DNA of 64,000 nucleotides from a virus. Every line of letters begins with the position of its first letter. Positions within the stretch are counted from its first letter, which is position 1. Of the stretch, positions 1 through 64,000 are shown piece after piece. The translations under genes were made by a program, and so were the position numbers. Location of the stretch: the IMG/VR virus record IMGVR_UViG_3300020186_000013, positions 1 through 64,000 of that record, one strand, 5' to 3'. The notes beneath the pieces are model-generated. The model had not been told where the DNA came from. It did no database searches and saw only the letters and a program-made list of their open reading frames with translations.

Positions 1-815
1 ACCTTACGTTCCTTAGCCACAGGTGGCCGGGCGACGCGGACCGGCGGGTGGGCCATGCCCGGCCGTGGCGGCGGGGCATTAGCCGCCATGTCCCGGAACT
101 CCTCGAACAGGTAGTGCGTCAGCCGGGCGTCGAACTCAGCCCGGTGGGCGTCCGTCATGTCGAGGTTGTACTTCTCTTTGAGCTTGTACTTTTCAACGCA
201 GTGCCGAGTCAGGTTGGAGTGCACACCCGCCCCGCCCAACCGGCCGAGACGCTTGAAGTAGTCCTTCATGGTCTCACCGACAATCGGCAACGCCTTGGCC
301 TGGTCGTAGATCTGGTTGCCCTTCTCGATCGCCGCCGTGTCGAACACGCGGTCGTCGGGCAGGACGAACTCCCGCTTGTAGAACCCGGCCATGTTGTACG
401 CGATCATCTCCTCGTCGAACGCGATGTTATGCCCGACGAAATAGAACCCGCTGTCGATGAGGCCCTGGAGGATCTCGTAGTACAGGTCAAACGCCCGGTC
501 GGGCTCGACACCCTCGTCGGCCATCCGCTCGTAGCTGGTGGTGTAGTGCTGGCCGGTCTTGGCCATGCTCTCCCGGACGTAGTCGAGCCGCTCGCGGAGC
601 CAATGGTCAGGCACCACCTTGTGGTTCCGCCAGTCGACCACGACGTTGTACCGGCTCGTGATCTTGCAGTCCTCGACGATGACGTGACCGAACTCGGTGA
701 TGACGTCAACACCCTTCTTGAACCCCGTCGTCTCGGTGTCGAAACAACAGTACGTGCGAGGCAACTTGCCGCCGTACTGGTCCGTGAACCATTTGGGCCA
801 CATCGGAACGATCAC
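1..815 (-). CDS. DnaQ-family (DEDDh) 3'-5' exonuclease, C-terminus cut by window edge
   Basis: Predicted 3'-5' exonuclease of the DNA polymerase III epsilon/DnaQ superfamily, probably proofreading or DNA/RNA trimming. Direct minus-strand translation gives an open frame running off the left edge. Exo I is CCFDTETTGF near residues 19-28, Exo II is FVGHNIAFDEEM in the middle, and Exo III is DAHRAEFDAR towards the end, so the DEDDh acidic residues and the HxxxxxD histidine are present. The tail after Exo III is Pro/Arg-rich. The GTG start at 815 was chosen because GGAG lies 5 nt upstream. It follows the unknown gene at 826-1338 by 10 nt and is probably co-transcribed with it. The polymerase at 14.1 kb has its own exonuclease domain, so this one may act separately. 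The family is clear; the role is inferred. Confidence 0.85.
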   Translation of the reverse strand, partial: MIVPMWPKWFTDQYGGKLPRTYCCFDTETTGFKKGVDVITEFGHVIVEDCKITSRYNVVVDWRNHKVVPDHWLRERLDYVRESMAKTGQHYTTSYERMADEGVEPDRAFDLYYEILQGLIDSGFYFVGHNIAFDEEMIAYNMAGFYKREFVLPDDRVFDTAAIEKGNQIYDQAKALPIVGETMKDYFKRLGRLGGAGVHSNLTRHCVEKYKLKEKYNLDMTDAHRAEFDARLTHYLFEEFRDMAANAPPPRPGMAHPPVRVARPPVAKERK

Positions 816-825
816 GCCGACTCCT

Positions 826-1338
826 TTACCGGCCTCGGAGGGCCTTCCAGGTTGCTTCGAGACGAAGTGTGAACCGAACCCAGCGTCGCTTCCACGGCCC
901 CATGGACAGCAACGCCTGGGCGTGGCTGCCGAAGGCCCGGAGGTCCTGGAAGGTCTGGCACGGCCCCTGACCGCCCAGGGTGGCCTCCCGGACTCCCGCG
1001 TAAAAGTACCCGAACATGACCGTACCAATCATCGCACACAGAGCCATCTGGGCCGGGGCTGGGACCTTCCACCACCCCGACCTCTCCAACGCCTCGTGCA
1101 TCTTCTCCTTGGGCAGCTCGGTCGCCGTCTGCACGAACGTGCAGGCTGCGGCACAGGCATCCCCGAGCTGATCCATCGTGATGCCCTCCTTGGTGAGGAT
1201 AGCATCGAGTTCCGGCCACCGCCGGTCCTCCAGGCGAGCCGCGACCTCACGCATCACATCGCCGAAGCAGTGAGCTACGTCTCGATAGGAGTTGTAGAGT
1301 CGCGGATCGTTTTCCGACAGGCGTGCTTGCAGGCTCAT
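826..1338 (-). CDS. Unknown protein with a possible membrane-associated helix
   Basis: A 170-aa protein that I do not recognise. The N-terminal two thirds look alpha-helical and mixed-charge. Residues about 94-112 (PAPAQMALCAMIGTVMFGYF) are hydrophobic enough for one membrane or buried helix. The C-terminus is basic (KRRWVRFTLRLEATWKALRGR). The ATG at 1338 follows an AGGA motif that sits directly after the 16-bp palindrome at 1349-1364. It lies between the MazG-like gene and the DnaQ-like exonuclease in one leftward run, so co-expression is likely; no function is assigned. Confidence 0.65.
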   Translation of the reverse strand: MSLQARLSENDPRLYNSYRDVAHCFGDVMREVAARLEDRRWPELDAILTKEGITMDQLGDACAAACTFVQTATELPKEKMHEALERSGWWKVPAPAQMALCAMIGTVMFGYFYAGVREATLGGQGPCQTFQDLRAFGSHAQALLSMGPWKRRWVRFTLRLEATWKALRGR

Positions 1339-1348
1339 GTTCAGGTCC

Positions 1349-1364
1349 TAGAAACTGGAATCTA
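1349..1364. repeat. 16-bp gene-junction palindrome, copy 1
   Basis: TAGAAACTGGAATCTA, a near-perfect inverted repeat filling the 28-bp gap between the MazG-like gene and the next gene. It is identical to the copy at 55980-55995 and related to those at 11293, 27786, 43209, 49637 and 63190. Short dyad symmetry without a loop suggests a dimeric DNA-binding protein site rather than a terminator. Confidence 0.7.
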
Positions 1365-1366
1365 CA

Positions 1367-1798
1367 TCAGTACCGCTTGCCGTGCTTAACGGGGCGGGTG
1401 TGGTTGAACGCCATCTTGGCCACGATGGCCTGGCCCAACCGGAGCTTCAGGGCCGCACTCAGGTCCATGATGCGGATCACCGCGTCGGCCAACTCGATCT
1501 CGATGTTAGTGAACTGCGGGCACTTCTCGTCCGTCTCGTCGAAGCCGTGCTTGCGGTGGCTCTCCATCGCCTCAGACAACTCGCTAACCGTCAGCATCAG
1601 CTTCCCGGCGAAGTTCTGCTGCTCGGTCCCGGTGCCGCGACAGTCCGGGCACTTGACCGGGCTGCACTCGTCGCAGTGGACGTCGACGCCGGTTCCCTTG
1701 CACTCCGGGCAGTCCTTCCAGAACTCCTTACTCTTCGCCCACGCCAGAATCTTCTCGCCGTAAGTGTTGACGGCGTCGGCGAACAGTTCGTCACTCAT
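1367..1798 (-). CDS. MazG-like NTP pyrophosphohydrolase with DnaJ-type zinc insert
   Basis: Predicted all-alpha nucleoside triphosphate pyrophosphohydrolase, which would convert (d)NTPs to monophosphates for pool control. The MazG signature EXXE...EXXD is visible as ELSEAMES and ELADAVIRIMD in the C-terminal half, followed by a basic HTRPVKHGKRY tail. Ahead of it, around residues 30-58, are two CxxCxGxG motifs (CPECKGTG and CPDCRGTG) with a further CDEC, i.e. a DnaJ-like zinc-binding segment that is not part of ordinary MazG domains. At 143 aa it is a single-domain enzyme. Its ATG overlaps the stop of the small gene at 1795-2067, and ThyX lies just upstream, which fits nucleotide metabolism. 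The family call is good; the substrate is unknown. Confidence 0.8.
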   Translation of the reverse strand: MSDELFADAVNTYGEKILAWAKSKEFWKDCPECKGTGVDVHCDECSPVKCPDCRGTGTEQQNFAGKLMLTVSELSEAMESHRKHGFDETDEKCPQFTNIEIELADAVIRIMDLSAALKLRLGQAIVAKMAFNHTRPVKHGKRY

Positions 1799-2067
1799 GC
1801 CTTCTTCTTTCCGACGGGCGGTTTCACACCCGGCTTCTTAGGTGGAGGGTTCTCCCAGGCGTCCACAATACGCTGGAAGCGTTCCTTGAACTTCTTCGTC
1901 ATTTTGCCGATCTGGTCGTCGACCTTCGTCTTCTTCGCGTCACTGACGCGGGACTCGAACATCTTGGCCAGTTCCTCGGTCGACTGGCCGTGGGCCACCT
2001 TGAGAGCGGCCAAGAGGACCTTGGCTGCCATGTATCGAGCGGACGGTGTGCGGCTTGCGTTTGCCAT
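1795..2067 (-). CDS. Small basic protein of unknown function
   Basis: A 90-aa, lysine-rich protein with a helical central part (SRVSDAKKTKVDDQIGKMTK) and a Pro/Lys tail (PPPKKPGVKPPVGKKKA), suggesting nucleic-acid contact. The ATG at 2067 is preferred over an upstream in-frame ATG because GGGAG sits 5 nt before it. It overlaps the MazG-like gene by 4 nt (ATGA) and follows thyX by 84 nt. No family recognised. Confidence 0.6.
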   Translation of the reverse strand: MANASRTPSARYMAAKVLLAALKVAHGQSTEELAKMFESRVSDAKKTKVDDQIGKMTKKFKERFQRIVDAWENPPPKKPGVKPPVGKKKA

Positions 2068-2151
2068 CGTAACTCCCTTTAGTGACACGACCGGGGACTC
2101 GGCCACGGTCGTGACGATCATCTCTTTCACGGCACGAAAGATCAAGAGGAG

Positions 2152-4269
2152 CTACGCCTTCAACGCGGCGTCCGCCCGCTTGGCCAGCTCGCCCTGGAGG
2201 GACTCGGTCGTCCAAAACTCCAGTGCCTTCGGGTCGCCCGCGTCGATGTCGTACGGGTTACTCTTCATCCCGTACACCCACAACAGATCGTCGACGATCT
2301 TGGTGCGGGACTTGTACCAGAGCGTGGGGAACTTCGCCCGTGTCAGGTTGAACACCTGCCCGAAGATGTCGCGGATCTCGGTCTCCGCGAACGGTGCGGT
2401 GCGGAGTTGGACGACGTGCCGCAGAGCCCGGATGTTCGCCGTCATGCCGATCTCGTTCGCCTGCCCGTTGGGGGCAATGCGACGGATAGCACTGGTGATG
2501 GCCTTCCGCTTGTCGAAGTTGAACGAGTCGTCCGGCACCCACTTCAAATCCTCGCGGAGCGTGCCTGCCGGGATGTTCGCCCACGCCGCCAGGCACTTCG
2601 ACTCGTTCGGCTTGGCCGTCAGACCCGCCTCGGCCGGGGCGTGCGGGAACTTCGGGTTCGGCTTACGCAGGCCGAGCTTGCACTCGGTCAGGTACACCAG
2701 GTCTTCGATGCACGACAGCCCTTCGAGCCACAGATCCTTCACGGGATTGAGCAGATTGCTCCAGACCAGGTCGATGCTGTCCAGGCGGCAGTACCGCCCC
2801 GACGTCTGCGAGTACGCCCACCCGGCCCGCTGACGCACCTGCTCGTGGGTGTTACCACACCAGAACGCAAGGCCGTGACAGCGAACATAGATAATCCCGT
2901 CCTGCGTCTTCGGACAGTACACCTTCCCGTGATAGTCCTCCTCCCAGAAGTGTTGGGTCTTGATGATCGACACCGACTTACGACTCACACTGACGACCCA
3001 ACTCGGCTTCGTGTGCCGGATGATGCCATCGCGGAAGTCTCGTGTGACGCCGGAGCGGTCGTCTTTTCGCACGTTGGCACACAGACCGAGTCGCCCTAAG
3101 AGAACCTGCCACTGACCGGCGGCGTGCTCCGTTTCGCAGTACAAGGCTTGGTGGCCGTTCGAGTGATGTACGGTCCCGTCACCAGACATTGCCGCAGCGA
3201 AGAAGCCACGAAGAAGTCGCCGACTCAGATTGAACAGATCAGTAACGAAATGCCGCTCCTTGTTGTTAGGCCCGATCATCTGTTTAGCCCACGCCGACAA
3301 CTCACCGTCCGAGATCGTGAAATACTCGATCCGGCTGTCAGAGTACGGGAAATACTCGATCCGGCTGTCAGAGTACGGGCCGTGGTGCCGCCACCGGCTC
3401 CCAAACAACTCGCTCATGAGCGAGTGCAGTGCCGGCAGGTTGCCGACCTTCGACTGGTTGATGACGCACTGGTTCGGACGCTCGACGGAAAAAGTACCGT
3501 CCGTTGCCATCCATCCCAACCACTCCATCAGGCGGTAAGCGTCGTAGGTGTGTTCACCGATCTGGAACTGCTCGCGGTCGTCTTCGGCCGCAAATGAAAC
3601 TTCGTGGTCGATGACGATGGGTTTGCGAAACACCTCCGAGATCGGCACCTTCTCGGAGTAAAGAGCCACGTTCTCGGCCAGCGACAGCCCACGAGCCCGA
3701 CGCGGATTGACGCGAGCCGCCCACAACAAGTGGTCGGGCGTCATGCCGGGCGACACCATCTGCCCGGTCTTCCAACCGAGTAACTTCCCGTCGTAGTCGA
3801 AGCTGTGGACGCTGGCAGGAGTCTGCCACTTAGCCTTCCTGGTGTCCGGGTTCAGCGTCAGGAGTTCATCAGCGACGGTCAAGTCTTCGATCTTCTTCCA
3901 ACCGCTGTTCGTGTAGACTTCCGTGCCCTGCTCGTAGCAGTAGACCCGCGAGCAGTCCGTCACGAGGAAGTTGATGTTGCAGTGCTCGAACACCGAGCCG
4001 TGGCCCGTGTCGAAACAGCTCTCCAGGTTGGCCTTCACCGACCGAACCTTGCTCACGTTCGCGTTCTTGCCCACCACCAGGCTCTTGTAGCACAGCTTGG
4101 CGTACATGGAGCACAGCGACTCGCCGCCGGAGATGCCCGCCACGCGGGCGGCCAGGTAGTCGTCCCAGAAGTCCATCTGCTTGGTCTTCTCCAGGTACGC
4201 CTTCACACCCGGCTCGTGGATCTCCGTGAACCCGGTCAGGAACACTTCCGGCTTAACGAGCTGACCCAT
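2152..4269 (-). CDS. thyX: Flavin-dependent thymidylate synthase ThyX, intein-containing precursor
   Basis: Makes dTMP from dUMP with methylene-tetrahydrofolate and FAD/NADPH. The 705-aa precursor holds a 363-aa intein at residues 111-473, leaving a 342-aa mature enzyme. Extein features: FEHCNINFLVTDCSR before the intein, a ThyX-motif-like VRQRAGWAYSQTSGRY just after it, and the C-terminal RALRHVVQLRT...AETEIRDI typical of ThyX. The canonical RHRxxSxNExSxR motif is diverged (RQRAGWAYSQTSGRY). The intein sits immediately ahead of this substrate-binding motif, so unspliced protein should be inactive. The ATG overlaps the stop of the upstream gene (TAATG). Neighbouring MazG-like, Dcd and kinase-like genes fit nucleotide supply for DNA synthesis. 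Confidence 0.92.
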   Translation of the reverse strand: MGQLVKPEVFLTGFTEIHEPGVKAYLEKTKQMDFWDDYLAARVAGISGGESLCSMYAKLCYKSLVVGKNANVSKVRSVKANLESCFDTGHGSVFEHCNINFLVTDCSRVYCYEQGTEVYTNSGWKKIEDLTVADELLTLNPDTRKAKWQTPASVHSFDYDGKLLGWKTGQMVSPGMTPDHLLWAARVNPRRARGLSLAENVALYSEKVPISEVFRKPIVIDHEVSFAAEDDREQFQIGEHTYDAYRLMEWLGWMATDGTFSVERPNQCVINQSKVGNLPALHSLMSELFGSRWRHHGPYSDSRIEYFPYSDSRIEYFTISDGELSAWAKQMIGPNNKERHFVTDLFNLSRRLLRGFFAAAMSGDGTVHHSNGHQALYCETEHAAGQWQVLLGRLGLCANVRKDDRSGVTRDFRDGIIRHTKPSWVVSVSRKSVSIIKTQHFWEEDYHGKVYCPKTQDGIIYVRCHGLAFWCGNTHEQVRQRAGWAYSQTSGRYCRLDSIDLVWSNLLNPVKDLWLEGLSCIEDLVYLTECKLGLRKPNPKFPHAPAEAGLTAKPNESKCLAAWANIPAGTLREDLKWVPDDSFNFDKRKAITSAIRRIAPNGQANEIGMTANIRALRHVVQLRTAPFAETEIRDIFGQVFNLTRAKFPTLWYKSRTKIVDDLLWVYGMKSNPYDIDAGDPKALEFWTTESLQGELAKRADAALKA
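2851..3939 (-). other. LAGLIDADG intein within ThyX
   Basis: Self-splicing protein insertion of 363 aa. Block A starts at Cys111 (CYEQGTEVYTNSGWKKIEDL). Block B has the TPDH motif near residue 177. The two endonuclease motifs are LGWMATDGTF (about 251-260) and RGFFAAAMSGDGTV (about 354-367). The C-terminal end is GLAFWCGN followed by Thr+1. All splicing and nuclease motifs are in one frame, so this intein looks complete and active. It carries a 30-bp tandem duplication between the two nuclease motifs. Confidence 0.88.
3320..3379 (-). repeat. Tandem 30-bp duplication inside the ThyX intein
   Basis: Two exact adjacent copies (3320-3349 and 3350-3379) encode SDSRIEYFPY twice, in frame, between the two LAGLIDADG motifs. 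The perfect identity indicates a recent slippage event. Confidence 0.85.
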
Positions 4270-4601
4270 TATTTGTTCTCACTGTATTCGGGAGTAGACA
4301 ACACATCCGCACTTGGAACGCACGTCCAACCTGCAACGTGCCATTCGAGCTGCTCTGGCCATTCAGCAACGGTACAAATGTTGCCGTCGCTGCTGTATAC
4401 CTGATCCTCCAACCAACAGACAATGGCTCCCTGCTCGTTGACGGTCACCGATTCAATGCTGGTCGGGTCAGAGTTACGGTCGACTGACACGCCCAAACCG
4501 ACAAAAGGAGCCAACGGCAGGCTCCGCTCTTTGGCATAGAACTTACAAGAACCCGGCACGCCATCGTGCCCAATCAAACGAATCAACCACACCTTATACA
4601 T
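4269..4601 (-). CDS. Unknown 110-aa protein
   Basis: A small protein that I do not recognise, with beta-rich hydrophobic segments (VWLIRLIGHDG; AIVCWLEDQVYS; WHVAGWTCVP) and no clear motif. Its stop codon overlaps the thyX start (TAATG), so it is translationally coupled to thyX. The ATG at 4601 is the only good start. Confidence 0.6.
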   Translation of the reverse strand: MYKVWLIRLIGHDGVPGSCKFYAKERSLPLAPFVGLGVSVDRNSDPTSIESVTVNEQGAIVCWLEDQVYSSDGNICTVAEWPEQLEWHVAGWTCVPSADVLSTPEYSENK

Positions 4602-4625
4602 AGCTGTCTCCAGATCCGATACTCC

Positions 4626-4946
4626 TCAAATACAGTAATCGGGCGGGAACTCGGACACCTTCACAGCAGCCTCGACGGCTGCCCAGGTCGTGTCCGGCCC
4701 GCAGTGGAACTTCCTACCCTTGTAGTTGACACGGTACTGACCGAAGAACAAACCAGACACGTCACCGTCTTCCTCACCCGTATCATCGTCGATGTGCTCG
4801 GCGACATTGTCGATGAACCTGAACTGCGTGCAGGCCGACTCGAACATCGGCACCATCACGACCAACCCGCCCGGAACGTCGTTCTTCCGGGTCCGCTTCA
4901 CCGTCTTAACCATGGACGGCTCGTCGTGCTTGTCGAACACGCTCAC
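4626..4946 (-). CDS. Unknown 106-aa protein
   Basis: Small acidic-centred protein (DDDTGEEDGD) with a basic N-terminus (KTVKRTRKND). The GTG start at 4946 has GGAG 6 nt upstream, and that GGAG includes the end of the preceding gene, whose TGA is at 4950. No domain recognised. It sits between thyX and a zinc-motif protein in the same leftward run. Confidence 0.6.
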   Translation of the reverse strand: MSVFDKHDEPSMVKTVKRTRKNDVPGGLVVMVPMFESACTQFRFIDNVAEHIDDDTGEEDGDVSGLFFGQYRVNYKGRKFHCGPDTTWAAVEAAVKVSEFPPDYCI

Positions 4947-4949
4947 CGG

Positions 4950-5921
4950 TCACTCCTTCTTGTTACTCTTCCAAGCGTTCTTCATGTAGCATCCCACACA
5001 CGCCGCCTTACTGCGGTCGACATCGAAAGGGACGTTGTCCTCACCGCACTCGTCGCAGTGCTGGAACACGTAGTCGCTGGCGTGCGTGCCGCCGCGACAC
5101 GAGTTGTACCCGTACTTGCACCTATGGCACGGCACCAGATGCGGCAGCTTGCCCATCTTGCACTGGTCGAGCATGGGTAGAGTCCGGTGCCGCAACCGCA
5201 CCTGGCCCAAGTTCCACGCCCGCAGGCTCGGGGGCACGTTCGTCTTGATAAACCCCGGCCGGCCCTCGTAACACGCCTTGGATTCGACGAGCACGTACAG
5301 CCGCATGGTCACGAGCTGCTCCAGGGAGTCGAACGTGCGGGCCGTCACACCCTCGCGGGCGTGGCGGGGAATGTGCTCGAAGCCGAAGGACTTCGTGGCC
5401 ATGTAGCGGCAGAGTTTGCTGCTCCAGAACTTGCGAATCAACAGCGACGCGGGCGTGCCCGCGATCACCTTGAACACAAACGTGGCCCCCGGCTCGCCTC
5501 GCTTATTGAGAGTACGGTTGCACGCCATGATCTGCACCGGCACCCACTCGGGGAACCGCTGCGTGGTCCACGTGCGAACTGGTCGGAGGGCTTTTAAGCG
5601 GGGCTGGTTGCCGGCCAAAAGGTGGCAGGTCATCCGGATGAGGTTCTCGTCCAGCTTGGTGCCGATCAGCGGCCGGAGCGACTCCCGGATGACATCCCGG
5701 AGTATTGACGGAGACAACTGCTCGGCGACCATGTCGACCATGGCCTCGAACCGATCACCCTCCGGGGTCTTCCCCAGGAACTCGTGCATCAGAACTTCGA
5801 CCAGGGAGTTGCGGAGGGTAATAATCGCCTGGATTGGGTAGTTCCATTCGATAGACCCTTCCGTCGGCAGCTGCCCGCTGCTCTGCTCTTCGGACTTTCC
5901 CTTTTTGTACTCGCTCGGCAT
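4950..5921 (-). CDS. Unknown protein with C-terminal cysteine clusters
   Basis: A 323-aa protein of unknown role. The N-terminal half is helical and unremarkable. The C-terminal 75 residues contain CHRCKYGYNSC, CDECGED and CVGCYMK, most easily read as two structural zinc sites, followed by a lysine-rich end. The ATG at 5921 has AGGAA 4 nt upstream but overlaps the previous gene by 167 nt, an unusually long overlap. A later in-frame Met near 5790 would shorten it. Confidence 0.65.
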   Translation of the reverse strand: MPSEYKKGKSEEQSSGQLPTEGSIEWNYPIQAIITLRNSLVEVLMHEFLGKTPEGDRFEAMVDMVAEQLSPSILRDVIRESLRPLIGTKLDENLIRMTCHLLAGNQPRLKALRPVRTWTTQRFPEWVPVQIMACNRTLNKRGEPGATFVFKVIAGTPASLLIRKFWSSKLCRYMATKSFGFEHIPRHAREGVTARTFDSLEQLVTMRLYVLVESKACYEGRPGFIKTNVPPSLRAWNLGQVRLRHRTLPMLDQCKMGKLPHLVPCHRCKYGYNSCRGGTHASDYVFQHCDECGEDNVPFDVDRSKAACVGCYMKNAWKSNKKE

Positions 5922-6405
5922 GGCGTTCCTGTTGCTTGCGGATCTTCTTCAGCGACGTCTCGGCGTCGATGAACTGATCCTCGACCCACAGAACTGCGTC
6001 ACCGCTCTGATCGGTCGCCACGAACAGGTGTTCGTAGTCGCCGTTGTCGTTCACAACACCCTCGAAGTATTCCCATCCTGGGAACCACCGGTCACCGACA
6101 AGCCCACGGAGCGTCTTCAGGACGACGCCGAGGAGGTTGCCGTTGCCGCCGGTGTTGAAGTACCTGACGACGGACTGGAGTAGCAGCTCCAGCCTTGCAC
6201 AGTCCGCCCGGTCGGCCTGGGTGTGGTTCTCCCACTTCGCGAGCAGCACGGACTGATCCGTATCACCCTTGAAAAGAGGCTGTCGCTCGTCGAGTACCAC
6301 CAAGTAGAGGTACAAAGACAGCGACAGTTCTCCAAGCTCGACCCGCTCGACGCGGTAGCCGTCACGCGGGCTGAGCGGCTTAAAATCATATCGTTCTGTT
6401 GTCAT
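5755..6405 (-). CDS. Unknown protein; C-terminal quarter overlaps the next gene
   Basis: A 216-aa frame starting at the ATG at 6405, which overlaps the previous stop (ATGA). The first ~150 residues look like genuine coding sequence (LELLLQSVVRYFN; GDYEHLFVATDQSGDAVLWV). The last ~55 residues, within the overlap with 4950-5921, become Arg/Gly/Pro-rich and resemble out-of-frame translation, so the true end may be disturbed by a frameshift, or the overlap is real. No family recognised. Confidence 0.55.
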   Translation of the reverse strand: MTTERYDFKPLSPRDGYRVERVELGELSLSLYLYLVVLDERQPLFKGDTDQSVLLAKWENHTQADRADCARLELLLQSVVRYFNTGGNGNLLGVVLKTLRGLVGDRWFPGWEYFEGVVNDNGDYEHLFVATDQSGDAVLWVEDQFIDAETSLKKIRKQQERHAERVQKGKVRRAEQRAAADGRVYRMELPNPGDYYPPQLPGRSSDARVPGEDPGG

Positions 6406-6824
6406 GTTGCCTTCGGTTCCGGAACCGTCAGTGCCCCCTGCACGAGCTTGTACATCTCCTGGGCGTTCTTGATCAGACTGTCGATGGAGGCAAGCATCGT
6501 CTTGCCGTGTGCGTCGCACATGGGGGCAAGGATGTAGTTCAAGTAAGAGGGGTCGATTTCCTTGAGGTCGGACACGACGTCAATCATCTTGACGCCGTCG
6601 ACGGACGCCTTGTAGTGAAAGATCGGCAAGCCCTTGGCCCGCTCGCCGTCGGGGAGGGTGTCGTTGATGGTGTTGAGGGCTCCCGACAGGTAGTTGTACC
6701 CGGCAAGGCTCCGCTCCATCTTGAACAGGTCATCCGTCATGTTGTCGAGGATGTCACGCGGCGTGCGTGACGGGCGAGGTGGCGAGGTTCGCGGGGGAAC
6801 CGGCACGGTCGTGGCAGGGGTCAT
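6402..6824 (-). CDS. Unknown 140-aa helical protein
   Basis: Pro/Thr/Arg-rich N-terminus followed by a helical body (DDLFKMERSLAGYNYLSGAL; ASIDSLIKNAQEMYKLVQGA). It overlaps both neighbours by 4 nt (ATGA junctions), so it is tightly coupled. No enzymatic motif; possibly a structural or adaptor protein. Confidence 0.6.
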   Translation of the reverse strand: MTPATTVPVPPRTSPPRPSRTPRDILDNMTDDLFKMERSLAGYNYLSGALNTINDTLPDGERAKGLPIFHYKASVDGVKMIDVVSDLKEIDPSYLNYILAPMCDAHGKTMLASIDSLIKNAQEMYKLVQGALTVPEPKAT

Positions 6825-7258
6825 TGGTCCGTCCTAAAGGCCACCCCCACATAACAGCGGAAGGCGTCTTCCGGAGACAGGTCCGTACACTCGTGTCCCA
6901 ACACGAGGACCGCTGACTTGGGTGGCAGCGGGTCAATAGACCGTAAAGATTCCGCCGCCGCCAGACCAATCTGGATGCCCAGACCCCAGATCTCCGACAG
7001 TGACCGCCCTTTCGTGCGGTAGGCAAAGATCGGGATGCGGACATACTGATCCGAGTTCGTCACCCCCCACCTAATGTTCTCGATCAAGACCGGCGTCTGC
7101 GGGACCACGTACCGCCCGACGCGGCTCACCTCGGCGACGTTGAACACGCTGCCGTGCGGGTTCACGCCGTGGAGCAACTCACGCTCAATGACGTACGACG
7201 GCGGTACGCCGGTAATCAGGTTGGGCAGTACGTTGCACCACTGCACGTCGAACTTCAT
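6821..7258 (-). CDS. Unknown 145-aa protein
   Basis: The ATG at 7258 overlaps the glycosyltransferase stop (ATGA) and is preferred over an upstream in-frame extension that lies entirely within the previous gene. Beta-rich sequence (VFNVAEVSRVGRYVVPQTPV; SAVLVLGHECTDLS). No family recognised. Tight coupling to the glycosyltransferase suggests co-expression only. Confidence 0.6.
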   Translation of the reverse strand: MKFDVQWCNVLPNLITGVPPSYVIERELLHGVNPHGSVFNVAEVSRVGRYVVPQTPVLIENIRWGVTNSDQYVRIPIFAYRTKGRSLSEIWGLGIQIGLAAAESLRSIDPLPPKSAVLVLGHECTDLSPEDAFRCYVGVAFRTDQ

Positions 7259-8043
7259 GCCTTCCTCGTGATCTCGCAGTCGAACTTTTGGTGGGACAGG
7301 TCCGGCGGGCCGGGCCTGTAGTCCGCCCACAGTGCTTCAATTTTGCCGCTCTCGCCTCGGCGAGGGGCCTTGGACTCTCGGCCCGCATCGTCGGCGTTAA
7401 TGGCGATGCCCTGTCGATAGTTGACCAGGTGCCGCCCACGCTGTTCAAGCAGCTCGCCCAGGATGCGATCGCCTGCTGTGTGGTGCAGTTCAGGGAACGG
7501 GTAGTTCCACTCGTGCAAGAACGATGTCCGAGCCGCCCACCACGCCCCCTGCGGGAACGTGAAGACGTGGTGCCTATTCACGGGCGTCATGCACCAGGGC
7601 TGGGCGTTGATGCCCAGGTGCTGGTTGCCCATCAGCCCCATCGTGTACCGGGCACCCACGACCGTCGAGCCACCGCTGATGTGGTTCTTCGACAGATACG
7701 TCGACACCACCTCAAACACGTACTTGTTGGTGCCAAGCAGATAACTGTCGTCGTCGAACCACATCACGTTCTCGGCGACCGGGTTCGCCGTGTCGTAGAA
7801 CATCCGTCGCATCAGCGGGTACTTGCCGACGTTGCGATCGGGCGTGTACGTGATGAGCGGGCACAACTTCTTGATCGTCCCGCCCAGCAGGTCCACCGTG
7901 GTACAGGTCTCCTCGCCACAAGCGTTGAGGCCGATCCGCACGTCGGCAATGAACTTCCAGTTGGCGTGCTGAATGAGTGAAAGCAACACACGCCGAGCAA
8001 GATCGGCGTGCGAGCCGTACAGGAGTACGCAAACGGAGAACAT
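7255..8043 (-). CDS. GT-A fold glycosyltransferase
   Basis: A 262-aa predicted nucleotide-sugar-dependent glycosyltransferase. The N-terminus MFSVCVLLYGSHADLARRVL is a typical GT2-type nucleotide-binding strand, and the metal-binding DxD motif appears as MWFDDDSYLL around residues 93-102. GAWWAARTSFL and a downstream HHTAGD fit acceptor/catalytic regions. No membrane segment. Phage GT-A enzymes modify DNA bases, virion proteins or host surface glycans; nothing here says which. The ADP-heptose genes at 27.8-29.4 kb could supply an activated sugar, though they are distant. Confidence 0.75.
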   Translation of the reverse strand: MFSVCVLLYGSHADLARRVLLSLIQHANWKFIADVRIGLNACGEETCTTVDLLGGTIKKLCPLITYTPDRNVGKYPLMRRMFYDTANPVAENVMWFDDDSYLLGTNKYVFEVVSTYLSKNHISGGSTVVGARYTMGLMGNQHLGINAQPWCMTPVNRHHVFTFPQGAWWAARTSFLHEWNYPFPELHHTAGDRILGELLEQRGRHLVNYRQGIAINADDAGRESKAPRRGESGKIEALWADYRPGPPDLSHQKFDCEITRKA

Positions 8044-8058
8044 CCCTGCTCCTGGTTA

Positions 8059-9036
8059 TCAGACCGCAGCGACAGGCTTGCCGGCCTTCTTCTTTTTCTT
8101 CTTGTCGCCCGTCGGCTTGCCGTTGGTTGCGACCGGCTTGCCGTTGGTTACTGGCTTGCCGTTGGCCGCAGCAGCCGGCTTGGTCTTCATCTTGGGGCTG
8201 GTCGCCCGAGCGGCCTCTTCGGCATCCTCGGCGTCCTTCGCTTCCTTGGCCTCGGCCTCAGCCTTCTCCTTCTCTTCGAGCACCGTCTCAACTCGCACGA
8301 TGTTCTTCGCGAGGTACTCCTTGAGGTCACCCAACTCGGTCTCGGTCTTGTCGATCTGGTCTCGCGTCGCGGTCAGCTTATCGAGCAGCGTCGAGGACAC
8401 GTCAGCCGGGGCCAACTCGTCGATGTTTGAGAACACCGACTCCGTGCACGCCTTACCGTAGTTCAGCAGGCCGAGGGCCAGGGAGCCGAGCTTCTGCAAC
8501 CCGGCCATCGGGCTCGCCGGCCGGCTGTGCGGGCGACCGCCGCTGCGGGCGTTCTTGCGGGTCATCGCACCGGACCGAACTTCCGCCTCCACCTGGTTCG
8601 CCGACAGGCCCTCCTTAATGGCCCGCTTCAGCAGCTTCTCGGCATCCGCCACCTTGTCCAACTGGGTGACCGCCAGCCAGTGCGACAGCGTCAGATGCTT
8701 CTGGTACGGCATCGGGCGATCCGTCCACTCCTGCACGTAGTCCTTGTCGAACTTGTCCACGAAGTTCTTCAGGCCGTACAGCGTCGCCGTCGTCTCGCCG
8801 AAGTACGCGGCCATCTGGGCCACCGCCCCGGTGCCGTACGTCGACTCCTTCTTCGGGTCCATCATGTCCCGGACCATCAACCCATCGTTGTACGCTATCA
8901 GCACCGTGCCCACGGCCCGCTTGGTGCTACTGGTCCTCCGGGCATCCACGACCGCCCGCGTCGCGGGTGTCATCGACTCGTACAACTTCGCCAGTTCCTT
9001 CTCCCTCGGTCCGGTCGTCGCCACTTCGCTCGCCAT
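8059..9036 (-). CDS. DUF1016_N-like protein with Lys/Ala-rich tail
   Basis: A 325-aa protein. The region about residues 60-155 (YGTGAVAQMAAYFGET...LSHWLAVTQL...GLSANQVEAEV) resembles the N-terminal helical domain of DUF1016/YhcG proteins, where a PD-(D/E)XK nuclease normally follows. Here no nuclease domain is visible. Instead there is a coiled-coil-like stretch (ETVLEEKEKAEAEAKEAK) and a repetitive GKPV/TNGKP tail ending in six lysines. DNA binding is plausible. The similarity is from memory of the motif pattern, hence modest confidence in the family. Confidence 0.6.
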   Translation of the reverse strand: MASEVATTGPREKELAKLYESMTPATRAVVDARRTSSTKRAVGTVLIAYNDGLMVRDMMDPKKESTYGTGAVAQMAAYFGETTATLYGLKNFVDKFDKDYVQEWTDRPMPYQKHLTLSHWLAVTQLDKVADAEKLLKRAIKEGLSANQVEAEVRSGAMTRKNARSGGRPHSRPASPMAGLQKLGSLALGLLNYGKACTESVFSNIDELAPADVSSTLLDKLTATRDQIDKTETELGDLKEYLAKNIVRVETVLEEKEKAEAEAKEAKDAEDAEEAARATSPKMKTKPAAAANGKPVTNGKPVATNGKPTGDKKKKKKAGKPVAAV

Positions 9037-9073
9037 CGTCAGTCTCCTAAGTAATGTTCAGACTCTGTGTCGA

Positions 9074-9676
9074 TCAGGCCATGTCCTGCGTGGGACGCCA
9101 GCCGTGACCGTTGTTGTGAATCGCACCCACCAGGGGTGCGAACGGCTGGACGTACAGGAGCTGGGGCTTTTCCTTAGTCCCGCCGAAGTACGTCCAGCGG
9201 AGGCCACGCACCCAATAGGCGTCCAGCCCCCCGTTGTGAATCAACAAACCTTGCTGCACCCCCTTGCGGGGGAAAATAAGCCCTATCGTCCGATCCAGGG
9301 CCTGCCCCGAAACCTGCTCGTAGAACTCCTCGTAGGCTTCAACCCACGGGGCATCCTGAAAGCGTCGGAACAACGCAGGGGTCGTGCACCGGAGATCGGT
9401 ATGCAGCTTCACTCCCCCTAGTCGGGAACAACCAAGAACAATCGGAAAGGTCGGAAACATCTCATTGAAGAGACTCACCGTCAGAAGGTTCTCACCGACA
9501 AGATCGCGAGACTTGCGGAGCATGTCCCACTTCTTGTTCGTGACGCCGAACCTCTTCAACAGGAACTGGACCTTCCCCTCCTCGAAGCGACGGGCCTCGG
9601 AGAGGTTCCACTCGGCCTTCTTGTCACGCCCCTTCTGCATGTCGCCGAAAGGGTGCGGTTTCTCTTTGTCGCTCAC
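9074..9676 (-). CDS. Unknown 200-aa protein
   Basis: The GTG start at 9676 overlaps the stop of the RecA-like gene (GTGA), so the two are coupled. Charged N-terminus, then a globular region (FNEMFPTFPIVLGCSRLGG; WVEAYEEFYEQVSGQALDRT). No family recognised. Position directly downstream of the recombinase suggests, but does not prove, a recombination role. Confidence 0.6.
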   Translation of the reverse strand: MSDKEKPHPFGDMQKGRDKKAEWNLSEARRFEEGKVQFLLKRFGVTNKKWDMLRKSRDLVGENLLTVSLFNEMFPTFPIVLGCSRLGGVKLHTDLRCTTPALFRRFQDAPWVEAYEEFYEQVSGQALDRTIGLIFPRKGVQQGLLIHNGGLDAYWVRGLRWTYFGGTKEKPQLLYVQPFAPLVGAIHNNGHGWRPTQDMA

Positions 9677-11229
9677 GGCATGCCCTCACCCGCTGCCGCC
9701 ATGCTGGCAAGATAGTCGCCCTCAAGTTGCGGTAGTGACCGGATTCGCAGGGCACGCCGCAAGAGAGCCATCAGCTTCGGATCGTTCCGGAGTTTAGCAC
9801 CCATCTCGGAATAACTTAGCGGGTCCTTCTCAGAAACGCCAGCCGCCTTGCTCCACGCCTGACAGTCGACGTGACCGCCAGGATTCTTGAACCCCATGTC
9901 GAAGCCATCCTCCTTGAGGTACTTCCGGAGGCGGATGTTCTTCTCCTTATTGCCCTCCATAATGGACCAGAGAAGGCGTACCATCGCCCAGTCCCAGTCC
10001 CAGATCGTCTTCTGCTTGAACTCACCCGTCTCCTCATCCAGTTCCTCCCACCACAGCACGCGGGTCACGATGCTGCGGTGCGTAGGGCCGAACGAGTTCT
10101 TCGCACAGCTAATCTCGACCTGGAAGCCGTCCCACTCGGACGACTCAATCACCTTCGGGCCGACGCGACGCAGCTCCAACTCGAAACTCTCCTGGAACAG
10201 CGTCTGCTTGCCCCCGGCCATGTTGCGGACGTCCTGACCGGTGTCCGGGTTCTTGTCGAGCTTCAGGTGGTTGACCAGCACGACGCTGAACGGCCACCCG
10301 TCGAGCCACTGGGGCATGGTCTTCATGTACCGCGTGATCTTCAGGGCCTCCACCGGAAAGCCGCGACTCGCCGAGCCCTCCTTCCTGATCGACTCCTGAC
10401 TGTCGTCGCTCATCTTGCCCATGATCGAGTCGACGCCGAACAGGATCGGGAACGTCCGGCCAGGGCCGGGCTTGTCCTTCGTGCCGTCCATCATCTTCTT
10501 CTGGATCTTGACGCCGTCGGTCATGGCCTTCTGCCAATCCTCGACGCTGTTGCACCGCGTCAACACCATCCGCTCGAACGCCTCCTGCCCCATGATGCTC
10601 TCGTACCACGGGGGGTTGAACTTCGTCTCATTTTCTTTTAACTCAAAACCGCCACCAGCCAGATCGTGCCACCGGGCGATCTCAGCCAGCAGACCCGACT
10701 TGCCAGTGCCGTGCGTCGACACCAGGTGCCACACGAGACCCATCGGGAAGCCCTGATTAGCGATCACGAACTCGAACGCAAACGCCGGGACAGGGAACGA
10801 CACCACCAGCTGCTTGCTCTCCGACCCCAAGAATACGCCAGTGTGCCCCGACCCCAGTCGGGCCTGGTCGGCCACGCTCTTCATGTAATCGTCCATCTTG
10901 TGACCGCGTGCCGTACCGCCGCTTCGCCACCCCTTGAGGCTGTCCTGGGCCTTCCGGGTCAGCTTGCGGGGTTCCCCCAGACTGACCGTCTTCGGTCCGG
11001 TCTTCACGGCCTTACCCGCCGACGTCGTCACCGCCTTGGGGGGCGGCACCGGATCGGTGTTCGCTTCTTTCTCGTCATCATCACACGCAACGGTCGGCAG
11101 TTCGAGGGTCGTGACGTCGAAGAAGTCCGTCTCACCCTCTTCCTTGGCCGACACGCCGCCGATCGGTAATCCGTCCCCCTCCGATTTAGGGGCGACGGGC
11201 TTCAGGTAGTCTCTCTTGATCCGAGCCAT
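9673..11229 (-). CDS. RecA/UvsX-like recombinase ATPase
   Basis: A 518-aa protein with a RecA-fold ATPase. Walker A is STHGTGKSGL at about 171-180, and Walker B is ILFGVDSIMGK at about 262-272. The strand PFSVVLVNHLK resembles the segment after the Walker B strand in RecA/UvsX and DnaB-type ATPases. The ~120-residue N-terminus is Pro/Lys/acidic and probably disordered. The ATG at 11229 replaces a longer Arg-rich frame whose first ~100 codons overlap the upstream gene antisense to a terminator. Adjacent to a candidate ssDNA-binding protein and the replisome genes, it probably drives strand exchange or recombination-dependent replication. Distinguishing RecA from another RecA-fold ATPase needs structure comparison. 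Confidence 0.72.
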   Translation of the reverse strand: MARIKRDYLKPVAPKSEGDGLPIGGVSAKEEGETDFFDVTTLELPTVACDDDEKEANTDPVPPPKAVTTSAGKAVKTGPKTVSLGEPRKLTRKAQDSLKGWRSGGTARGHKMDDYMKSVADQARLGSGHTGVFLGSESKQLVVSFPVPAFAFEFVIANQGFPMGLVWHLVSTHGTGKSGLLAEIARWHDLAGGGFELKENETKFNPPWYESIMGQEAFERMVLTRCNSVEDWQKAMTDGVKIQKKMMDGTKDKPGPGRTFPILFGVDSIMGKMSDDSQESIRKEGSASRGFPVEALKITRYMKTMPQWLDGWPFSVVLVNHLKLDKNPDTGQDVRNMAGGKQTLFQESFELELRRVGPKVIESSEWDGFQVEISCAKNSFGPTHRSIVTRVLWWEELDEETGEFKQKTIWDWDWAMVRLLWSIMEGNKEKNIRLRKYLKEDGFDMGFKNPGGHVDCQAWSKAAGVSEKDPLSYSEMGAKLRNDPKLMALLRRALRIRSLPQLEGDYLASMAAAGEGMP

Positions 11230-11262
11230 TGCAGCCCCTTGAAAGTCACTAGACAAAAAGAA

Positions 11263-11286
11263 GCCAACCCCATGACTGGGGTTGGC
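11263..11286 (-). terminator. Rho-independent terminator between SSB-like and RecA-like genes
   Basis: Perfect 9-bp stem (GCCAACCCC/GGGGTTGGC) with a 6-nt loop, followed on the minus strand by TTCTTTTTG. It should separate the transcript of the 11306-13384 gene from the RecA-like gene, at least partly. Confidence 0.75.
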
Positions 11287-11292
11287 ACGACC

Positions 11293-11308
11293 TAGAAGCC
11301 GGTTTCTA
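11293..11308. repeat. 16-bp gene-junction palindrome, copy 2
   Basis: TAGAAGCCGGTTTCTA, the most symmetrical copy. Its right half contains the TAG stop (11306-11308) of the SSB-like gene, and the terminator lies immediately beyond on the transcript. One more instance of the dyad seen at 1349, 27786, 43209, 49637, 55980 and 63190. Confidence 0.7.
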
Positions 11309-13384
11309 CTTCTTGTTCGCCTTGCCACCCGCCGCCGGCGGCGGGGTGGCGGCAGGATTCTTGCGAGCCGCAGCACGGGCAGCAGCGGCCTTGGCAGCCT
11401 GAAGCGTGTTCGCCATCTCGGCGTCCTTCTTCTTGGGCGACGCCACGGCCTCAGCCTCCTCGGTCTGCGTCCCCTTCTTACTCGCCGGCTTGGCAGCCGC
11501 AGCGGCCGGCTTCGCAACCGGCTTCGCGACAGGAGCTGCCGGTTTGGCCGCTGGCTTCGCGACCGGCTTGGCGGCGATCACCTCATCGAACACCTCGTCA
11601 CCGCTCGGCTTGGACTTGGGCTTGCCCGCCTTCGGCTTCACCGGGGCGACGACTGCTTCTTCCTCTTCTTCCTCGTCACCCTCCTCATCTACCTCCTCGT
11701 CGTCGTCTTCGTCACCCTCTTCAGCTTCCCCTTCGTCAGCGTCGCCTGCTTCAGGGTCGGCGTCGTCGGCCTCCTCATCGTCCTCAGCTTCGACGTCATC
11801 ATCGTCGTCAGCGTCGTCACCGTCGTCACCGTCGTCACCGTCATCGGCATCTTCGTCTTCGCCATCCTCGTCCTCCTCTTCCTCCTCGTCATCATCGTCG
11901 GCCGGTGGTGGTGGCGGGGGAGGCGTCTTGCCCTTCTTGGTCTTGACCGGTTCCTCTTCCTCAACCGGCGGGTCCTCGTCATCGTCGCCAGCGGTCGTGC
12001 CCGGCAGCGTCGGCTGGCTCACGTCCTTGCCCGCCTTCTTCTTTTTCTTCGGAGCGACCGGCAGCTCGTCATCGTCCGCACCGACCACCACAGTGCCGTC
12101 ATCGTCGTCATCGCCCGTGTCGGCAGGAATGACTGCCTCACCCGGATTCACAAACGACTTCGCGTTCACCAGGATCGGCTTGATCTGCTTGAGCCACTCG
12201 GGGTGATCGTTCAGACCGAAGATCAAAATGCCCGGCTCCTTGGCGAAACACCGAGCCATGACGTCGAGCTGCTCCTCGGGAGTCATAACGCGGACGAGGC
12301 CCTTCTGTATCACCTTGCCGGCGGCGTCGACCATATCGAACCACGGCATGCTCTTGTTGAAAATCTCGTCAACGGCGTCACCTTCGAGATCCGGCGTAAA
12401 CTCCTCGTCGTCGATCTTGACGGACTTGAGCAGGGCGACCTGGTACTTCCAGATGCCATTCTCGCCGCCCTCGGGGGACTTGCCGTCCCACGACGTGCAC
12501 CGGGCCATGCCCTCCTTCTCGGGGTGTAACTTCTTGTTGAACCGGGGATTGAAGACCGCGACGATCTTGCCCCCGACGATCTTGTTCTCCTTCGGGCGGT
12601 ACACGCCCAACGGATCGTGCAGGAACATCTTGCGGTACTCGCCGGGCTGAGCAGCCTCGGCGTCCTTACGCTTGATATTCATCAGGTCCTGCAACCCCTG
12701 GCCGGCCGACGCCGACAGCTCCAGGACCACGAGCGGGTCGCCGGGGTTGAGGCCGTACGGCACCTCACGCGGCTTGCCGTCCTTGATCATGTACGACGTC
12801 GGGCCGACCTTGTAGACGCCGCCCTGGGCCAAGTACATGTCCTTCGGCCACGAGATGCAAGAGCCCTTGTTCTTCGACCCCACCATGTACTTGTTCCACG
12901 ACAGCTTCCACCCATCCGTGCTCTCGCCCTTGATCGACGCCTTGTGGGCGTCGGAGCAGGCGTTAATGAACGGGAAGAACGGACTCAGCGGGCGGATCGC
13001 CTGGTCGATCGTCGGGTCGTGCAGAACGAAGCTCACCTTCGGGCAGTCGGGGTGCCCGAAGTATGCCGCCACAGCCGGCAGGTGACAGAAGAACGGCGTG
13101 AAGCCGGTCAACTTGTCCGACTTACGCCAGCTCCGCAACTGGGTCGTCGGGTTCTCCATGGACAACGCCGGAGCGAGGCGGCAGTACAGCGGCTCGCCGT
13201 CGTACTTGCCACGGATCACCTTGTACTTCGGGATGTTGTCGGAATCGTTGCTCACGTTGAGCACCATGGAGGAACCGCTGCCGCGATCCTCCTTGCCGCC
13301 GTGCTTCTCGTTGTCGTACGTCTCGGTCGTCATCGACGGCAGGTTCCGCTTGATGCGTCCGCGAGACTTATCAGACTCAGCCAT
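11306..13384 (-). CDS. Candidate ssDNA-binding protein with very acidic tail
   Basis: A 692-aa protein. Residues 1 to ~410 form a folded region; beyond it lies an extreme acidic stretch (runs of D/E over ~110 residues, including DDDDEEEEEDEDGED) and then a Lys/Ala/Pro-rich repeat tail (VAKPAAKPAAPVAKPVAKP). The start at 13384 has AAGGA 5 nt upstream; the longer in-frame GTG has none. An acidic tail plus a gene position between recombinase and polymerase is what phage SSB (gp32-like) genes show, but no OB-fold signature can be read from sequence, so the function is inferred. The low-complexity tail style recurs in the 8059-9036 protein. Confidence 0.6.
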   Translation of the reverse strand: MAESDKSRGRIKRNLPSMTTETYDNEKHGGKEDRGSGSSMVLNVSNDSDNIPKYKVIRGKYDGEPLYCRLAPALSMENPTTQLRSWRKSDKLTGFTPFFCHLPAVAAYFGHPDCPKVSFVLHDPTIDQAIRPLSPFFPFINACSDAHKASIKGESTDGWKLSWNKYMVGSKNKGSCISWPKDMYLAQGGVYKVGPTSYMIKDGKPREVPYGLNPGDPLVVLELSASAGQGLQDLMNIKRKDAEAAQPGEYRKMFLHDPLGVYRPKENKIVGGKIVAVFNPRFNKKLHPEKEGMARCTSWDGKSPEGGENGIWKYQVALLKSVKIDDEEFTPDLEGDAVDEIFNKSMPWFDMVDAAGKVIQKGLVRVMTPEEQLDVMARCFAKEPGILIFGLNDHPEWLKQIKPILVNAKSFVNPGEAVIPADTGDDDDDGTVVVGADDDELPVAPKKKKKAGKDVSQPTLPGTTAGDDDEDPPVEEEEPVKTKKGKTPPPPPPPADDDDEEEEEDEDGEDEDADDGDDGDDGDDADDDDDVEAEDDEEADDADPEAGDADEGEAEEGDEDDDEEVDEEGDEEEEEEAVVAPVKPKAGKPKSKPSGDEVFDEVIAAKPVAKPAAKPAAPVAKPVAKPAAAAAKPASKKGTQTEEAEAVASPKKKDAEMANTLQAAKAAAARAAARKNPAATPPPAAGGKANKK

Positions 13385-13395
13385 GGTTATCCTTT

Positions 13396-14013
13396 TCACT
13401 TCTGTGTGGAGGTACAGAACAGGCCCGTCAGCTCAATGAGCTTGTCGAGCTTGCGGTAGAACTCCAGGTACGATCCATGATTCGAGATCATGAAATCACA
13501 GTCTTCCGCCGCGAACTCCACAGTGGGGTCCACGGCCGCTCGGGGGTTGGCAATCCAGATCGAGGCGTCAATGGTGTTGTCCTTGACCGCCCCGTGCAAT
13601 TCCTGCCGACCCCGAAGCCCGACGGCGAAGTCGCCGTCGCCGAGGATCATCCGGGCCAACAGGCTGAGGTCCTTGCCCCGCACCATGTGGCCGACGGTGA
13701 TCCAAAACTCGCGGTTCTGGTGCCGTTCGGCCCAGACCACGCTCTCTTCCCCTTCCGTCGCGTGTGCCACGAACTTGACCAAGTTGTTCGACGAACTGCC
13801 GCCGTACTTGAGACCCGTCGCGGCACAGATGTACTCTGCGGCCGTGTCCTTCCCGGACCGGCCCATACCGAGGATGGCAAACACCGGGATACCGTGTGTG
13901 GCACGCCACGCCTTACGCTGGCGGTAGTTCTCCTCTTTCTGCTCAATGAACGCCCGATGGACCGTCTTGGCCTCATCGACACGCTCTTGCAAACCGACCA
14001 TGCTGTAGTTCAC
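13396..14013 (-). CDS. P-loop nucleotide kinase-like protein (dNMP-kinase type)
   Basis: About 205 aa. The Walker A motif AILGMGRSGKDTAAEYI and following residues fit the deoxynucleoside monophosphate kinase/adenylate-kinase-like group (GxxxxGKDT is typical of phage dNMP kinases). The downstream IANPRAAVDPTVEF and DFMISNHG match the region where those kinases position a second strand and lid. GTG at 14013 has GGAG 7 nt upstream; ATG at 14001 is the alternative. It would phosphorylate dNMPs released by MazG or made by ThyX. Overlaps nothing essential; 65 nt downstream of the polymerase gene. Confidence 0.7.
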   Translation of the reverse strand: MNYSMVGLQERVDEAKTVHRAFIEQKEENYRQRKAWRATHGIPVFAILGMGRSGKDTAAEYICAATGLKYGGSSSNNLVKFVAHATEGEESVVWAERHQNREFWITVGHMVRGKDLSLLARMILGDGDFAVGLRGRQELHGAVKDNTIDASIWIANPRAAVDPTVEFAAEDCDFMISNHGSYLEFYRKLDKLIELTGLFCTSTQK

Positions 14014-14078
14014 AGAAACACTCCGTTGCAGGAGGACGTATCCTACCCGACCGGCCCAAACCGGCCAAACTCGGTAGG

Positions 14079-17000
14079 TCAGATCTTCTCGCCCCACCAG
14101 GTACAGATCTCCTTGTCGGACCCCAGGTAGTACGGCCCCCGGCCCTCGATCGGCGTGCCGTTGAGGCGGGTCGGGTAGATGGGGACCTGGGTGAGGCTCC
14201 ACGGGATCAGCACGTTGTGGATGTAGTCGCGATACTTCTTCTTGTTGCGGATCAGCAGTGCGTCATGGATCTGCAACTGCCAGTAAAAAATGTACTCACC
14301 GAACTCGGGCAGCAGTCGCTCCCGAGCCTGGTGAAGTACGGACAACCAACGGTCGACGAAGTCCGCAATCATGGACTGGATCGGGAAGTTCATCGCCTGC
14401 CGCTCGAACTCACCCTCCAGCTTGGAGTCGGAGGTCGCCGGGAAGCGACGCATCCGACCAAAGCAGTTGCACAGCCACCCGACGTTGACGGCCCGGAAGC
14501 GGGCCTCCGCGAAGAAGTCTTGCAACTCCGGGTACATCGCGAACACCGCGTCGATGACCGCCTGAGCGTCGTCGACGGACACCTCGGGCTCGCCCGGCTT
14601 CCGCTGCTCCTTCGCCGCCAGTGCAATCGCCTTGGCCTGGCGACCATACGCGATGCCGAAAATCACCGTCTTGGCGATGTTACGCAGGTGAACCTTGCCG
14701 ATCGACGCCAAGCCCGGCTTCGACGGGTGGCACGACAGCTTGAACGCCATCTTGGCGACCGAGCTGTGGATATCGTGGAACTCCGGGTGCGGGTACGGGC
14801 ACGTCTTGCACTTCTTCAGGGGTGCCCCGGCCTCGCCGTGCGTGCACCGCATGCCGTCGATCGAGTACCCGTCCTCGGCGTACGTCAGTGCCCGAGCCGT
14901 GTGGTCGATCATGAGGGTCGAGTTCGACATGATGGCCATGCCCCGAAGCTCGGCCCCCATGAGGTCCCGCTCGCCCAACTCCCACTCGTCCTCGGCGGTC
15001 GTCGCCACCCAGCCCTCGACCTTCTTGCCGTCCTTCCAGAACGTCTGTGGTGTCAGGGTGCCGGGCGGCGGCGACCGGAAGATCGACCGCAGCTTGTGCT
15101 TGTACAGCGTCTTGCCGTCGTCCCCGACCAGCAGCCGCTCGTAGTCCGGGTCGCGGGTCTTGCTGATGTTCTGCAAGTTCGGCCGCGACGACTTCCAGCG
15201 GCCGGTTTCCGCCGTCGGGTACAGGTGGGTCCGGACCATACCGTCGTCGTCGATGCACCCAGCGATACCCTCCGTGAACTCGTACTCCTCCCCGCCCTCG
15301 TCGTCAAGCAAGATGTTGCCCTGCTCGTCCTTCTGGGTGATCCAGTTCTGGTTCGCATCCTCCTCGGGCGTACGGAGCAGGCTCTTGAGCACCTGATCCA
15401 GGAAGCGGTAATCGCGGATCATGTTGATCTGATCCGCCACCTCCGGGTTCTCCTGGGCCAAGATCGCCAGGACCGCTTTGCCCGTGCCCGGCGTGTGGTC
15501 GCGAGTCCGCCCCATGGCGACGATATCGCTCCACTTCTTGGGCGGCTTGTCAGTCGTCAGCAAGGGCTCCACCCGCAGGCACTTAGCACCCTTGGGCCGG
15601 AGGCGAATCGGCTCGCCGTCCTTAGTCACCTTGCCGTTGTACTCGACCCCGAACAGAACCTCCTTTACGTGTTGCACACTGCGGATGTTGAACTCCGGCC
15701 ACCCGAACTCGTCGACAATAGCCTGCTCCAGGCTCGCCCGTGCGGTCGAGAAGTCACGGGTCAACTTCTTCACCCGCTTGATGTCAACGAAGATGCCCTG
15801 CTGGTGGATCTCCAGGATGATCGGCAGCGTCAACATGCTGCCGCCGAACGGCTCCCACACGCAGTTGAACTCGTAGTCCTCGTCGAGGTAGCCCATCGCC
15901 GTGACCGCGATGCGGCGGGTGGCGTCGGCGTCATAGTTGCCATACGGCACCAGGATGTCGTCCGGAATCTTGCCGTACCCTTCGAGGGCCTTCCGCTTGA
16001 TCTTCAACTGCTTACACAGCTCGACGACCGAGTCCTCCAGGGCGATGTCATACCGGGGACAGGTGGTGTACCGCATCGCCACCGACTCCAGTCCCAGCAA
16101 CGCTGTCTCCTCGATCGAGTGAATCATCATGCCGGTATCGAGCCCGCCCTCGCCCTGCATACACCGAACCCAGAACGGCGTGCCGTCCTCGGCGTCCTCG
16201 GTCGGAATGAAGAAACCCTTGCGGAAGTCGAACCCGTGGTAGACGAGGTGCTCCAAGTCAGCCACGAAGAAGTGGCCCACGATCCGGTACTGGTTGACGA
16301 ACTTCGTGGTCGCCTTGGCCAGCCGAGCGGTGGCGTCCTTGCCGTTCTTGTCCTTGAAGCAGCACTTGCCCTCGGTATCGTTGAGGACGAAGCAGATCGC
16401 CTTCTTGTGCCCCCACGACATCTGGATGGTGCGGACGTACGAGTTAGAGTTGACCGGGTGGGTGCCCTCCCACTCGGCGTCGATGGCGATGATGTTCATG
16501 CCTGGCGGCTCGTTCGCCAGGTCGGCAGCCGCCTCCTCCTCCCACGCCAGGTACTCTTCCCACGACGTACACTTGCGGTGGTCGATGTCGGTCTCGGTTA
16601 GCCCCGTCTTGGCCTCCTTGAGCACGAACGCGAACCGGCCGCACCCGCGTTCCAACGTCCGGCGGGACGCAGGGTCACGGGCCACCTGAGCAGGGTGTAC
16701 GACCGTCATGCACATCGCCTGGTGGATGATGGGCTCGCTGTCCTCATCGAAGTGAACCGGGAACTCGAACGGGACCAGCCGCCCCTCCATGTATCCGACA
16801 CCAGCCTTGCTGCCCAGGAGGGCTTTCGAGGCATCGGCCCCAAGCAGGAGGATGTAGTCCGGCTTGACGATGCGGAGTTCCTGGTGGAGCAGCGGCATGC
16901 AGTCCGCGATCCACCCCGACTTGAGCGTGGTCTGGTCGTCGGGGGGCATGAACTTCACCAAGCTGGTGACGTACCAATGGGCCATCTCCTGGCGACTAAT

Positions 17001-17552
17001 GCGGGCCTCGATCATGGCCTCCAACAGGATCTCTCCCGTCGAACCAACCAGGTAGCGGCACTTCTCGCTCTCCTCCTTCCACGGCATCTTGCCAATGACC
17101 ATCACCTTCGCAGGGTGCGGGCCGTCGGTCACCGGTGGCTTTACGTACGGGTCCATCTCAGACTGGATGAACGCCGCCATGTGCTGACCCCAGATGTGTC
17201 CGGGGACAAACGTCACCTCCTTCGGTGGCTGACCAGGGCGGACCTCGACCCGCAACGGGAACAGGGGCTCCCGGAGTGCCCGGCGGTAAAGCGTGTCCAA
17301 CCGCTGGGACGGCCGGTAAATGAGCTTCCCGGTCTTCTTCTCCTTCATGAAGACAGTCTTCAGCTCGGGCGGGTCGTCCTTCTCCTCGTGGTCTGTGAGC
17401 CGCAGGAAGTTCGGCCCCGGCGGGGGCATGCCGGGGGCGTTCCAGTGGTACGCCCCCCGGTTCAACATCATCTTCCGCTGGGTACGGACGACCTTCTTCT
17501 GAAGTTCCGCACCCAGAGTCACGACCCGACGCTTGAGCCGTTCAATTTCCAT
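14079..17552 (-). CDS. Family A DNA polymerase with UDG-like and 3'-5' exonuclease domains
   Basis: Replicative polymerase of 1157 aa. Residues ~145-310 form a uracil-DNA-glycosylase superfamily domain (VMVIGKMP; YVTSLVKFMPP; ILLLGADASKALLG; VVHPAQVARD) but without the four Fe-S cysteines of family 4 enzymes. Residues ~350-560 are a DEDDy exonuclease: AIDAEW (358/360), GHFFVADL, YGNYDADAT. The polymerase has TGRWKSSRPNLQNI (783), motif A RDLMGAELR (D863), motif B RNIAKTVIFGIAYG (957-970) and motif C QIHDALL (1096-1098). Motif C reads HDA instead of HDE, so the second carboxylate is Ala. SPO1-like and other phage polymerases have the same UDG-PolA fusion. Starts inside the primase stop region (11-nt overlap). 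Confidence 0.93.
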   Translation of the reverse strand: MEIERLKRRVVTLGAELQKKVVRTQRKMMLNRGAYHWNAPGMPPPGPNFLRLTDHEEKDDPPELKTVFMKEKKTGKLIYRPSQRLDTLYRRALREPLFPLRVEVRPGQPPKEVTFVPGHIWGQHMAAFIQSEMDPYVKPPVTDGPHPAKVMVIGKMPWKEESEKCRYLVGSTGEILLEAMIEARISRQEMAHWYVTSLVKFMPPDDQTTLKSGWIADCMPLLHQELRIVKPDYILLLGADASKALLGSKAGVGYMEGRLVPFEFPVHFDEDSEPIIHQAMCMTVVHPAQVARDPASRRTLERGCGRFAFVLKEAKTGLTETDIDHRKCTSWEEYLAWEEEAAADLANEPPGMNIIAIDAEWEGTHPVNSNSYVRTIQMSWGHKKAICFVLNDTEGKCCFKDKNGKDATARLAKATTKFVNQYRIVGHFFVADLEHLVYHGFDFRKGFFIPTEDAEDGTPFWVRCMQGEGGLDTGMMIHSIEETALLGLESVAMRYTTCPRYDIALEDSVVELCKQLKIKRKALEGYGKIPDDILVPYGNYDADATRRIAVTAMGYLDEDYEFNCVWEPFGGSMLTLPIILEIHQQGIFVDIKRVKKLTRDFSTARASLEQAIVDEFGWPEFNIRSVQHVKEVLFGVEYNGKVTKDGEPIRLRPKGAKCLRVEPLLTTDKPPKKWSDIVAMGRTRDHTPGTGKAVLAILAQENPEVADQINMIRDYRFLDQVLKSLLRTPEEDANQNWITQKDEQGNILLDDEGGEEYEFTEGIAGCIDDDGMVRTHLYPTAETGRWKSSRPNLQNISKTRDPDYERLLVGDDGKTLYKHKLRSIFRSPPPGTLTPQTFWKDGKKVEGWVATTAEDEWELGERDLMGAELRGMAIMSNSTLMIDHTARALTYAEDGYSIDGMRCTHGEAGAPLKKCKTCPYPHPEFHDIHSSVAKMAFKLSCHPSKPGLASIGKVHLRNIAKTVIFGIAYGRQAKAIALAAKEQRKPGEPEVSVDDAQAVIDAVFAMYPELQDFFAEARFRAVNVGWLCNCFGRMRRFPATSDSKLEGEFERQAMNFPIQSMIADFVDRWLSVLHQARERLLPEFGEYIFYWQLQIHDALLIRNKKKYRDYIHNVLIPWSLTQVPIYPTRLNGTPIEGRGPYYLGSDKEICTWWGEKI

Positions 17553-18663
17553 TTGTTGGCACCTTAGCGAACGACACCTCGACGCCCTGGTCTTCCGCCT
17601 CCGCGATCACGTACTCGCGAAGGAAGTCTCGGTCCAGGGAGCCGGGGTCCGTATTGGGGGGCAGCTTGACGACCGCGACGTGCTCCATCCTCGCCTTCAG
17701 CTTCCGGACCAAGTCCTTCGTGGCGACCGTGTCAAACTCCTCGGGGTCGAGGAGCACCACGCCCGCCCGCTTCTTGAACACAGCCACGAAGTCACGTTGC
17801 TGCTGGGACGACAGGGTCTTGCCCAACAGCGGCATGGCCATGGGACCAAACGCGAACACGTCAAACCAGCCCTCGACGAGTACGCCGGTATGGAACTCCC
17901 TGGCGTTGTCGAGGTTCGCCAGGAACGCACTCTTGGGCATATTCGGTTCGGTGAAATACTTCGGCGGGAGGTTACGCTTGTTCGGCCCCTTCCAGTCCAG
18001 CTCCCCGCAGTACCGGGCCTGCCAGCCCACCAACTTGCCCCGGTTACGCATCGGGACAATGATCCTCTTCCGGGCCAGGTAGTGGACGGACTCCTCGCAA
18101 TAACCCACCCCGTAAAACTTCGAGAGGACGACAGGGTCGAGCTTACGGCCCTTGATGTAGCTGTAGGCCGGATGGCCCTTATCCAGCTCATGTAGCGGCG
18201 TCACCACGCCCGGCAGCCTCGCCTTGAGTTTGGACAAGTCGACGACCTTGCCGACCCGGATCGTGGCACGGGCCAGCTTCAGGGTCGGCGAGTACAGCAT
18301 GTCACGTAGGGTCTTGCGGTTGTCCCCTTTCCCCATGCACGACTCGTTGTAGCAAATCGTCATGAAGTCCAAGCTGCGACCGGACTCCTTGTCCTTGGTG
18401 CCGTACCGATGGTTGATGTACAGCCGAAACGTGGTGTCGTTACAGAACGGGCAGCACACCCGGTAATACTCCCCGTCTTGCTTGATCACCATGTAGTCGC
18501 CGCCACGGCTCAGGACCTGACCGTCGCCCTGCACCTGACCGTCGACGGCGGGGGTGTAGCCCGGACGGGAGTACCCGTCAAAGGCTTGGCCCTTGTTGCT
18601 GATCTTAACCCCGCCGAACACCTCCTTCAGCCGGTCGTAAAGGACCTCGTTGAGAGCCGTCAT
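17542..18663 (-). CDS. DnaG-type DNA primase
   Basis: A 373-aa primase that makes RNA primers for lagging-strand synthesis. The N-terminal zinc site is Cys71/74 (CCPFC) with Cys104/109 (CYNESC). The TOPRIM domain shows VLVEGWFDVFAF (~262-272) and VVLLDPEEFD (~302-311), giving the catalytic Glu and DxE residues. RNRGKLVGWQARY is the conserved pre-TOPRIM segment. No C-terminal helicase-binding domain is obvious, in line with its short length. ATGA overlap with the helicase gene and an 11-nt overlap with the polymerase gene make a compact replisome operon. Confidence 0.9.
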   Translation of the reverse strand: MTALNEVLYDRLKEVFGGVKISNKGQAFDGYSRPGYTPAVDGQVQGDGQVLSRGGDYMVIKQDGEYYRVCCPFCNDTTFRLYINHRYGTKDKESGRSLDFMTICYNESCMGKGDNRKTLRDMLYSPTLKLARATIRVGKVVDLSKLKARLPGVVTPLHELDKGHPAYSYIKGRKLDPVVLSKFYGVGYCEESVHYLARKRIIVPMRNRGKLVGWQARYCGELDWKGPNKRNLPPKYFTEPNMPKSAFLANLDNAREFHTGVLVEGWFDVFAFGPMAMPLLGKTLSSQQQRDFVAVFKKRAGVVLLDPEEFDTVATKDLVRKLKARMEHVAVVKLPPNTDPGSLDRDFLREYVIAEAEDQGVEVSFAKVPTNGN

Positions 18664-20444
18664 AGGCTCGCCTCCGTGCTCGTGTTGGAGAAGGGCGGTG
18701 CCGCCTTCTCTTTCTTCTTCGGTGCGGTGTTACCCTTCGGCGTGGCGGCAGCACTGTTGTTATCCTCTTCCGGCTCGTTGTCCTTGGCTACGCCGTTGGC
18801 CTCCGCGAGGGTCATGATGGTCGCACCCTGGATGCAGTACAGTTTCGACATGTTCTTAATGCGGTTGAACTCGCCCTCGATCTTGACGATCTTCCGCGAG
18901 TTCGGTGGCTTGCGGCGGTACTTGGTGACATCGAAGACGCAGAACTGATTTCCGTCCTTCGTCGCCGGGCCGGTGACGATGCAGAAGTCCGCGAACATGC
19001 CCACGGTCTTGCACTCGTCGCCGTCGGTGTGATGGAACTGGGCCGAGGGTCCCCGCTCGTTAGCCGACCCGGAGAACTGGTGGACGATCCACACCGGGCA
19101 GCCCAGAGGCACACCGATGAAATCGACGGCCTGCTTCGGGGCACGCTTGAGGATGTGCCGCTTGTTGTCGTCCGTGAACTTGTCGTCCGACCCGACCATG
19201 TTGTCGATCATGGCCGCGAGGTGGTCAATCCACACCACAGTAATCTGGCACTTGTCGAGAGCCGCTTGGGCCTTCAGTCGAGCGGCCAGCTCCAGCATGC
19301 CGCCGCACCCCTTCGGGTTGATCTCCGACCCGACGCTAGTCATGTCCAAGAAGATGCCGTGCTTACGGATCAGCTCGACCGCCGCTTCGACACGCTCCCA
19401 CTCGCCCATCAGCGACGCCGGGTCGACACCCTTCGCGATCTCCGTCGCGTACAACGTCTCCTCGTACTTCTGGAGGGGCAACTCGCCCGTCTTCCGAAGG
19501 TCCTGCATCGTGGCGACGCTGGCGACGCCGAGCATCCGGTCGCGTGAGATGTCGGCCAGGAATGCAAGGCACCGCTGGCGGACCTCGTTCTTCTTGGTCT
19601 CGTACGTGGCGTACACAGCCTTATACAGGACCCGCGTCTCACTGCCCGCCGCCTCGTACGCCGCGTTCTCGGTCACCGTCCGGTCGTGAGCGGCCTTGAC
19701 GCTGACACAGAACGCCTGGACGGCCAGGGTCGTCTTACAGGACGAGAACGGGCCGAAGAACAGGTAACACTCACCTGCCGTCTGCCCGCCAATGAACTCG
19801 TCGAGCACGCTGACGCCAGTGGACTCCAACTTGGGCTGCGTCTCGTGCTGCCAGCCGTCGTCGAACAGGGCGTCGGTCAGGGCGTTAGAGTCCTCAGCAG
19901 CCGACGCGATGGAAGCGACCTTGTCCTGGAGCACCTGCATCAGGTTGTTCGAGACGGTGCCATCGCGAATCAGAAGTGACAGATCCCCGGCCACCAACTC
20001 GTCCTTGAACTGGCGGACGACCTTGGTCGCCTCCTTGGCGTGCATCGTCGACGTGGTGACGTCATAGTCCTGCCAGGTGGCGGGCTCGAAGATGTAGCCC
20101 TTGATGAACTCCTCGCACTCGTCGATCTCGTCCTCGGTCAGGAGGGTCGGGTAGGCGATGAGTTCGTTGTTGACGTCGGTCAGGAGAATCTGTGCGTCGG
20201 GCAGCTGCTGCGTCTGCTTGTAACACTTACGGACGCACCGCCAGATGACGGCGTAGAACTCACCCATCTTCGCGACGTCGGCGTCCTTGAGCACCTTGTG
20301 AGCGAACTCGAACACCGTCGGGTTGCGGACGGCAACCGCGAACATGAGCTGCTTCTTGAGGAGCGACAGCATGCCCCGCCGGCCAATTTTGGCCAAGGGC
20401 TCGCCGTCCTCCGACAAGATCTTGGAGGTCTTATGCTTCGCCAT
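18660..20444 (-). CDS. DnaB-like replicative helicase
   Basis: A 594-aa helicase with an N-terminal helical region (~30-120) like DnaB-N and a RecA-fold ATPase. The P-loop is GPFSSCKTTL at 231-240, where Cys236 replaces the usual Gly of GxxxxGK[ST]. Walker B is VVWIDHLAAM, and the later strand VWIVHQFSG carries the Gln/His sensor position. An insert of ~100 residues lies between motifs 1 and 2. The C-terminus is Lys/Pro/Asn-rich. Overlaps the primase gene by 4 nt. It should unwind DNA at the fork; whether the Cys substitution affects ATP binding is untested. Confidence 0.87.
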   Translation of the reverse strand: MAKHKTSKILSEDGEPLAKIGRRGMLSLLKKQLMFAVAVRNPTVFEFAHKVLKDADVAKMGEFYAVIWRCVRKCYKQTQQLPDAQILLTDVNNELIAYPTLLTEDEIDECEEFIKGYIFEPATWQDYDVTTSTMHAKEATKVVRQFKDELVAGDLSLLIRDGTVSNNLMQVLQDKVASIASAAEDSNALTDALFDDGWQHETQPKLESTGVSVLDEFIGGQTAGECYLFFGPFSSCKTTLAVQAFCVSVKAAHDRTVTENAAYEAAGSETRVLYKAVYATYETKKNEVRQRCLAFLADISRDRMLGVASVATMQDLRKTGELPLQKYEETLYATEIAKGVDPASLMGEWERVEAAVELIRKHGIFLDMTSVGSEINPKGCGGMLELAARLKAQAALDKCQITVVWIDHLAAMIDNMVGSDDKFTDDNKRHILKRAPKQAVDFIGVPLGCPVWIVHQFSGSANERGPSAQFHHTDGDECKTVGMFADFCIVTGPATKDGNQFCVFDVTKYRRKPPNSRKIVKIEGEFNRIKNMSKLYCIQGATIMTLAEANGVAKDNEPEEDNNSAAATPKGNTAPKKKEKAAPPFSNTSTEASL

Positions 20445-20463
20445 TCTGTTTCACGCTCCTAGT

Positions 20464-21273
20464 TTACGTTCCTTTACCGAACGTCTCCGTGTAAAGACCG
20501 CGAGCATTGGCCACGAAGTCATCAGGCAAGAGACGACGCCAGTGCTTGAGGTATTGGGTTCTCTTTGACCAGAACTGAATGACCGCCCCTCGTTCGTGCA
20601 GGTTGGCAATCCTGTCGAATTCCGAGTTCTGTTCACTCAGCTCACGAGCAAGGCAATAACGAAACAGTGCGGACAGTTCCAGCTGCGGGTTAAGGAGGAC
20701 CAGGTACTGCGAGTTAAGCATCGTTTGCTTACCGCAGAGGTGCAGGAAGTTGATCTCCCGCATCGCCGTACTGGCTTGGTTCAGCAACGCATTCTTAACC
20801 AACACCCCGTTGGCGTCCGACAGCTCACACTCCCGGTAATAGTTCAGCCACGTTTTCGACAACAGCTGGTTAGGCTCCGGCGGGCAGTGGTCACCAAAGG
20901 CAGTCTTGGCGTGGTTGTCCGACGCATAGCCGAACACGCAGTGCGTGTACTCGACTGGGTCGATCTCCAGGGCTATGAACTTTCTCGCCAACTTCGGCCA
21001 CAAGGGGGCGGCGTTCTTCCCCTCCACGACAACGCCTTCAACCTCCACGGCACCGCCGCCCCGGTCGTAAAGCTGCGGCACCGTGTATCGGGTCAGTGTA
21101 CCGTTCAAGTATGTGTCGAAGGCACTCCGAGCATCAACATACGCTTCCCGCAGACGCAGGCCAATAGCCTCCTCTGCGGCGGTGACCTCCGCAACCGGCG
21201 GGGCCTTCTTCCTCTTGCGTGGCGACGGCTGATCGTCCGTGACGAGCCGACTCCGGGAATGGTCATTTTGCAT
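20464..21273 (-). CDS. Unknown protein in replication cluster
   Basis: A 269-aa protein with a basic N-terminus (PSPRKRKKAPP) and a helical body (NALLNQASTAMREINFLHL). No recognised motif. ATG at 21273 lies 5 nt inside the junction with the SF2 helicase; the longer frame from 21300 overlaps that gene. Its position between SF2 helicase and DnaB-like helicase makes a helicase loader or replication accessory role possible, but this is context only. Confidence 0.6.
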   Translation of the reverse strand: MQNDHSRSRLVTDDQPSPRKRKKAPPVAEVTAAEEAIGLRLREAYVDARSAFDTYLNGTLTRYTVPQLYDRGGGAVEVEGVVVEGKNAAPLWPKLARKFIALEIDPVEYTHCVFGYASDNHAKTAFGDHCPPEPNQLLSKTWLNYYRECELSDANGVLVKNALLNQASTAMREINFLHLCGKQTMLNSQYLVLLNPQLELSALFRYCLARELSEQNSEFDRIANLHERGAVIQFWSKRTQYLKHWRRLLPDDFVANARGLYTETFGKGT

Positions 21274-21277
21274 GGTA

Positions 21278-22813
21278 TTAACCCCACAACATTTTTTCAC
21301 GGAGCGATCCGGGCAACGGAGTATCGAGAGTCTTGATCTTCCACCGCAGAGCCTTGTAACTCTCCTTCCGACCGTCGGACTTCATATTCATCCCACGATT
21401 GAACTTGTCGACGTAGTCGTGAATGATCGCGAACTCCTTGTCCTCGTGCGTACGGCTGGTCCGACCAGGGACCTGGCTGTCGGCGATCCGGCTACCGCCT
21501 GCGTCGCCCCGCACCAACACACTCAGCCGCTTCGAGCTGAACCCGACGCCGAGCACGTCCGTCGAGATGAAGATCGGTATCTCGGCATCCCTGGCCTGCC
21601 GCGTCAGCATCACCCGTCTATCCACTGTCATCTCAGGCAGGTCGTCGATCGGCAGATTCCACCCGCGTAACTTGTTCACGAATGCCGGCGGCAGCTCCCG
21701 CTCCGAGTAGATCAGCGGCGGGTTGACGCCCTTCTTCTGGAACCGGATGAGCAACCGCAGGGCGTGTTCGAGCGTCTTGACATACACCATGACCGGGTCG
21801 TCTGGGTACGACGTCGCGTCCTTGACGATCAGGTCGTTTCGGTAGTCGTTGGACCAGACGCCGTGCCGCAGTTTGTCGGTGCCGATGCGGTCTCCGCAAG
21901 GGTCGACGTCCAGGATCACCTTGCGGAACCGGACCTCGATCGGAGCAACGCCACCGGCGGCGACAGCCTCCTGGTAGTGAACCTTCATCCGCACCGGCCC
22001 AAACATCCCCTCAACCCGCATGTCCTTCCCATCCATCCGCATGTCCATGGTCGCCGACAGGCCGTACATGCGGGGCTGACCGGGGATGAGGCCCATCTGG
22101 GTCGCGTAGTAGTCGGACCCGGCTTCGTGGCACTCGTCGAAGACGATGATGTCGTACGGGTCGTCGGCGACGAGGTGGGGGAGGCAGCCGGCACTGAAGC
22201 ACATGACCCGCTTACCACGGTCACGCTTGCCCGAGCAGACGAGGCCGACGGACGGGAGGTTGAGTCGCAACTCCGGGTAGATCTGGTCCCGGAGAATGGC
22301 GAGCCGCTTGCTCACAATCGCGATGCGGGCCGTCGGGAGCAGCTTGCAGATGCACCGAAGCAGGAAGCTCTTGCCCCACCCCGTCGGGCAATCGAACCGC
22401 CCGTTGTCGTACGTGACCAGCTTGGCCAGAAACTCGTCCTGGCGTTCCTTGAGCACCACGCCACTGTCGAACAGGTGGTCCCACAGCGGCTCGAACACCT
22501 TGGGGTTCTTGTGAGGCGTCAGGTTCTTCTCACGGACGGTGTAGCCCGCCTTCTTGAGCAGGACCGTCAAGCGGTCGGAGAACCCGTACGACGTGGCGAT
22601 CCGCCCCTTGTGGTCGTCCACGAAGCACTCCCATAGATTCTCCTCGAACGGGAGACGACCATTACGCTTCGCGTCGTACAGGTCCTTACCGTACAGGAAC
22701 TCCTTCTCCAAGAACGTCAGGGCCGGCTCGACGATTTGTCGGATGGCCGGCGTGGTCGGCTCAACCACGATCCGGTTCTGGGACCGGAGTAGCATTACTT
22801 CCGGCATTTTCAT
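21278..22813 (-). CDS. SF2 DNA helicase (UvsW/RecG-like)
   Basis: A 511-aa superfamily 2 helicase. Motif I is FDCPTGWGKSFLL, motif II VFDECHEAG, motif III GLSATMD, and motif VI VPGRTSRTHEDK with preceding ISTDVLGVGF. The arrangement resembles T4 UvsW-type branch-migration helicases, which resolve recombination intermediates and help switch to recombination-driven replication. The in-frame ATG at 22807 (AGG 6 nt upstream) is an alternative to 22813. Adjacent SbcCD and RecA-like genes support a recombination role. Confidence 0.85.
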   Translation of the reverse strand: MKMPEVMLLRSQNRIVVEPTTPAIRQIVEPALTFLEKEFLYGKDLYDAKRNGRLPFEENLWECFVDDHKGRIATSYGFSDRLTVLLKKAGYTVREKNLTPHKNPKVFEPLWDHLFDSGVVLKERQDEFLAKLVTYDNGRFDCPTGWGKSFLLRCICKLLPTARIAIVSKRLAILRDQIYPELRLNLPSVGLVCSGKRDRGKRVMCFSAGCLPHLVADDPYDIIVFDECHEAGSDYYATQMGLIPGQPRMYGLSATMDMRMDGKDMRVEGMFGPVRMKVHYQEAVAAGGVAPIEVRFRKVILDVDPCGDRIGTDKLRHGVWSNDYRNDLIVKDATSYPDDPVMVYVKTLEHALRLLIRFQKKGVNPPLIYSERELPPAFVNKLRGWNLPIDDLPEMTVDRRVMLTRQARDAEIPIFISTDVLGVGFSSKRLSVLVRGDAGGSRIADSQVPGRTSRTHEDKEFAIIHDYVDKFNRGMNMKSDGRKESYKALRWKIKTLDTPLPGSLREKMLWG

Positions 22814-22866
22814 CCTTTCAGTTGTGCGGAGCGTTGAAACGGCGTGAGACGACAGCTAGAATTGGC

Positions 22867-23436
22867 TCAGGCAAGCTCGTCTGTTTCACACGAGAATGAG
22901 CCGTCGAGTTGGCAACTCGGCGGCTCGTTCTGTTTCTCCGGACCGCCGGATTCCATGTCTTGTTCGTGCTGCCTCCGTCGCGGACGCAACCCCTCTACCC
23001 CGAAGAAACCGTACTCCCCTGGCTTCCAAGGCGACAAGCCTCGGTACTGCCCAGAGAGTGCCATCAGACGCCAAAAGTCGTCGTCCGTTATTGTACTGGG
23101 GACGACGCAATTCAGCCCCACCACCTGACCGGCCAGAAACGCCTCATGTACGACGTACCGACGCTTCCCGTTGGACGCCCAGTAATACCGCCTATACCAG
23201 CCGTCGCCCTGCGGCAGGCCATCCACGTTGATGTCCCAAAGGATTTTGCCGACCTCGTCCTGATGCTTGCCCAGGAGCTGAGCGGCGAACCGCATATTGG
23301 CATGGTGCCAGCTCGCCAGGAACGTGACAGTCCCCGACGGGCTACGCGGCAGGGTGAAGGAGGCATCCTTCGCCCGACTCTTCACGCTACCCAGGCAATG
23401 CTTGGTGAAACTGATCCGGACCGTGAGTTCTCGCAT
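22867..23436 (-). CDS. Unknown 189-aa protein
   Basis: Begins MRELTVRISFTKHCLGSVK; the ATG at 23436 has AGGA 4 nt upstream. The region LPRSPSGTVTFLASWHHANM followed by KILWDINVDG looks like a beta-barrel or small enzyme core; the C-terminus is Arg/Gln-rich and polar. I have the impression of a conserved phage protein but cannot name a function. Confidence 0.6.
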   Translation of the reverse strand: MRELTVRISFTKHCLGSVKSRAKDASFTLPRSPSGTVTFLASWHHANMRFAAQLLGKHQDEVGKILWDINVDGLPQGDGWYRRYYWASNGKRRYVVHEAFLAGQVVGLNCVVPSTITDDDFWRLMALSGQYRGLSPWKPGEYGFFGVEGLRPRRRQHEQDMESGGPEKQNEPPSCQLDGSFSCETDELA

Positions 23437-23483
23437 GGCATCCTGCCCCAGTGTGTCCAATCTACCCGGACATGTCGCACGGC

Positions 23484-24470
23484 TCAAACTGCGTTGTCGA
23501 GCGTCCGGAGGTGTACCGAGTAAGCGTCAACCTCTTCCGCACTCTTGAAGAACGACGACGGCAAGAAACCGCCCTCGGGGCGTGGGGCAGCGACTTCGCC
23601 GGACCACACCTCGTACAAGAACCGAACATACCGTCGCGTAGCTGCCATGGTCCCCTTGTGTGCCCCGCCAGCTGCCGCGTGTGCCCGCCACAGGAAGTGC
23701 TGCGGCCGAGTCCTATCCGTAACGCCGGTCCGCCCCAGCCACGACCGCATCAGCACCGTCAACCAATCGAAGTTCCGATCCCTGTCGTTGAAGTTCGTCA
23801 TCCAAGCGTGCATATTCTTGGGCGTCAGTCCCAGGTGCACATACAGCCGGCTCAGCCGGTGGGGCCGGGTCGGGTGCCGGAACCACCTCGGGTCGACGAT
23901 GCGGGCGGCAAGGAGGCACGCCGCGTCGTGGTCGCCCGACGGAATGAACGACACCGCCGGCCACAGCGGGTGGTAGCGGAAGATCCGCCGCACCTGCTCG
24001 TCGACCTCACCCTTGTTGTCTTTCAACGCCGCGATGATGGCGTACGTCGTGTAGTCCTTGTCACTCAGGTCGTGCCAGCACCCCGATGGCAGGACGGCGT
24101 ACTGCTGCCACAGGTGTGACAGCACGCGGGCCGGGCTGCCCCGGTCCTCGGCCGTGGGGCACACCATGGGGCTGCCCAGGACAACCCGCTGCCCGCGAGA
24201 CAGCGACTTGTTACGCACCCGCATATGGTGCAGGTACACGATCAACTCTGCGTTCGACGGCACCCCGAGGAGTCGGATCAGTCGAACCGACCCCAAGTTC
24301 ACGCCCAGCCACTTCAGCTTGTCGAAAAAGACGGCGACGGTACAGCGGGAGTTCTCCCCCACCGCACCGTCGTGCCCGTACCAGACGTGGCCCTGGTCGT
24401 CCGTGTGCAACCGCAGCAAGTCCACGACCGACGCGACGTCTTCTTCAAGCGGGACAAGGGGCATGGTCAC
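23484..24470 (-). CDS. Unknown 328-aa protein downstream of SbcC
   Basis: The GTG at 24470 overlaps the sbcC stop (GTGA); an ATG two codons later is possible. Helical, Trp/Arg-rich sequence (RLYVHLGLTPKNMHAWM; FDWLTVLMRSWLGR). No catalytic motif seen. Coupling to sbcC suggests a DNA-processing role by context only. Confidence 0.6.
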   Translation of the reverse strand: MTMPLVPLEEDVASVVDLLRLHTDDQGHVWYGHDGAVGENSRCTVAVFFDKLKWLGVNLGSVRLIRLLGVPSNAELIVYLHHMRVRNKSLSRGQRVVLGSPMVCPTAEDRGSPARVLSHLWQQYAVLPSGCWHDLSDKDYTTYAIIAALKDNKGEVDEQVRRIFRYHPLWPAVSFIPSGDHDAACLLAARIVDPRWFRHPTRPHRLSRLYVHLGLTPKNMHAWMTNFNDRDRNFDWLTVLMRSWLGRTGVTDRTRPQHFLWRAHAAAGGAHKGTMAATRRYVRFLYEVWSGEVAAPRPEGGFLPSSFFKSAEEVDAYSVHLRTLDNAV

Positions 24471-26599
24471 GCCTTCAGTTGGATCACCCGGTCGAACGCG
24501 GCCTTCAGCCCCTCGGCGTGGGTGATCACAATGAGTTGCTGCTTGCCCTTCACCTTCTTCGAGAAGTAGGTGATTGCCTGGGCAAGGAACTTGATGTTCT
24601 CGTCGTCCAAGTTGGCCGTCGGTTCGTCAAGCACGAGCATACCAAGACCCGACCGGTAGAGCGAGTTCACTGTGATCCAGAAGGCCACCGAAAGCACGCC
24701 CTTCTGCCCGCCCGACAGGGCCTCGGCCCGGTGCGGCGGGTCGCCCGGCTTGTGCACCAGGAAACTCAGTTCGGTGTCGGTCTCAACCCAGAACGGTGCC
24801 CCGAACAACTCCAACCCCTTGTTGACGTCCCCCTCCATCCGAGTCAGGTTGGCCTGGGCCACGGCCTGGGGCAGGGCCTGTTTGTGGAAGATGTCGCGGG
24901 TCAGTTGCAGGACCTTGGTCATCTCCTTCAGCTTGCGGCTCCGCTTCATGCGGGCCTTGGCCTGCTCGTACTGCGTCTTCTTGGCGGCGATCTGCGTGTT
25001 GATGCCGACCAGCTGGCCCTCCAGGTTGGCGATCTCCAGCTCGGCCGTGCGATGCTCCTTCAAGCGGATTTTGGCCTTCACCAACACCTCGTCGAGTACC
25101 TGGTTCTCGGACGCCGTCGTCAACAACTCGCGGATGTGACTGTCAACCGCAGCGAGCTGGGCCTCCTTCCGCGTCACCAACTTGGTCAGCCCCTCCCACT
25201 GCTTCTTCGCCCCCTCGGTCACCTCGGCGTTCTTCTCGTAGACCCGGATCGTCTCGGCCAGCTCCTCCTTGTCGCCGTCCGGGTACTGGAGGTCCTTGAT
25301 CGCCGCAAGGGCCTCCTCGTTCTCCTTGACCGCTGCGTCGTTGGTCGCCTTCCACTCGTTGTACTTGGCAAGGCTGGACTCGTACTCCTTCCAATGGGAG
25401 ATCAAAGATTGCAACTCGCTGATCTGGCCGGGGCGGTCGTTGTTGATGCCCCGTAGGTGCTTCAAGTGCGACTCAATCGCCGCGATCTCGGTGCTGCACG
25501 TCGGGCAATACATCATGCCCTTCTGGGAGAACAACGCGAGCGTCTTCTTGGCCTCCATCAGCTCCTGCGAGTACGCCGCCAGCTTCTGCTCGGCGTTGAC
25601 CGGCGGGGCCTTGGGCTTGAACGGCGGCTCCTTCTTCACCGTCAACAGCTTCTTACGTTCGAGCAACTTCTGCTTGCGGGCCTGCTGCTTCTCGCACTGC
25701 TCGAACGCCGCCAAGGCCGAGCGGGCCATGGTGGCGGGCTGGGCCATCGCGTCCGTCGCCTTCTTCAACCCCTCGTACGCCTTCTCCTGCTTCTTCGCGT
25801 TGGTGGTGACGCCACGCAACTCCTCACCTAGCGTGTCCGACTCCAGCTTAAGCGGCCCGAGGCGGGTCAGAGCCGCCGCCTGGCGTTCCGCCCGACGCAG
25901 GATCTCCTCGGCGTTCTCCTTGCGGGTCGGTTCGAGCTGCTTCTCCTTCTCCAAGGTGATCCGCAGGTTGATGTCGTCCCTCTGGTCCTTCAGCTCGCCG
26001 ATCTCGTGCGTCAACTCGTCCGTGTTGTCGACGGCCTGGTCGATGGCCTCGCGGTCCTTGGCGATCACCGACGCGAGCACGTCCTGCACCGTCTCGCAGT
26101 GCTCGGTGCCGTTCAAGGCCATGTACGCCTTGGCCCGGATGGCCGGCGTCGTGTGCAGGAAGTCGTCGAGGGCACCATCGACGGTCCCCGGCTGTCGCTT
26201 GAACACGGCGAAGTCAAGGATCTTCTTGTCGATGCCCAGACGCCGCAGCCGCTCCGTGCCTTCCTTGTCCGACGTGATGAGCTTCTCGTCGTTGACCTTC
26301 AGCTCGTACTTCGCCGGCCGCAGGGACCGTTTGATCGCGATGGTAGCGTCGTCGTGAACGATGGTCACCCGGATCGCCGACTCGTCGTCCTTGGTCGAGC
26401 GGTTGTTGATGACGTCCGTCCGGACGCCGTCGAACCGGCTAAAGTCGTTCGTGATGGCCGCGTAGATGGCGTCCACCAGGGTCGACTTGCCGGCCCCGTT
26501 GTCGGCCAAGATCACGTTGGCCCCGCGATCGAACTCGAAATCGTGCCGCCCGTAGAACGGCCCGATGTTCGTCAACGCCGCCTTTGTGATGTACATCAC
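24467..26599 (-). CDS. sbcC: SbcC/Rad50-like ATPase (gp46-like)
   Basis: A 710-aa SMC-family ATPase that partners SbcD in end resection and hairpin cleavage. Walker A is ILADNGAGKSTLVDAIYAAI near 30-49. Long coiled coils flank a zinc hook CPTC at 365-368. The ABC signature is ALSGGQKGVLSVAF, and Walker B is LGMLVLDEPTANLDDENIKF. Shorter than bacterial SbcC (~1000 aa), as phage gp46 proteins are. ATGA overlap with the SbcD gene shows an operon. Phage versions prepare DNA ends for recombination and may degrade host DNA. Confidence 0.93.
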   Translation of the reverse strand: MMYITKAALTNIGPFYGRHDFEFDRGANVILADNGAGKSTLVDAIYAAITNDFSRFDGVRTDVINNRSTKDDESAIRVTIVHDDATIAIKRSLRPAKYELKVNDEKLITSDKEGTERLRRLGIDKKILDFAVFKRQPGTVDGALDDFLHTTPAIRAKAYMALNGTEHCETVQDVLASVIAKDREAIDQAVDNTDELTHEIGELKDQRDDINLRITLEKEKQLEPTRKENAEEILRRAERQAAALTRLGPLKLESDTLGEELRGVTTNAKKQEKAYEGLKKATDAMAQPATMARSALAAFEQCEKQQARKQKLLERKKLLTVKKEPPFKPKAPPVNAEQKLAAYSQELMEAKKTLALFSQKGMMYCPTCSTEIAAIESHLKHLRGINNDRPGQISELQSLISHWKEYESSLAKYNEWKATNDAAVKENEEALAAIKDLQYPDGDKEELAETIRVYEKNAEVTEGAKKQWEGLTKLVTRKEAQLAAVDSHIRELLTTASENQVLDEVLVKAKIRLKEHRTAELEIANLEGQLVGINTQIAAKKTQYEQAKARMKRSRKLKEMTKVLQLTRDIFHKQALPQAVAQANLTRMEGDVNKGLELFGAPFWVETDTELSFLVHKPGDPPHRAEALSGGQKGVLSVAFWITVNSLYRSGLGMLVLDEPTANLDDENIKFLAQAITYFSKKVKGKQQLIVITHAEGLKAAFDRVIQLKA

Positions 26600-27780
26600 C
26601 CCTCCAGTTGTTTAACACGCCAAGCCTCGATCTCGCGACGGACCTCTTCGGCACTCGTCTTGTTGATTAGAAGCTCGACCAGTTCTGTCACCTCGACCGT
26701 CAACCCCGACATGCCGTTGTCGACCAGGAACTGCTCGACGTACGGCCGGAACGTGTTCTCCAGGGACGCCACGCGGCCCTTGACGTCGACGACCGTGCTC
26801 TTGCCGTCGACCTTCTCCGGGCGTACCTCGCTCGGGAACAGGTGCACCCGGTCGCCGACCGCCTTCTGGATGCGTCGCCACGCCCCAGTCACCGACGCCG
26901 AGTACGCTACCCGCATGAGCGGCCGGAGCATGTCCTCCGGCAGGTTCGCGTTGGCACCCCGAGCGTACGCCTCGTCGATGAACCGCTCGATCTCTTCCAG
27001 GAACTCGGTCATGTCCTCCTCGGATAAGACCGACGCCGTGAGCATCTGCCGGGTGACCAGCGGGATACGGCGGAACGACCCGTCACTGCGGAAGGCGACG
27101 AAGAACTTGTCCTGGGGCTCGATGATGCTCTGGACCGACATCGACCCCGGATTGGTCACCAGGATCTTCTGCCCGTCCTTGCCGATCAACGTCTTGACGA
27201 TGGACTCGCCGTGGTAATCGCCGGTTGCCACGCGAACGATCGGCAGCGGGATGTCTGCGGCCGACATCTGGGGCGACGCGATGCTCCCCATGAAGTCCCC
27301 CCAGCACTGGTGCAGGAACAGCCCAGTCGCCTCACCGGGGATCTCGTTGGTCAGCCAGTCCTGGATTTCCGCCGCCGGGGCGTAGTCGTGGCCGGCCCAC
27401 ACAAAGTCGCCGATGGTGACGACCTTCTTGTGGACGTGCTGCACCATCGCGTCGTTGTCGAACAGCCACGGCAGCACGCCAGGACCGGCGTGGTCGTGGT
27501 TGCCCTGGATGAACAGGAAGTTGACGCCCCCGCCCGCCAGCTCCTTGAGCTTCATGCGGAGGGGGGTGACCGCCATGCTCAGGTTGCGGGCACGGTCCAG
27601 GGAGTCGCCGAGGTCGACGACCGTCTGGACAGTGGGGCTGTTGGTCGCGTAGTCGATGACCTGCTGCAATGCGTGCAGCGAGTCGTCAATGCCGCGACTC
27701 GGGTAGCCGCCCCCGCAGTGGAGGTCGGCGTAGAGCACGGCGATGTCTTTCGGCTCGGTGGTAGCCTTCGTCTTTGCCAT
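26596..27780 (-). CDS. sbcD: SbcD/Mre11-like nuclease (gp47-like)
   Basis: A 394-aa calcineurin-like phosphoesterase, the metal-dependent nuclease partner of SbcC. Motifs: VLYADLHCGG (I), VDLGDSLDRA (II), IQGNHDHAG (III), then GLFLHQCWG and VRVATGDYHGES for the last histidines. The C-terminal ~150 residues probably carry the SbcC-binding region. The start at 27780 lies just after the palindrome at 27786-27801; no strong Shine-Dalgarno is visible. Overlaps sbcC by 4 nt. Confidence 0.9.
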   Translation of the reverse strand: MAKTKATTEPKDIAVLYADLHCGGGYPSRGIDDSLHALQQVIDYATNSPTVQTVVDLGDSLDRARNLSMAVTPLRMKLKELAGGGVNFLFIQGNHDHAGPGVLPWLFDNDAMVQHVHKKVVTIGDFVWAGHDYAPAAEIQDWLTNEIPGEATGLFLHQCWGDFMGSIASPQMSAADIPLPIVRVATGDYHGESIVKTLIGKDGQKILVTNPGSMSVQSIIEPQDKFFVAFRSDGSFRRIPLVTRQMLTASVLSEEDMTEFLEEIERFIDEAYARGANANLPEDMLRPLMRVAYSASVTGAWRRIQKAVGDRVHLFPSEVRPEKVDGKSTVVDVKGRVASLENTFRPYVEQFLVDNGMSGLTVEVTELVELLINKTSAEEVRREIEAWRVKQLEG

Positions 27781-27785
27781 GAATC

Positions 27786-27801
27786 TAGAATCCAGTTATT
27801 A
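27786..27801. repeat. 16-bp gene-junction palindrome, copy 3
   Basis: TAGAATCCAGTTATTA, a somewhat degenerate copy. On the minus strand it contains the TAA stop of the adenylyltransferase gene (27799-27801) and leads directly into the SbcD start, occupying the whole 18-bp gap. Confidence 0.6.
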
Positions 27802-28332
27802 GGTCCTGATCTTCTTCACGATCTCTGTCGTACTCATGCCGTCGAGCATCGGGGCGAACAGCACGCACCCGCCGTTCTTGATGACGAAGTCCTCGCCGAC
27901 GATGTCCTCGTCGTCGTAGTAGCCGCCGCCCTTGATGAGCAGGTCGGGCCTAATCGTCTCGATCAGCTGGAGAGGCGTCGACTCCTCGAAGCCCGTCACC
28001 CAGTCCACGCCCTTGACCTGCCGCACAGCCTCGGCCCGCTGCTTGAACGCGACGATCGGTCGGCCCTCGCCCTTGAGCTGCCTCACCGAGTGGTCGGAGT
28101 TCAACGCGACCACGAGCATCATCTTCTCGGGGTCGAGCCACGTCCGCGTCTTGGCGTACCGCAGCACGGCGAGGTGCCCGGCGTGAAGTAGGTCGAAGCA
28201 CCCGTTGACGACGACGACGAAACCATCCATCGCCTTCCATTCCTTCACCCGGTTCTTGAGCGGCCCGTCCTGGTGCCACATGCAGACATTCTCGTCCCTC
28301 AGCATCTCACAGTAACGACTACCCGTGGTCAT
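27799..28332 (-). CDS. HldE C-terminal type adenylyltransferase (heptose-1-phosphate)
   Basis: A 177-aa cytidylyltransferase-fold enzyme matching the second domain of HldE/RfaE, which converts D-glycero-beta-D-manno-heptose 1-phosphate to ADP-heptose. The signature NGCFDLLHAGHLAVLRYAK carries the HxGH motif. VVALNSDHSVRQLKGEGRPI, FEESTPLQLIETIRPDLL, IKGGGYYDDEDIVG and the terminal GMSTTEIVKKI all follow the family. It is encoded separately from, and overlaps by 4 nt, the kinase gene upstream. Together they would make ADP-heptose if a heptose 7-phosphate pool and a phosphatase (GmhB) come from the host. Confidence 0.88.
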   Translation of the reverse strand: MTTGSRYCEMLRDENVCMWHQDGPLKNRVKEWKAMDGFVVVVNGCFDLLHAGHLAVLRYAKTRTWLDPEKMMLVVALNSDHSVRQLKGEGRPIVAFKQRAEAVRQVKGVDWVTGFEESTPLQLIETIRPDLLIKGGGYYDDEDIVGEDFVIKNGGCVLFAPMLDGMSTTEIVKKIRT

Positions 28333-29369
28333 CTCTTCTCCTGGTAAGCCTTCCCGAGATCTTCCGTCGTGAGTTTGTAAACCCCCTGATAGGCCACCGC
28401 CAGCGACGCAGCCAAGTTAGCCCGCTTCACGGCACCGTCAATATCATCGCGGTCCGACTCGGACGCCCCCACGAACCAGTCCGCCATCGCCGCCAGGAAC
28501 GTGTCCCCGGCCCCCGTCGTGTCGAGAAGGACTCGGGGGGTCGTCGGCGGCATTCGGGTCAGTAACCCGGTGTCCGTTCCGAAGATGGCACCGTACTGCC
28601 CGAGCGTGATGATCACGTACTCGAACGAAATGTCCGCGTCCTTGGCCATCTTCCGGTATAGGGTGTCAAACAACTGGAAGTGGGACTCCTCGATGTCGAC
28701 CGGCCTATACCGCCGCAACTCTTTGGCCAGCTTGGTGCCCTCCAAGCCACTGAATGCGATCGCCTCATCCAGGTTGCACTTGAAGATCGCCCGGTTGTGA
28801 CTGTACTTATGCCACCCCCGAGGGTCTCGCGGCGGGTCGATCAAGACGGTCAGGTGGTAGAGGCGGGCAAACGACAGCACGGCCCGAACGAACCGTTCCG
28901 ATAGGAAGCCCTTGTTGTAGTCCGAGAACACGATCACAGGTCGACAGCTCTCGACGGCGACGGTCACCTGCGTTAATGCCTCGTCGAACCAGTTGTCGGC
29001 CGGGCTGACGAGCATCTCGCGATCCAGCCGCATGAGTTGCCCGGACCTGGTGACAAATCGGTGCTTTACCGTCGTGACGTGCTCCGGCCAGGCGGCCAGC
29101 CAAGCGTCGATCTTGTTATCCGCACACAACTGCTGCACGATCTTCCCGTGCGTATCGTCGCCAACGAGTCCGAACAGCATCACCCGCCGGTCGAGACCCG
29201 CCAAGTTCGCCGCGACGTTGGCCGCACCGCCCAGGTTGTACGTCGTGCCCTCGTCCTTGAGGACGAGGACGTGATCATGCTCGGGCGACACCCCGCTCAC
29301 CGTGCCGCTAGTCGTAACGTCGAGCATCACGTCACCGATGACGATGACGTGCGGCTTCTCAGAACCCAT
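28329..29369 (-). CDS. HldE N-terminal type PfkB kinase (heptose-7-phosphate)
   Basis: A 346-aa ribokinase/PfkB-family sugar kinase most like HldE domain 1, which phosphorylates D-glycero-D-manno-heptose 7-phosphate at C1. Motifs: VIGDVMLDVTTSGTVSGVSP at the N-terminus, NLGGAANVAANLAGLDRRV, KHRFVTRSGQLMRLDRE and the catalytic DTTGAGDTFLAAM. The HldE domains are split into two coupled genes here. The Arg-Ile-Ser-Pro-Glu segment is altered to GVSPEHD. It could feed surface-glycan or virion decoration by the phage; the substrate is inferred from the adenylyltransferase partner. Confidence 0.88.
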   Translation of the reverse strand: MGSEKPHVIVIGDVMLDVTTSGTVSGVSPEHDHVLVLKDEGTTYNLGGAANVAANLAGLDRRVMLFGLVGDDTHGKIVQQLCADNKIDAWLAAWPEHVTTVKHRFVTRSGQLMRLDREMLVSPADNWFDEALTQVTVAVESCRPVIVFSDYNKGFLSERFVRAVLSFARLYHLTVLIDPPRDPRGWHKYSHNRAIFKCNLDEAIAFSGLEGTKLAKELRRYRPVDIEESHFQLFDTLYRKMAKDADISFEYVIITLGQYGAIFGTDTGLLTRMPPTTPRVLLDTTGAGDTFLAAMADWFVGASESDRDDIDGAVKRANLAASLAVAYQGVYKLTTEDLGKAYQEKR

Positions 29370-29380
29370 GCTTACTCCTG

Positions 29381-29614
29381 CTATGTTGAGTCGTTGAAGT
29401 ATCTTCGGATGGCGTTGCGGACGTCGGACATCCTGGCCACCCGCGTCGCGGAGGCGTCCTCGCCCCGCTTACAGCGGTCGCACCGGCGTATCCTCTCCCG
29501 GTCGGGGGAGAGGAACTCTCGGCCGCACTTCATACAGTTACGCTTTCCCGGAACAGAAGCGTGGGGCATCTTGCCCGCACTGCCTTGACCGGGGTCGGGT
29601 CCTTCCGTGACCAT
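29381..29614 (-). CDS. Small zinc-ribbon protein
   Basis: A 77-aa protein with one zinc ribbon (CMKCGREFLSPDRERIRRC, then DRCK), a pattern found in many small phage and bacterial proteins, followed by a basic helix. Its start is unusual: AAGGAG sits in the loop of a hairpin whose 3' arm runs into the ATG (29612-29614), suggesting translational control. It lies between hldE-like kinase and an unknown gene. Confidence 0.7.
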   Translation of the reverse strand: MVTEGPDPGQGSAGKMPHASVPGKRNCMKCGREFLSPDRERIRRCDRCKRGEDASATRVARMSDVRNAIRRYFNDST

Positions 29615-29641
29615 ACCCTGGCACCTCCTTGTGCCGGGTAT
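29613..29641 (-). promoter_or_regulatory. RBS hairpin in front of the zinc-ribbon gene
   Basis: On the minus strand the sequence folds as ATACCC-GGCAC, loop AAGGAG, GTGCC-A-GGGTAT, an 11-bp stem with one bulged A. The Shine-Dalgarno is exposed in the loop and the AT of the ATG closes the stem. It could present or mask the ribosome site for the 29381-29614 gene. Confidence 0.55.
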
Positions 29642-29654
29642 TGTGACCGAACCG

Positions 29655-30536
29655 TCACGCGGGGTCTACTTCTCCTTCGGACTCGTCAACCGGCTTGGGC
29701 CGGCGGATGATCCGCTTCTTCCTCTCGTACACGATCCCATGGGCCTGCTTGCCGACGCTGGGCTTCTTAAACCGCTCCTGCGGGGGCTTGGTCGCCTCCA
29801 GAAAGTAGCCCACCAACCAGCGTTCGGTATCACTCAGGTCGTAGTCGAGCAGGTTGGCGGCGGTGACCATGTCCCGCATCACCTCGACCTGCCGCCGGCC
29901 GTTGTAGTAGTCGCCCTCCAGCGTCACGACGTGGTCCCAGCTGCCGGGACCCGCATCGAGCGTCTCCATGATGCTCTCCAGCAACGCCTTGACGCCGTAG
30001 TTGGTCAGCGTGCAGTACAGCGGACGGCTACACGCCTCACACGTGAGCGGGCTGTCGACCTCGGACGGCATCGCTTCGGGCTCGACGCCGTCCGGGGCAC
30101 AGTCCTCGCAGTAGTTGGCCGCGTTGCACGCATACTCCCTCGACAGAACCGTCCCGGTAGGCACCTTGCTCTCCTCCCCGGCGTACCTCGGCACGAACCG
30201 AGTGTGTTCCCCGCCGCACTTGCAGTGCTGACGGGCGATCTCGCCGTACTTCCCCTTCACCACGCACCGCCTCGTGTCGAAGGACCGCCCATGGGCGGAC
30301 CTGACGCGGGCGTGCTTGCCGAACAGTGCGTGCGTCGACGCCACCGGGTTGGCGTAGCACGGGTGGCAGGACACCGGGGCGGCACGACCGCCCCGGTACT
30401 GCACCCACGCGACGCCGTTGACCTTGTCGCGGAGGATCAGGTAGTCGTCGCTAGTGTCGTCGACGACCTCGATCCGCTTTCCGAGACTGCCGTCGTCGGC
30501 CTTGTTGAACAAGCACCACCTCCCAACGAAAGCCAT
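29655..30536 (-). CDS. Unknown protein with several Cys clusters
   Basis: A 293-aa protein. The ATG at 30536 was taken with GGGGAG 8 nt upstream, since the longer frame is an Arg-rich shadow of the upstream gene. Cys/His pairs recur: SCHPCYANP, HCKCGGEH, CEDCAPDG and CEACSRPLYC, so at least two zinc sites are likely. The C-terminal ~100 residues are helical with a basic end (KKRIIRRPKPVDES). No family recognised. Its first 100 nt overlap the preceding small gene. Confidence 0.6.
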   Translation of the reverse strand: MAFVGRWCLFNKADDGSLGKRIEVVDDTSDDYLILRDKVNGVAWVQYRGGRAAPVSCHPCYANPVASTHALFGKHARVRSAHGRSFDTRRCVVKGKYGEIARQHCKCGGEHTRFVPRYAGEESKVPTGTVLSREYACNAANYCEDCAPDGVEPEAMPSEVDSPLTCEACSRPLYCTLTNYGVKALLESIMETLDAGPGSWDHVVTLEGDYYNGRRQVEVMRDMVTAANLLDYDLSDTERWLVGYFLEATKPPQERFKKPSVGKQAHGIVYERKKRIIRRPKPVDESEGEVDPA

Positions 30537-30805
30537 GGCGGTCTCTCCCCGCACCCACGCCAGCACAACTCGATCGTACACCCGCAGTCGCCGGCGTGCT
30601 CGACGAGCTTGGCCTTGACGCGGTCCTCGAAGCAGTGGGCACAGAAGTGCATGACGGTGCGTCGCTTGGCCCGGATGTACTCGAACCACCAGTAGTACGG
30701 CCCGCCGTCGGGGTGCTTTACGCCACAAGTCGGGCAGGACTTGCGTCCGCCCAGTCGAACGCCCTCAAAATACTCGTTGTGATTTCGGACCTTGGTCTTT
30801 GCCAT
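30437..30805 (-). CDS. Small zinc-motif protein
   Basis: A 122-aa frame with SCPTCGVKH, FCAHCFEDR and CGCTIELCWRGCG motifs over the first ~80 residues, then a Ser/Thr/Gly-rich tail lying in the overlap with 29655-30536 that looks like out-of-frame translation. The true protein may end earlier through an undetected frameshift, or the overlap is genuine. The start overlaps the previous stop (TAATG). Confidence 0.55.
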   Translation of the reverse strand: MAKTKVRNHNEYFEGVRLGGRKSCPTCGVKHPDGGPYYWWFEYIRAKRRTVMHFCAHCFEDRVKAKLVEHAGDCGCTIELCWRGCGERPPWLSLGGGACSTRPTTAVSESGSRSSTTLATTT

Positions 30806-31248
30806 TATGAGAAGAACTCGTCGAAGTTCTGGTCGAGCGGGCTGTCGCTCGAACCAGTTATCTCGTAGCCCAGCAACGTCAACATCTCACCCCAGGCGTC
30901 GGCCTGGGTCTCCAGCGACACCGACGGGTCGCTGTTGTACTCCCAGATCGCCAGCGGCTGCCCCGCCCGGCGGGCGATGACCGCGAGGATGCAGCAGAAG
31001 GCGATCTTGCCGACAGGGTCGCCGGCCGGGCGACCCTCGTCGAACGTCAACTCGAACCACTCCGACAGGGGACGCTTGCGACCCGACTTCTTCCCCTCAC
31101 GGCAGATGTCTGCCGCGACGAGACTCGGCACGTCCGCAGGCCAGTCCAACTTCTTGAAGCCCTCGGAGTCGGGCAGGGGCATGCCGTGGGGCCAGTAACT
31201 CGCCCCCCACGGATTACTCTTCGTCGTCGTCTTCTTCGTCATCATCAT
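30805..31248 (-). CDS. Unknown ~147-aa protein
   Basis: Starts in a run of ATGs (31248, 31245, 31242) inside the acidic-tail codons of the upstream gene; GAGG lies 6 nt before the first. The body (CCILAVIARRAGQPLAIWEY; TQADAWGEMLTLLGYEITG) appears globular. No family recognised. The stop overlaps the next start (TAATG). Confidence 0.55.
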   Translation of the reverse strand: MMMTKKTTTKSNPWGASYWPHGMPLPDSEGFKKLDWPADVPSLVAADICREGKKSGRKRPLSEWFELTFDEGRPAGDPVGKIAFCCILAVIARRAGQPLAIWEYNSDPSVSLETQADAWGEMLTLLGYEITGSSDSPLDQNFDEFFS

Positions 31249-31759
31249 CCTCGTCCTCATCGTCCGACGGCCCCTGGCCGAAGGGGTTGTGGTCTCCGAG
31301 ATTGAAGAACTTCGTCAGCGGCCCGAAGAGGGTCTGCTTGATGGCCTCAGCCTGGGCCGTGCTCTGCCTCGCTTCCAGCTGCTCATCAGGCAGGTGGACG
31401 GTGTCGAGTATGTCGGCCACGCGGTGGAGCACGATGTGGCGGTCCTCGTGTGCCCGTGGCGACTCCCAACAGTTCTCGAAGTTGCGGACGACCAGATCCC
31501 AGCCCTCGCGAACCACCCGCATCCCTTGAGCCAGGCAAGCCAGGCGGTGCAAGGAGCACGCGGTGTGGATGTCGAGACTGGCCAGGGGGCGGGGCTGCTT
31601 GACGCACTCCGCACTCTTCCCCACCATCTTGTTCGAGCCGGCCCGGTAGTATTCGAGGAACTTCCCCAACTCCTCCAGGTGGCCGTAGAGTTGCACGGCG
31701 TTCACCGTCATCGACGGGAACGGCGGGCTCTGCACTTCCAATTCAGAATCCTTGCTCAT
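31214..31759 (-). CDS. Unknown protein with acidic C-terminal tail
   Basis: A 181-aa helical protein (YGHLEELGKFLEYYR; VADILDTVHLPDEQLEARQ) ending in SDDEDEDDDDEEDDDEE. The tail codons double as the start of the next gene in another frame. No motif recognised. Confidence 0.6.
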   Translation of the reverse strand: MSKDSELEVQSPPFPSMTVNAVQLYGHLEELGKFLEYYRAGSNKMVGKSAECVKQPRPLASLDIHTACSLHRLACLAQGMRVVREGWDLVVRNFENCWESPRAHEDRHIVLHRVADILDTVHLPDEQLEARQSTAQAEAIKQTLFGPLTKFFNLGDHNPFGQGPSDDEDEDDDDEEDDDEE

Positions 31760-31762
31760 CGG

Positions 31763-32128
31763 TTAAGACTCCAGGTCCGGGTATTCACCGGCATCAAAAT
31801 TTGCGACGAACTTACGAACGGGCTCGGGCAACTCCACGGTCCCGACGGCCCTAAACACACGCGGACGCGGCTCTTCGCAGATCGTGACCTTGTCGCAGCC
31901 GACCATGAATGCGTACAAGTAGTTACCGTCGTCGTCCGTGCTCAGCATCGACTCCAGCCAACGGGCGGCGGGGCAGGTAAGCTCACACTCGGTCTCGCCC
32001 GTGTAACCGTACGCCGTCAGAGTATCGACGACAGCTGTTTCCGTGTCACCAAGCTCCCTCAACTTCTCCTCAACGAGTTTACGCATCTCCTCGTTGATTA
32101 TTCCCTGCTCACAGGGGTTCGCAGGCAT
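31763..32128 (-). CDS. Unknown 121-aa acidic protein
   Basis: The N-terminal helix MRKLVEEKLRELGDTETAVV is followed by a compact region (CPAARWLESMLSTDDDGNYL; VPKFVANF-like end). No family identified. It ends 3 nt before the 31214-31759 start. Confidence 0.55.
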   Translation of the reverse strand: MPANPCEQGIINEEMRKLVEEKLRELGDTETAVVDTLTAYGYTGETECELTCPAARWLESMLSTDDDGNYLYAFMVGCDKVTICEEPRPRVFRAVGTVELPEPVRKFVANFDAGEYPDLES

Positions 32129-32136
32129 AGCTCCTC

Positions 32137-32694
32137 CTAGAGGTCAGCTGGGTGCACCGAACAGATCGGGCACCCGTTGACCTTACCACAATGCTTGCAC
32201 ACGTCCGGCTCGGGTGGCGGCGGCGGGACAGGTGCGATCACCATATCCTCGATCGTCGTCATGAACCGGAGGATCTCATCACACACGTGTACCTTGCCCT
32301 CGCAGTAGTCTCCGAGGTCCGTGTTACGCTCAGACTTTTCGGCCACCTTCGCCCCGGCTCGAATCGCCTGAATGTGCTTGTAGAGCACGTCGTACAGGCA
32401 CGGTGATGATATGGTCCCAGGCATTACAGTCCTCCGGTGATCAACAAAGGGTTCACCATCTCCGTCTACGGCCCAGCGTGGATTGATGCCTGGGATCGTG
32501 CCGAGGCGAGCCATCAGGTCCTTGGTGGGCGGCTGCACTTTACGGGAAACGATGCTAACGAGAGCCCGGTGCACGCCGAGAGCCCTCGCCAGCTCACTCT
32601 GGTTCCCTTGGAACTTCCGATCTAAGACCAAGCAAACCCGCTTTCGAGCTGCCTCCTGCCATGCAACCCGGCAGGCATTCGGCTTCTTCACCAT
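32137..32694 (-). CDS. XRE-family HTH regulator with C-terminal zinc ribbon
   Basis: A 185-aa putative transcription regulator. Residues ~27-75 (GNQSELARALGVHRALVSIV, then KDLMARLGTIPGINPRWAVD) form a Cro/CI-type helix-turn-helix with the familiar phage-repressor ending GINPRWAVDGDGEP. The C-terminus has a Pro-rich linker (PVPPPPPEP) and a small zinc site CKHCGKVNGCPIC. It may bind operator-like sites such as the 36.3-kb or 48.3-kb dyads, though no direct link is visible. Confidence 0.72.
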   Translation of the reverse strand: MVKKPNACRVAWQEAARKRVCLVLDRKFQGNQSELARALGVHRALVSIVSRKVQPPTKDLMARLGTIPGINPRWAVDGDGEPFVDHRRTVMPGTISSPCLYDVLYKHIQAIRAGAKVAEKSERNTDLGDYCEGKVHVCDEILRFMTTIEDMVIAPVPPPPPEPDVCKHCGKVNGCPICSVHPADL

Positions 32695-32695
32695 G

Positions 32696-32983
32696 TCACC
32701 TCCTCACAGCAACTTGGACGTTGTAACCGATCCTCTTCAGCTCCCTGAGTAGCGGAGCGTACTGCTTGGGAGCGGCCGGGAACGACGTCGTAATGCAGTG
32801 CTCGTAGTCGGCGGCAACGTGACCGCCCACCATGACGTAGCACAAGCACAACCCGTTGTGGGTCGCAGGGTCGTCAGGGAAGAGGGCGTAGACGCCCTCG
32901 CGGTCGGCACGGAACACGACACGCTTACCTAGCTTCTTCTTCGTCTTCGTCTTCGTCTTCGTCTTCGTTGTTTTGTTGGTCAC
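32696..32983 (-). CDS. Small conserved mobile-element protein
   Basis: A 95-aa protein with a Lys-Thr repeat start (TKTKTKTKTKKK) followed by FRADREGVYALFPDDPA, CLCYVMVGGH and LLRELKRIGYNVQVAVR. I associate this pattern with small uncharacterised proteins common on phages and conjugative elements; no function is known to me. The Lys-Thr codons overlap the DEDEDE tail of the upstream gene in another frame. Confidence 0.65.
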   Translation of the reverse strand: MTNKTTKTKTKTKTKKKLGKRVVFRADREGVYALFPDDPATHNGLCLCYVMVGGHVAADYEHCITTSFPAAPKQYAPLLRELKRIGYNVQVAVRR

Positions 32984-33893
32984 AGAAATACGACTCCATT
33001 CCCCTGTTCAATATCAGGTCCAGCACCCAACAACCGTGAACGTGCGGCCCGTGCCTCCGAGCGTGGGCACCCATCCTCGGGTCCGCCCCGGCGTCGTCCA
33101 GCATGTCCGCCAAAACGGGCATGTCGTGGAAGTCGCCTTTGGCGTACAGACTTTCCGCCATGCCCTTGATAGCCCCGCCGTGCCACAGCAGCAACGACGG
33201 GTCGAACACGGGGGCCGGATCGGGACCTCCATAGTGTTCGCCAAAGATGTCACGCAGCAAGGCAGACTGATAGCGACTGTAACACATCATACCACTAATG
33301 GGGGCGTCGTCCCGCCAGTACCCCCGTGCCGTTTCCTCGTCCACATGGGCCAGGTAACAAAGGGCAGCCGTCACTCTGGTAGCTTCTACCACACGGCGAC
33401 CGTCATACCAATCGCCCGCCAAAGACGTGAAGCCGAGCCGCCACCTCCGCATGTCGATAACGGGTGACGCGACTCGTGTGTGCACGACGTCCATCCGTAT
33501 ACACGATCTGATGCGAGGTCCCACGTACGCTAGGCCGAGAACGGGGGAACAGTCCGACGACTCGAACACGTACTCCGAGTCGTCCATCTCGTCGATGAAT
33601 TCGACCTGCTCCTTAATCCACTTCTCGCACCCCGCCATCGAGCGGTCGAGCAAGCGGCAATAGCACGCGAGCGAGAACAACCGCAACGGACGCAAGCTGG
33701 ACTTATGACGACTGACCACGCCGAGCATCGACTTCACATCCGAGTTCGCACCCCACCGGTCCTGATGCTTAACAAGGGCTTCGACGCGGCTCACCTCGGC
33801 CACGTACCGGTCGGGGTCGTTCGCGTACACGTCCATCGTCCGACGGAACGCGGCGACCTCCGCATCGGACAACTTCGTCGGTTTGGGAGGCAT
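32925..33893 (-). CDS. Planctomycete-type paralog A (C-terminal GCWVLDLIL module)
   Basis: A 322-aa protein whose last ~110 residues (SALLRDIFGEHYGG, LLLWHGGAIKGMAESLYAK, DMPVLADMLDDAGAD, HVHGCWVLDLILNR) match a C-terminal module that I associate with large paralogous families in Gemmata-type planctomycetes. The first ~200 residues are helical and unassigned. It ends in DEDEDEDEEEAR. It forms a tandem pair with the next gene. The function is unknown; the match is the best clue to the host. Confidence 0.72.
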   Translation of the reverse strand: MPPKPTKLSDAEVAAFRRTMDVYANDPDRYVAEVSRVEALVKHQDRWGANSDVKSMLGVVSRHKSSLRPLRLFSLACYCRLLDRSMAGCEKWIKEQVEFIDEMDDSEYVFESSDCSPVLGLAYVGPRIRSCIRMDVVHTRVASPVIDMRRWRLGFTSLAGDWYDGRRVVEATRVTAALCYLAHVDEETARGYWRDDAPISGMMCYSRYQSALLRDIFGEHYGGPDPAPVFDPSLLLWHGGAIKGMAESLYAKGDFHDMPVLADMLDDAGADPRMGAHARRHGPHVHGCWVLDLILNRGMESYFCDQQNNEDEDEDEDEEEAR

Positions 33894-33894
33894 G

Positions 33895-34896
33895 TCATTC
33901 CCTCTTGTTGAGTAACGTATCCAACAGCCAACACCCCCGGTGGTGGTAGCCGCCGTGCCGGGCGTGCTCGACGAAGACCGGCTCGGCGTCGGCCTCTTCG
34001 AGCATGTCGGCCAAGATGGGCATCACCTGGAAGTCGCGGTTGTCGTAGATGTGCTGGGCCATCTGCGGAATCGCACCGCCGTGCCACAATAGCAGGTCGG
34101 GCTTGACCGGTGGGTACATCCGGTAAGGGTTACCCAACGTATCACGGATGACATGGCAAAGTTTGTCAGTGACGCCGTTGTCGTAGGGCGTGCCGTCGCC
34201 ACGATTGAGCACGTTGATCGCCATGGACGCGAGCTTCTTCGAGATGCCCGTCGCCATCACGTGCCGCAGAGTCTGTGACGCTGCGTACTTGGGGTTGTAG
34301 AGGCAAGCAGACCACGCCGCCCGCTCGCAGTACATCCGCCGCCACAGCTTCATGTCCTCCTTGGCCATGTCCCGCTCGAACGACGAGACGCCGCCCGAAA
34401 TCGGTTCGCGACTGATGTAGTAGTCGTCCGAAGAGATCGGACTCGGAACCGGACTGGGCGTATTGCCGATGTTGTAGGCGACGCTGAACGCCCCCAGCAC
34501 ACGCCTGTCGCGACGCATCACCGACTGCCGATGGTTCTCCAACAGAGGCTCCACAAACTCGTAGGGATACTCATCCTCGGCGACGATCTCGGCGACCTGC
34601 ACCAACCTGCGGTGGACTGTGTCGAGCCGCGTCCACGTCAGGCGGCAAAAGGCGACGGCCATCAGACGGTACAGCCGGTCAGGCAGGTTGTCGACGCAGG
34701 CGAGGAGGTTGCACGGGTTGTACACCTCCAACCAAGCCCGCTCGTCGTGTTCGAGGACACGGTCAGTGACCTCGGAGATGCTCCTCGCGGAAGTATAGAT
34801 GTTGTCCACCCGCCGACTATACCGGTTGTAGACCAGAGGCAACTTGAAAGTCAGCAAGTCCTCGTCGTACCGCTCACTCATCATTAGCGTCGACAT
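33895..34896 (-). CDS. Planctomycete-type paralog B
   Basis: A 333-aa paralog of the 32925-33893 protein, sharing VIRDTLGNPYRMYPP, LLLWHGGAIPQMAQHIYD, MPILADMLEEADAE and HRGCWLLDTLLNKRE at the C-terminus; the N-terminal regions have diverged more. The ATG at 34896 has GAGGAG 7 nt upstream and overlaps the preceding stop by ~22 nt. The tandem arrangement indicates duplication on the phage or capture of a host pair. Confidence 0.72.
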   Translation of the reverse strand: MSTLMMSERYDEDLLTFKLPLVYNRYSRRVDNIYTSARSISEVTDRVLEHDERAWLEVYNPCNLLACVDNLPDRLYRLMAVAFCRLTWTRLDTVHRRLVQVAEIVAEDEYPYEFVEPLLENHRQSVMRRDRRVLGAFSVAYNIGNTPSPVPSPISSDDYYISREPISGGVSSFERDMAKEDMKLWRRMYCERAAWSACLYNPKYAASQTLRHVMATGISKKLASMAINVLNRGDGTPYDNGVTDKLCHVIRDTLGNPYRMYPPVKPDLLLWHGGAIPQMAQHIYDNRDFQVMPILADMLEEADAEPVFVEHARHGGYHHRGCWLLDTLLNKRE

Positions 34897-35083
34897 AAAA
34901 GTTCTCCTCGGACTCGGGGCACTCCTCCCGGAGTGTCGCCAGTCCTCGCTTGATTGACTTGTCTCCCACCCCGAACACTTCGACTTCATGGTCGCACCGT
35001 CCGCACTGGACGCAGACCGCGTCTTGCTCGACGCCACGATCGTTCTCCTTCTTGATCTCGGTCACTTCGCACTCGACCTTCAT
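34874..35083 (-). CDS. Small Cys/acidic protein
   Basis: A 69-aa protein with a single CVQCGRCDHEVEVFG zinc-like cluster and an acidic end (EECPESEENFYVDANDE). The ATG at 35083 has a textbook AAGGAG 6 nt upstream. Confidence 0.65.
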   Translation of the reverse strand: MKVECEVTEIKKENDRGVEQDAVCVQCGRCDHEVEVFGVGDKSIKRGLATLREECPESEENFYVDANDE

Positions 35084-35093
35084 GGCTCTCTCC

Positions 35094-35375
35094 TTAGCAC
35101 CAGCCGGGCAGGTGGGCGTTGCACACCTGGTACACCCTCTGGTACGAAACACCGACCTTCCGGGCGATCTCGCGGAGGCTCATCTCCGGGTTATCAGCCT
35201 TGAGCTTCACGATCAACGGCACACGGCTCAACATGCCGTTGTACTTCACCCAACCAGGTAACTTCGAGTTGAGGACCTTGTACACCCGATGCGGGTGCAC
35301 CCCAACCTTGGCGGCGATGACCTTCACCGCCATCTTTGGGTTTTTCTTCTTCAGACTAACGATCTTGTCATCCAT
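35094..35375 (-). CDS. Tandem helix-turn-helix DNA-binding protein
   Basis: A 93-aa protein made of two similar HTH units: KNPKMAVKVIAAKVGVHPHR, then VYKVLNSKLPGW, and DNPEMSLREIARKVGVSYQR, then VYQVCNAHLPGW. Each ends in LPGW, so it is an internal duplication. Expected to bind DNA with two recognition helices, possibly spanning a dyad. The start overlaps the stop of the following replication-like gene (TGATG). A candidate for the repeats at 36274-36348, 0.9 kb upstream. Confidence 0.75.
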   Translation of the reverse strand: MDDKIVSLKKKNPKMAVKVIAAKVGVHPHRVYKVLNSKLPGWVKYNGMLSRVPLIVKLKADNPEMSLREIARKVGVSYQRVYQVCNAHLPGWC

Positions 35376-36247
35376 CAGGCACTCCTCAGTTTGCCGTACG
35401 TCGACATCATCCGCACGCCGTGCACGGCATTCAAATAGTCGATCACCTGAGACGGCTCCGCTCGCCGAATCCAGCCGCCGGGGTACGGGGCCACCCGCAC
35501 CAGAGCGTACAGCAGCTGGGTACGACTCAGTTCCGTCGATCGGCCCCGGAGGTACTTGGTTTTAACGGTCTCCAGCGGGCTCTCGGCGTCCTCGTGGACC
35601 ACGAACAGCCCGCCACGGTAGCGGAGGGGCTGCTCCTTCGAGAAGTCGATCGACTGAATGACCACGCCACCTAGAAACTGGCTTTTAGGGATGTCAACTA
35701 ACTCGCCCTGCCGCTGGCTGACAACGCTGGCGGTCGCGAGACGCAGCTTGTCCCGAAACACCTCGCCGACCGTCATCGCCTCGTGGTAGGGCTTGGCCGT
35801 CACGAAGTCCTGCCGCATCGTCGAGATCAACTTGACCGGCGGCAGGTCGGGCTTCAGCCCCTTGTCAGAGAAGAACGCCTTCTCCATCCGCTTGAATGGT
35901 TCCAAGACGTTGTTCCGGACCCAACAGAACGGGCAGATGTGGTCGAATCGGCACGACTGCCCAGACGCCTTCTTGGTCCGCACTCCCACGGGCGGGCAGT
36001 TCCGGACGAACTGGAACTTCTTGTCGTCGGCCAGCTTGTCCCAGCCCTCATTCCGGAGGTTGGTCAGGAGCATGCGGTACAGTCCCGACGTCCTGACCGC
36101 GAGTCGATCACTGGCGGCGGTCCGCTCCTTGACGTCCATCCCGTCGTAGAGGCGGCGGATCAGACACAGGCGACACGCCGTCTGGCGGTACGACTTGGGC
36201 GTGAAGTTCAACTCCCACTTGATGTCGGTCGGGGATGCGGTGGACAC
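35375..36247 (-). CDS. Possible DNA-binding/Rep-like protein with Cys motif
   Basis: A 290-aa protein with a GTG start at 36247 (GGAG 6 nt upstream). The central CRFDHICPFCWVRN stretch resembles Cys-rich segments found in some plasmid replication initiators, but no HUH or other catalytic motif is clear, so the call is weak. Basic throughout (pI high). Preceded by an elaborate repeat/hairpin region that likely controls it, and followed by the tandem-HTH gene in the same operon. A 16-bp match to the gene-junction palindrome (35672-35687) lies inside the coding sequence. Confidence 0.5.
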   Translation of the reverse strand: MSTASPTDIKWELNFTPKSYRQTACRLCLIRRLYDGMDVKERTAASDRLAVRTSGLYRMLLTNLRNEGWDKLADDKKFQFVRNCPPVGVRTKKASGQSCRFDHICPFCWVRNNVLEPFKRMEKAFFSDKGLKPDLPPVKLISTMRQDFVTAKPYHEAMTVGEVFRDKLRLATASVVSQRQGELVDIPKSQFLGGVVIQSIDFSKEQPLRYRGGLFVVHEDAESPLETVKTKYLRGRSTELSRTQLLYALVRVAPYPGGWIRRAEPSQVIDYLNAVHGVRMMSTYGKLRSA

Positions 36248-36273
36248 AAGCAACTCCAACTTTAGGTAGTTAT

Positions 36274-36348
36274 AACGAACCAAAGTTTTTTTCCGGTGCC
36301 GAGTACCCCCCAAAACAGGGGGGCATACGAACTAAAGTTTGGTTCGTT
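36274..36348 (-). promoter_or_regulatory. Operator-like inverted repeats flanking a C6/G6 hairpin
   Basis: Three ACGAACYAAA half-sites (36275, 36327 and inverted at 36337) form a 14/15-match outer inverted repeat (AACGAACCAAAGTTT / AAAGTTTGGTTCGTT) and an inner 10-bp dyad. Between them lies CCCCCC-AAAACA-GGGGGG (36306-36323). The region is ~30-100 nt upstream of the 36247 GTG start. It looks like an autoregulated promoter/operator; no clear -10/-35 could be assigned. Confidence 0.6.
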
Positions 36349-36360
36349 AGTAGAATACTA

Positions 36361-36564
36361 CTAAGCTCCCATGGCTCCTGCTCTTCGTTTGGAGCCCAGG
36401 AGGACTTGCAGAAGATAACGACCCTTCGACATGTCGACACCAACAGGGTTGTACGCTTCCTTACTACCATGCTGATGTCGACAGTAACCGCTCCGCACGT
36501 CGACAAAACGGTGGTGGCCCGCGACACAAGACCGGTCTGTACCCACGCACGTTAGACACTGCAC
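36361..36564 (-). CDS. Small Cys/His protein (tentative)
   Basis: A 67-aa frame (QCLTCVGT; GYCRHQHGSKEAYNPVGVDM; SKGRYLLQVLLGSKRRAGAM) that reads like a real protein with one zinc site. The GTG start is directly next to GGAGG, which is a poor spacing, so the exact start is unsure. The TAG stop is inside an inverted repeat TTAGTAG-AATA-CTACTAA (36347-36364). Confidence 0.45.
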   Translation of the reverse strand: MQCLTCVGTDRSCVAGHHRFVDVRSGYCRHQHGSKEAYNPVGVDMSKGRYLLQVLLGSKRRAGAMGA

Positions 36565-36570
36565 CCTCCG

Positions 36571-37317
36571 CTACGCCCACCCACCGACCTGCTCGTCGAG
36601 CGTGTTGAGCATGCCCACCAGGGGATAGATGCCGGGGAACTCGGGGTGCTCGCTGGTCCAATGGAACGAGTAGTTGATACCCGCCGTGGCGTCTTCCAGT
36701 TCCGTGTAGCTGCAACTCTTGTAACGACCCTCCGAGATTGGTACGGGCTCGTTCAAGACCTCGACGATCCGCTTCACGAGGGCCTCGACGTCGCCGTCCG
36801 CCTCGCTACAGCGAACCTCGCACACCCAGTTATCTACGCTGTTCGCGATCTGACGGGGAGCGAAGCTGGGGGATGTCCACGGCTTACTTGCAGTCGCAGT
36901 CCTTCTTGGCAATTCGCCAGAGACCGTCGTTCTTGACCCGACAGGCGTGACACCAGTACCGGACCTTCTGATCGAAGACTCGACCTTTTTCTTTGGCGTG
37001 GATGCCAAAGAGTCGCCGGACTTGGATGGGGCGGACGAAATAGTCAACGTGTCCGCAGGCGTCGCACTTGGGGACGGTTCGTTCTCTGGCCACTTCTCCT
37101 CCTCTCGGTCGCCCTTCTTGATCTCCTTGCGGCGATCCTTGGCGACCTTGCAGTTGTTGTCGATCAGCTCGTGGAGGTTGTTAGCCTCGGTGGGGCTGAG
37201 TTTGAACACTACGGTCTTCACCCCTGTGGCGTCCTCCTTGTGGGCGATGAGGGTGATGAACGTCCCCTCGTTGTTGGTGGACGCCGTGAAGGTAAACCCG
37301 TTAATCGACGTGGCCAT
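36571..37317 (-). CDS. Two-part protein with a low-complexity linker, containing a nested ORF
   Basis: A 248-aa frame. The ATG at 37317 begins MATSINGFTFTASTNNEGTF; residues 1-75 look globular. Residues ~75-145 are Ser/Thr/Pro-rich and coincide with a separate ORF in another frame (36884-37093) that has better codon bias. The last ~95 residues (CEVRCSEADGDVEALVKRIV; SYTELEDATAGINYSFHW) again look genuine. Either one fusion protein reading through the nested gene, or two genes joined by chance in one frame. Confidence 0.45.
   Translation of the reverse strand: MATSINGFTFTASTNNEGTFITLIAHKEDATGVKTVVFKLSPTEANNLHELIDNNCKVAKDRRKEIKKGDREEEKWPENEPSPSATPADTLTISSAPSKSGDSLASTPKKKVESSIRRSGTGVTPVGSRTTVSGELPRRTATASKPWTSPSFAPRQIANSVDNWVCEVRCSEADGDVEALVKRIVEVLNEPVPISEGRYKSCSYTELEDATAGINYSFHWTSEHPEFPGIYPLVGMLNTLDEQVGGWA
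36884..37093 (-). CDS. Small zinc protein nested in another gene's frame
   Basis: A 69-aa protein starting with GTG at 37093 after AGGAGGAG (2 nt gap). Motifs KCDACGHVDYF, YWCHACRVKND and KKDCDCK indicate two zinc-binding pairs. Third codon positions are strongly G/C in this frame, supporting real coding in preference to the overlapping frame. Confidence 0.6.
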   Translation of the reverse strand: MARERTVPKCDACGHVDYFVRPIQVRRLFGIHAKEKGRVFDQKVRYWCHACRVKNDGLWRIAKKDCDCK

Positions 37318-37327
37318 GTAGTCCTCG

Positions 37328-37705
37328 TTAGACGGTTGCTGTGGTCTCGGGGTGCGGTTTCGGCATGTGGCCCGAGTGCCGCTTGCACACGACGTAGTAC
37401 GCCCCCGGCCGCTCGATGCTGTCCGCGATGAGTACCGCCGGGTTGCCGCAGTAGATGGGTCCCGATTGGGGGTAATCGTCACCGATCTGCCGGGCACAAC
37501 GCATGCCGGGCGGTGCTGCCCGGACGTTGGTCATGTCCTCCTTACCCCCGCAGTAGAAGGTCGCCTTGGGGATGTAGTCGCCGTGGAGGAAGTCGTAGAG
37601 GAGTTTGTTGACCCGTGCGAGGGTCTCGGCTTTATTGTCTTTCAAGAGGCCCTGGTTGAATAACAGGGCGGCTGCACCGAGGCACTGTTCTTTGCTGGCA
37701 CCCAA
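37328..37705 (-). CDS. Unknown 125-aa protein, TTG start
   Basis: Starts with TTG at 37705 (GGAGG 6 nt upstream). Sequence AAALLFNQGLLKDNKAETLA then a beta/Cys-rich part (ATFYCGGKEDMT; CARQIGDDYP; YCGNPAVLIADS; VVCKRHSGH), perhaps a zinc-stabilised domain. No family recognised. Confidence 0.6.
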   Translation of the reverse strand: MGASKEQCLGAAALLFNQGLLKDNKAETLARVNKLLYDFLHGDYIPKATFYCGGKEDMTNVRAAPPGMRCARQIGDDYPQSGPIYCGNPAVLIADSIERPGAYYVVCKRHSGHMPKPHPETTATV

Positions 37706-37717
37706 TGGGCACCTCCG

Positions 37718-37945
37718 TTAGTCGTGTCGGTCTTCAAACGCTCTCGCACCGTTCTCGTCGCTGGGGCTCGGGTCGAACCTATCGGGCTGATTCCAGGAGT
37801 CATCGACGTACCGCATGGGCTTCTTATTCGGAACGTGCACGGGGATTCGGCACTGCGGGCACGTCTCGAACGCACTGTCCGCAGAGAACAGGCGGTCGCA
37901 CTTACCGCTGTTGCACTTCTTCATTCCAGGCGGAAGCGGGTCCAT
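37718..37945 (-). CDS. Small zinc-ribbon protein
   Basis: A 75-aa protein with KKCNSGKCDRLFS and TCPQCRIPVHVPN, a likely single zinc ribbon, then an acidic disordered C-terminus. It lies between the alpha-CTD-like gene and the TTG-start gene. Confidence 0.6.
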   Translation of the reverse strand: MDPLPPGMKKCNSGKCDRLFSADSAFETCPQCRIPVHVPNKKPMRYVDDSWNQPDRFDPSPSDENGARAFEDRHD

Positions 37946-37948
37946 GGT

Positions 37949-38290
37949 TCACTTCCTCCGTTTCTTGGGTTCCGTGACCCACCCGACGGGCGGGCTCAGA
38001 CCGAGTTCTCGCAAGGCCGCATTGATCTCGACGAGGGTCTTCTCGCCGAAGTTGGTCATCCCCATGAGGGCCTCGACGGACTGCTCGACGAGGTTGCCCA
38101 CGAGGATGACCCCGTGGTTCTCCAGCGTGTTGACAATCCGCACAGGGATGTTGAGTTCTGCGATGGGCGTCCGCAAGAGTTGGTTGACCCTGTAGACGTC
38201 CCGCTGCTGTTGCGTCCATCCCGCCATGACCTCGTCAGATGGTCCCTTCTCGCGACCTGGGGTGCGGCGGCGTCTGTTCGGCGGGGGCAT
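37949..38290 (-). CDS. RNA polymerase alpha-subunit C-terminal domain-like protein
   Basis: A 113-aa protein. Residues ~40-105 (LLRTPIAELNIPVRIVNTLE, NHGVILVGNLVEQSVEALMG, MTNFGEKTLVEINAALRELG, LSPPVGW) match the alpha-CTD of bacterial RNA polymerase, including the LxxPVxxLxxSxRxxNxL entry helix and the NFGxKSLxEI helix-hairpin-helix region that contacts UP-element DNA and activators. The N-terminus is a short basic extension rather than an alpha-NTD. Such a free CTD could compete with or bridge host RNA polymerase to phage promoters. The family match is strong; the role is inferred. Confidence 0.8.
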   Translation of the reverse strand: MPPPNRRRRTPGREKGPSDEVMAGWTQQQRDVYRVNQLLRTPIAELNIPVRIVNTLENHGVILVGNLVEQSVEALMGMTNFGEKTLVEINAALRELGLSPPVGWVTEPKKRRK

Positions 38291-38796
38291 TACTTGTCCT
38301 CGGCCTGTTCGTCGCCCTCGCCCACCTTGTAGAGGGGTGGAATGTCGGGGTGCGGGGTCGTGTGGATGACGATAGCGAACGGCCGACCGTTCTTCCTGAA
38401 GCCGGAGATGCGGACATGCGGTATCCTGACATCGTCCTCCTCCCGATAGGATGACAGGTCCACCGAAACATAGATGTCGTAGTAGTTCTTCGATTGGAGC
38501 CAGCTCACGAAGCCGCTCAGGCAGAACTCGAACCCCTTGTAGATCAACTCCCCGTCGCGGTGCCCGCCGACCCGCTCACCAGCGGCCTCGCAGAACTGGA
38601 TGGCCCACGCACTCATCGGGTCGGCCGGGTCGGTGTCCTTCCGCAACGCGGCCGAGTACGCGAGCACCGTGTTCTCGGGCACGGTCACGAACTTGAGGAA
38701 CGTCTTGGCGAGCCGTGTTAGCCACTTCCGTGTCTTCGCGTCGCAGTTGGATGGGAACGGGTTGCCGTTGCCGTCGTTGAACTCTGTCTCGTCCAC
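38290..38796 (-). CDS. Unknown 168-aa protein
   Basis: GTG start at 38796; stop overlaps the alpha-CTD-like start. A helical N-terminal half (KTRKWLTRLAKTFLKFVTV; LAYSAALRKDTDPADPMSAW) and a beta-rich C-terminal half (DIYVSVDLSSYREEDDVRIP; AIVIHTTPHPDIPPLYK). No family recognised. Confidence 0.6.
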   Translation of the reverse strand: MDETEFNDGNGNPFPSNCDAKTRKWLTRLAKTFLKFVTVPENTVLAYSAALRKDTDPADPMSAWAIQFCEAAGERVGGHRDGELIYKGFEFCLSGFVSWLQSKNYYDIYVSVDLSSYREEDDVRIPHVRISGFRKNGRPFAIVIHTTPHPDIPPLYKVGEGDEQAEDK

Positions 38797-38798
38797 GG

Positions 38799-39128
38799 TT
38801 AGTTCCTACTGTGGTCTCGGAGTTCCGAGATGGTGGAGACCTGTGCCGCTCTGAGTTCGCCTTGGCTGTAGCCCAGCCAGCGATGGGCCTTACCAATGTC
38901 CTGCCCCGGACCCTCCGGGATGAAGGCGTCCAGGCAGCGGCGGCACATCCACGCGAGGTGTGCCGCCAAGCTCCCGACGTCGATGTAGTTGTACCCGTAC
39001 TCGGTCTCGTCCAACTGCTTGGCGGTAACCGGGAACTCTTTGATGAACCGCCCGCAGAACGGTTGGTCGAGCGACGTGAGTGCGTCGTAATAGAACCGCA
39101 ATGTCGACTTCAACTTCTCGTTCGTCAT
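38799..39128 (-). CDS. Unknown 109-aa protein
   Basis: The ATG at 39128 overlaps the dCTP deaminase stop (ATGA). Sequence STLRFYYDALTSLDQPFCGR and AHLAWMCRRCLDAFIPEGPG suggest a helical fold with a Cys pair. A recognised pattern is lacking. Coupled to dcd by overlap. Confidence 0.6.
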   Translation of the reverse strand: MTNEKLKSTLRFYYDALTSLDQPFCGRFIKEFPVTAKQLDETEYGYNYIDVGSLAAHLAWMCRRCLDAFIPEGPGQDIGKAHRWLGYSQGELRAAQVSTISELRDHSRN

Positions 39129-39775
39129 GCCGCGTCCTTTTTTATGAACTCCTTCCAGAAGCCGGAAGGTTTGGGGCCACGCTGCCCGCTGTACTTGCCA
39201 ACGTACGGGCGGCGGGCACCTTCGAGTGTGGAGTAAGCAATCTGACACACAGGGACGTTAGCGTACACCCGCAGCGGGTGCACAACGGTGATCTCCAGCG
39301 TCCACGTCCCGCAGAACCCGTCGTCGCCGAAGCCCGCCGTGATGTGGATGCACATACCCAGGCGACCCACCGACGAGCGGCCCTCGATACACGGCACGAA
39401 GCCGTGCGTCTCGGTGTACTCGTTGGTCGCCGCCAGGTAGAGCGTGCCGGGGAACAGCATGGCCCCGTGCTCGGGGATGATGAGCTGCTGGGTCGGGTTG
39501 TCCTTCTTCATGTCGAGAGCCACGCTCTCCCAGTACCACACGCCCTCTGCTCGGCTGTCGAACGCGGGCGGCGTCGACGCACTCTGCGTCCAGTCGTTCT
39601 GGAAGAGCAGCAGTTGATCGTCGCGGGTGACCAACGGGGCCTTGTACGCCAGCAGCTGCGGCGACATGGTGAGGTTATAGCTGTTCGGGTTCAGCCTCGC
39701 CTCATCGAACGGGTCGATGACGATGTTGCCCTTCTCTATCTGCCTGACGATCTCCGGCCCGCTGAGCAGTCCCAT
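39125..39775 (-). CDS. dcd: dCTP deaminase / dUTPase-family protein
   Basis: A 216-aa trimeric dUTPase-fold enzyme. DPFDEARLNPNSYNLTM, LIIPEHGAMLFPG, IEGRSSVGRLGMCIHITAGF and GTWTLEITVVHPLRVYANVP follow dCTP deaminases, including the catalytic Glu in TLE. The C-terminus RPYVGKYSGQRGP resembles the closing arm of bacterial Dcd. It would make dUMP (directly, or through dUTP) for ThyX. ATG at 39775 has GGAGG 6 nt upstream. Confidence 0.9.
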   Translation of the reverse strand: MGLLSGPEIVRQIEKGNIVIDPFDEARLNPNSYNLTMSPQLLAYKAPLVTRDDQLLLFQNDWTQSASTPPAFDSRAEGVWYWESVALDMKKDNPTQQLIIPEHGAMLFPGTLYLAATNEYTETHGFVPCIEGRSSVGRLGMCIHITAGFGDDGFCGTWTLEITVVHPLRVYANVPVCQIAYSTLEGARRPYVGKYSGQRGPKPSGFWKEFIKKDAA

Positions 39776-39965
39776 AGGTATCCTCCAAGACGTTCATCAG
39801 CCCGGTGGGGAAGACTTCCAAGACCTCCCCCGAGCTGAGTTTGGGAGGGTCCCTGTCGATCCAGTAGACGCCATTGTAGATAAACACGAACCGAGGTTTA
39901 CCGTCGGTTCGTGCGTTGGCCAGAGCCTGGTTCAGGGCCTTCTTTTTGTCGTTGCCTGCGTTCAT
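39702..39965 (-). CDS. Unknown 87-aa protein, tail overlapping dcd
   Basis: Starts at 39965 in an ATGA overlap. Residues 1-60 (KKALNQALANARTDGKPRFV; YNGVYWIDRDPPKLSSG) look genuine. The final ~24 residues, in the dcd overlap, are Arg/Gln-rich and may be the result of a frame difference. No function recognised. Confidence 0.55.
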   Translation of the reverse strand: MNAGNDKKKALNQALANARTDGKPRFVFIYNGVYWIDRDPPKLSSGEVLEVFPTGLMNVLEDTYGTAQRAGDRQADREGQHRHRPVR

Positions 39966-40465
39966 CGGTCACGCTTCCGTTCGGATGGGGCTTTGTGGTA
40001 GTCGGCGACACGCCCAACATACTTGCAGGTGTGCGTCTTCAAGTCGACGCCACAGTACGGGCAGAGGCCCTTCCGCAGGTCCTCGTTGCGACGGTCGATC
40101 TCGGTCTTCATGGCGACGGTCGAGACGTCGTCGAGATCTTTATGGTAGCCCACGGTGGTCTCCTTGAATTCTTCCTCGACGTCGAGGATCTCGATCTTTT
40201 CGGGCACGATGAACTCGGCCTCGGCCCTTGCGGGGGCGATCACGGCGTTCTCGGCCAAAGGCGAGCGAGTTGGTTCGATCTGAGACGAGGAGATCTCCTT
40301 GGTCTCCCAGTCGAGGTACAGCTCCATCTCGCCTTCCTGAAGCTCCTTGTTGACGTACTCTATAGCCGCCGGGCCGTTGGCTGCCTGGATGTCCACTTCA
40401 GCGGTGTCGAGGTAGCTGTTGGTTCGCTTCTCCTCCCTCGACACGTGTACGCGGTACACGGGCAT
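39962..40465 (-). CDS. Unknown protein with C-terminal zinc motif
   Basis: A 167-aa frame whose ATG at 40465 has GGAG 5 nt upstream, so it is read as a separate gene even though its frame continues open into the upstream gene. N-terminal MPVYRVHVSREEKR, then acidic/beta segments and a C-terminal GLCPYCGVDLKTHTCKYVG zinc site. Function unknown. Confidence 0.6.
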   Translation of the reverse strand: MPVYRVHVSREEKRTNSYLDTAEVDIQAANGPAAIEYVNKELQEGEMELYLDWETKEISSSQIEPTRSPLAENAVIAPARAEAEFIVPEKIEILDVEEEFKETTVGYHKDLDDVSTVAMKTEIDRRNEDLRKGLCPYCGVDLKTHTCKYVGRVADYHKAPSERKRDR

Positions 40466-40467
40466 AG

Positions 40468-40717
40468 CTACTCCATGATGGTGACGTTCTTCATCTGGTA
40501 CACGGCGATCCACTCCAGGCAGCAGGCACTGCATAGACTCCCTGTTTCGCAGGGACTGCAAGATCATGTCGGCGATCTCTTCCACCGTCACCTCGGCGGC
40601 GATGGTATCGTAGTCCTCGTCCTCGGTGCCGAGGACGTGCCACAGGTCCTTCATCCGGACCTTCTTGTACGGGCCGTGCATCCGGAACGGCTCGCTCAGC
40701 TTGTGCGGCTTGCTCAT
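40468..40717 (-). CDS. Unknown protein, apparently frameshifted near its 3' end
   Basis: From ATG 40717 (MSKPHKLSEPFRMHGPYKKV ... IADMILQSLRNRES) the reading frame appears to change by +1 near 40530. In that frame the codons are strongly G/C-ending and give CSACCLEWIAVYQMKNVTIM, then a TAG at 40468-40470 immediately before the SD of the next gene. Without the shift the frame runs on as PGVDRRVPDEERHHH and merges with the 39962-40465 gene. Programmed frameshift, true mutation or sequencing indel cannot be told apart here. Confidence 0.5.
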
Positions 40718-40917
40718 TAGAGTGCCTCGTAGGGGTAGTCCTTATCGTCGTTCTTCGTGACCTCGTCCTCGTTGTCTTTGTCGAGATCGTCCCAGTCCCG
40801 CACCTCGACCTCGACGTTCGGCTTGTTCGACAGGACCGTTTGGACGACGCCGCCCTCGACGACGACCAGGATTTTGATCGGCTTCGGTGCCGGTGTCGGT
40901 GCTACTTCGTCAGCCAT
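40717..40917 (-). CDS. Unknown 66-aa acidic protein
   Basis: ATG at 40917, overlapping the upstream stop by 16 nt. The core IKILVVVEGGVVQTVLSNKP, then EVEVRDWDDLDKDNEDEV, is a pattern I have seen in small proteins of phages and plasmids. Function unknown. Confidence 0.6.
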   Translation of the reverse strand: MADEVAPTPAPKPIKILVVVEGGVVQTVLSNKPNVEVEVRDWDDLDKDNEDEVTKNDDKDYPYEAL

Positions 40918-41600
40918 GCTCGGTACTCCTTGGGGGTCTTGAACCCTAGGTTGTGGGCGATCTGCCAACGCAGGCGATCCTGCGTCACTTCAGGGGCCGT
41001 GTAGTCGATCGTGTTGACGATGTCGTAACCCAGACGCTTCAGCTGGCAGGCCACGTCCTGGGCGATCTGGATGCGTTCCTCGTCGTTCGCGTAGGCGTAG
41101 TCGTCGATGCCCCACACGGAGGCTTCGGCGTCGAGGTACTCACACTTGACGCCCCAGTATTCCCAGCCGTCCCTGTACCACTTCACCAGTTGCTCGTACG
41201 TCCGGCGAAGGTTCTCGGCCTCCATCTGCCGGGCGACCTGCGTGGCGTACCCCCGGTGGTGGAAGTACGCGAAGTTGCCGCACGTCTTCTCCCACTTGTC
41301 CTTGTCGATCACGACCAGGTGGCGGCGTCTGTTGAACCAGACCGTGTGCCCCTGGTTGTACTGCGGCTCCTCGTCCTCGACGTTACGCAGCGTGTGCTCG
41401 TACCCGTCGCAGTCCTCCCATGGGGGCTCGCTGCGGTGCTCGTCGACTACGATCTCGCAAGCCTCCAGGATGTCGTTGAAGTCTATGATCGCGTCCGTGG
41501 TGGTCTGGACGAGCGTGGTGATGATCATCTTGTCGCCCTTCCTCTCACGCCGCACCTTCCGCTTGGTCTCTCTCCGGTACTCTTTCTTACGCTTGGCCAT
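40902..41600 (-). CDS. Unknown protein with basic start and C-terminal helix
   Basis: A 232-aa protein beginning MAKRKKEYRRETKRKVRRER; ATG 41600 has GAGGAG only 2-3 nt upstream, so the start could be a few codons later. The C-terminus LRWQIAHNLGFKTPKEYRAW is a short helical motif. No family recognised. Confidence 0.55.
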   Translation of the reverse strand: MAKRKKEYRRETKRKVRRERKGDKMIITTLVQTTTDAIIDFNDILEACEIVVDEHRSEPPWEDCDGYEHTLRNVEDEEPQYNQGHTVWFNRRRHLVVIDKDKWEKTCGNFAYFHHRGYATQVARQMEAENLRRTYEQLVKWYRDGWEYWGVKCEYLDAEASVWGIDDYAYANDEERIQIAQDVACQLKRLGYDIVNTIDYTAPEVTQDRLRWQIAHNLGFKTPKEYRAWLTK

Positions 41601-41616
41601 GACTCCTCTAGTGTGA

Positions 41617-41652
41617 ACGCGAAGGCCACCCAGATCTGGGTGGCCTTCGCGT
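41617..41652. terminator. 36-bp perfect palindrome, probable bidirectional terminator
   Basis: An uninterrupted perfect palindrome with 18-bp arms (centre AGATCT), lying between the GNAT gene and the next leftward gene. Strong GC-rich stem, no U-tract, so it may act as an mRNA-stabilising or rho-type terminator hairpin. Confidence 0.6.
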
Positions 41653-41679
41653 ATTGAGTAGGGCGGTCCGTCAAGCACG

Positions 41680-42195
41680 TCACGGGACGAGCTTAGCGGC
41701 CTCAACAGCTTCGCGACGACGACGACTAAGGTCCGGTCGGGTAAACCGGAACCAGTAGGCATCCGAGCCGTCCTCGTAGAAACCACGGTCGGTCTCCACG
41801 CAGCTGAACCCCAGGATCTTCCTGGTGAAGAACAATTGAGCCGCCAGGTTGTGTTCACGCACGCGGGCGGTGTACACACGACGACGGTTCGGGCTCTGAG
41901 GTCCTACCAGAGTCCGTACAACGTGGCTTCCAATGCCCTGCCGTTGGAATTCCGGTAGAATAGCAATGCGGGCGATCCTGACCTCATCGGCACTCATCCG
42001 GTAAAGGAAGGAGCCGATGATCTCTTCATCCATGAACACGGCTTTGACGATCTGCCCGGACTTGTTGGCGAACTCTCGGAAGTCCGCCTTAGTCCATCCT
42101 TCCGTGGGGAAGCAAATTCGGTGCACGTGCTCAAGGGCGGCGAGTGCACGGCGGTCATACCACCGCACGTCGACGAACCCTTTCTTAGTCAGCAC
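41680..42195 (-). CDS. GNAT-family N-acetyltransferase
   Basis: A 171-aa acetyltransferase. ARIAILPEFQRQGIGSHVVR carries the acetyl-CoA-binding motif A (QxxGxG/A), and LFFTRKILGFSCVETDRGFY is the terminal strand/helix. GTG 42195 is preferred (AGGAGG, 6 nt spacing) over the 7-residue longer frame. Like RimI-type enzymes it may acetylate a protein or small molecule; the substrate is not indicated. Confidence 0.82.
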   Translation of the reverse strand: MLTKKGFVDVRWYDRRALAALEHVHRICFPTEGWTKADFREFANKSGQIVKAVFMDEEIIGSFLYRMSADEVRIARIAILPEFQRQGIGSHVVRTLVGPQSPNRRRVYTARVREHNLAAQLFFTRKILGFSCVETDRGFYEDGSDAYWFRFTRPDLSRRRREAVEAAKLVP

Positions 42196-42212
42196 GGTCT
42201 GCCTCCTTTGTG

Positions 42213-42857
42213 TCAACCGTCGGGGTTGACATCATAGACGGTGCCCGCTTCGGATCGGTTCGCGGGCACACGCTCTTGGAGATTATACTTCCGAAATTCA
42301 CGCCTGGCGAGCTTCGAGAGTTCATCGGCGTATGAATTGAGAGCAACTTCATCCCTTCTTAACCAGTGCCAGTTCAGGATCAGCCCCCGTCTTGCGAGGC
42401 TGTCGAACCTCTCCCACAGAGTCCCATTCTTCTCGACGAGGGGGTTGTTCACCTCCCCCGTCCCTTGCACGTACTGACTGTCCGTCACCACGTGGATCTG
42501 GAGGGCACGTCGGCGGTTCTTGCCCGCCTTGACCCTCTCCTGCTCGCGGTTGGCCAGCCACTCCAGGGGGAGCAGGTAAGCCATTACCTCGGCGACGTTT
42601 ACCGATCCCCGGTTGGCGAACCCCCACCACACCAGCCGCTCACCCGTCTGCCGCTCGACGCTGACCGATCCCCAGCCGCACTCCCGGTTCCAGTTGGAGC
42701 CCGAGCCGTCGCCGAAGATCAGCCAGTCCCAGTCGGTGATACCCATCCGGGCGACGAAGTCATCCAGGGTTTCGTTGGACGTCGGGGGCGTCGTCCCTTT
42801 TGCCTTGGATGGCGGCTTCGAGTCGCTGAAGCTCGGTAGTTTTTTCTTGGATGTCAT
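42213..42857 (-). CDS. rnhA: Ribonuclease HI
   Basis: A 214-aa RNase HI that degrades RNA in RNA-DNA hybrids, for instance Okazaki primers. Catalytic acids: IFGDGSGSNW, VAEVMAYLLPLEW, IHVVTDSQYV and LNSYADELSKLARR, in order. The N-terminal ~37 residues are Ser/Pro/Lys-rich. The ATG at 42857 (AAGG upstream) overlaps the previous gene by 98 nt; ATG 42746 would avoid this but lacks a ribosome site. Confidence 0.85.
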   Translation of the reverse strand: MTSKKKLPSFSDSKPPSKAKGTTPPTSNETLDDFVARMGITDWDWLIFGDGSGSNWNRECGWGSVSVERQTGERLVWWGFANRGSVNVAEVMAYLLPLEWLANREQERVKAGKNRRRALQIHVVTDSQYVQGTGEVNNPLVEKNGTLWERFDSLARRGLILNWHWLRRDEVALNSYADELSKLARREFRKYNLQERVPANRSEAGTVYDVNPDG

Positions 42858-43197
42858 TGTGAAGCCTTACGCTTTCTATGGTCATGACCTCGACACTCTC
42901 TCGCAGGTGGGCACCGTAGTCAATGGCCCGTGCGAACTGCTCCTGCAACAGACGCAGGGTCTGGAACATGGAGCCGAAGATGGCATCGGCGGACGACACC
43001 GGACCCTTGTCCGACATCCAGACGCCCTTCTGCACCTGGGCGTCGTTTAACGCCCCGTAGTAGTCAAACGTGACGCCAATGCTCCGCAGCATCGGGAACT
43101 GTTGGAACAACGCCAGGGCCAGTTCCTTCTGGGCGTTACACAGGTGCTCATCGAACTGCACCTTCTCGGTCTCCGGCTGCTCGGGAACATCGCTCAC
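42760..43197 (-). CDS. Unknown protein with C-terminal coiled coil
   Basis: GTG start at 43197 (MSDVPEQPETEKV). A helical body (AQKELALALFQQFPMLRSIG) and a predicted coiled coil near the end (HNDIQEKTTELQRLEAAIQG). No family recognised. The start follows the palindrome at 43209-43224. Confidence 0.6.
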   Translation of the reverse strand: MSDVPEQPETEKVQFDEHLCNAQKELALALFQQFPMLRSIGVTFDYYGALNDAQVQKGVWMSDKGPVSSADAIFGSMFQTLRLLQEQFARAIDYGAHLRESVEVMTIESVRLHNDIQEKTTELQRLEAAIQGKRDDAPDVQRNPG

Positions 43198-43208
43198 GGG
43201 TTGCCCTC

Positions 43209-43224
43209 TAAATTCCAGTTTCTA
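43209..43224. repeat. 16-bp gene-junction palindrome, copy 4
   Basis: TAAATTCCAGTTTCTA. Its right half includes the TAG stop (43222-43224) of the membrane protein gene, and the remainder fills the gap to the next gene's start at 43197. Confidence 0.65.
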
Positions 43225-43566
43225 AGTTTCCACGTCCGGAAGGGTATTCGCTTTGGGCGTCCGGCACCAGTCGTGTCCGGCGTCGTTCATGGCGTTAGCC
43301 AGGCGGCTAACCGCCAGGGCGACGACGAACAGCCAGAACCCGGACCCGGCGTAATAGAACAGGGTTAGGGCGAACCCCGCCCACACCGATGTGCACCAGG
43401 GGCAGCCCAGCATGTCGCCGAGCCACCCCCCGAGCCTCCCGGACCACACCTGGGTGCGTGCCCGCCATCCGGCCGTCAGGATGCTGTGGTGCCAGACCTC
43501 GACGGTCTGCCACACGGCGAGCCCGATGACGACAATTGCCGCCAGTGTGTCACTTCCGCTTTCCAC
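43222..43566 (-). CDS. Small membrane protein (DUF1360-like)
   Basis: A 114-aa protein with hydrophobic helices (TLAAIVVIGLAVW; AGFALTLFYYAGSGFWLFVV) and the motif LGCPWCTSVWAGF between them, the Cys-x-x-Cys pattern of DUF1360 phage/bacterial membrane proteins. GTG start 43566 has AAAGGA ~8 nt upstream. Likely inner-membrane; role unknown, though holin-like or surface-related functions are possible. Confidence 0.65.
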   Translation of the reverse strand: MESGSDTLAAIVVIGLAVWQTVEVWHHSILTAGWRARTQVWSGRLGGWLGDMLGCPWCTSVWAGFALTLFYYAGSGFWLFVVALAVSRLANAMNDAGHDWCRTPKANTLPDVET

Positions 43567-43756
43567 GTCGCTTGTCCTTTGCCATCGGCTCGCTGTAGAC
43601 TGCCTTCGCGGCCAGCATGCCCATGCCGATCGCGAGGCCGATCGGCAAGAAGTGAACGAACGCCCCGGTGAGGAGCGTCCAGCCGACCGCAACCACTACC
43701 GCACCGCCGCCGATCATGGTGACCACGGCCAGCGGACCTTTATCGTGAGGCATCAA
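43550..43756 (-). CDS. Small two-helix membrane protein
   Basis: A 68-aa protein with two hydrophobic stretches (AVVTMIGGGAVVVAVGW and FLPIGLAIGMGML) and a basic C-terminus (KDKRRGKRK), an arrangement typical of small phage membrane proteins, including some holins. Overlaps the DUF1360-like gene by 17 nt. Function not assigned. Confidence 0.6.
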   Translation of the reverse strand: MMPHDKGPLAVVTMIGGGAVVVAVGWTLLTGAFVHFLPIGLAIGMGMLAAKAVYSEPMAKDKRRGKRK

Positions 43757-43765
43757 AACTCCAGG

Positions 43766-43978
43766 TCACTGGTCGGCCCACGGGTGGGTGATGCCTCGAT
43801 CTGGCGGTGGCTCTCCCTCGTACTTGATCAAGATCTCCTGTAGAGGCCCAGGCGGGCTCGCCAAGGGGATCTTATGAATGAGGAGGTCACCTACCGCCAA
43901 CCGCGAGTTCGGCGGAATGGTGGCCCGCAGGAGGCCGACCCGTTCAAGGAACTCGCGGGGGGATCGAGACACGGCCAT
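43766..43978 (-). CDS. Unknown 70-aa protein
   Basis: Small protein (FLERVGLLRATIPPNSRLAV; IHKIPLASPPGPLQEILIKY) between two membrane-protein genes. No motif recognised; start at 43978 taken without a clear SD. Confidence 0.5.
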   Translation of the reverse strand: MAVSRSPREFLERVGLLRATIPPNSRLAVGDLLIHKIPLASPPGPLQEILIKYEGEPPPDRGITHPWADQ

Positions 43979-44012
43979 CCGTAGTCCTCCAGCTTGTAAG
44001 GAAAGTTGGGTA

Positions 44013-44204
44013 CTAGTTCTTTTTCTTCTTGGCGTCTTCTGTCGACGTCGAGTATTTTAACAGCTTCCAGGCGATCGCAGCAATGCCGCTGACGAACGCC
44101 CACGTGGCCCCGACAAGGACGAGCATGGCGTTGACCGCCCAGTCGATGGACGAGTCGGTACTGGGGTCCTTGTAGAGATCGAATTTCTTCTTACGACGAG
44201 ACAC
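44013..44204 (-). CDS. Small single-helix membrane protein
   Basis: A 63-aa protein: basic start (SRRKKKFDLYK), one transmembrane helix (AMLVLVGATWAFVSGIAAIA), and a lysine-rich end. The GTG start at 44204 is 2 bp from the divergent terminase ATG (44207), so promoters for both must lie within the opposite coding regions. Confidence 0.6.
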   Translation of the reverse strand: MSRRKKKFDLYKDPSTDSSIDWAVNAMLVLVGATWAFVSGIAAIAWKLLKYSTSTEDAKKKKN

Positions 44205-44206
44205 GG

Positions 44207-47200
44207 ATGTCTACCTCCAAAAAGTTGACGATCGCGGAACAGCTGAAGATCAAGAAGAAGAAACAGCAGTCGGCGTTCCTCCAGACGGCGTCCCTCTCCA
44301 AGAAGGAGATGGGCCTGACGGGCTTCGAGGACGAGTGGACCAAGCGACTGATCATTGCCCAGCACTACCTGAAGAAGAGTAACGTCGCCAGCCTGCGGCC
44401 CATCTTGCCCGCCCTCCTCCAGCTCAAGGGCAAGCCGTACCACCTCAACGATCACTTCCCGTTCGAGCCCTTCTTCCGCACCCGCATGCCCTACATGACC
44501 CTCCTCAAGACGGGCCGGCAGGTGTCGAAGTCGACGAGTCTCTCGTCCCAGGGCATCATCTTTAGCAACGCCATCCCGTACTTCTCGACGCTGTACGTCA
44601 CACCGCTGTACGAGATGATCCGGCGGTTCAGCCACAACTACGTCCGGCAGTTCATCGAGACGTCGCCCGTGAAGCGACTGTTCATGAACTCCAAGACGAT
44701 CAACTCCGTCCTCCAGCGGTCGTTCCGCAACGGTTCGACCATGTACTTCAGCTTCGCGTACCTCGACGCCGAGCGTACCCGAGGTATCCCCGCCGACAAA
44801 GTTGTCATTGACGAGAGCGTAAGACTCGGTACAATGATCAGTACCCACACCGGCTCACGCCCGATCGAGACGTTCTCGCCCGGCGACGCGGTCCTGGGGT
44901 TCGACGAGGCTGGTCATGTCCGAAAAGATGAAGTCGTCAAGTGCTCCGACCACGGGGTCCGCGACTGCTACAGGTTCGAGTTCTCCGGCGGGTCGGCGGT
45001 CGAAGCTACTAGCGATTCTTGGCTCGCCACCACCGCCGGATGGAAACGGGTCGAAGCTGTCATCACTGACCTCAGCACAAGAGCAGATGATGCTGGGTTC
45101 GATGTTGGGCGACGGGTATCTGCGGAACACCGGCAAGCATTCGGCGTTCACGAGTCGTCACGGCTGGAAGCAGCACGCCTACAACTGCCGAAAGTTCCAG
45201 GTGTTATCCGAGTTCGTACGCACGCCTCCCAGGAAAGTGAAGAACTACGGCTACGGCGAGTGGTCGAGTCTGTGGCAGACTCGACAATCGGAGGCTTTGC
45301 AGGATATCGCTTCCTTGTGTCTCCGGGACGGCAAGAAGCGTGTGACGTCGGAGTGGCTCGACAGGATGACGTGGGAAGCGGTCGCGTGGTGGTACATGGA
45401 CGACGGCTCGCTCCAACTGCGGACGGCCGTGTTCAACACGCAGGGTTTCACGTCGGCGGAAGTGAAACTCCTGGCGAACTGGTTGACGGTTCGCGGGGTG
45501 GACGCGAAAGCCGCGAGAATCACGTCGCGGCACAACCCGACTGCGAGCTACTGGATCGTGCGACTGTCGGTCGACTCGACGCGTACGCTGGCGGCACTGA
45601 TCCGACCGTACGTGTTCCCGGAGATGACTTACAAACTGGACCTGCCTGCGAAGGCCGAGGCCCTGACCTGTCACTGGTGCTCGAAGGCGTTCGTTCCGGC
45701 TACGAACGGGCAACGGGTGTACGGCACGGGCGAGCAGAAACCGTGCTGCCGCTCGTCAACGTGCAAGGCCGAGCGGCACAAAGAACTCAACGAAACGCTG
45801 ATGGCGAAACCCGGCAAGCGGGGCGAGAAGAACGCCAAGCAGCGGGAGGGCTATGCGACGGACTTGGATACCCGTCGCAAGTACGAGCGGGAGAAGGCAG
45901 CACGCCTGTACGCGAAGAACCGGGAGAAGAGACTGGCGTACAAGAGGGCGTGGCGTGCCTCCAAGAAGTCGATCTCGTCCGGGTGACGTGGACGGGTAAG
46001 CACCGCGTTTTCGATCTCGAAACCAAAAACCACAACACGTTCCTGGCCGGCGGCGTCGCGGTACACAACTGCCAGGAGATGAACTACGACTTCTTGTCGA
46101 TCATCCACGAGACCTTGTCGGGCTCCCCGTTCGGCCTCAAGCAGTACGCGGGCACGCCCAAGTCGCTTGAGAACACGATCGAGAAGCTGTGGACCGACAG
46201 CAGCCAGGCCGAGTTCGCCATCAAGTGCCACCACGGTGGGTGCAACTACTGGAACGTCCCCGCCCTGTCCCACGACCTCGTGAAGATGATCGGGCCATGG
46301 CACTCGGGCATCTCCGAGCAGTGCCCCGGTATCGTCTGTGCCAAGTGTCGCAAGCCGATCGACCCTCGCCGCAACGGCCGGTGGATTCACGCCCAGCCCA
46401 ACGTGCGGTGGTCATTCGCCGGTTACCACATCCCGCAGATCATCATGCCGATGCACTACGCCACCCCCAAGAAGTGGGACATGCTGGTCGGCAAGATGCA
46501 GGGGCGGGGCAACACGCCCATGAACGTCTTCTTCAACGAGGTGTGCGGCGAGAGCTACGACGTGGGGTCGAAGCTGGTGACGGTCACGGAGCTTCAGGCG
46601 GCAGCCTGCCTGCCGTGGGAGAACAAGATCGAGCAGGCCGAGAAGCACCTGGACCAGTACCTGTACAAGATCCTGGCGGTCGACTGGGGTGGGGGTGGCG
46701 GCAAGCTGCGGAACTCGGCTGCCAAGCCCGGCAGCGAGCAGCGGGAGCGGACGAGCTACACCGTCCTGGTGGTCATGGGCATGCGGCCCGACGGGAAGAT
46801 CGACGTGATCTGGGGCCTCCGGTCGCTGCGGACGCACGCCCACGTCCACGAGGCCGAGCTGTGCATCGCCGCCATCCAGCGGTTCAAGTGCAGTCACTTC
46901 GTGCACGACTTCAATGGGGCGGGGGCGATCCGTGAGACCTTGGTGCGTCAGGCGGGCTTCCCGATGGGCAATATCATCCCGATCGCGTACCACGCCTCGG
47001 CCAAGAAAAACATCATGGTACACAAGCCGCCGACCGACGACCTGCCGCGTGACTGGTGGACGGTCGACAAGAGCCGATCGCTCCAGCTCACGTGTGAGTT
47101 GATCAAGTCCGGCCAGCTGCGGTTCTTCAAGGACGACTACCGCAGCTCCGACGACGCCGGGCTGATCCGTGACTTCCTGGCACTCATTGAGGAGAAGACG

Positions 47201-47416
47201 GAGAGGCCATCCGGCGGCGACGTGTACTGCATTACCCGCAACCCGACCGCCTCGGACGACTTCGCCCAGGGGGTCAACATCGGGTGTTGTGCGTTGTTCC
47301 AGTTGAGCGGTCAGTGGCCCGACGTGGCGGCGGCGAACCACCTGATCCTGCCGCTCGACGTCCTGTCCCATGTCCACCCGCAGCACCAGCCGGACTGGGA
47401 CGACGCGGGGAGCTAG
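44207..47416 (+). CDS. terL: Terminase large subunit, intein-containing precursor
   Basis: DNA packaging motor (ATPase plus headful nuclease). The precursor frame is 1069 aa; the exteins total 651 aa. Walker A is GRQVSKSTSL (about 103-112), and Walker B VVIDE (199-203) is interrupted by an intein exactly before CQEM. Nuclease domain: ILAVDWGGGGG and HDFNGAGAIRETLV, plus a zinc-type insert (CHHGGC...CPGIVCAKC). One of only two plus-strand genes; the stop TAG at 47416 shares CTAG with the convergent neighbour's stop. Shine-Dalgarno is weak. Neighbouring portal/capsid genes are outside the window. Confidence 0.9.
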   Translation: MSTSKKLTIAEQLKIKKKKQQSAFLQTASLSKKEMGLTGFEDEWTKRLIIAQHYLKKSNVASLRPILPALLQLKGKPYHLNDHFPFEPFFRTRMPYMTLLKTGRQVSKSTSLSSQGIIFSNAIPYFSTLYVTPLYEMIRRFSHNYVRQFIETSPVKRLFMNSKTINSVLQRSFRNGSTMYFSFAYLDAERTRGIPADKVVIDESVRLGTMISTHTGSRPIETFSPGDAVLGFDEAGHVRKDEVVKCSDHGVRDCYRFEFSGGSAVEATSDSWLATTAGWKRVEAVITDLSTRADDAGFDVGRRVSAEHRQAFGVHESSRLEAARLQLPKVPGVIRVRTHASQESEELRLRRVVESVADSTIGGFAGYRFLVSPGRQEACDVGVARQDDVGSGRVVVHGRRLAPTADGRVQHAGFHVGGSETPGELVDGSRGGRESRENHVAAQPDCELLDRATVGRLDAYAGGTDPTVRVPGDDLQTGPACEGRGPDLSLVLEGVRSGYERATGVRHGRAETVLPLVNVQGRAAQRTQRNADGETRQAGREERQAAGGLCDGLGYPSQVRAGEGSTPVREEPGEETGVQEGVACLQEVDLVRVTWTGKHRVFDLETKNHNTFLAGGVAVHNCQEMNYDFLSIIHETLSGSPFGLKQYAGTPKSLENTIEKLWTDSSQAEFAIKCHHGGCNYWNVPALSHDLVKMIGPWHSGISEQCPGIVCAKCRKPIDPRRNGRWIHAQPNVRWSFAGYHIPQIIMPMHYATPKKWDMLVGKMQGRGNTPMNVFFNEVCGESYDVGSKLVTVTELQAAACLPWENKIEQAEKHLDQYLYKILAVDWGGGGGKLRNSAAKPGSEQRERTSYTVLVVMGMRPDGKIDVIWGLRSLRTHAHVHEAELCIAAIQRFKCSHFVHDFNGAGAIRETLVRQAGFPMGNIIPIAYHASAKKNIMVHKPPTDDLPRDWWTVDKSRSLQLTCELIKSGQLRFFKDDYRSSDDAGLIRDFLALIEEKTERPSGGDVYCITRNPTASDDFAQGVNIGCCALFQLSGQWPDVAAANHLILPLDVLSHVHPQHQPDWDDAGS
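44816..46069 (+). other. Intein in terminase Walker B, splicing domains only in the extein frame
   Basis: Starts at Ser204 (SVRLGTMISTHTGSRPIETF) after VVIDE and ends GVAVHN before Cys+1. Block B reads VEATSDSWLATTAGWKRV, lacking the usual TxxH histidine (Ser instead). The F/G blocks are HRVFDLETKNHNTFLAGGVA. In between, the extein frame stays open for ~900 nt but is nonsense-like (Arg/Gly/Val-rich); the homing-endonuclease domain is encoded in the +1 frame (44916-45986). Confidence 0.85.
44916..45986 (+). CDS. LAGLIDADG homing endonuclease, out of frame inside the terminase intein
   Basis: An ORF in frame +1 relative to terL with both LAGLIDADG motifs: MMLGSMLGDGYL near 45088 and AVAWWYMDDGSL later. 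KLSSLTSAQEQMMLGSMLGD looks like the normal linkage after intein block B. A Cys pair (CHWC...CC...C) and a basic C-terminus precede its own TGA at 45984-45986. Start unsure: ATG 44916 or ATG 45088, both with poor SD. It may be a nested free-standing nuclease or a frameshift-expressed domain. Confidence 0.7.
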   Translation: MSEKMKSSSAPTTGSATATGSSSPAGRRSKLLAILGSPPPPDGNGSKLSSLTSAQEQMMLGSMLGDGYLRNTGKHSAFTSRHGWKQHAYNCRKFQVLSEFVRTPPRKVKNYGYGEWSSLWQTRQSEALQDIASLCLRDGKKRVTSEWLDRMTWEAVAWWYMDDGSLQLRTAVFNTQGFTSAEVKLLANWLTVRGVDAKAARITSRHNPTASYWIVRLSVDSTRTLAALIRPYVFPEMTYKLDLPAKAEALTCHWCSKAFVPATNGQRVYGTGEQKPCCRSSTCKAERHKELNETLMAKPGKRGEKNAKQREGYATDLDTRRKYEREKAARLYAKNREKRLAYKRAWRASKKSISSG

Positions 47417-48318
47417 ATTGGTTTTGGCATCGGGTTATCGGGGTAGTATCGAATGGACACGTTACGGTCCTTCTGCCAGGCATTCCAAGCGGAAATGCAA
47501 CAGAACAAGAACTCACGAGGCTTCTTGCTCTTCCCGCCGTTCTTGCTCTTGATGACGGTGACACCCAGCCACTTCGCCAGTTGGCGGGTGGTGACGGTTG
47601 CCGGAGCACCGCTCTCCTCGCGAACTTCAGTCCAGAACTTCGTAGCTCTATTGGCGTCTACCTTGTAACTGCCGAACATCGCGGCGACCACCGGAGCACG
47701 CCGCAGGAAGCGAGCCTTGGTGCTGTTCAGGATGTCCACGCACCACAAGCAGAACGGGACAAAGTGTTGCAGAAGTTGAGCCCGTCTTGGGGCATCACGA
47801 GTACACAGTGTAAGGTTCTCCAGGCCCTCCGGTTCGCATTTGTACGTCGAAACGTACGTGTACAACCCGGACACCAGCAGATCGACCGTCTTGCCGTCGA
47901 GGCTGCACAGTTCCGGGATGATGCTGGCGTACATGCGGTTGATGTCGTTGAACTTACGGACGGATACGGTTGAGTCGAACGTCCCGTAGAGGGCTGCGAC
48001 GTCCTGCATCGTATCGCATTCGTAGTCTTGGACGGTGGCGTAGACCCGCTTGCGACCTTTGGTACTGCACTTCGACAGTGCAGTTGACGTGTGTTTGCCG
48101 TTGAGCCGGTAGATTAACCCTGTCTCGCGACAGAGAACACGTGCCCACTCGACAGCTCGTAACATTCCGGTGGCGACGTTATCCTCGTGAGTTTCGAGCC
48201 GAACGGCATCCTTATCGCGGTCGACTCCTGCCGCCAACATTTGAGACCACTCAGTTGCGACCTCTTGTGTGATGAGCACAATTTCTGGTTTGCCGTTGTT
48301 GAGAGCCCACCAAGCCAT
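47413..48318 (-). CDS. ParB/DGQHR-like protein (tentative)
   Basis: A 301-aa protein. LIYRLNGKHTSTALSK and the following VYATVQDYECDTMQDVAALY, then FDSTVSVRKFND, resemble the ParB-like/sulfiredoxin-fold N-terminal domain of DGQHR-type phage and plasmid proteins. ATG 48318 has GGAGG 6 nt upstream, in front of a strong promoter/operator candidate (48346-48398). The family call rests on remembered motif patterns. Stop shared with terL's CTAG. Confidence 0.6.
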   Translation of the reverse strand: MAWWALNNGKPEIVLITQEVATEWSQMLAAGVDRDKDAVRLETHEDNVATGMLRAVEWARVLCRETGLIYRLNGKHTSTALSKCSTKGRKRVYATVQDYECDTMQDVAALYGTFDSTVSVRKFNDINRMYASIIPELCSLDGKTVDLLVSGLYTYVSTYKCEPEGLENLTLCTRDAPRRAQLLQHFVPFCLWCVDILNSTKARFLRRAPVVAAMFGSYKVDANRATKFWTEVREESGAPATVTTRQLAKWLGVTVIKSKNGGKSKKPREFLFCCISAWNAWQKDRNVSIRYYPDNPMPKPI

Positions 48319-48345
48319 GTTGCACCTCCGGTGTTTGTGAGCGGT

Positions 48346-48398
48346 GCGAGTGCGGCGTATAACACCGCACTCGCGACGCTGTCATATGCCGCACTCGC
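48346..48398 (-). promoter_or_regulatory. Promoter with three operator copies upstream of 47413-48318
   Basis: Three copies of GCGAGTGCGG/CCGCACTCGC: a perfect 10-bp inverted repeat (48346-48355 and 48365-48374) and a third at 48389-48398. On the minus strand ATGACA, 18 nt, TATACG makes a -35/-10-like pair, with the -10 inside the loop of the dyad, as expected for a repressor overlapping the promoter. It sits ~30 nt ahead of the SD. Confidence 0.6.
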
Positions 48399-48495
48399 AG
48401 CGATGTACGCACAGAGAGACTAGCCAGTCTGTGCACTAATCAGCAAGGTCAGTAGTGACAAAATGATGCTTTTGCGGCAGGACTGTAAACCGTCG

Positions 48496-48511
48496 TAAAT
48501 ACTGGAATTAG
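48496..48511. repeat. Degenerate gene-junction palindrome
   Basis: TAAATACTGGAATTAG, ~12 of 16 bases like the canonical copies, overlapping the TAA stop (48508-48510) of the Cys-rich gene. Likely a diverged eighth copy. Confidence 0.45.
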
Positions 48512-48810
48512 ACACATCTGGCTGACACCGTGTCCGACGGCTTGTAGAGCGGGATGCCGACGCACCCGCACGTGAACGTCCACGTAGGGCTCAGGCCGTC
48601 CTTGGTCAGTACGACGGAACCGTGCTGGGCGTCCTTGCACTGCTCGCAGTCGTCGTTGAAGTCTGTGTGGAACGGGCCGGGCCGACCGTTCATCGACTCG
48701 TGGGCCACGCACATCCCCTGGCAGGCGGGCCAGGAGTACGCACACACCGGGCAGTCGTCGTCGACCCCCAGCTGGCAGGTCAGGTCCTTGAAGTCATCCA
48801 TCGTTGCCAT
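48508..48810 (-). CDS. Cys-rich 100-aa protein
   Basis: A protein with CPVCAYSWPAC, CEQCKDAQ and FTCGCVG clusters, perhaps two zinc sites. Starts MATMDDFKDLTCQLGVDDDC. No family recognised. It overlaps 48794-49003 by 17 nt. Confidence 0.6.
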   Translation of the reverse strand: MATMDDFKDLTCQLGVDDDCPVCAYSWPACQGMCVAHESMNGRPGPFHTDFNDDCEQCKDAQHGSVVLTKDGLSPTWTFTCGCVGIPLYKPSDTVSARCV

Positions 48811-49003
48811 CGGAATCCTCTTTCTCGGCGGGCGTGGCGGTCTTGAGTTCGACCGCCAGCCGCCAGTTCTCGGCCTTCACAACGAACTCGTACTCGTCGT
48901 ACGGCAGGGGTGTCACCTCAAACCACTGACTTGCCTCGACGAGACCAACGGCCATACGGTTGGCCTCGGTTGTGTTGTTAGCGATGATCTTGTACAGCTT
49001 CAT
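48794..49003 (-). CDS. Small 69-aa protein
   Basis: ATG at 49003 has GGGAG 7 nt upstream. The sequence MKLYKIIANNTTEANRMAVG, then EFVVKAENWRLAVELKTA, suggests a small alpha/beta protein. Function unknown. Confidence 0.6.
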   Translation of the reverse strand: MKLYKIIANNTTEANRMAVGLVEASQWFEVTPLPYDEYEFVVKAENWRLAVELKTATPAEKEDSDGNDG

Positions 49004-49017
49004 GTTGTCTCCCGAGT

Positions 49018-49617
49018 TCAGTGCTTTCTTCTTCTCTTCTTGGTCCTCTGCCGCATCTCGGCCCGCGTCTCGTTTAGCGACATTTCGACGACGTGCGGCG
49101 GGATCTTGTTGTAGACGTCGATGACCGAGTGGTGGAACTGTTTGTCCTTGCCGTCGTTGATCTCCTTGCCCCACCGGAACCAGTCGACGACCGAGACGAA
49201 GTACGCGGCCTCCGCGTGATATCCAACTTCCGCTACGATGCCCTCCAGCTCCGTCTTAATGGGGACGATGTCGATGCCTTGGAACTCGTTGCAGTCGGGT
49301 TCGAGAGCGTCTGCGACCATGGCAAGGGTGATGTTCAGAAGCTCGACACCTTGCTGGTTGTAGACGTTGCCCGACTCCTTGTCGAAGATGCCCCCGGTGC
49401 GGACGAGTACGACCATGAGCACCCGTTTCAGGTCCCACGACAGTTTCTCGGCGTACAGCATCAAGTAGCGTTTGTAGATCTTGTGGAGTTCCACCCCGAG
49501 CGGGATCGGGTAGCGGTGCTCGGCGGCTTTCTTGATCTTCACCGCAGCCTCTTCAACGTCATCCCAGATCTGTTCTTTGACCACTCTCCATGCCGATGCG
49601 TGCTCTCGCGAATCCAC
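49018..49617 (-). CDS. Tandem paralog 1, helical, LKRVLMVV motif
   Basis: A 199-aa helical protein (AWRVVKEQIWDDVEEAAVKI; LSWDLKRVLMVVLVRTGGIF; FVSVVDWFRWGK). It shares order and motifs with the 49649-50125 protein (AWR start, LKRxLMVV, DW block), so the two arose by duplication. The C-terminus is basic (QRTKKRRRKH). GTG at 49617 has AAGGGG upstream. Unknown function. Confidence 0.6.
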   Translation of the reverse strand: MDSREHASAWRVVKEQIWDDVEEAAVKIKKAAEHRYPIPLGVELHKIYKRYLMLYAEKLSWDLKRVLMVVLVRTGGIFDKESGNVYNQQGVELLNITLAMVADALEPDCNEFQGIDIVPIKTELEGIVAEVGYHAEAAYFVSVVDWFRWGKEINDGKDKQFHHSVIDVYNKIPPHVVEMSLNETRAEMRQRTKKRRRKH

Positions 49618-49636
49618 GTCTGTACCCCTTGTGATG

Positions 49637-49652
49637 TAGAAACTGGCTTTAA
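49637..49652. repeat. 16-bp gene-junction palindrome, copy 5
   Basis: TAGAAACTGGCTTTAA. The right half contains the TAA stop (49649-49651) of the 49649-50125 gene, and the copy lies between the two tandem paralogs. Confidence 0.65.
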
Positions 49653-50125
49653 GGTCTCGGCTGGTCCAGCAGCCTCTCCATTGCTGCCGCGAAGGGAGGA
49701 TGGAACGACGCCCAATCGTCCAGCGTCAGAAAGTACACGACGTCCGCCCCGATGCCGTTCTTCTTAATGAGCTCGTCCAACTCTTCGGCGATCTCCTTGA
49801 TGTTCGCTTGGAAGCCCGGAAACAACTCGGTGTCGGAGTCGCTCGCGTCCATGACCGTGCCCAGCGTCGTCTTCGACGACCGCGACCAGCACTCCTCTTG
49901 GTCCATGGCGGGGTCGAAGCGAGCTTCGTTGTCGCGGATGACGACCATGAGGAGCCGTTTGAGGTTCCACGTCATACCGAAGTTTTGCAGGATGCTGTTG
50001 AACATCTGCAACGACCGGATGGACTTGTGCAGTTCCTTTTGGTTGCGGTTGTGTGCGGCCCTCCGCAGAGTGCCCGCCTCGTTTTCGATCTCCCGCCAGG
50101 CGTTCGCTATCATTCGCTGGTCCAC
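49649..50125 (-). CDS. Tandem paralog 2 of the LKR-LMVV family
   Basis: A 158-aa paralog of the previous gene: AWREIENEAGTLRRAAHNRN, TWNLKRLLMVVIRDNEARFD and VVYFLTLDDWASFHPP. GTG start at 50125, with GGAGG ~8 nt upstream that also covers the TAA of the preceding gene. Function unknown. Confidence 0.6.
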   Translation of the reverse strand: MDQRMIANAWREIENEAGTLRRAAHNRNQKELHKSIRSLQMFNSILQNFGMTWNLKRLLMVVIRDNEARFDPAMDQEECWSRSSKTTLGTVMDASDSDTELFPGFQANIKEIAEELDELIKKNGIGADVVYFLTLDDWASFHPPFAAAMERLLDQPRP

Positions 50126-50139
50126 AGTATGTTCCTCCG

Positions 50140-50660
50140 TTATCGGTTGAGGGGGTCGCTAAAGTAGTGCACGCCGACGATGGCGTGCACCAGGTTGCTG
50201 ATGCCCCGAACTCAAACAACTCGCGGGCAACCTCTTCGACGGACGCGGCAGTCGGCCTCCACCGGACGTACGTCACCATCTTGCCACGCTGTGTTCGCCG
50301 TGCGACTCGTGTCGGGGTTCTTCTCCCCCACCCGCCGCTGTTGTAACTGTGCAAGTAGTACGGCAGCCAGCTACTGATGTACTGGCGACCGACCCGTATA
50401 GCCACGAACGAGTGTGCGGGCAGGTAGAGCATGATTTTGTTCGCGATCCTTTGCGTCGTCGGCTGGTGGATAGTCGAGTCAAGTAGGGCGTGCAGTGGGT
50501 CGGGCTTGTCGTTCAGGTACAAGAGCAACGCATCGGCCCACGGGTCGTCGCTGTGGACGCTCTCCTTCAAGTGGTCGGCGAACGAGAACAACGCCGTCCG
50601 TTCGAGCGGCTGAGTCATGGCCGCAATGCCGTGCGTCAACAACTCCTGGTCAAGGACCAT
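50140..50660 (-). CDS. Unknown protein with likely frameshift in a CCCC run
   Basis: From ATG 50660 (MVLDQELLTHGIAAMTQPLE) the frame is convincing through EEVARELFEFG. At the C-run 50204-50207 (GGGG on the coding strand) it becomes junk, while a -1 shift gives GISNLVHAIVGVHYFSDPLN and a TAA at 50140-50142, overlapping the SD of the next gene. The shifted protein is ~172 aa. Either a programmed -1 event at GGGG or a 1-base indel. Confidence 0.6.
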
Positions 50661-50676
50661 CAGGTTCCTTTCTGCC

Positions 50677-51201
50677 TTATTGCTGAACCAGCAAAGCCGT
50701 GACGTGCATCTCGTCGATGACGTTGCCTTCTTGCAATTGTTGGACGATGTACAGCAATGCTTTTTTCTGCCCGCATCCGGTGGGTAGACTTTTACCTACA
50801 TGTGCGATCGCCAGTAGCAGTTGTGCGATCTGTTGCTTATGTCCTGGACCGTTGTTGCCTCCGATTTTGCCTGCGATCGTCGGCTGTGTGATCACAAACC
50901 AGGGCACCATTCTTCGGTCTTTACGTACGGTGCAGGATCGGATTACTCCTTGTCGCACGTACCCAGCGTGGTGCAGGTCGGTCAGGCGTCGACGCACCTC
51001 TTGTAATTCACGCAGCTCTTTCTGCTGCTTAGCCGTTGCCTTGGTCCACAGTTCGACGGCGGTGCAACCCGGCCTAGCTGCGACCATGCTCAGAACCATG
51101 ATGGCGTGTTTGGCCTGAGCACCGGATGTGACGTGAGCGTGTGCCGCGTCGGAACTTGAACTCGGATCTCCAGTATGGAACAGGGGGTTGTCAAGATCCA
51201 C
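50677..51201 (-). CDS. Winged-helix DNA-binding protein (tentative)
   Basis: A 174-aa protein. CTAVELWTKATAKQQKELRE, RRRLTDLHHAGYVRQGVIRS and RMVPWFVIT have the order helix-helix-strand wing of a winged helix with an Arg/Leu recognition segment. GTG 51201 has AAAGGA 6 nt upstream. Could be a regulator or replication accessory; partner unknown. Confidence 0.6.
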   Translation of the reverse strand: MDLDNPLFHTGDPSSSSDAAHAHVTSGAQAKHAIMVLSMVAARPGCTAVELWTKATAKQQKELRELQEVRRRLTDLHHAGYVRQGVIRSCTVRKDRRMVPWFVITQPTIAGKIGGNNGPGHKQQIAQLLLAIAHVGKSLPTGCGQKKALLYIVQQLQEGNVIDEMHVTALLVQQ

Positions 51202-51204
51202 GTG

Positions 51205-51774
51205 TTATCCTTTCTTTGTTTTCTCCGCAACGAACTCATTCACAGCGTTGAGAGCGTCCGTGCAGTTGCAAGCGTAGCCGTACGTGCCGTCGGGGCGGAA
51301 GACGATCTGCTGGCTGGCCCGGCACTTGTCACACCGCCCAGCACTAAGCCCGCCGAGCATGTACTCGATCTCGGCCGCTGTCGGCTTGCGACCGAACAGC
51401 CGCTTGAACAGGCTTGCGAAGCTCTGCTCCTCCCGCGTGGTCGCCGTCGCGGTCTGCTGGTTGGCTGCGTGCGACGTGGCCATGCAGCAGCTCCGCAGGC
51501 CGTGGAGGATTGAGCTGTAGGCGGCACACACCGTCGCGGGCGTCGATGCTGCCGCCGACCCTTTGCCGACCCGCACGTTCAGCTTCTTCAACCACACCGC
51601 CCGAGTGACGTTGCCGGGGAACTCGACCACGCCCACCCAGTAGGAGTGACCGAACCCGCCCGACACCTTGCGGCGTTCCCGCAAGATCCCGGTCTCGTTC
51701 GTTGTCGTGTCGAACACTTCCTTGCCCTTGTTCTCGTCGGCTGCGTCATGCCTACTCCTTACCTGTGAGTCCAC
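51205..51774 (-). CDS. Unknown protein with zinc-like end; start uncertain
   Basis: A ~189-aa protein ending CDKCRASQQIVF...YACNCTDAL with a Cys cluster. The upstream start is unclear: the best SD (AAGGAG) precedes an ATG in a different frame that soon ends, while the coding frame only has weak GTGs (51774 used). A small indel near 51740 would reconcile them. Confidence 0.5.
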   Translation of the reverse strand: MDSQVRSRHDAADENKGKEVFDTTTNETGILRERRKVSGGFGHSYWVGVVEFPGNVTRAVWLKKLNVRVGKGSAAASTPATVCAAYSSILHGLRSCCMATSHAANQQTATATTREEQSFASLFKRLFGRKPTAAEIEYMLGGLSAGRCDKCRASQQIVFRPDGTYGYACNCTDALNAVNEFVAEKTKKG

Positions 51775-51988
51775 GATCCTTGCACTCTCTGGCCAGATCC
51801 AGGGCGTCTTCCGGGGTCTCGCCGCGTCCGAGGAAGAACCCGAACGCGACGTCAATCAGGTCCATCATGTAGTCGTCGGCCTTGTCCTTGATTATGTCGT
51901 GGCGTTCACGCCACGCCTCGACGTGGACCTTGACCCACGCAGCGACATCGAAACCTTCTTGACCGAGTTCATTGGCTCGCTTGCTCAT
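51752..51988 (-). CDS. Unknown 78-aa protein
   Basis: ATG 51988 overlaps the upstream stop (ATGA). Helical (KVHVEAWRERHDIIKDKADD; EDALDLARECKDRGLTG). Function unknown. Confidence 0.6.
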   Translation of the reverse strand: MSKRANELGQEGFDVAAWVKVHVEAWRERHDIIKDKADDYMMDLIDVAFGFFLGRGETPEDALDLARECKDRGLTGKE

Positions 51989-52260
51989 AGATCCTCCCAG
52001 TTGATCTCGGGCAGGCACTTCCACCCGAGCTTCTTCAGGATGTAGTGATTGTGATGGTGGTGAAACATGACTTCGGGGCTGGCGTCCCAGTCCGGACTCA
52101 CCAGCGTGAACGTCCCTCGTCCAGGCAAGATCACGTACGACTGGCCCGTGCGGGGGATGCACCAGATGCCACGTTCGTTTACGTTGCGGATCAGCATGCG
52201 GAAGAACTCCATGTCCTTCTTCGTCGGTTCGTACGGTTTGAGCTTCTTCGTGTCGGCCAT
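51985..52260 (-). CDS. Unknown 91-aa protein
   Basis: Starts MADTKKLKPYEPTKKDMEFF; later TFTLVSPDWDAS and HHHHNHYILKKLGWKCLPEI. A His-rich patch may bind metal. The start at 52260 borders the large non-coding repeat region. Confidence 0.6.
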   Translation of the reverse strand: MADTKKLKPYEPTKKDMEFFRMLIRNVNERGIWCIPRTGQSYVILPGRGTFTLVSPDWDASPEVMFHHHHNHYILKKLGWKCLPEINWEDL

Positions 52261-52876
52261 ACTGTCTCCTAAGTTCGATGGGGATAAAGGTTGACGTACC
52301 TTGATGGCGTTGTCAGAATCTTTCAGTCCTAAGTTCTGTGCGTGCGTGAGCTTACCGCTGAGTTCGATTTGCCCAGTTAAGCACCCGGCGTATCGTGTCA
52401 GGGATTTGCGAGATTTTGTAAGAAAGACGACGGCTAAGTTCGACGTGCGGAGAGTCCCTGATACTCGCGTTGCACATTTCCTGACCGGATAAACTTGGTT
52501 TGAACGTCCGCCCTAAGTTCGATTTCAGACGTATACACCAACACGTACGACTTTCCGATGAACTTCGGGTCAGCATTAAGTTCGAGGCCGATCCGACTGA
52601 GTTCCGACTCCCGGTCTGTTATGGCAGACCCACGACAAAATCTGTCACACGTTCGACAGCTACCTAACTCCTTACACCGCCGCTACTTCTGCCAAGTTCG
52701 AGGGCGGTGTCGGTTTTCCCCGGAGCCTAAGTTCGATGTGCCGGAAATAATGTTTGAAAACCTTCTCTGGATTATTTCCGCCTCGAAGATCCCCCAGCGG
52801 TCGCACGGTGCGACCGCCGGATCGAACTTAGAGGAGCCCATCATTCGCTCCAGGATCGCGTTTACGGGGCATTCAC
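52261..52876. repeat. Non-coding region with CCTAAGTTCGAT-type repeats (candidate origin)
   Basis: The largest gap in the window (616 bp). Copies of (C)CTAAGTTCGAT or close variants begin near 52268, 52328, 52357, 52433, 52512, 52575, 52691 and 52726, with an inverted one at 52821. Spacings are irregular (29-116 bp). No ORF or tRNA. It is immediately downstream of a CHC2-type primase-like gene. Iteron-like origin, partition site or operator cluster are all possible. Confidence 0.65.
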
Positions 52877-54550
52877 CTACGAGTCGCCTTCTGCCCCGCC
52901 CGTGTCGTGGATCGGCTGCTGGAAGCCCAGGGCGGCGGTCATGAGGTGACCGCTGCCGAAGTTGGCCTGGACGTAGAGGATCGCCCCGTTCTGCCGGGCG
53001 ACCTTAACCAGGTACGCGGGCAGGTCATTCTCGACACTGGTTGAGGGTGCCTCGAAGCGGATCTCCTTACCCGCCATTAGCAGCCGCCCGTGGTACTTCG
53101 TGCGGCCGTCTCGCAGGACGATACGGTCGAACCGGAGGTAGGCGTTCATGATCGGCCGCAGGCGGGTCTTGTGGTTCGGACTGTGGTAGTACAGGTTGCC
53201 GCCCTCCTCGACGTACGCGGCGTTGGCCCTCGGGGCCGGGGTCACCCGCCGCTCCTTCGCCGGCTCACACAACCTGTTGGCGATGGCAGCGGCGTCCGAG
53301 GTCAACTCCTTACGGAGGTCACTGATGTCGACCTTCTCCCGTTTGAGCCCCAACAGCAGCCCTTCAGCCTGGTGGTCCTCGGCCCCCGTCAGGAAGGCCG
53401 ACACCGCCACCCGCCACGGCCTCGCTTGCCTGACGATCTTCTGGAACATCTGCCCGGCGTCGCAAGACCGCAGGTAGTGGTCGACGCTCCGCGAGGACAG
53501 GTCCTCGGGTGAGGCGAGGGAGATGTGGCCGTTCACCTTCATGGCGTGCAGCACGGTCGCGGCGTCCATACGCCAACTCCACAGCACCACCTTGCGGCCC
53601 GCCAGGAGCTGCCACGCCCGGTGCGTCCACTGCGTCTCCCCGTGGTGGTAGGCGACCATGGGGAGCGGGTTCATGCTGTTCTTGGCGTTACGGACCTGGA
53701 TGCGGGCCAAGAGCATCGGGCTGTTGACGGCGATGACCGTAGCGTTGGAGGCGTCGGACGGCATGACGCAGTCGAGGCCCGCGAGCCCGACTTCGTCACG
53801 GCCTCGGAGTCCGCCCTTCATGGACTCGATCGACTTGACCACCATGTCCTCCTTCGAGCCGCGTCGGCCTACGAAGAAGAACGCACTGAGACGGTCGGGC
53901 AGGTCGTAGTACGGCACGACGAGGATCTCGTTCCAGCCCCTCCCCCGGAACAGCGGGGTGCCGCTGTGCCGGAGCATGCGGTTCACACCCGGCACGGTCG
54001 TTCGGGGACAAAAGGCTTTGGACGCCAGCCCCGCCAGCGACGCCCCCAAGATCTTGCCAGGGCCACGCCGCCACAGCTCGGGGCTCAGGTTGATCGTCAG
54101 GTGGAACCGGGTAAGGAGAAAGTTGTGGCCGGGGGTCCGCGAGTGGGACTCCAGGTTACGCTGAGCGTTCGCCCATAACCCACGCATCGTGTCGCGGCGG
54201 GCAACGATCTCGTCGACGTGCTTGCGGATGCGTTCGTCGGTGAACGTGCCGTCCGGGACTGCGATCTGGCTCTCGGTAATCTTGAGCAGCGTCTCGGGGA
54301 GTGGTAGTTTCCAGACGCTGGCGGCGAGGTCGATCATGTCGCCCGACGACCCGCAGCCGAAGCAGTTGCACCAGACGGCCTTCCGGATCGGGTCGTCGTA
54401 AACGTGAAACCGATCTCCTCCGCACAGCGGACATACGGTACGCTGGGGAAGTGCCTGACCGTTAGTGGGAATGCCAAGAACGGCAAACACCTCCGTCCAC
54501 CGAAGGTGAACGTCCAGGGATAATCTTAAAGGAGCCCCCATCCATGCCAC
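52877..54550 (-). CDS. CHC2-zinc-finger primase-like protein
   Basis: A 557-aa protein. The N-terminal zinc finger CPLCGGDRFHV ... VWCNCFGCGSSGDMIDLAAS (Cys40, 43, 61, 63, 66) is of the DnaG/CHC2 type. TOPRIM-like elements downstream are degenerate, and the rest is unassigned. GTG start 54550 overlaps the divergent plus-strand gene's ATG (54544) by 7 bp; a later ATG at 54541 is possible. It complements the canonical primase at 17.5 kb and could be a primase paralog or a DNA-binding protein acting at the adjacent repeat region. Confidence 0.65.
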   Translation of the reverse strand: MAWMGAPLRLSLDVHLRWTEVFAVLGIPTNGQALPQRTVCPLCGGDRFHVYDDPIRKAVWCNCFGCGSSGDMIDLAASVWKLPLPETLLKITESQIAVPDGTFTDERIRKHVDEIVARRDTMRGLWANAQRNLESHSRTPGHNFLLTRFHLTINLSPELWRRGPGKILGASLAGLASKAFCPRTTVPGVNRMLRHSGTPLFRGRGWNEILVVPYYDLPDRLSAFFFVGRRGSKEDMVVKSIESMKGGLRGRDEVGLAGLDCVMPSDASNATVIAVNSPMLLARIQVRNAKNSMNPLPMVAYHHGETQWTHRAWQLLAGRKVVLWSWRMDAATVLHAMKVNGHISLASPEDLSSRSVDHYLRSCDAGQMFQKIVRQARPWRVAVSAFLTGAEDHQAEGLLLGLKREKVDISDLRKELTSDAAAIANRLCEPAKERRVTPAPRANAAYVEEGGNLYYHSPNHKTRLRPIMNAYLRFDRIVLRDGRTKYHGRLLMAGKEIRFEAPSTSVENDLPAYLVKVARQNGAILYVQANFGSGHLMTAALGFQQPIHDTGGAEGDS

Positions 54551-55716
54551 CTCTGTCAGACCACGTCTCCGACGTGAACGGTGAGGAACTGTCCAGGCTG
54601 AGTAAGCTGTACGAGTTCCCCGACTTCGTAAAAAAAGCCAACATGGACCAGGTGTTCAGGCCGAACGACCTGGCCGTCACGGTCTATGCCGACCCCATCC
54701 GCAAGCAGTTCCCCTGCCACAACGCCGCCTCAACCTGGCTGAGCACGGTCTACTTCACCGAGAAGAAGGCCGAGTTCCACCCCAAGGACCAGGTCCGCAT
54801 CAAGCAGCGGCTCGACCACTACGTCGGGTACTGGCGGATCAAGGAGTCGGTCGACAAATATATGGTCAAGCACGCAGAGTATAACAAGGACGCCGAAGCA
54901 GGTCTGCCCGACTCGTCATACGCCTTCGTCTGGACCGACAACGAGACCGGGCGGAAGGACCGTCACCTGCGGATGGTCAACGCCCGTGAGGTCAAGGCGG
55001 CAGCTGATTACCTGCACGAGTACGCCGACCGGTTCACCTTCCGCGATCGTAACACGATTGCCAAGAAGATTCTCACCAAGGCCGCGAGCTTCGGTGCCGC
55101 CGTCGGTAACCGGATCGAGTTCCTGGAGAAGCAGGCCGGGCACGGCGTGTGCGACCCCGACGAGGTCGTCGCTATGCTCACCGACCGGGCCAAGCTGGCC
55201 ACCCTGCCGGCCTTGAAAGACCAGATCCTCAAGCTGGCCCACATCGTCAAGACCCAGCCACGCCAGGCCCTCACGCCCGACATGATGGTCAAGCTGGCTG
55301 AGACCGTCGACCAGATCGACCGGACGATCGGCCTGGCCGGCAAGTACACCGACAAACTGCCCCGCCCCGAAGACGTGATCTTCAAGGCGACCTTCAGCAA
55401 GGCAGCGTCCGACATCGCCGAGCACTGTGCCCTGACCTCGGGCAACATCTACAAGAAGGCCGACTTCGCCAAGATCGCCCTCGACGATGTGCGGTCCCTG
55501 TTCGGGACAGACTTCGCTGAGGAGGTCAAGGCCGGGTTGGACAAGGTCGACCCAGAGAAGATGGCCGAACTGGTCCACACCCTGCCGCGACCCGACGCCG
55601 AGCTGTTCGACCGGCTCATGTCGGACAGCGGCGTGTTCCCGCAGATGAACAAGGCCGCGAGTGCTAAGCAGGGCTTCTCGGCCCAGGAGCTTGCGGCACT
55701 CGCGGCAGGCTACTAA
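54544..55716 (+). CDS. Unknown plus-strand protein
   Basis: A 390-aa, mainly helical protein (AAADYLHEYADRFTFRDRNT; VVAMLTDRAKLATLPALKDQ) with repeated lysine/alanine-rich stretches. AAAGGAG lies 9 nt before ATG 54544. The stop TAA shares bases with the minus-strand gene 55713-55970. No family recognised; its orientation, shared only with terL, hints at a structural or packaging role. Confidence 0.6.
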   Translation: MPPLSDHVSDVNGEELSRLSKLYEFPDFVKKANMDQVFRPNDLAVTVYADPIRKQFPCHNAASTWLSTVYFTEKKAEFHPKDQVRIKQRLDHYVGYWRIKESVDKYMVKHAEYNKDAEAGLPDSSYAFVWTDNETGRKDRHLRMVNAREVKAAADYLHEYADRFTFRDRNTIAKKILTKAASFGAAVGNRIEFLEKQAGHGVCDPDEVVAMLTDRAKLATLPALKDQILKLAHIVKTQPRQALTPDMMVKLAETVDQIDRTIGLAGKYTDKLPRPEDVIFKATFSKAASDIAEHCALTSGNIYKKADFAKIALDDVRSLFGTDFAEEVKAGLDKVDPEKMAELVHTLPRPDAELFDRLMSDSGVFPQMNKAASAKQGFSAQELAALAAGY

Positions 55717-55970
55717 AGGTGCTGCGGACACTCGCCAAACGCGGCCGGCAGGGCACTAACCTGCCGGCCATCGTCACTTCGCCACATCTCTACGAAACTC
55801 TTCTTCAATCTGGCACCGACCGCACCGACGAACTCACCGTATCGACAGGTAAGGACACGGTCGACCGGAGGCGTCACCGTTGTCACGCCTCCGAAATCGA
55901 CCTTCTCACTTCCGCTCTCCCAACCTCGCGGCGTCAGGTGCCACTCAGTCCACTCGTTAGATAGACTCAC
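55713..55970 (-). CDS. Unknown 85-aa protein
   Basis: EWHLTPRGWESGSEKVDFGG and TPPVDRVLTCRYGEF resemble a small conserved phage protein pattern, but no function is known to me. Convergent with the plus-strand gene and overlapping its stop. Confidence 0.55.
   Translation of the reverse strand: MSLSNEWTEWHLTPRGWESGSEKVDFGGVTTVTPPVDRVLTCRYGEFVGAVGARLKKSFVEMWRSDDGRQVSALPAAFGECPQHL
55743..55769. terminator. Strong hairpin after the plus-strand gene
   Basis: Perfect 10-bp GC-rich stem (GGCCGGCAGG/CCTGCCGGCC) with a 7-nt loop, 27 bp after the plus-strand TAA. No U-run. It lies in the minus-strand CDS, so it may serve as an intragenic terminator for the convergent transcript. Confidence 0.5.
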
Positions 55971-55979
55971 GGCATCCCC

Positions 55980-55995
55980 TAGAAACTGGAATCTA
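55980..55995. repeat. 16-bp gene-junction palindrome, copy 6
   Basis: TAGAAACTGGAATCTA, identical to copy 1. The TAG stop (55993-55995) of the 55993-56484 gene is part of it, and the next minus gene starts at 55970. Confidence 0.7.
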
Positions 55996-56484
55996 CGTCA
56001 CACGACCGCTCATCTGGTGCTGGTTGCGGTCCTTGTGCTCGCCGTAGCAGAACTTGCGGGCGTACATGCCCTCCTTCGCCAGGGCGTCCAGCCACTCCGT
56101 CTCGCCCACCATGCTGTCGCCGTGCTCAAACCCGTACGCCGCCGTGGGGCTGAACATGAACCAGCCCCGCTTCTCCTTCTTCGACTCCTCGGTCAGGCAC
56201 GGCACGTACACGATACGGCAACCACATTCCAGCAGGCCGTAGATGCCGATCGCCATGTACAGGTCCGGGGCCAGCATGATGCTGCCGACGTGGGCCTCGC
56301 CACGGGTAGAGCTGTTCCACGCCTCGGCCAGCTTGAAGTCGGGGATGCCGAACGCCCGCTCCAGGCACTTCTTCCCTTTGGCACTGACGTCACACAGGAC
56401 GCGGTAACCGGTCTTGTCAGCCTCGCCCGTCAGGATGAAGATCCCGAGCTGTTCGAGGTCACGCAGGCAACTGACGACTTTCAT
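55993..56484 (-). CDS. Unknown ~163-aa protein
   Basis: ATG 56484 (or GTG 56490) overlaps or abuts the upstream stop at 56487. Sequence MKVVSCLRDLEQLGIFILTG and APDLYMAIGIYGLLECGCRI suggest a globular alpha/beta protein. No family recognised. Confidence 0.55.
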   Translation of the reverse strand: MKVVSCLRDLEQLGIFILTGEADKTGYRVLCDVSAKGKKCLERAFGIPDFKLAEAWNSSTRGEAHVGSIMLAPDLYMAIGIYGLLECGCRIVYVPCLTEESKKEKRGWFMFSPTAAYGFEHGDSMVGETEWLDALAKEGMYARKFCYGEHKDRNQHQMSGRVT

Positions 56485-56486
56485 GG

Positions 56487-56996
56487 TCACTCCTTCTTTG
56501 GCTTCTTACCCTTGCGGGCCTTCTTCACGTCGTCGCAAAACACAGTCGTCGACACCACGTCGTCGATATCGGGGTGATAGCACATACATGCTAGCCGATT
56601 GCCGTGGTAGTCAAGGAGGACTTCACCGAGCTGGTGCCCAGTGTCATCCAACGCGACCACGGAGATGCCGTACGTTTCCTGGGTCACCTTGAACGGGAGG
56701 GACGGTGCCGACGGGTTCCCCTCGTCCGTCATATGGCCACCCGCGAGCGGCTTCGTCTCTCGATCCGTCTTAGTCGGACTCGTCGGCGGGTTGGCACTGC
56801 TCCAACGGAGCAACTCCTTCGGCATCTCCGCCAGGTCGATGGACTCGACGCTCTGCATCATGATCGACATCGACCCGTCTTGGTCGTCGTGCGGGGTCAT
56901 CTCGAAACGGGTGTTACACTCAACGCAGTCCGCGATCTCCAGCTCAGGGAGGTCTTCCACGAACTGGATCGGCTTGCCACAGTTCATACAGAACAT
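56487..56996 (-). CDS. Zinc-ribbon plus low-complexity protein
   Basis: A 169-aa protein starting MFCMNCGKPIQFVED...DCVECNTRFEM, one zinc ribbon. A middle linker (PPTSPTKTDRETKPLAGG) leads to a beta-rich C-terminus with a basic end. No family recognised. Confidence 0.6.
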   Translation of the reverse strand: MFCMNCGKPIQFVEDLPELEIADCVECNTRFEMTPHDDQDGSMSIMMQSVESIDLAEMPKELLRWSSANPPTSPTKTDRETKPLAGGHMTDEGNPSAPSLPFKVTQETYGISVVALDDTGHQLGEVLLDYHGNRLACMCYHPDIDDVVSTTVFCDDVKKARKGKKPKKE

Positions 56997-57005
56997 GTCA
57001 GACTC

Positions 57006-58175
57006 CTACTTGAAGAACGACGCCATTGCGGCGATATCGAGACCCTTCGTGATCTCCTTCTCTGCCGTTTGCAGCCGGATCAACTCGGCCTTGCTGTCTT
57101 CGATGGCCTTCACGGCCTTGGCCTGGTTCGTGCGGTTGGTCATGAGCTGATCAACCGTCTTGGACATCTCGGCGAACTTCTTCTGGTTCGCGATCAAAAT
57201 CGCGACCGGGTCGGACGCTGCTGGCGGGGTCGCTGCTGCGACGGCGGGTGTCGCAGACGGAACCACGGGCAGCACCGTGGGGACGGGGGGCGGCGGCTGG
57301 ACGACGGCACGGGGGATGGCCGCACGGGCGGCAGCTACCCGGTCGACAGCGGCCTGGTCGGAAACACCGAAATGGCTGGATGGCTTGTACGCGGGGGTGG
57401 TGCTGCGGTGCCCGTTGCCGTTGGCGTGTGGGGCGGGCGTCACTGGAACGATTACCTCCTCGGGGTCAGGCTCTTCGGTCTCTTCAGGCTCCTCCATCTC
57501 TTCGGACACCCGGCAGTCCTGTTCGCTGTCGTCGGCGTGAGCGACAAACTCCAGACCCTTCTGGGTGACCGCGTAATGAGTCTTCTCATCCTTGAGCAGA
57601 CCCAAGCACACTGCATGCTCCAGCACCTCCAACCAATGGGACACGTCGACGTCTTCTTTGGTCATCCGGCGAGCGACCTTATCGACGAACGTGTTCATGA
57701 ACTGGAACCTGCCCTCCGTAACGACCTCGTCGACAGCCTCCAGCAAGAGGACCAAGGTCAGATCGTCGACATCAAGGTCGATGTGGTCGACGCACCGCGA
57801 CTCGGCCGTCTGTGCTCGTTCCTGCTTGAGCTTCTCGTCGAGGAGTTTATACACGTCCTCCGGGGTCTTGTTCTTGTCTTTGGTGACGAGCAGGACGCCC
57901 TTCAACCCTGACCCGTTGTCGCCCGGCTTCAGCCAGAGGGATACACCGTTGACCACCGGTCTCCGGACTTGGATCGGCGGCGTCTTGCCACTGACCCGGA
58001 ACGGCTCCTGGATGCGGAACACCCAGTTGCCGTAGTCGAGACCGGCCTCCTGCAAGAACGTCGTCAGCATATTCGGGCCGTGATTTGTGTAGAACTTGTT
58101 CCGGGCAATGATGCTGCCCGAGGAACCGACTACACAGTCGACATGGAACGGAGCCTTGGGCATGACAGTAGCCAC
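57006..58175 (-). CDS. Unknown 389-aa protein with Ala/Pro linker
   Basis: N-terminal ~200 residues globular (TFLQEAGLDYGNWVFRIQEP; LLLEAVDEVVTEGRFQFMNT), then a winged-helix-like strip (AVCLGLLKDEKTHYAVTQKG), an acidic stretch (EEPEETEEPDPEEV), a Pro/Ala-rich linker (~245-320) and a C-terminal helix pair. Modular, perhaps a structural or scaffold protein. Function unknown. Confidence 0.55.
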   Translation of the reverse strand: MATVMPKAPFHVDCVVGSSGSIIARNKFYTNHGPNMLTTFLQEAGLDYGNWVFRIQEPFRVSGKTPPIQVRRPVVNGVSLWLKPGDNGSGLKGVLLVTKDKNKTPEDVYKLLDEKLKQERAQTAESRCVDHIDLDVDDLTLVLLLEAVDEVVTEGRFQFMNTFVDKVARRMTKEDVDVSHWLEVLEHAVCLGLLKDEKTHYAVTQKGLEFVAHADDSEQDCRVSEEMEEPEETEEPDPEEVIVPVTPAPHANGNGHRSTTPAYKPSSHFGVSDQAAVDRVAAARAAIPRAVVQPPPPVPTVLPVVPSATPAVAAATPPAASDPVAILIANQKKFAEMSKTVDQLMTNRTNQAKAVKAIEDSKAELIRLQTAEKEITKGLDIAAMASFFK

Positions 58176-58193
58176 GGTGATCTCCTCGAAAGT

Positions 58194-58215
58194 GCCCGGA
58201 GCGGATGCTCCGGGC
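58194..58215 (-). terminator. Intergenic hairpin upstream of 57006-58175
   Basis: Perfect 9-bp stem (GCCCGGAGC/GCTCCGGGC) with a 4-nt loop, between 58228-58797 and the next gene; on the minus strand it is followed by ACTTTCG, a weak U-tract. Terminator or attenuator candidate. Confidence 0.5.
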
Positions 58216-58227
58216 GGGGATTGGAAC

Positions 58228-58797
58228 CTACACCAGCGACGCGGTCAGAGCAGCTTCCTGCTCGACGGACCAACAAGCATAACCTGGCGTGTCCTTCGGG
58301 AAGAAGGAACGCGGGGCCACCTTCTCGCACCAGTTCTCGTGCTCGCCTTCGAGCACCCACGCATAGAAGCCCTGGAAGGCACCCTGCGTGTACTCGCTGT
58401 CGTAGTCCATCCGGCGTTCGAGGCCCTTCCGCAGGAAGTACCGGCCTCCCTCCTTGCACTCGCGGTTGAAGGACCACACGTCGGCGGCGACGGCGTACTT
58501 GTCGAGCACATCGTTCAGGCCGTCGTTGAAGCCCACCCAATCGGCACCCTCCAGCCAGCTGCCGCACCGGTGCTTCTTCTGCACGAACGGGTTGGCGATG
58601 CAGGCGTTGGGGTGCTGACCGCAGTAGTCCTTCTTCTTCTTGAGCCGCACCGTGTCAATTCGGACGATCGCCTTCCACCGGGGGTGGTACTCAGTCTCCA
58701 CCTTCGCTCGGAACCGGCTCGTCTCCAGAGCCTTGTTGATCAGCCACGCCAGGTCCCCCGGCGACCTCTTCTCCGTCTTGCTCGGCTTAATAAACAT
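58228..58797 (-). CDS. Unknown 189-aa protein
   Basis: Rich in aromatic and charged residues (NDVLDKYAVAADVWSFNREC; FYAWVLEGEHENWCEKVAPR) with several Cys. No family recognised. It overlaps the preceding gene's end by 11 nt. Confidence 0.55.
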   Translation of the reverse strand: MFIKPSKTEKRSPGDLAWLINKALETSRFRAKVETEYHPRWKAIVRIDTVRLKKKKDYCGQHPNACIANPFVQKKHRCGSWLEGADWVGFNDGLNDVLDKYAVAADVWSFNRECKEGGRYFLRKGLERRMDYDSEYTQGAFQGFYAWVLEGEHENWCEKVAPRSFFPKDTPGYACWSVEQEAALTASLV

Positions 58798-59284
58798 TCG
58801 TCTTCTCCTTGGCCGCTCCTCGCGGCAGACCCAACTTGTCCCACACTTCGTCCAGGATGAACGCCGTCCGGCACTTCAGCAGGTGGTCGACCAACTCTTG
58901 CGGCTGCATCACGCGAGTGATGTACTGCTCACTAACCAGCACCCATCCGCCCGTGCGGTGGGGATTCTGCAAGTACGGGCGGAACGGCTTGTTGCCGTAT
59001 CGCATGCTGAGGTAGTGACTCTTCTCGCGTTCGTACGCCACACGGTCACGCTTGTCATCTTCCTCCGCGTTGTTCGACACTGAGATGAGGATGACCCCAC
59101 GCTTCATGTAGCCTTCGCACTTGTCGCACGGATAGTCGTCGAAGACTGTGTTGCGGGGGGCCTCCCGGTCGCCCTTCAACTCGCCCATCAGGATCAGCTC
59201 GTTCTTGGGCTCGTTGCAGAAGTAGCACAGCGGGATGCACGGGTTGACGCCGTGCTGTTTACTTATTCGGATGCTTCCGCTCAC
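58787..59284 (-). CDS. Conserved phage protein with a Cys-rich domain
   Basis: A 165-aa protein from GTG 59284 (AGGAGG, 4-nt spacing). GVNPCIPLCYFCNEPKNELI, then YPCDKCEGYMKRGVILISVS, is a Cys-pair arrangement that recurs in many phage proteins of unknown function. The C-terminus is helical (LVDHLLKCRTAFILDEVWDK). Confidence 0.65.
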   Translation of the reverse strand: MSGSIRISKQHGVNPCIPLCYFCNEPKNELILMGELKGDREAPRNTVFDDYPCDKCEGYMKRGVILISVSNNAEEDDKRDRVAYEREKSHYLSMRYGNKPFRPYLQNPHRTGGWVLVSEQYITRVMQPQELVDHLLKCRTAFILDEVWDKLGLPRGAAKEKTNVY

Positions 59285-59666
59285 GTGGCCTCCTCTTCGG
59301 TTTGTGTGGCCCCTCGTCCGGGGTGGCGGAGTTGAACCATAGGTCACTGTCGTCTTCGGGGAGGGCCGCAGCCGGGGCGTCCTTCGCCGGTTCTGGTTCT
59401 TTCTTCTTCGGTGTCGTCTTGACCTTCACGGGATAGATCTCGATCAGCCCGACGTTCGGCCCCTGCGAGACGTGCTCCAACTCAATGTCGCACGTCTCGC
59501 AGGTCCCGGAGAAGCATGCGTAGCCCTTGCCTCTCATTTGCACCACACCCCGACACTTCGGACACGGCAGGGTCAGCGTCTCGCCTCGTTTGCGTTTCGC
59601 CGCGTCCTGCTTATTGTCCGTCTGCTTGGGGAGTTTGTTCTGACCCCTTCTCCTTGGTTGGGCCAT
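59259..59666 (-). CDS. Basic protein with zinc ribbon
   Basis: A 135-aa protein: basic N-terminus (RRRGQNKLPKQTDNKQDAAK), then LPCPKCRGVVQMRGKGYACF and CETCDIELEHVSQ as a zinc ribbon, then a charged tail. Possible nucleic-acid binding. The ATG at 59666 has a weak SD. Confidence 0.6.
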   Translation of the reverse strand: MAQPRRRGQNKLPKQTDNKQDAAKRKRGETLTLPCPKCRGVVQMRGKGYACFSGTCETCDIELEHVSQGPNVGLIEIYPVKVKTTPKKKEPEPAKDAPAAALPEDDSDLWFNSATPDEGPHKPKRRPRERKHPNK

Positions 59667-60057
59667 TGAGTTTTTTCCGTTTAGCGTAGTGCAGGTTCTT
59701 GTACTCCGGGCGGCTTTGTAGCTCTTCCCGACACTCCTTTTGCACGGCATAGCGAGCCGCCTTGAGAAGCGGGAAGCGTGCCCTCCCGTCGTCGAGAGTG
59801 TCTATGTGCAGCGGCCCCAGTGTGCACATGTTTGCCAGCAAGGCACACGGGTACTTGGCCCACCGCAGGACTACCAGGGCGTTGTCGTCGTCGCCGTTGA
59901 GGCACCACGACGTGTCGACGCACGCATGCAGATGGCTAAGAGCCTTCAGATGGCTCCTGACGTGTCCGTTGCGGATGTCCTCGACGACCCCGTCGACGAG
60001 CTTCTGGACCTCCTCCTGGTAGAGGCCCTGCTCCTCCTGCTCTTTCAGGTCGCTCAC
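59611..60057 (-). CDS. Unknown 148-aa protein
   Basis: GTG 60057 overlaps the sigma-like gene's TGA (GTGA) with GAGGAG 5 nt upstream. Helical start (EEQGLYQEEVQKLVDGVVED); later CLNGDDDNALVVLRWAKYPC. No family recognised. Confidence 0.6.
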   Translation of the reverse strand: MSDLKEQEEQGLYQEEVQKLVDGVVEDIRNGHVRSHLKALSHLHACVDTSWCLNGDDDNALVVLRWAKYPCALLANMCTLGPLHIDTLDDGRARFPLLKAARYAVQKECREELQSRPEYKNLHYAKRKKLNGPTKEKGSEQTPQADGQ

Positions 60058-60467
60058 TTGTACTCCTCCCACAGCTCGCGTGTGTGTAAGTGCATGTACT
60101 GCTCGCACTTCCGAAGTGCGTTCACGATCCTCTGTCGCACTACCTCCTTGGAGACCGGGATCGGAAACGTATTGCCGATCTCGCCGAGAGTGAGTTCATT
60201 CCAAAACCGCTCGTGGATGACGTGGCGATGCTTGGCGATCAGGTGTCGCAGCATCGTAGCGACATGGTCACGACGTTCCTCGTCCGCCAGGTGCTGCTCT
60301 CCCTCGTTGTCAACGGTCGCAAAAACGGGGGCCGTGCCGAGTACGTACGAGTTTCCTAGCTCACTGAACAATGCGACATACGGCCGACGGTAAATCCGTC
60401 CCCTGCGACGTCGTATCGTGGCGAACCAATGCTGCTCGGCCCGCCACGACAGTATCTCGAAGTACAT
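60054..60467 (-). CDS. Sigma-70 region 4-like protein
   Basis: A 137-aa protein whose second half carries LRHLIAKHRHVIHERFWNEL, TLGEIGNTFPIPVSKEVVRQ and RIVNALRKCEQYM, the two-helix HTH of sigma region 4 that reads -35 elements. Region 2 is not seen, and the N-terminal ~50 residues are basic/aromatic. It is thus either a minimal sigma or an anti-/co-sigma-like activator. ATG 60467. It could cooperate with the alpha-CTD-like protein at 38 kb. Confidence 0.72.
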   Translation of the reverse strand: MYFEILSWRAEQHWFATIRRRRGRIYRRPYVALFSELGNSYVLGTAPVFATVDNEGEQHLADEERRDHVATMLRHLIAKHRHVIHERFWNELTLGEIGNTFPIPVSKEVVRQRIVNALRKCEQYMHLHTRELWEEYK

Positions 60468-60509
60468 GCACTTGACGCAGTACGTGCTGAACTTCCCCGG
60501 ACCGGGTTT

Positions 60510-60650
60510 TTAGTTGTTGACCGCGTGCATGTACCCGATGCCGGCCGGTCCCATTAAGTCTAAGGCAGACTCCCCCGCTCTTTTGAACCGGGTCACGGCC
60601 CAGAAGAGCAGCGGGAGGTGCTTCTCGGAGTCAATCGGTGCCGCCGTCAC
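60510..60650 (-). CDS. 46-aa protein found between sigma-like and methyltransferase-like genes
   Basis: Direct translation: GTG 60650 (overlapping the upstream stop as GTGA) gives APIDSEKHLPLLFWAVTRFK, RAGESALDLMGPAGIGYM, then HAVNN and TAA. Weak SD (GGTGG). Small, slightly hydrophobic protein of unknown role; it fills what is otherwise a 180-bp gap. Confidence 0.55.
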   Translation of the reverse strand: MTAAPIDSEKHLPLLFWAVTRFKRAGESALDLMGPAGIGYMHAVNN

Positions 60651-61432
60651 TTGACCACCGAGTCACCCCACCCCCACACGTGCGGCAGGCGGTCCTTGAG
60701 TTTCTGGAACGTCTTGTCGTCGACGGCGTCGCCATACGACGGCCAGATGTCCAGAAGGTAGCGGGTCTCGTCCTGGTCGGTGTCTACCGCCATGAACTCT
60801 AGTACGTCACCCGCCACGTACTTGACCTTGGTCGTGGCCGGGTACGTCTTCTCGATCCGGGGCCGCAGCCAGTCCATCAGGTGGGTGCTGCGTTCGACGA
60901 CGACGACCTCAGTCACGGACGGCTTCTCGCAGACCTTGTTGAGGAACCACCCCATGCCGAGCCCGCCGATGACCACTCGCCCCGTGGCCAGCATGAGCCC
61001 ACGCCGCTGCGTCAGGATTTCGGCCGGCGTCAGGCTCATCCACACCTTAGGCTTGTCCGACCGACTGTTGACCTCGGCCAGCACGGGGATCGTCACGTCG
61101 CCCGTGAAGAACACCCGGCCCCGTCGCCGACCCTGGCGAATGGGCAGAGCCTCGCCACGTGGCAAGATCCGGTTGCAGTACAAGAACTTGCCGCACGGAC
61201 TGTTGACCCCTTGCTTGGGGTCGACGATGTACTCCTTGGGCTTCACGGCCGGCGTGTCAAACAGCCGCTCGGGCTTAAAGGTCTTAGCCTTCAGGCACAG
61301 AGAGTCACGGAACTTCGTCTTGTCCTCGTCCCAGGCTTCCGCGTTGGGTACGAGGGTGTTCTCGAAGAAATCCTTCTCCTGCCGTTCGATCGCGTCAGCC
61401 ATTCCCTGGGACAGCAGAAACATCGGAATCAT
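60647..61432 (-). CDS. SAM-dependent methyltransferase-like (spermidine synthase fold)
   Basis: A 261-aa Rossmann-fold protein. RVVIGGLGMGWFLNKV (~152-167) is the glycine-rich SAM/dcSAM loop, followed by EVVVVERSTHLMDWLRP and KVKYVAGDVLEFMAV, the order seen in spermidine synthase-like enzymes. No DNA-methylase NPPY motif. The ATG overlaps the small upstream gene's TGA (ATGA). Substrate unknown. Confidence 0.7.
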   Translation of the reverse strand: MIPMFLLSQGMADAIERQEKDFFENTLVPNAEAWDEDKTKFRDSLCLKAKTFKPERLFDTPAVKPKEYIVDPKQGVNSPCGKFLYCNRILPRGEALPIRQGRRRGRVFFTGDVTIPVLAEVNSRSDKPKVWMSLTPAEILTQRRGLMLATGRVVIGGLGMGWFLNKVCEKPSVTEVVVVERSTHLMDWLRPRIEKTYPATTKVKYVAGDVLEFMAVDTDQDETRYLLDIWPSYGDAVDDKTFQKLKDRLPHVWGWGDSVVK

Positions 61433-61590
61433 CCTTCGCCTCCAAGATCGGGACCAAGCTCCTCGGGGAGCTGGTCGTTAGTTGTATCTTCATCGCACGG
61501 CGTGGCGGCTCGGGCCAGGGTCTGTTCCGAGCACGCCTCGCACCGCCCCTGGCAACATGCCTGGGGCGGGATCTCGTTCTGATCACTCAA
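61429..61590 (-). CDS. Small Cys-motif protein (TTG start)
   Basis: A 53-aa protein: TTG 61590 with AAAGGAG 7 nt upstream. SDQNEIPPQACCQGRCEACS is a compact Cys pattern (CC...C..C), then an acidic tail. Coupled by ATGA to the methyltransferase-like gene. Confidence 0.6.
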   Translation of the reverse strand: MSDQNEIPPQACCQGRCEACSEQTLARAATPCDEDTTNDQLPEELGPDLGGEG

Positions 61591-61960
61591 CGACTAACTC
61601 CTTTTTCAGCCGCTCGACCGTCGCCAAGGCGTCGGCGAGCTGCTCCTGTTTGGTCTTAACCACCGCTTCCTTGGCGATGACCAGGTGGTTCATATGTTCC
61701 AACGTCGCGTCGACGTCTCGGCCGATCACGTCCATGATGGTGTTGGCGAAGTCCTGGGCGTAGTCCCACGTCATCTCGGATGTGCCTCCCTCGCACTCCA
61801 AGCCGCACTCTCTGAACGTGTTGTTAATCAGGGAGTGAACGGCGTCGGCAAACCAGCCGTTCATCCTAGACCGGTCGCCCACAGATGCCAGCTTCGGGCT
61901 GACTTGGACCTTGCCGCCTGGCACAACGGACAGGTAGATCGGTTTCGTCGCGTTACTCAT
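61583..61960 (-). CDS. Unknown 125-aa protein with C-terminal coiled coil
   Basis: ATG 61960 overlaps the upstream stop (ATGA). Middle DAVHSLINNTFRECGLECEG, and a coiled-coil end (VIAKEAVVKTKQEQLADALA, TVERLKKEL). Unknown function. Confidence 0.6.
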   Translation of the reverse strand: MSNATKPIYLSVVPGGKVQVSPKLASVGDRSRMNGWFADAVHSLINNTFRECGLECEGGTSEMTWDYAQDFANTIMDVIGRDVDATLEHMNHLVIAKEAVVKTKQEQLADALATVERLKKELVVE

Positions 61961-62241
61961 TCCTTTTGATCCTCCTCCACCCAGACGACCGGGCTGATGT
62001 GGTCCCACCCGATCTTCCGGAGGGCGTCAATCAGGTCGTCGTAGCCCCAGCTGTTGGGGCTGCTCTTCTTCACCTTGGCCAGCGTCCGGTTGATGTCGGA
62101 TATGGCCCTCGCCTTCGTCCGCACGGCAGGCGGGGCTACCGCGATGCCGTGCGGATACGTGTCGTCACCCGACTCGTCGTAGAGGGTGACGTAAATCCGC
62201 CCCTGGAAAGGCTTAGATTTGGTGTCCTTGTTCAGGAGCAT
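61957..62241 (-). CDS. Unknown 94-aa protein
   Basis: ATG 62241 (GGAG 5 nt upstream, TGATG overlap). Sequence IYVTLYDESGDDTYPHGIAV, then KARAISDINRTLAKVKKSSP, a small alpha/beta protein. Function unknown. Confidence 0.6.
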   Translation of the reverse strand: MLLNKDTKSKPFQGRIYVTLYDESGDDTYPHGIAVAPPAVRTKARAISDINRTLAKVKKSSPNSWGYDDLIDALRKIGWDHISPVVWVEEDQKE

Positions 62242-62708
62242 CACGTCTCCTGCGTGGGGTCGTGCTCGTAGTCGTCGTCTTCCTGGTTGGCCAGCGAGTC
62301 CTTCACGAACTCCGGGTCGGCCAGGCCGATGTTCATCTCGACCGTGGCCACCCAGTAACGATCGTCGCCCTCGACGCGGAACAGCACGGTGGGGTGCATC
62401 CCCGAGCCGTCGAGCATCCGCCCGCCCGCCATGAGCACCTCCGCGATGGTGCCGCCGGGCGTGATCGACAACTCGTCGTCGTCGAGGATGACCTCGCGGA
62501 CCACGGCCGTCTTGGACAACTCGTCCGAGACCGAGTTGCCGTAGTTGATCTTCTCGCACAAGACGTCGATGTCGGACGCCGAAGGAGGGTCGACATCGTA
62601 GAAGTGGTCGCTGTCCTTCATGGCGAGCATCAGGTCTTGGTTGAAGCTCTCTTGAAGGCGTCGGAGGGCGAACAGCACGGCGGCTGTTTCCTGCTTGTTG
62701 AGTGTCAT
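62241..62708 (-). CDS. Unknown 155-aa protein
   Basis: ATG 62708 (TGATG overlap). N-terminal helix TLNKQETAAVLFALRRLQES, acidic C-terminus. Beta-rich middle (HPTVLFRVEGDDRYWVATVE). No family recognised. Confidence 0.6.
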   Translation of the reverse strand: MTLNKQETAAVLFALRRLQESFNQDLMLAMKDSDHFYDVDPPSASDIDVLCEKINYGNSVSDELSKTAVVREVILDDDELSITPGGTIAEVLMAGGRMLDGSGMHPTVLFRVEGDDRYWVATVEMNIGLADPEFVKDSLANQEDDDYEHDPTQET

Positions 62709-62923
62709 CACAACCTTTCGGTTTGGTCCTTGTCCGCCTTGACGGACTCGGTCTCGCTGTCTTCGACGATCCACGCCTTGGCGGGGAAGCGACCCGACAG
62801 GGCTGCCTGCACGGCGTTGTGCTCGGCCTCCTGCTGCGTCGCCCCCTCGACGGTGATGTCCATCGTCGAGTCAACCTGCTCACGCCGGAGGAGGGTTACC
62901 CGCCACCGCTTTTTCTTTGCCAC
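62708..62923 (-). CDS. Unknown 71-aa protein
   Basis: GTG 62923. WRVTLLRREQVDSTMDITVE, then AALSGRFPAKAWIVEDSETE. Small alpha/beta protein; overlaps 62880-63116. Confidence 0.55.
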   Translation of the reverse strand: MAKKKRWRVTLLRREQVDSTMDITVEGATQQEAEHNAVQAALSGRFPAKAWIVEDSETESVKADKDQTERL

Positions 62924-63116
62924 TGTCCTTCTCCTTGGTGTCGACCAGGAGCCACACGCGGACCCAGACCTGCTCGGTGCCCAGCGACACGTGGTCGGGC
63001 ACGTCGTGCTTGATGCCCTTCTCGGCGAGCATCTTCACGGTCGCGTCGACGTACTGCTGCTTGGTGGCCTCGCGTTGCTCGGGCGTCAACTTTTCGGGGT
63101 CGTATACGATAGGCAC
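62880..63116 (-). CDS. Unknown 78-aa protein
   Basis: VWVRVWLLVDTKEKDSGKEK end with a helical middle (QQYVDATVKMLAEKGIKHDV). Start at 63116, close to the intergenic control region. Function unknown. Confidence 0.55.
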   Translation of the reverse strand: MPIVYDPEKLTPEQREATKQQYVDATVKMLAEKGIKHDVPDHVSLGTEQVWVRVWLLVDTKEKDSGKEKAVAGNPPPA

Positions 63117-63213
63117 GTTTGGTCTCCGGGAATAGGGTCATGGTTTTGGAATTCCATGACCCCATAAAAAATCGAACTTAGGGTCGAGTTAGAAACCGGA
63201 TTCTATGTCGAAC
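63117..63213. promoter_or_regulatory. Intergenic hub: hairpin, palindrome and repeat copies
   Basis: Contains a 9-bp-arm hairpin (GGGTCATGG at 63135-63143, CCATGACCC at 63154-63162), two inverted repeats of the CTAAGTTCGAT element (63171-63183 and near 63208) and the 16-bp palindrome (63190-63205). It is the only place where both repeat classes meet. Confidence 0.6.
63190..63205. repeat. 16-bp gene-junction palindrome, copy 7
   Basis: TAGAAACCGGATTCTA. Unlike most copies it does not contain the stop codon of the upstream gene (63214), though it lies 9 nt away. Confidence 0.65.
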
Positions 63214-63720
63214 TTAAGCCGGCAGCGTTTCGTCTTCGTCCTTCTCGCGGAGTTCGAGCACCCGCTTTATGGCGTCTATGTGGTCGGTTTGCTCGACGCT
63301 GCGACTACCGGCGTCCGGGAAAGCCGCCTCCCTAACAGAGAGTTCTTCCCGAAGTTCCGGGGTGGTTATCAGCTTGTACACACGGATCAACGTGTTGTCG
63401 AACTCCTCCTCTTCTTCTTCCTCGGGGTTCTCACCGAATTGCTCCGTTGCTTCGTAGCGGAGCGTATCCCAGTTGACGCCCTGCTCAGCGTCGTGGTTAC
63501 GGTTCGCCTCCCGCAGCACCTCCATGGCCTGCTCGTCGGTCAGACCGGCGTAAATGCTGTGCACGTCCCTGACGTCCCACGTGATGGCGATTTTATCTTT
63601 CCAGTAGTCCTGAAGGAGTGCCAGGACTGCCTTATTGATCGCCTTCTTGGTCTTGAGCGGCTTCGCGGTCAGCTTCGCTGCGACCAGCTCGGCCATCTTC
63701 TCCAATTGGTGGCTGTACAT
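63214..63720 (-). CDS. Unknown 168-aa protein
   Basis: ATG 63720, GGAG nearby. Helical (KTKKAINKAVLALLQDYWKD; VEQTDHIDAIKRVLELREKD) with an EEEEEEE acidic run. Overlaps the upstream truncated gene by 89 nt. No family recognised. Confidence 0.55.
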   Translation of the reverse strand: MYSHQLEKMAELVAAKLTAKPLKTKKAINKAVLALLQDYWKDKIAITWDVRDVHSIYAGLTDEQAMEVLREANRNHDAEQGVNWDTLRYEATEQFGENPEEEEEEEFDNTLIRVYKLITTPELREELSVREAAFPDAGSRSVEQTDHIDAIKRVLELREKDEDETLPA

Positions 63721-64000
63721 CGTCTCTCCGTTGGATGTAGTTGGCCGTCAGCCAGACGACCTCCGCTTCCTTCGCCACGCCCTCGCGGTCGAACGTGTGT
63801 GTCAGGCAGACCCGGTACTTCTCGTCGCCCGTGGCGTCAGCCAGGTGGCTGAAGTCCACGTAGAACCGACCGGCGTTCGGGCCGTCCTCCACCGTATTGA
63901 TGATGGACGCCCGCCGCCGGCTGGCGGCAAAGTCCGGTCCAAACGCCTTCTCCCATGGGAAGTTGTCGTCGTGGATTGCCCGGACCTTGCCGCCTGGTGA
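63632..64000 (-). CDS. Unknown protein, N-terminus cut by the window edge
   Basis: The frame continues to the right border (HDDNFPWEKAFGPDFAASRR, NTVEDGPNAGRFYVDF), so the start lies outside. Readable part resembles a small beta-rich protein (YRVCLTHTFDREGVAKEAEV). The last ~29 residues overlap the next gene and look less reliable. Confidence 0.55.
   Translation of the reverse strand, partial: SPGGKVRAIHDDNFPWEKAFGPDFAASRRRASIINTVEDGPNAGRFYVDFSHLADATGDEKYRVCLTHTFDREGVAKEAEVVWLTANYIQRRDDVQPPIGEDGRAGRSEADREAAQDQEGDQ

What the first reader, a model, noticed from the sequence alone, without database searches (positions are those of the whole stretch)
44816..46069. Terminase intein whose homing endonuclease is encoded in a different reading frame
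The extein frame of terL stays open through the whole intein (S204 to HN/C+1), but the LAGLIDADG domain with motifs MMLGSMLGDGYL and AVAWWYMDDGSL is in frame +1 (44916-45986) and ends with its own TGA just before the F/G splicing blocks. Both frame changes leave terL in frame, so a random pair of sequencing errors is unlikely. Possibilities: a nested, independently expressed homing nuclease; ribosomal frameshifting; or a mini-intein that keeps splicing while the nuclease decays. Block B also lacks its usual histidine.
Basis: partly seen in the sequence, partly recalled or inferred. Interest (0 to 1): 0.82.

Follow-up and report, generated by a model that had tools for sequence, protein, structure and literature searches.

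The report
Intein with a hidden out-of-frame nuclease
In this giant-phage DNA-packaging gene, one stretch of DNA is read in two frames, one giving a self-splicing protein insert (intein) and the other the DNA-cutting enzyme that lets the insert spread; related phages show this is a recurring, selectively maintained design rather than a sequencing error.

Summary
The terL ORF (44207-47416) contains an intein (44816-46069) open in the terL frame, while a LAGLIDADG_2 (I-SceI-like) homing endonuclease lies in frame +1 and ends at TGA 45984-45986. A second assembly (5 SNPs, no indels in 9,068 bp) and divergent relatives with the same offset rule out compensating sequencing errors. The open terL frame is not luck: synonymous shuffling of the nuclease predicts 6.6 stops (P = 2.5e-4), and none are seen.

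The survey shows a recurrent architecture. Ten distinct LAGLIDADG_2 loci (three terL, the FoX3 helicase and others) and 74 of 80 loci with a DUF559 nuclease encode the nuclease out of frame inside an uninterrupted intein. In 61 non-redundant DUF559 cases, 534 stops are expected and 0 observed. The nuclease frame is under purifying selection, and Shine-Dalgarno sites and upstream stops point to internal initiation.

Best reading: an overprinted intein. The terL frame gives a spliceable precursor with a disordered 300-residue linker, and the nuclease is translated separately. Splicing is unproven, and block B lacks its His in all three terL inteins of this type. Nearest precedent is the out-of-frame HNH ShiLan insert, which has no splicing domain.

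The parts
44207..47416 (+). terL (terminase large subunit) ORF, uninterrupted through the intein; only copy in the 208,145-bp record
   Evidence: (phrog_675 E 1.5e-46)
44207..44815 (+). N-extein (terL residues 1-203), ending at the Walker B motif VIDE
   Evidence: alignment to intein-free relatives L006-L028
44816..46069 (+). intein in terL frame (residues 204-621), S1 ... HN, then Cys+1
44816..45061 (+). N-terminal splicing half (blocks A and B), SVRLGTM...GWKRVEAV
   Evidence: AF2 Hint fold
45008..45019 (+). block B TSDS; His B:10 position is Ser
45062..45973 (+). overprinted linker: terL-frame reading of the nuclease DNA, no stop codon, predicted disordered (pLDDT about 28)
45087..45986 (+). 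LAGLIDADG_2 homing endonuclease gene in frame +1 relative to terL; start ATG 45087 or 45090 (inferred), stop TGA 45984-45986
45093..45122 (+). first LAGLIDADG motif LGSMLGDGYL (catalytic Asp conserved)
45384..45413 (+). second LAGLIDADG motif AWWYMDDGSL (catalytic Asp conserved)
45669..45779 (+). Cys/His cluster (CxxC...C...CxxxxH), probable zinc-binding DNA-contact module, partly shared with L008 and L042
45816..45980 (+). long basic C-terminal helix of the nuclease
45974..46069 (+). C-terminal splicing half (blocks F and G), LVRVTWTGKHRVFDLETKNHNTFLAGGVAVHN; overlaps the last nuclease codons
   Evidence: (TIGR01443 15.8 bits, above its cut-off)
46070..47413 (+). C-extein (Cys+1 onward), CQEMNYDF...

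Best explanation
This is an overprinted intein. Ribosomes that start at terL read straight through and make TerL interrupted at Walker B by a 418-residue intein. Its two Hint halves flank a linker of about 300 residues, which is simply the terL-frame reading of the nuclease gene. The Hint halves fold together and splice the linker out, restoring ...VIDE-CQEM... (inferred). Separately, ribosomes starting inside the same mRNA at about 45087-45090 read frame +1 and make a free-standing I-SceI-like LAGLIDADG nuclease, which cuts intein-free terL alleles and so spreads the element by homing (inferred). Shown: both frames and the architecture, selection keeping the terL frame open, independent recurrence, and the two folds by prediction. 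Inferred: internal initiation in this window, splicing, and cutting.
For: Both frames confirmed. A second assembly has no indel. terL is single-copy, so it must splice to work. terL-frame openness is improbable by chance: P = 2.5e-4 in the window and 0 of 20,000 permutations in L042, L044, L047 and L051. Across 61 non-redundant DUF559 loci, 534 stops expected and 0 observed; the 18 controls (in-frame or Hint-less nucleases) carry 10-39 stops in the equivalent frame. The same architecture occurs in L008/L043 and L042/L045 terL, L044, L047, L050, L051, L062, L068 and FoX3, and in 74 of 80 DUF559 loci, all at offset +1, including isolates. Nuclease frame under purifying selection: differences at codon positions 1/2/3 are 4/1/29 (L090 v L092). 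Shine-Dalgarno energy is better in the nuclease frame than in the extein frame (p = 0.003) or third frame (p = 3e-6), and a nuclease-frame stop lies within 150 nt upstream in 32 of 49 (also 85). AF2: Hint halves pLDDT about 70-91, matching solved inteins; nuclease pLDDT 88, matching I-SceI. FoX1, FoX2 and FoX5 have the empty site that FoX3 has filled. No Rfam intron.
Against: Block B His B:10 is missing in the window, L042 and L043. PMC4031507 lists only two inteins without it, one a pseudogene and one (Tko CDC21-1) active by a compensating Lys. The window's Shine-Dalgarno site is weak (about -2 kcal/mol, near the background median) and its nuclease frame has no upstream stop, so internal initiation is inferred from relatives. 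Two single-locus stop tests are weak (L050 P = 0.71, FoX3 P = 0.027). No splicing, translation or cleavage data exist. Openness was part of how loci were classed, though only 6 of 80 DUF559 and 3 of 13 LAGLIDADG_2 out-of-frame loci were not open.
Confidence: 0.8

Rival explanations
1. Programmed ribosomal frameshifting: some ribosomes translating terL slip +1 near 45060-45090 and make an N-extein/HintN/nuclease fusion.
For: The nuclease frame in the window is open back to 44838 and the Shine-Dalgarno site is weak.
Against: Both +1 and +2 offsets occur in the class, so no single slip type fits. In L068, L090, L092, L093 and L095 a nuclease-frame stop sits just before the nuclease start, and 32 of 49 DUF559 loci have one within 150 nt. 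Shine-Dalgarno plus start codons are enriched there. The nuclease has its own stop, so a slip could never yield a complete intein with a nuclease domain.
Confidence: 0.1
2. Compensating sequencing or assembly errors hide an ordinary in-frame intein.
For: In-frame LAGLIDADG_2 inteins exist in other phages (L030, L031, L056, L057, L061, L071, L073, L080, L081).
Against: Second assembly with SNPs but no indels; same offset in 41%-identical relatives and in isolated, finished phage genomes. The nuclease also ends in its own stop.
Confidence: 0.01
3. Decaying element: a splicing mini-intein whose nuclease is dead, the alternative frame being a relic of indels.
For: L008's nuclease has an internal TAG while its extein frame stays open, and TAG is that phage's own terL stop. 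Block B is degenerate in the terL group.
Against: In the window the nuclease ORF is intact with both catalytic acids and a confident fold. In the related DUF559 class the nuclease frame is under purifying selection and the out-of-frame state is conserved across very divergent phages.
Confidence: 0.07
4. RNA-level element: a self-splicing intron carrying the nuclease lies inside or in place of the intein, so the linker is never translated.
For: LAGLIDADG_2 enzymes such as I-SceI are typically intron-encoded.
Against: No Rfam family matches L003, L008 or L029 up to E = 1. Complete intein blocks A, F and G are present. Selection against stops in the extein frame makes no sense if the linker is removed from the RNA.
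Confidence: 0.02

Closest known systems
Canonical bifunctional intein (e.g. PI-SceI; LAGLIDADG domain nested in a Hint domain)
   Same: Hint halves with a homing nuclease at the usual position between blocks B and F, inserted at a conserved ATPase motif.
   Different: There the nuclease is translated as an in-frame fusion with the intein (as stated in PMC3943268); here it is in another frame with its own stop and must be a separate protein.
ShiLan domain (Arsenault, Gosselin, Gogarten 2025, PMC11855218)
   Same: Insertion in a phage gene with no stop in the host frame and a homing endonuclease hidden in another frame.
   Different: ShiLan has an HNH nuclease and no detectable splicing domain; here clear Hint splicing halves flank a LAGLIDADG_2 or DUF559 nuclease.
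Fractured genes / split inteins with a free-standing nuclease between the halves (Dassa et al. 2009, recalled, not read)
   Same: IntN, separate nuclease gene, IntC in that order; seen here in Pectobacterium phages and in L046, L052, L148, L150, L159.
   Different: In those the extein frame is broken by 13-47 stops and the halves must trans-splice; in the window it is intact (0 stops) and cis-splicing is expected.
Group I intron with an internal homing endonuclease ORF (e.g. I-SceI)
   Same: Separately translated I-SceI-like nuclease inside a self-removing element.
   Different: Removal here is at protein level; the whole element is an open reading frame; no intron detected.
Gosselin, Arsenault, Gogarten 2025 preprint on actinobacteriophage inteins with 'non-canonical architecture' (bioRxiv 10.1101/2025.01.02.630785)
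   Same: By its title it may describe related out-of-frame or unusual intein layouts.
   Different: Not held in the library, so overlap with this finding could not be judged.

Membership tests
Intein (protein-splicing Hint element) | Insertion open in the host frame, absent from relatives at that site | tested here: met
   terL frame open; most relatives in L004-L028 lack an insert at VIDE|C, L008 having one 4 residues upstream
Intein (protein-splicing Hint element) | Block A nucleophile (C/S/T at position 1), block F Asp, terminal HN, C/S/T at +1 | tested here: met
   S1, VFDLET, AVHN, C+1
Intein (protein-splicing Hint element) | Hint fold | tested here: met
   AF2 halves pLDDT about 70-91; Foldseek best hits are solved inteins, E 1.6e-5
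Canonical class 1 intein | Block B TxxH with His B:10 | tested here: not met
   TSDS in the window, TADE in L042, TKDS in L043; so not filed as a canonical class 1 intein
Intein (protein-splicing Hint element) | Autocatalytic splicing | not testable with these tools
   needs expression
LAGLIDADG_2 homing endonuclease (PF03161, I-SceI type) | Family profile above curated cut-off | tested here: met
   78.5 bits against cut-off 25
LAGLIDADG_2 homing endonuclease (PF03161, I-SceI type) | Two LAGLIDADG motifs with catalytic acids and the monomeric fold | tested here: met
   motifs at 45093-45122 and 45384-45413; AF2 pLDDT 88, Foldseek to I-SceI E 3e-15
LAGLIDADG_2 homing endonuclease (PF03161, I-SceI type) | Site-specific cleavage of the empty allele | not testable with these tools
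   needs biochemistry
Canonical bifunctional intein | Nuclease translated in frame with the Hint domain | tested here: not met
   offset +1, own stop TGA 45984-45986
ShiLan-type out-of-frame insert | HNH nuclease, no splicing domain | tested here: not met
   LAGLIDADG_2 nuclease, Hint halves present
Split intein / fractured gene | Extein frame interrupted so halves are separate proteins | tested here: not met
   0 stops in the terL frame over the intein
Group I/II intron | Intron RNA family match | tested here: not met
   no Rfam match up to E = 1 in L003, L008, L029

The most novel reading that the evidence does not exclude
Overprinted inteins are a third, stable intein architecture beside in-frame bifunctional inteins and split inteins. 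Unrelated homing nucleases (LAGLIDADG_2 and DUF559) have been captured in a second frame of the intein and translated on their own, and long-term selection holds both frames. In the DUF559 class the arrangement is nearly universal and apparently ancient, and split inteins with a nuclease gene between the halves could arise from it once the extein frame is lost.
Probability: 0.72. Interest if true: 0.87.

Novelty: new variant of a known kind. Interest (0 to 1): 0.81.

Why it matters
Inteins are described as carrying their nuclease as a fused in-frame domain. Here splicing and homing sit in two proteins made from the same DNA, so nuclease dose can be set separately from host-gene dose, and nuclease decay leaves splicing untouched as long as the extein frame stays open (seen in L008). 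The nuclease is invisible to standard annotation: in most of the isolated phages read here it lies under a single 'helicase' or 'hypothetical' label. It offers a plausible route from intact to split inteins, a recurrent dual-coding case for studying overprinting, and a simple search rule (Hint halves plus an alternative-frame nuclease) that should reveal many more.

Tried and rejected
First alignment A1 put FoX3 in the wrong frame and was replaced by A2.

Considered and rejected: sequencing error (second assembly, relatives); TAG recoding in L008 (terL itself ends in TAG); self-splicing intron; 44916 as true nuclease start (that DNA is the Hint domain read out of frame). A single origin of the out-of-frame state in LAGLIDADG_2 is disfavoured: the tree needs 6 changes, at least 2 forced by supported branches; the tree is shallow in support and has long branches.

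Limits: the Hint profiles were built from my own examples including the window; stop permutations keep protein and within-gene codon use but not codon-pair bias; Shine-Dalgarno comparisons are not corrected for relatedness; DUF559 as EDxHD/Vsr-like rests on Pfam and recall, not on a fold test.

Full report
**What is there.** The window lies in a 208,145-bp virus record. terL (44207-47416, phrog_675 E = 1.5e-46) is the only copy in the record. It is open through an insert at Walker B that runs from S204 to N621 and is followed by Cys+1 (nt 44816-46069). The insert starts and ends with Hint-type splicing halves. Weak profile hits (Hint_2, Intein_splicing, TIGR01443) are backed by an AF2 model in the terL frame: the halves reach pLDDT of about 70-91 and the middle 300 residues about 28. 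Foldseek matches the model to solved inteins such as Ssp DnaB and Mtu RecA (E about 1e-5). In frame +1, over the low-confidence middle, lies a LAGLIDADG_2 nuclease (PF03161, 78.5 bits). Its model (pLDDT 88) matches I-SceI and I-WcaI. It ends at its own TGA and overlaps the first codons of the C-terminal splicing half.

**Not an error, not chance.** A second assembly (L001/L003) carries 5 SNPs and no indels over 9,068 bp. Codon-position GC switches cleanly from the terL frame to the nuclease frame and back. Permuting synonymous codons of the nuclease gives 6.6 stops on average in the terL frame, and none in only 5 of 20,000 trials; the third frame carries the expected 11 stops.

**Recurrence with the same nuclease family.** Among terL relatives, L008 (53% identical C-extein) has an intein 4 residues upstream with a related nuclease, again in +1. 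A search with the two nucleases, scored with Hint profiles, gave three groups. Fully in-frame inteins: L030, L031, L056, L057, L061, L071, L073, L080, L081. Out of frame with the extein frame fully open: window, L042 (= L045), L043 (= L008), L044, L047, L050, L051, L062, L068, FoX3. Out of frame with the extein frame broken by 13-47 stops: L034/L035 Pectobacterium phages, L046, L052, which look like split inteins with the nuclease gene between the halves. Openness is striking even at 35-43% GC: L042, L044, L047 and L051 expect 12-15 stops each and have none, with no stop-free permutation in 20,000. Single-locus tests are weak for L050 (P = 0.71) and FoX3 (P = 0.027). FoX3 is an isolate; its near-identical relatives FoX1, FoX2 and FoX5 have the empty site. 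The nuclease tree needs six changes for the out-of-frame state, at least two forced by supported branches, so the arrangement probably arose more than once.

**Recurrence with an unrelated nuclease.** Helicase inteins of Vibrio phages hide a DUF559 nuclease (PF04480 E = 3.1e-13) in +1. So do Vibrio phage CP-T1, Pseudomonas phage MR14 and Corynebacterium phage phi673, all annotated as one uninterrupted gene. Wider scans gave 80 loci with both Hint halves: 74 are out of frame, all +1, with no extein-frame stop down to 26% GC; 6 are broken; none is in frame. Collapsed to 61 clusters at 90% identity, synonymous permutation expects 534 extein-frame stops and 0 occur, while the third frame holds 1,045. 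The same-size frame of 18 nucleases that are in-frame or lack Hint halves holds 10-39 stops each. Openness was part of the class definition, but only 6 of 80 loci failed it.

**How it works.** The nuclease frame is a protein under selection: L090 against L092 differ at nuclease codon positions 1/2/3 by 4/1/29. Those changes alter 5 nuclease residues but 29 extein-frame residues, without creating a stop. The extein-frame linker is therefore free in sequence but must stay open, which is what a translated, later-removed linker predicts. For nuclease expression, internal initiation fits best. Shine-Dalgarno energy before nuclease-frame starts beats the extein frame (p = 0.003) and the third frame (p = 3e-6), and 32 of 49 loci have a nuclease-frame stop within 150 nt upstream (examples). 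Different offsets (+1, +2) argue against one programmed slip. In the window itself the Shine-Dalgarno site is weak and there is no close upstream stop, so internal initiation there rests on analogy.

**Doubts.** Block B His is absent in the window (TSDS), L042 (TADE) and L043 (TKDS) but present in L044, L050, L051, L062 and L068. PMC4031507 notes only two inteins without this His, one a pseudogene and one active through a compensating Lys. Since terL is single-copy and otherwise intact, activity is likely but unproven. L008's nuclease is broken by TAG, a real stop in that phage, while its extein frame is intact; nuclease loss and splicing are thus separable.

**Against what is known.** Intein nucleases are described as in-frame fusions (PMC3943268). 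The nearest precedent found is the ShiLan insert, an out-of-frame HNH nuclease in a phage methylase without a splicing domain (PMC11855218). Ten literature searches found no description of an out-of-frame nuclease inside a recognisable intein, but the library holds only open-licence papers, and one preprint cited there on 'non-canonical architecture' could not be read.

**Verdict.** A real, recurrent overprinted intein: a new variant of a known kind.

Noticed in passing
L004:1-2331; L005:3945-6335: Relatives of this terL carry a different, in-frame, nuclease-less mini-intein at Walker A (GRQVSK|C...HN|STS).
   Followed up: partly
L034:1617-4727 (Pectobacterium phage Amona; same in Ymer, L035): Helicase gene split by a stop into IntN and IntC ORFs with a LAGLIDADG_2 nuclease gene overlapping both, i.e. 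an apparent natural split intein annotated as unrelated genes.
   Followed up: partly
L008:4514-4516: In-frame TAG breaks the nuclease just before its second catalytic motif while the terL/intein frame stays open; TAG is also that phage's terL stop.
   Followed up: yes
L148, L150, L151, L159, L160: DUF559 nucleases between Hint halves whose extein frame has 15-35 stops, at a different insertion site (HN|CGAFPKP): likely split inteins.
   Followed up: partly
L037, L089-L096: Isolated phages (Vibrio CP-T1, Rostov M3, K391, 104E43.1, 159E43-1b; Pseudomonas MR14; Corynebacterium phi673) have helicase genes with an unannotated nuclease in another frame; labels include 'hypothetical' and 'coil containing protein'.
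   Followed up: yes
L177-L182: Six bacterial MAG contigs (including Akkermansia muciniphila and Ruminococcus sp. assemblies) carry the DUF559 nuclease; in the five with both Hint halves found it is out of frame in an open intein (not L180); probably prophage or phage contigs.
   Followed up: no
29496-29593: Single tRNA-Arg (tct) on the minus strand of the window.
   Followed up: no

Follow-up and report, generated by a model that had tools for sequence, protein, structure and literature searches.

The repeat-bearing gap and its neighbours

The analysed window comprises bases 1-64000 of the IMG/VR virus record IMGVR_UViG_3300020186_000013, which has a total length of 208,145 bases. A 616-bp gap (52261-52876) follows the stop codon of a primase-like gene and precedes the start codon of a 91-aa gene, both on the minus strand; it was initially annotated as non-coding and as the only gap of more than 600 bp in the window. 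Both statements held when gene calls were made with a home-made gene model: no gene was predicted inside, and no other gap of that size was found in the window or across the whole record, of which this is the largest gap. The gap has a GC content of 52.3%, compared with 62.5% genome-wide. In genome scans with 100-bp steps, it was overlapped by the 616-bp stretch of lowest GC, which begins at 52201, and by the least stable 600-bp duplex, beginning at 52178. No tRNA, Rfam or CRISPR match was found in the gap and no significant DNA copy of it elsewhere in the genome. A near-identical twin, IMGVR_UViG_3300020596_000027, shows 10 differences in 13.7 kb, none of them in the gap. The features of the locus and the intergenic copies of its repeated word elsewhere are as follows.

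47413 to 52260, minus strand: accessory gene block, which only this phage and its twin carry at this position
51985 to 52260, minus strand: first gene 3' of the array, 91 aa, the twin being the only genome in which a relative was found
52261 to 52876, no strand: array-bearing non-coding gap
52268 to 52279, plus strand: copy 1, CCTAAGTTCGAT
52328 to 52339, plus strand: copy 2, CCTAAGTTCTGT
52357 to 52368, plus strand: copy 3, GCTGAGTTCGAT
52433 to 52444, plus strand: copy 4, GCTAAGTTCGAC
52512 to 52523, plus strand: copy 5, CCTAAGTTCGAT
52575 to 52586, plus strand: copy 6, ATTAAGTTCGAG
52691 to 52702, plus strand: copy 7, GCCAAGTTCGAG
52726 to 52737, plus strand: copy 8, CCTAAGTTCGAT
52794 to 52820, no strand: strong hairpin AGCGGTCGCACggTGCGACCGCCGG 3' of the primase-like gene stop, putative terminator with no T-run after it
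52821 to 52832, minus strand: copy 9, inverted, TCTAAGTTCGAT
52877 to 54550, minus strand: primase-like protein with a zinc ribbon and a DnaG-like fold, no conserved catalytic acids
63171 to 63182, minus strand: outside copy CCTAAGTTCGAT, flanked by genes 63214-63720 and 62880-63116
63207 to 63218, minus strand: outside copy CTTAAGTTCGAC, overlapping the TAA stop of gene 63214-63720
71633 (genome position), minus strand: third outside intergenic copy

The nine copies reported in the initial annotation (eight direct and one inverted) were recovered with the same coordinates and counts, each with 0-3 mismatches to CCTAAGTTCGAT. Alignment of the 12 intergenic copies revealed an asymmetric conserved core of 11 bp, cTAAGTTCGAt, the flanks of which carry little information. 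The spacing was indeed irregular (60, 29, 76, 79, 63, 116, 35 and 95 bp, a range of 29-116 bp, with spacers of 17-104 bp between the copies) and showed no helical phasing. Near its two ends the gap carries copies 1 and 9, which are inverted relative to each other. As read from the minus strand of the sequence, the TTAGG of copy 1 merges with the AGGAG ribosome-binding site that precedes the gene starting at 52260. A hairpin around each copy was also considered; it exceeded base-shuffled flanks, but was dropped at P values of 0.07 and 0.16 against random gap and intergenic positions.

Across the window the word, at 3 mismatches, was found 34 times where 31 occurrences were expected, and 9 of the 34 lie inside the gap. 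Since the loosely matched word is no commoner than chance in the window, the evidence for an array is the clustering, which is far beyond chance. The 8-mer AAGTTCGA occurs seven times in the gap, whereas in 3,000 dinucleotide shuffles no 8-mer occurred more than six times and nearly all maxima were three or fewer. Likewise, eight occurrences of the heptamer AGTTCGA were counted in the gap against 0.2 predicted from its density in the genome. A weight matrix built from the copies gave a cluster P of about 1e-19, a value that is optimistic because the matrix was trained on those very copies.

Distribution of the word in the genome and among relatives

The related elements noted earlier at 63171 and near 63208 were located at 63171-63182 and 63207-63218, and nine of the 12 intergenic copies lie in one gap. 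One further full match, at 149385, falls inside a gene conserved in relatives and is probably a coincidence. Apart from this match, every full-strength copy is placed between the stop of an upstream gene and a downstream minus-strand start (52260, 63116 and 71518). When 100-bp segments were ranked genome-wide by duplex weakness, those at 71.5, 63.1 and 52.2 kb came first, second and eighth, respectively, as is expected near promoters. The orientation of the copies is split: eight of nine in the gap run against transcription, whereas all three outside intergenic copies run along it.

A second intergenic motif, the 16-bp palindrome TAGAAACYGGAWTCTA, occurs about 20 times in the genome, mostly between genes, and its start often coincides with the stop of the gene upstream (in the window, for example, at 1349, 11293, 43209, 55980 and 63190). 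It lies within about 60 bp of the word at both 63.2 and 71.6 kb and is possibly a phage promoter, terminator or operator.

Relatives were gathered through the terminase and a 390-aa protein whose gene adjoins the primase-like gene, which yielded about 70 distinct related loci. The order terminase, primase-like gene, 390-aa gene is kept in these relatives, and in the closest of them terminase and primase-like gene abut; only in this phage and its twin are the two separated by the 4.8-kb accessory block. Among the accessory genes (47413-52260), a homologue in G002 or G003, two collinear relatives, was found only for 47413-48318; it was weak, came from G003 and lies elsewhere in that genome. An array beside the primase-like gene was absent from the about 70 syntenic relatives, the near-identical twin excepted, and no array of this motif was found in G002 or G003. 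When the collection was scanned for three AAGTTCGA spaced 45-75 bp apart, 31 stretches were returned besides the twin; by their motif contexts these resemble coding DNA in tandem repeats, and most have spacings divisible by three. The second collection scan, for paired CTAAGTTCGA, returned the twin and one contig with no matching flanks. On this comparison the array belongs to an accessory region of one lineage.

Interpretation of the array

The preferred reading is that the gap holds a lineage-specific multi-site binding array which controls the accessory operon that begins at 52260 and whose binding factor also acts at 63.2 and 71.6 kb. We hold it tentatively, at a probability of about 0.42, and mainly because the word is co-located with likely transcription-control points at the latter two loci. 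At least nine asymmetric 11-bp sites (cTAAGTTCGAt) would be bound by one sequence-specific protein, encoded by the phage or its host. By coating the 570 bp that precede the accessory operon (minus strand, 52260 to 47413), this protein would turn transcription of the operon on or off; ahead of the genes 62880-63116 and (genome) 70913-71518 it would act through one or two sites. Protein binding, the operon and transcriptional control at the array are what we infer from this arrangement. Neither an RNA structure nor a phased origin complex suits the compact asymmetric core, the uninformative flanks and the lack of phasing or significant hairpin context as well as independently bound protein sites do. 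The array also borders a lineage-restricted gene block, which was likewise counted in favour of the regulatory reading. Several points count against the preferred reading: nine sites over 570 bp are many for one operon, the split in orientation is not what a simple orientation-dependent operator predicts, and AT-rich non-coding DNA with direct repeats is also how an origin looks. Nor was a binding protein or a convincing promoter identified, as the only sigma-70-like match points the wrong way. If the gap is a control region, one word and three loci constitute a testable regulon.

Among known systems, mycobacteriophage L5 carries more than twenty operators/stoperators spread through its genome and oriented with transcription (PMC9283540). 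Like the sites described here, they are short asymmetric phage words in promoter regions and short intergenic spaces (PMC9283540); here, however, nine of 12 sites are concentrated in one gap, the orientation is mixed and no repressor was identified. The 12 intergenic copies resemble L5-type sites in asymmetry and placement, but their orientation does not follow transcription. A literature search on such arrays in jumbo phages found nothing. For these phages, uncultured and with tubulin-family and multisubunit RNA-polymerase genes, origins and regulatory switches are little mapped in the literature searched.

The main rival to the regulatory array, which we consider unlikely, is a lineage-specific replication origin, at which an initiator would bind the direct repeats and melt the AT-rich gap, as at plasmid iterons, lambda ori or P4 ori/crr. 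Origins of this type have directly repeated sites clustered in AT-rich non-coding DNA. The array shares this organization, with eight of its nine copies directly repeated in the largest gap of the genome, which overlaps the genome-wide minima of GC content (616-bp windows) and duplex stability (600-bp windows); single copies also recur in other weak-duplex gaps. To this extent the origin proposed in the initial annotation finds partial support. The array differs from iteron origins in its irregular, unphased spacing, in the lack of a recognised initiator gene beside it (its neighbours are a DnaG-like protein with no conserved catalytic acids and unrecognised accessory genes) and in a position that is not kept in relatives. 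As about 70 relatives have no array at that place, it is not the shared replication origin of the family. The gap 52261-52876 contains neither a DnaA box nor a skew change, and GC skew across the complete genome, which had been suggested as a check, reaches its minimum at 73 kb, not at the gap, and its maximum near 141 kb. The skew changes sign at about these two positions, and bends are seen in the cumulative curves of G002 and G003 as well; the pattern may reflect gene content rather than replication.

The initial annotation had also relied on the neighbouring gene as a second primase. The zinc end of the 52877-54550 protein does match phage primase profiles, and its predicted structure (pLDDT 88) resembles Aquifex DnaG (E 3e-8). 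Across 24 relatives, however, the protein has no conserved DxD, and the only acidic columns conserved at 80% or more are D50, near the zinc ligands, and E445. Judged by what is generally known of DnaG/Toprim enzymes, the missing conserved acids make it improbable that the protein works as a primase. Genes for a DnaG-like primase and a DnaB-like helicase lie together at 17542-20444. The argument from a second primase beside repeats is therefore weak, since the conserved acids are missing, the replicative pair lies elsewhere and relatives have the gene without the repeats. An iteron-like look and an adjoining primase-like gene are insufficient to call an origin. If the gap were nevertheless an origin, the family would be keeping its replisome order without a fixed origin. 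A reverse-transcriptase lead (RT_UG29) was rejected, as no reverse-transcriptase family match was found in G000 and what the profile hit in G003 was the zinc end of its primase-like gene.

A broader form of this idea, a newly acquired lineage-specific site controlling replication or segregation in a jumbo phage that has its own RNA-polymerase subunit and tubulin-family protein, with satellite sites at 63 and 71 kb, seems improbable. If true, it would show that such phages can exchange or replace origins or centromeres while keeping the remaining replisome.

An RNA element also seems improbable. Here the eight AUCGAACUUAGG of gap transcripts would pair with CCUAAGUUCGAU on the 63.2- and 71.6-kb mRNAs, and with copy 9 in cis. 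This model was kept open because the orientation split, with eight of nine gap copies antisense and the three outside copies sense, is unexplained by a simple operator. The first accessory gene might be controlled in its translation, since copy 1 overlaps its ribosome-binding site. The predicted minus-strand fold, which pairs the gap ends, is somewhat stabler than shuffles (z -2.27, 20 shuffles). Set against this, the gap belongs to no Rfam family, hairpins around the copies do not reach significance (P 0.07-0.16), and comparison is limited to the near-identical twin, too similar for covariation analysis, and to array copies that are not independent of each other.

Just as improbable is the view of the gap as what remains, now functionless, of a decayed gene, a CRISPR array or a mobile repeat. 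The gap is peculiar to one lineage, it adjoins accessory genes and its copies 1 and 9 are an inverted pair near its ends, all of which would suit a remnant; the copies at two other intergenic loci argue for function instead, and the absence of a significant DNA copy of the gap in the genome also speaks against it. With CRISPR arrays the locus shares that repeats are separated by unrelated spacers. The identical repeats of about 25-40 nt at regular spacing that accompany Cas genes in CRISPR systems are lacking: the repeats of 11-12 bp, with spacers of 17-104 bp and one copy inverted, are unlike the CRISPR array of G002 (36-nt repeat, 72-73-bp period), and no Cas12u1 match was found in this genome.

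The least probable explanation is a centromere-like site for partition or a site for packaging, to which a segregation or terminase protein would bind: although plasmid centromere arrays (ParMRC, TubZRC) consist of directly repeated short words, which the asymmetric sites resemble, and although the record encodes a tubulin/FtsZ-family protein and has its large terminase gene 5 kb off, no partition protein or operon, TubZRC-type or other, was recognised beside the gap, the tubulin-family gene is far away (200.4-201.9 kb), so that the partition role proposed initially is not favoured, and relatives keep tubulin and terminase without the array. A ParB-like fold suspected in 47413-48318 was not confirmed, the model being unusable at pLDDT 42.

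Further observations on this genome and its relatives

A position-conserved repeat locus 7-9 kb upstream of the terminase was considered and rejected, as it proved to be a CRISPR array in G002, a few palindromes in G003 and a five-base periodic stretch in L025. In two relatives (L025:2890-3700 and L158:1-1100) non-coding-looking stretches carry CC every five bases (autocorrelation 0.4-0.49 at lag 5). The CRISPR locus of G002 (L081:9596-12260, corresponding to G002:149596-152260) comprises a Cas12u1/Cas12f-like nuclease and an array of 11 repeats (36-nt repeat). Two solitary CRISPR repeats with similar upstream sequence lie near G002:124.1 kb and 136.0 kb, and Cas12u1 matches were found in G012 too.

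The 390-aa protein had its sole genome-collection match in L108 (JAFQXE010000002.1), a contig of 183 kb that was binned into a Thermoguttaceae (Planctomycetota) MAG, which hints at the host group. The record encodes an RNA polymerase beta'-like protein (genome 134565-138401, L010) and the tubulin/FtsZ-family protein (200425-201903, L013); proteins of both kinds are present in some nucleus-forming jumbo phages.

The large terminase (window 44207-47416) contains an insert of roughly 400 aa whose two ends, residues 216-290 and 593-623, give intein-like matches and whose inner part has a relative only in L018. The thymidylate synthase ThyX (window 2152-4269) is 705 aa long and includes a LAGLIDADG-like stretch, which suggests that it carries an intein or homing insert.
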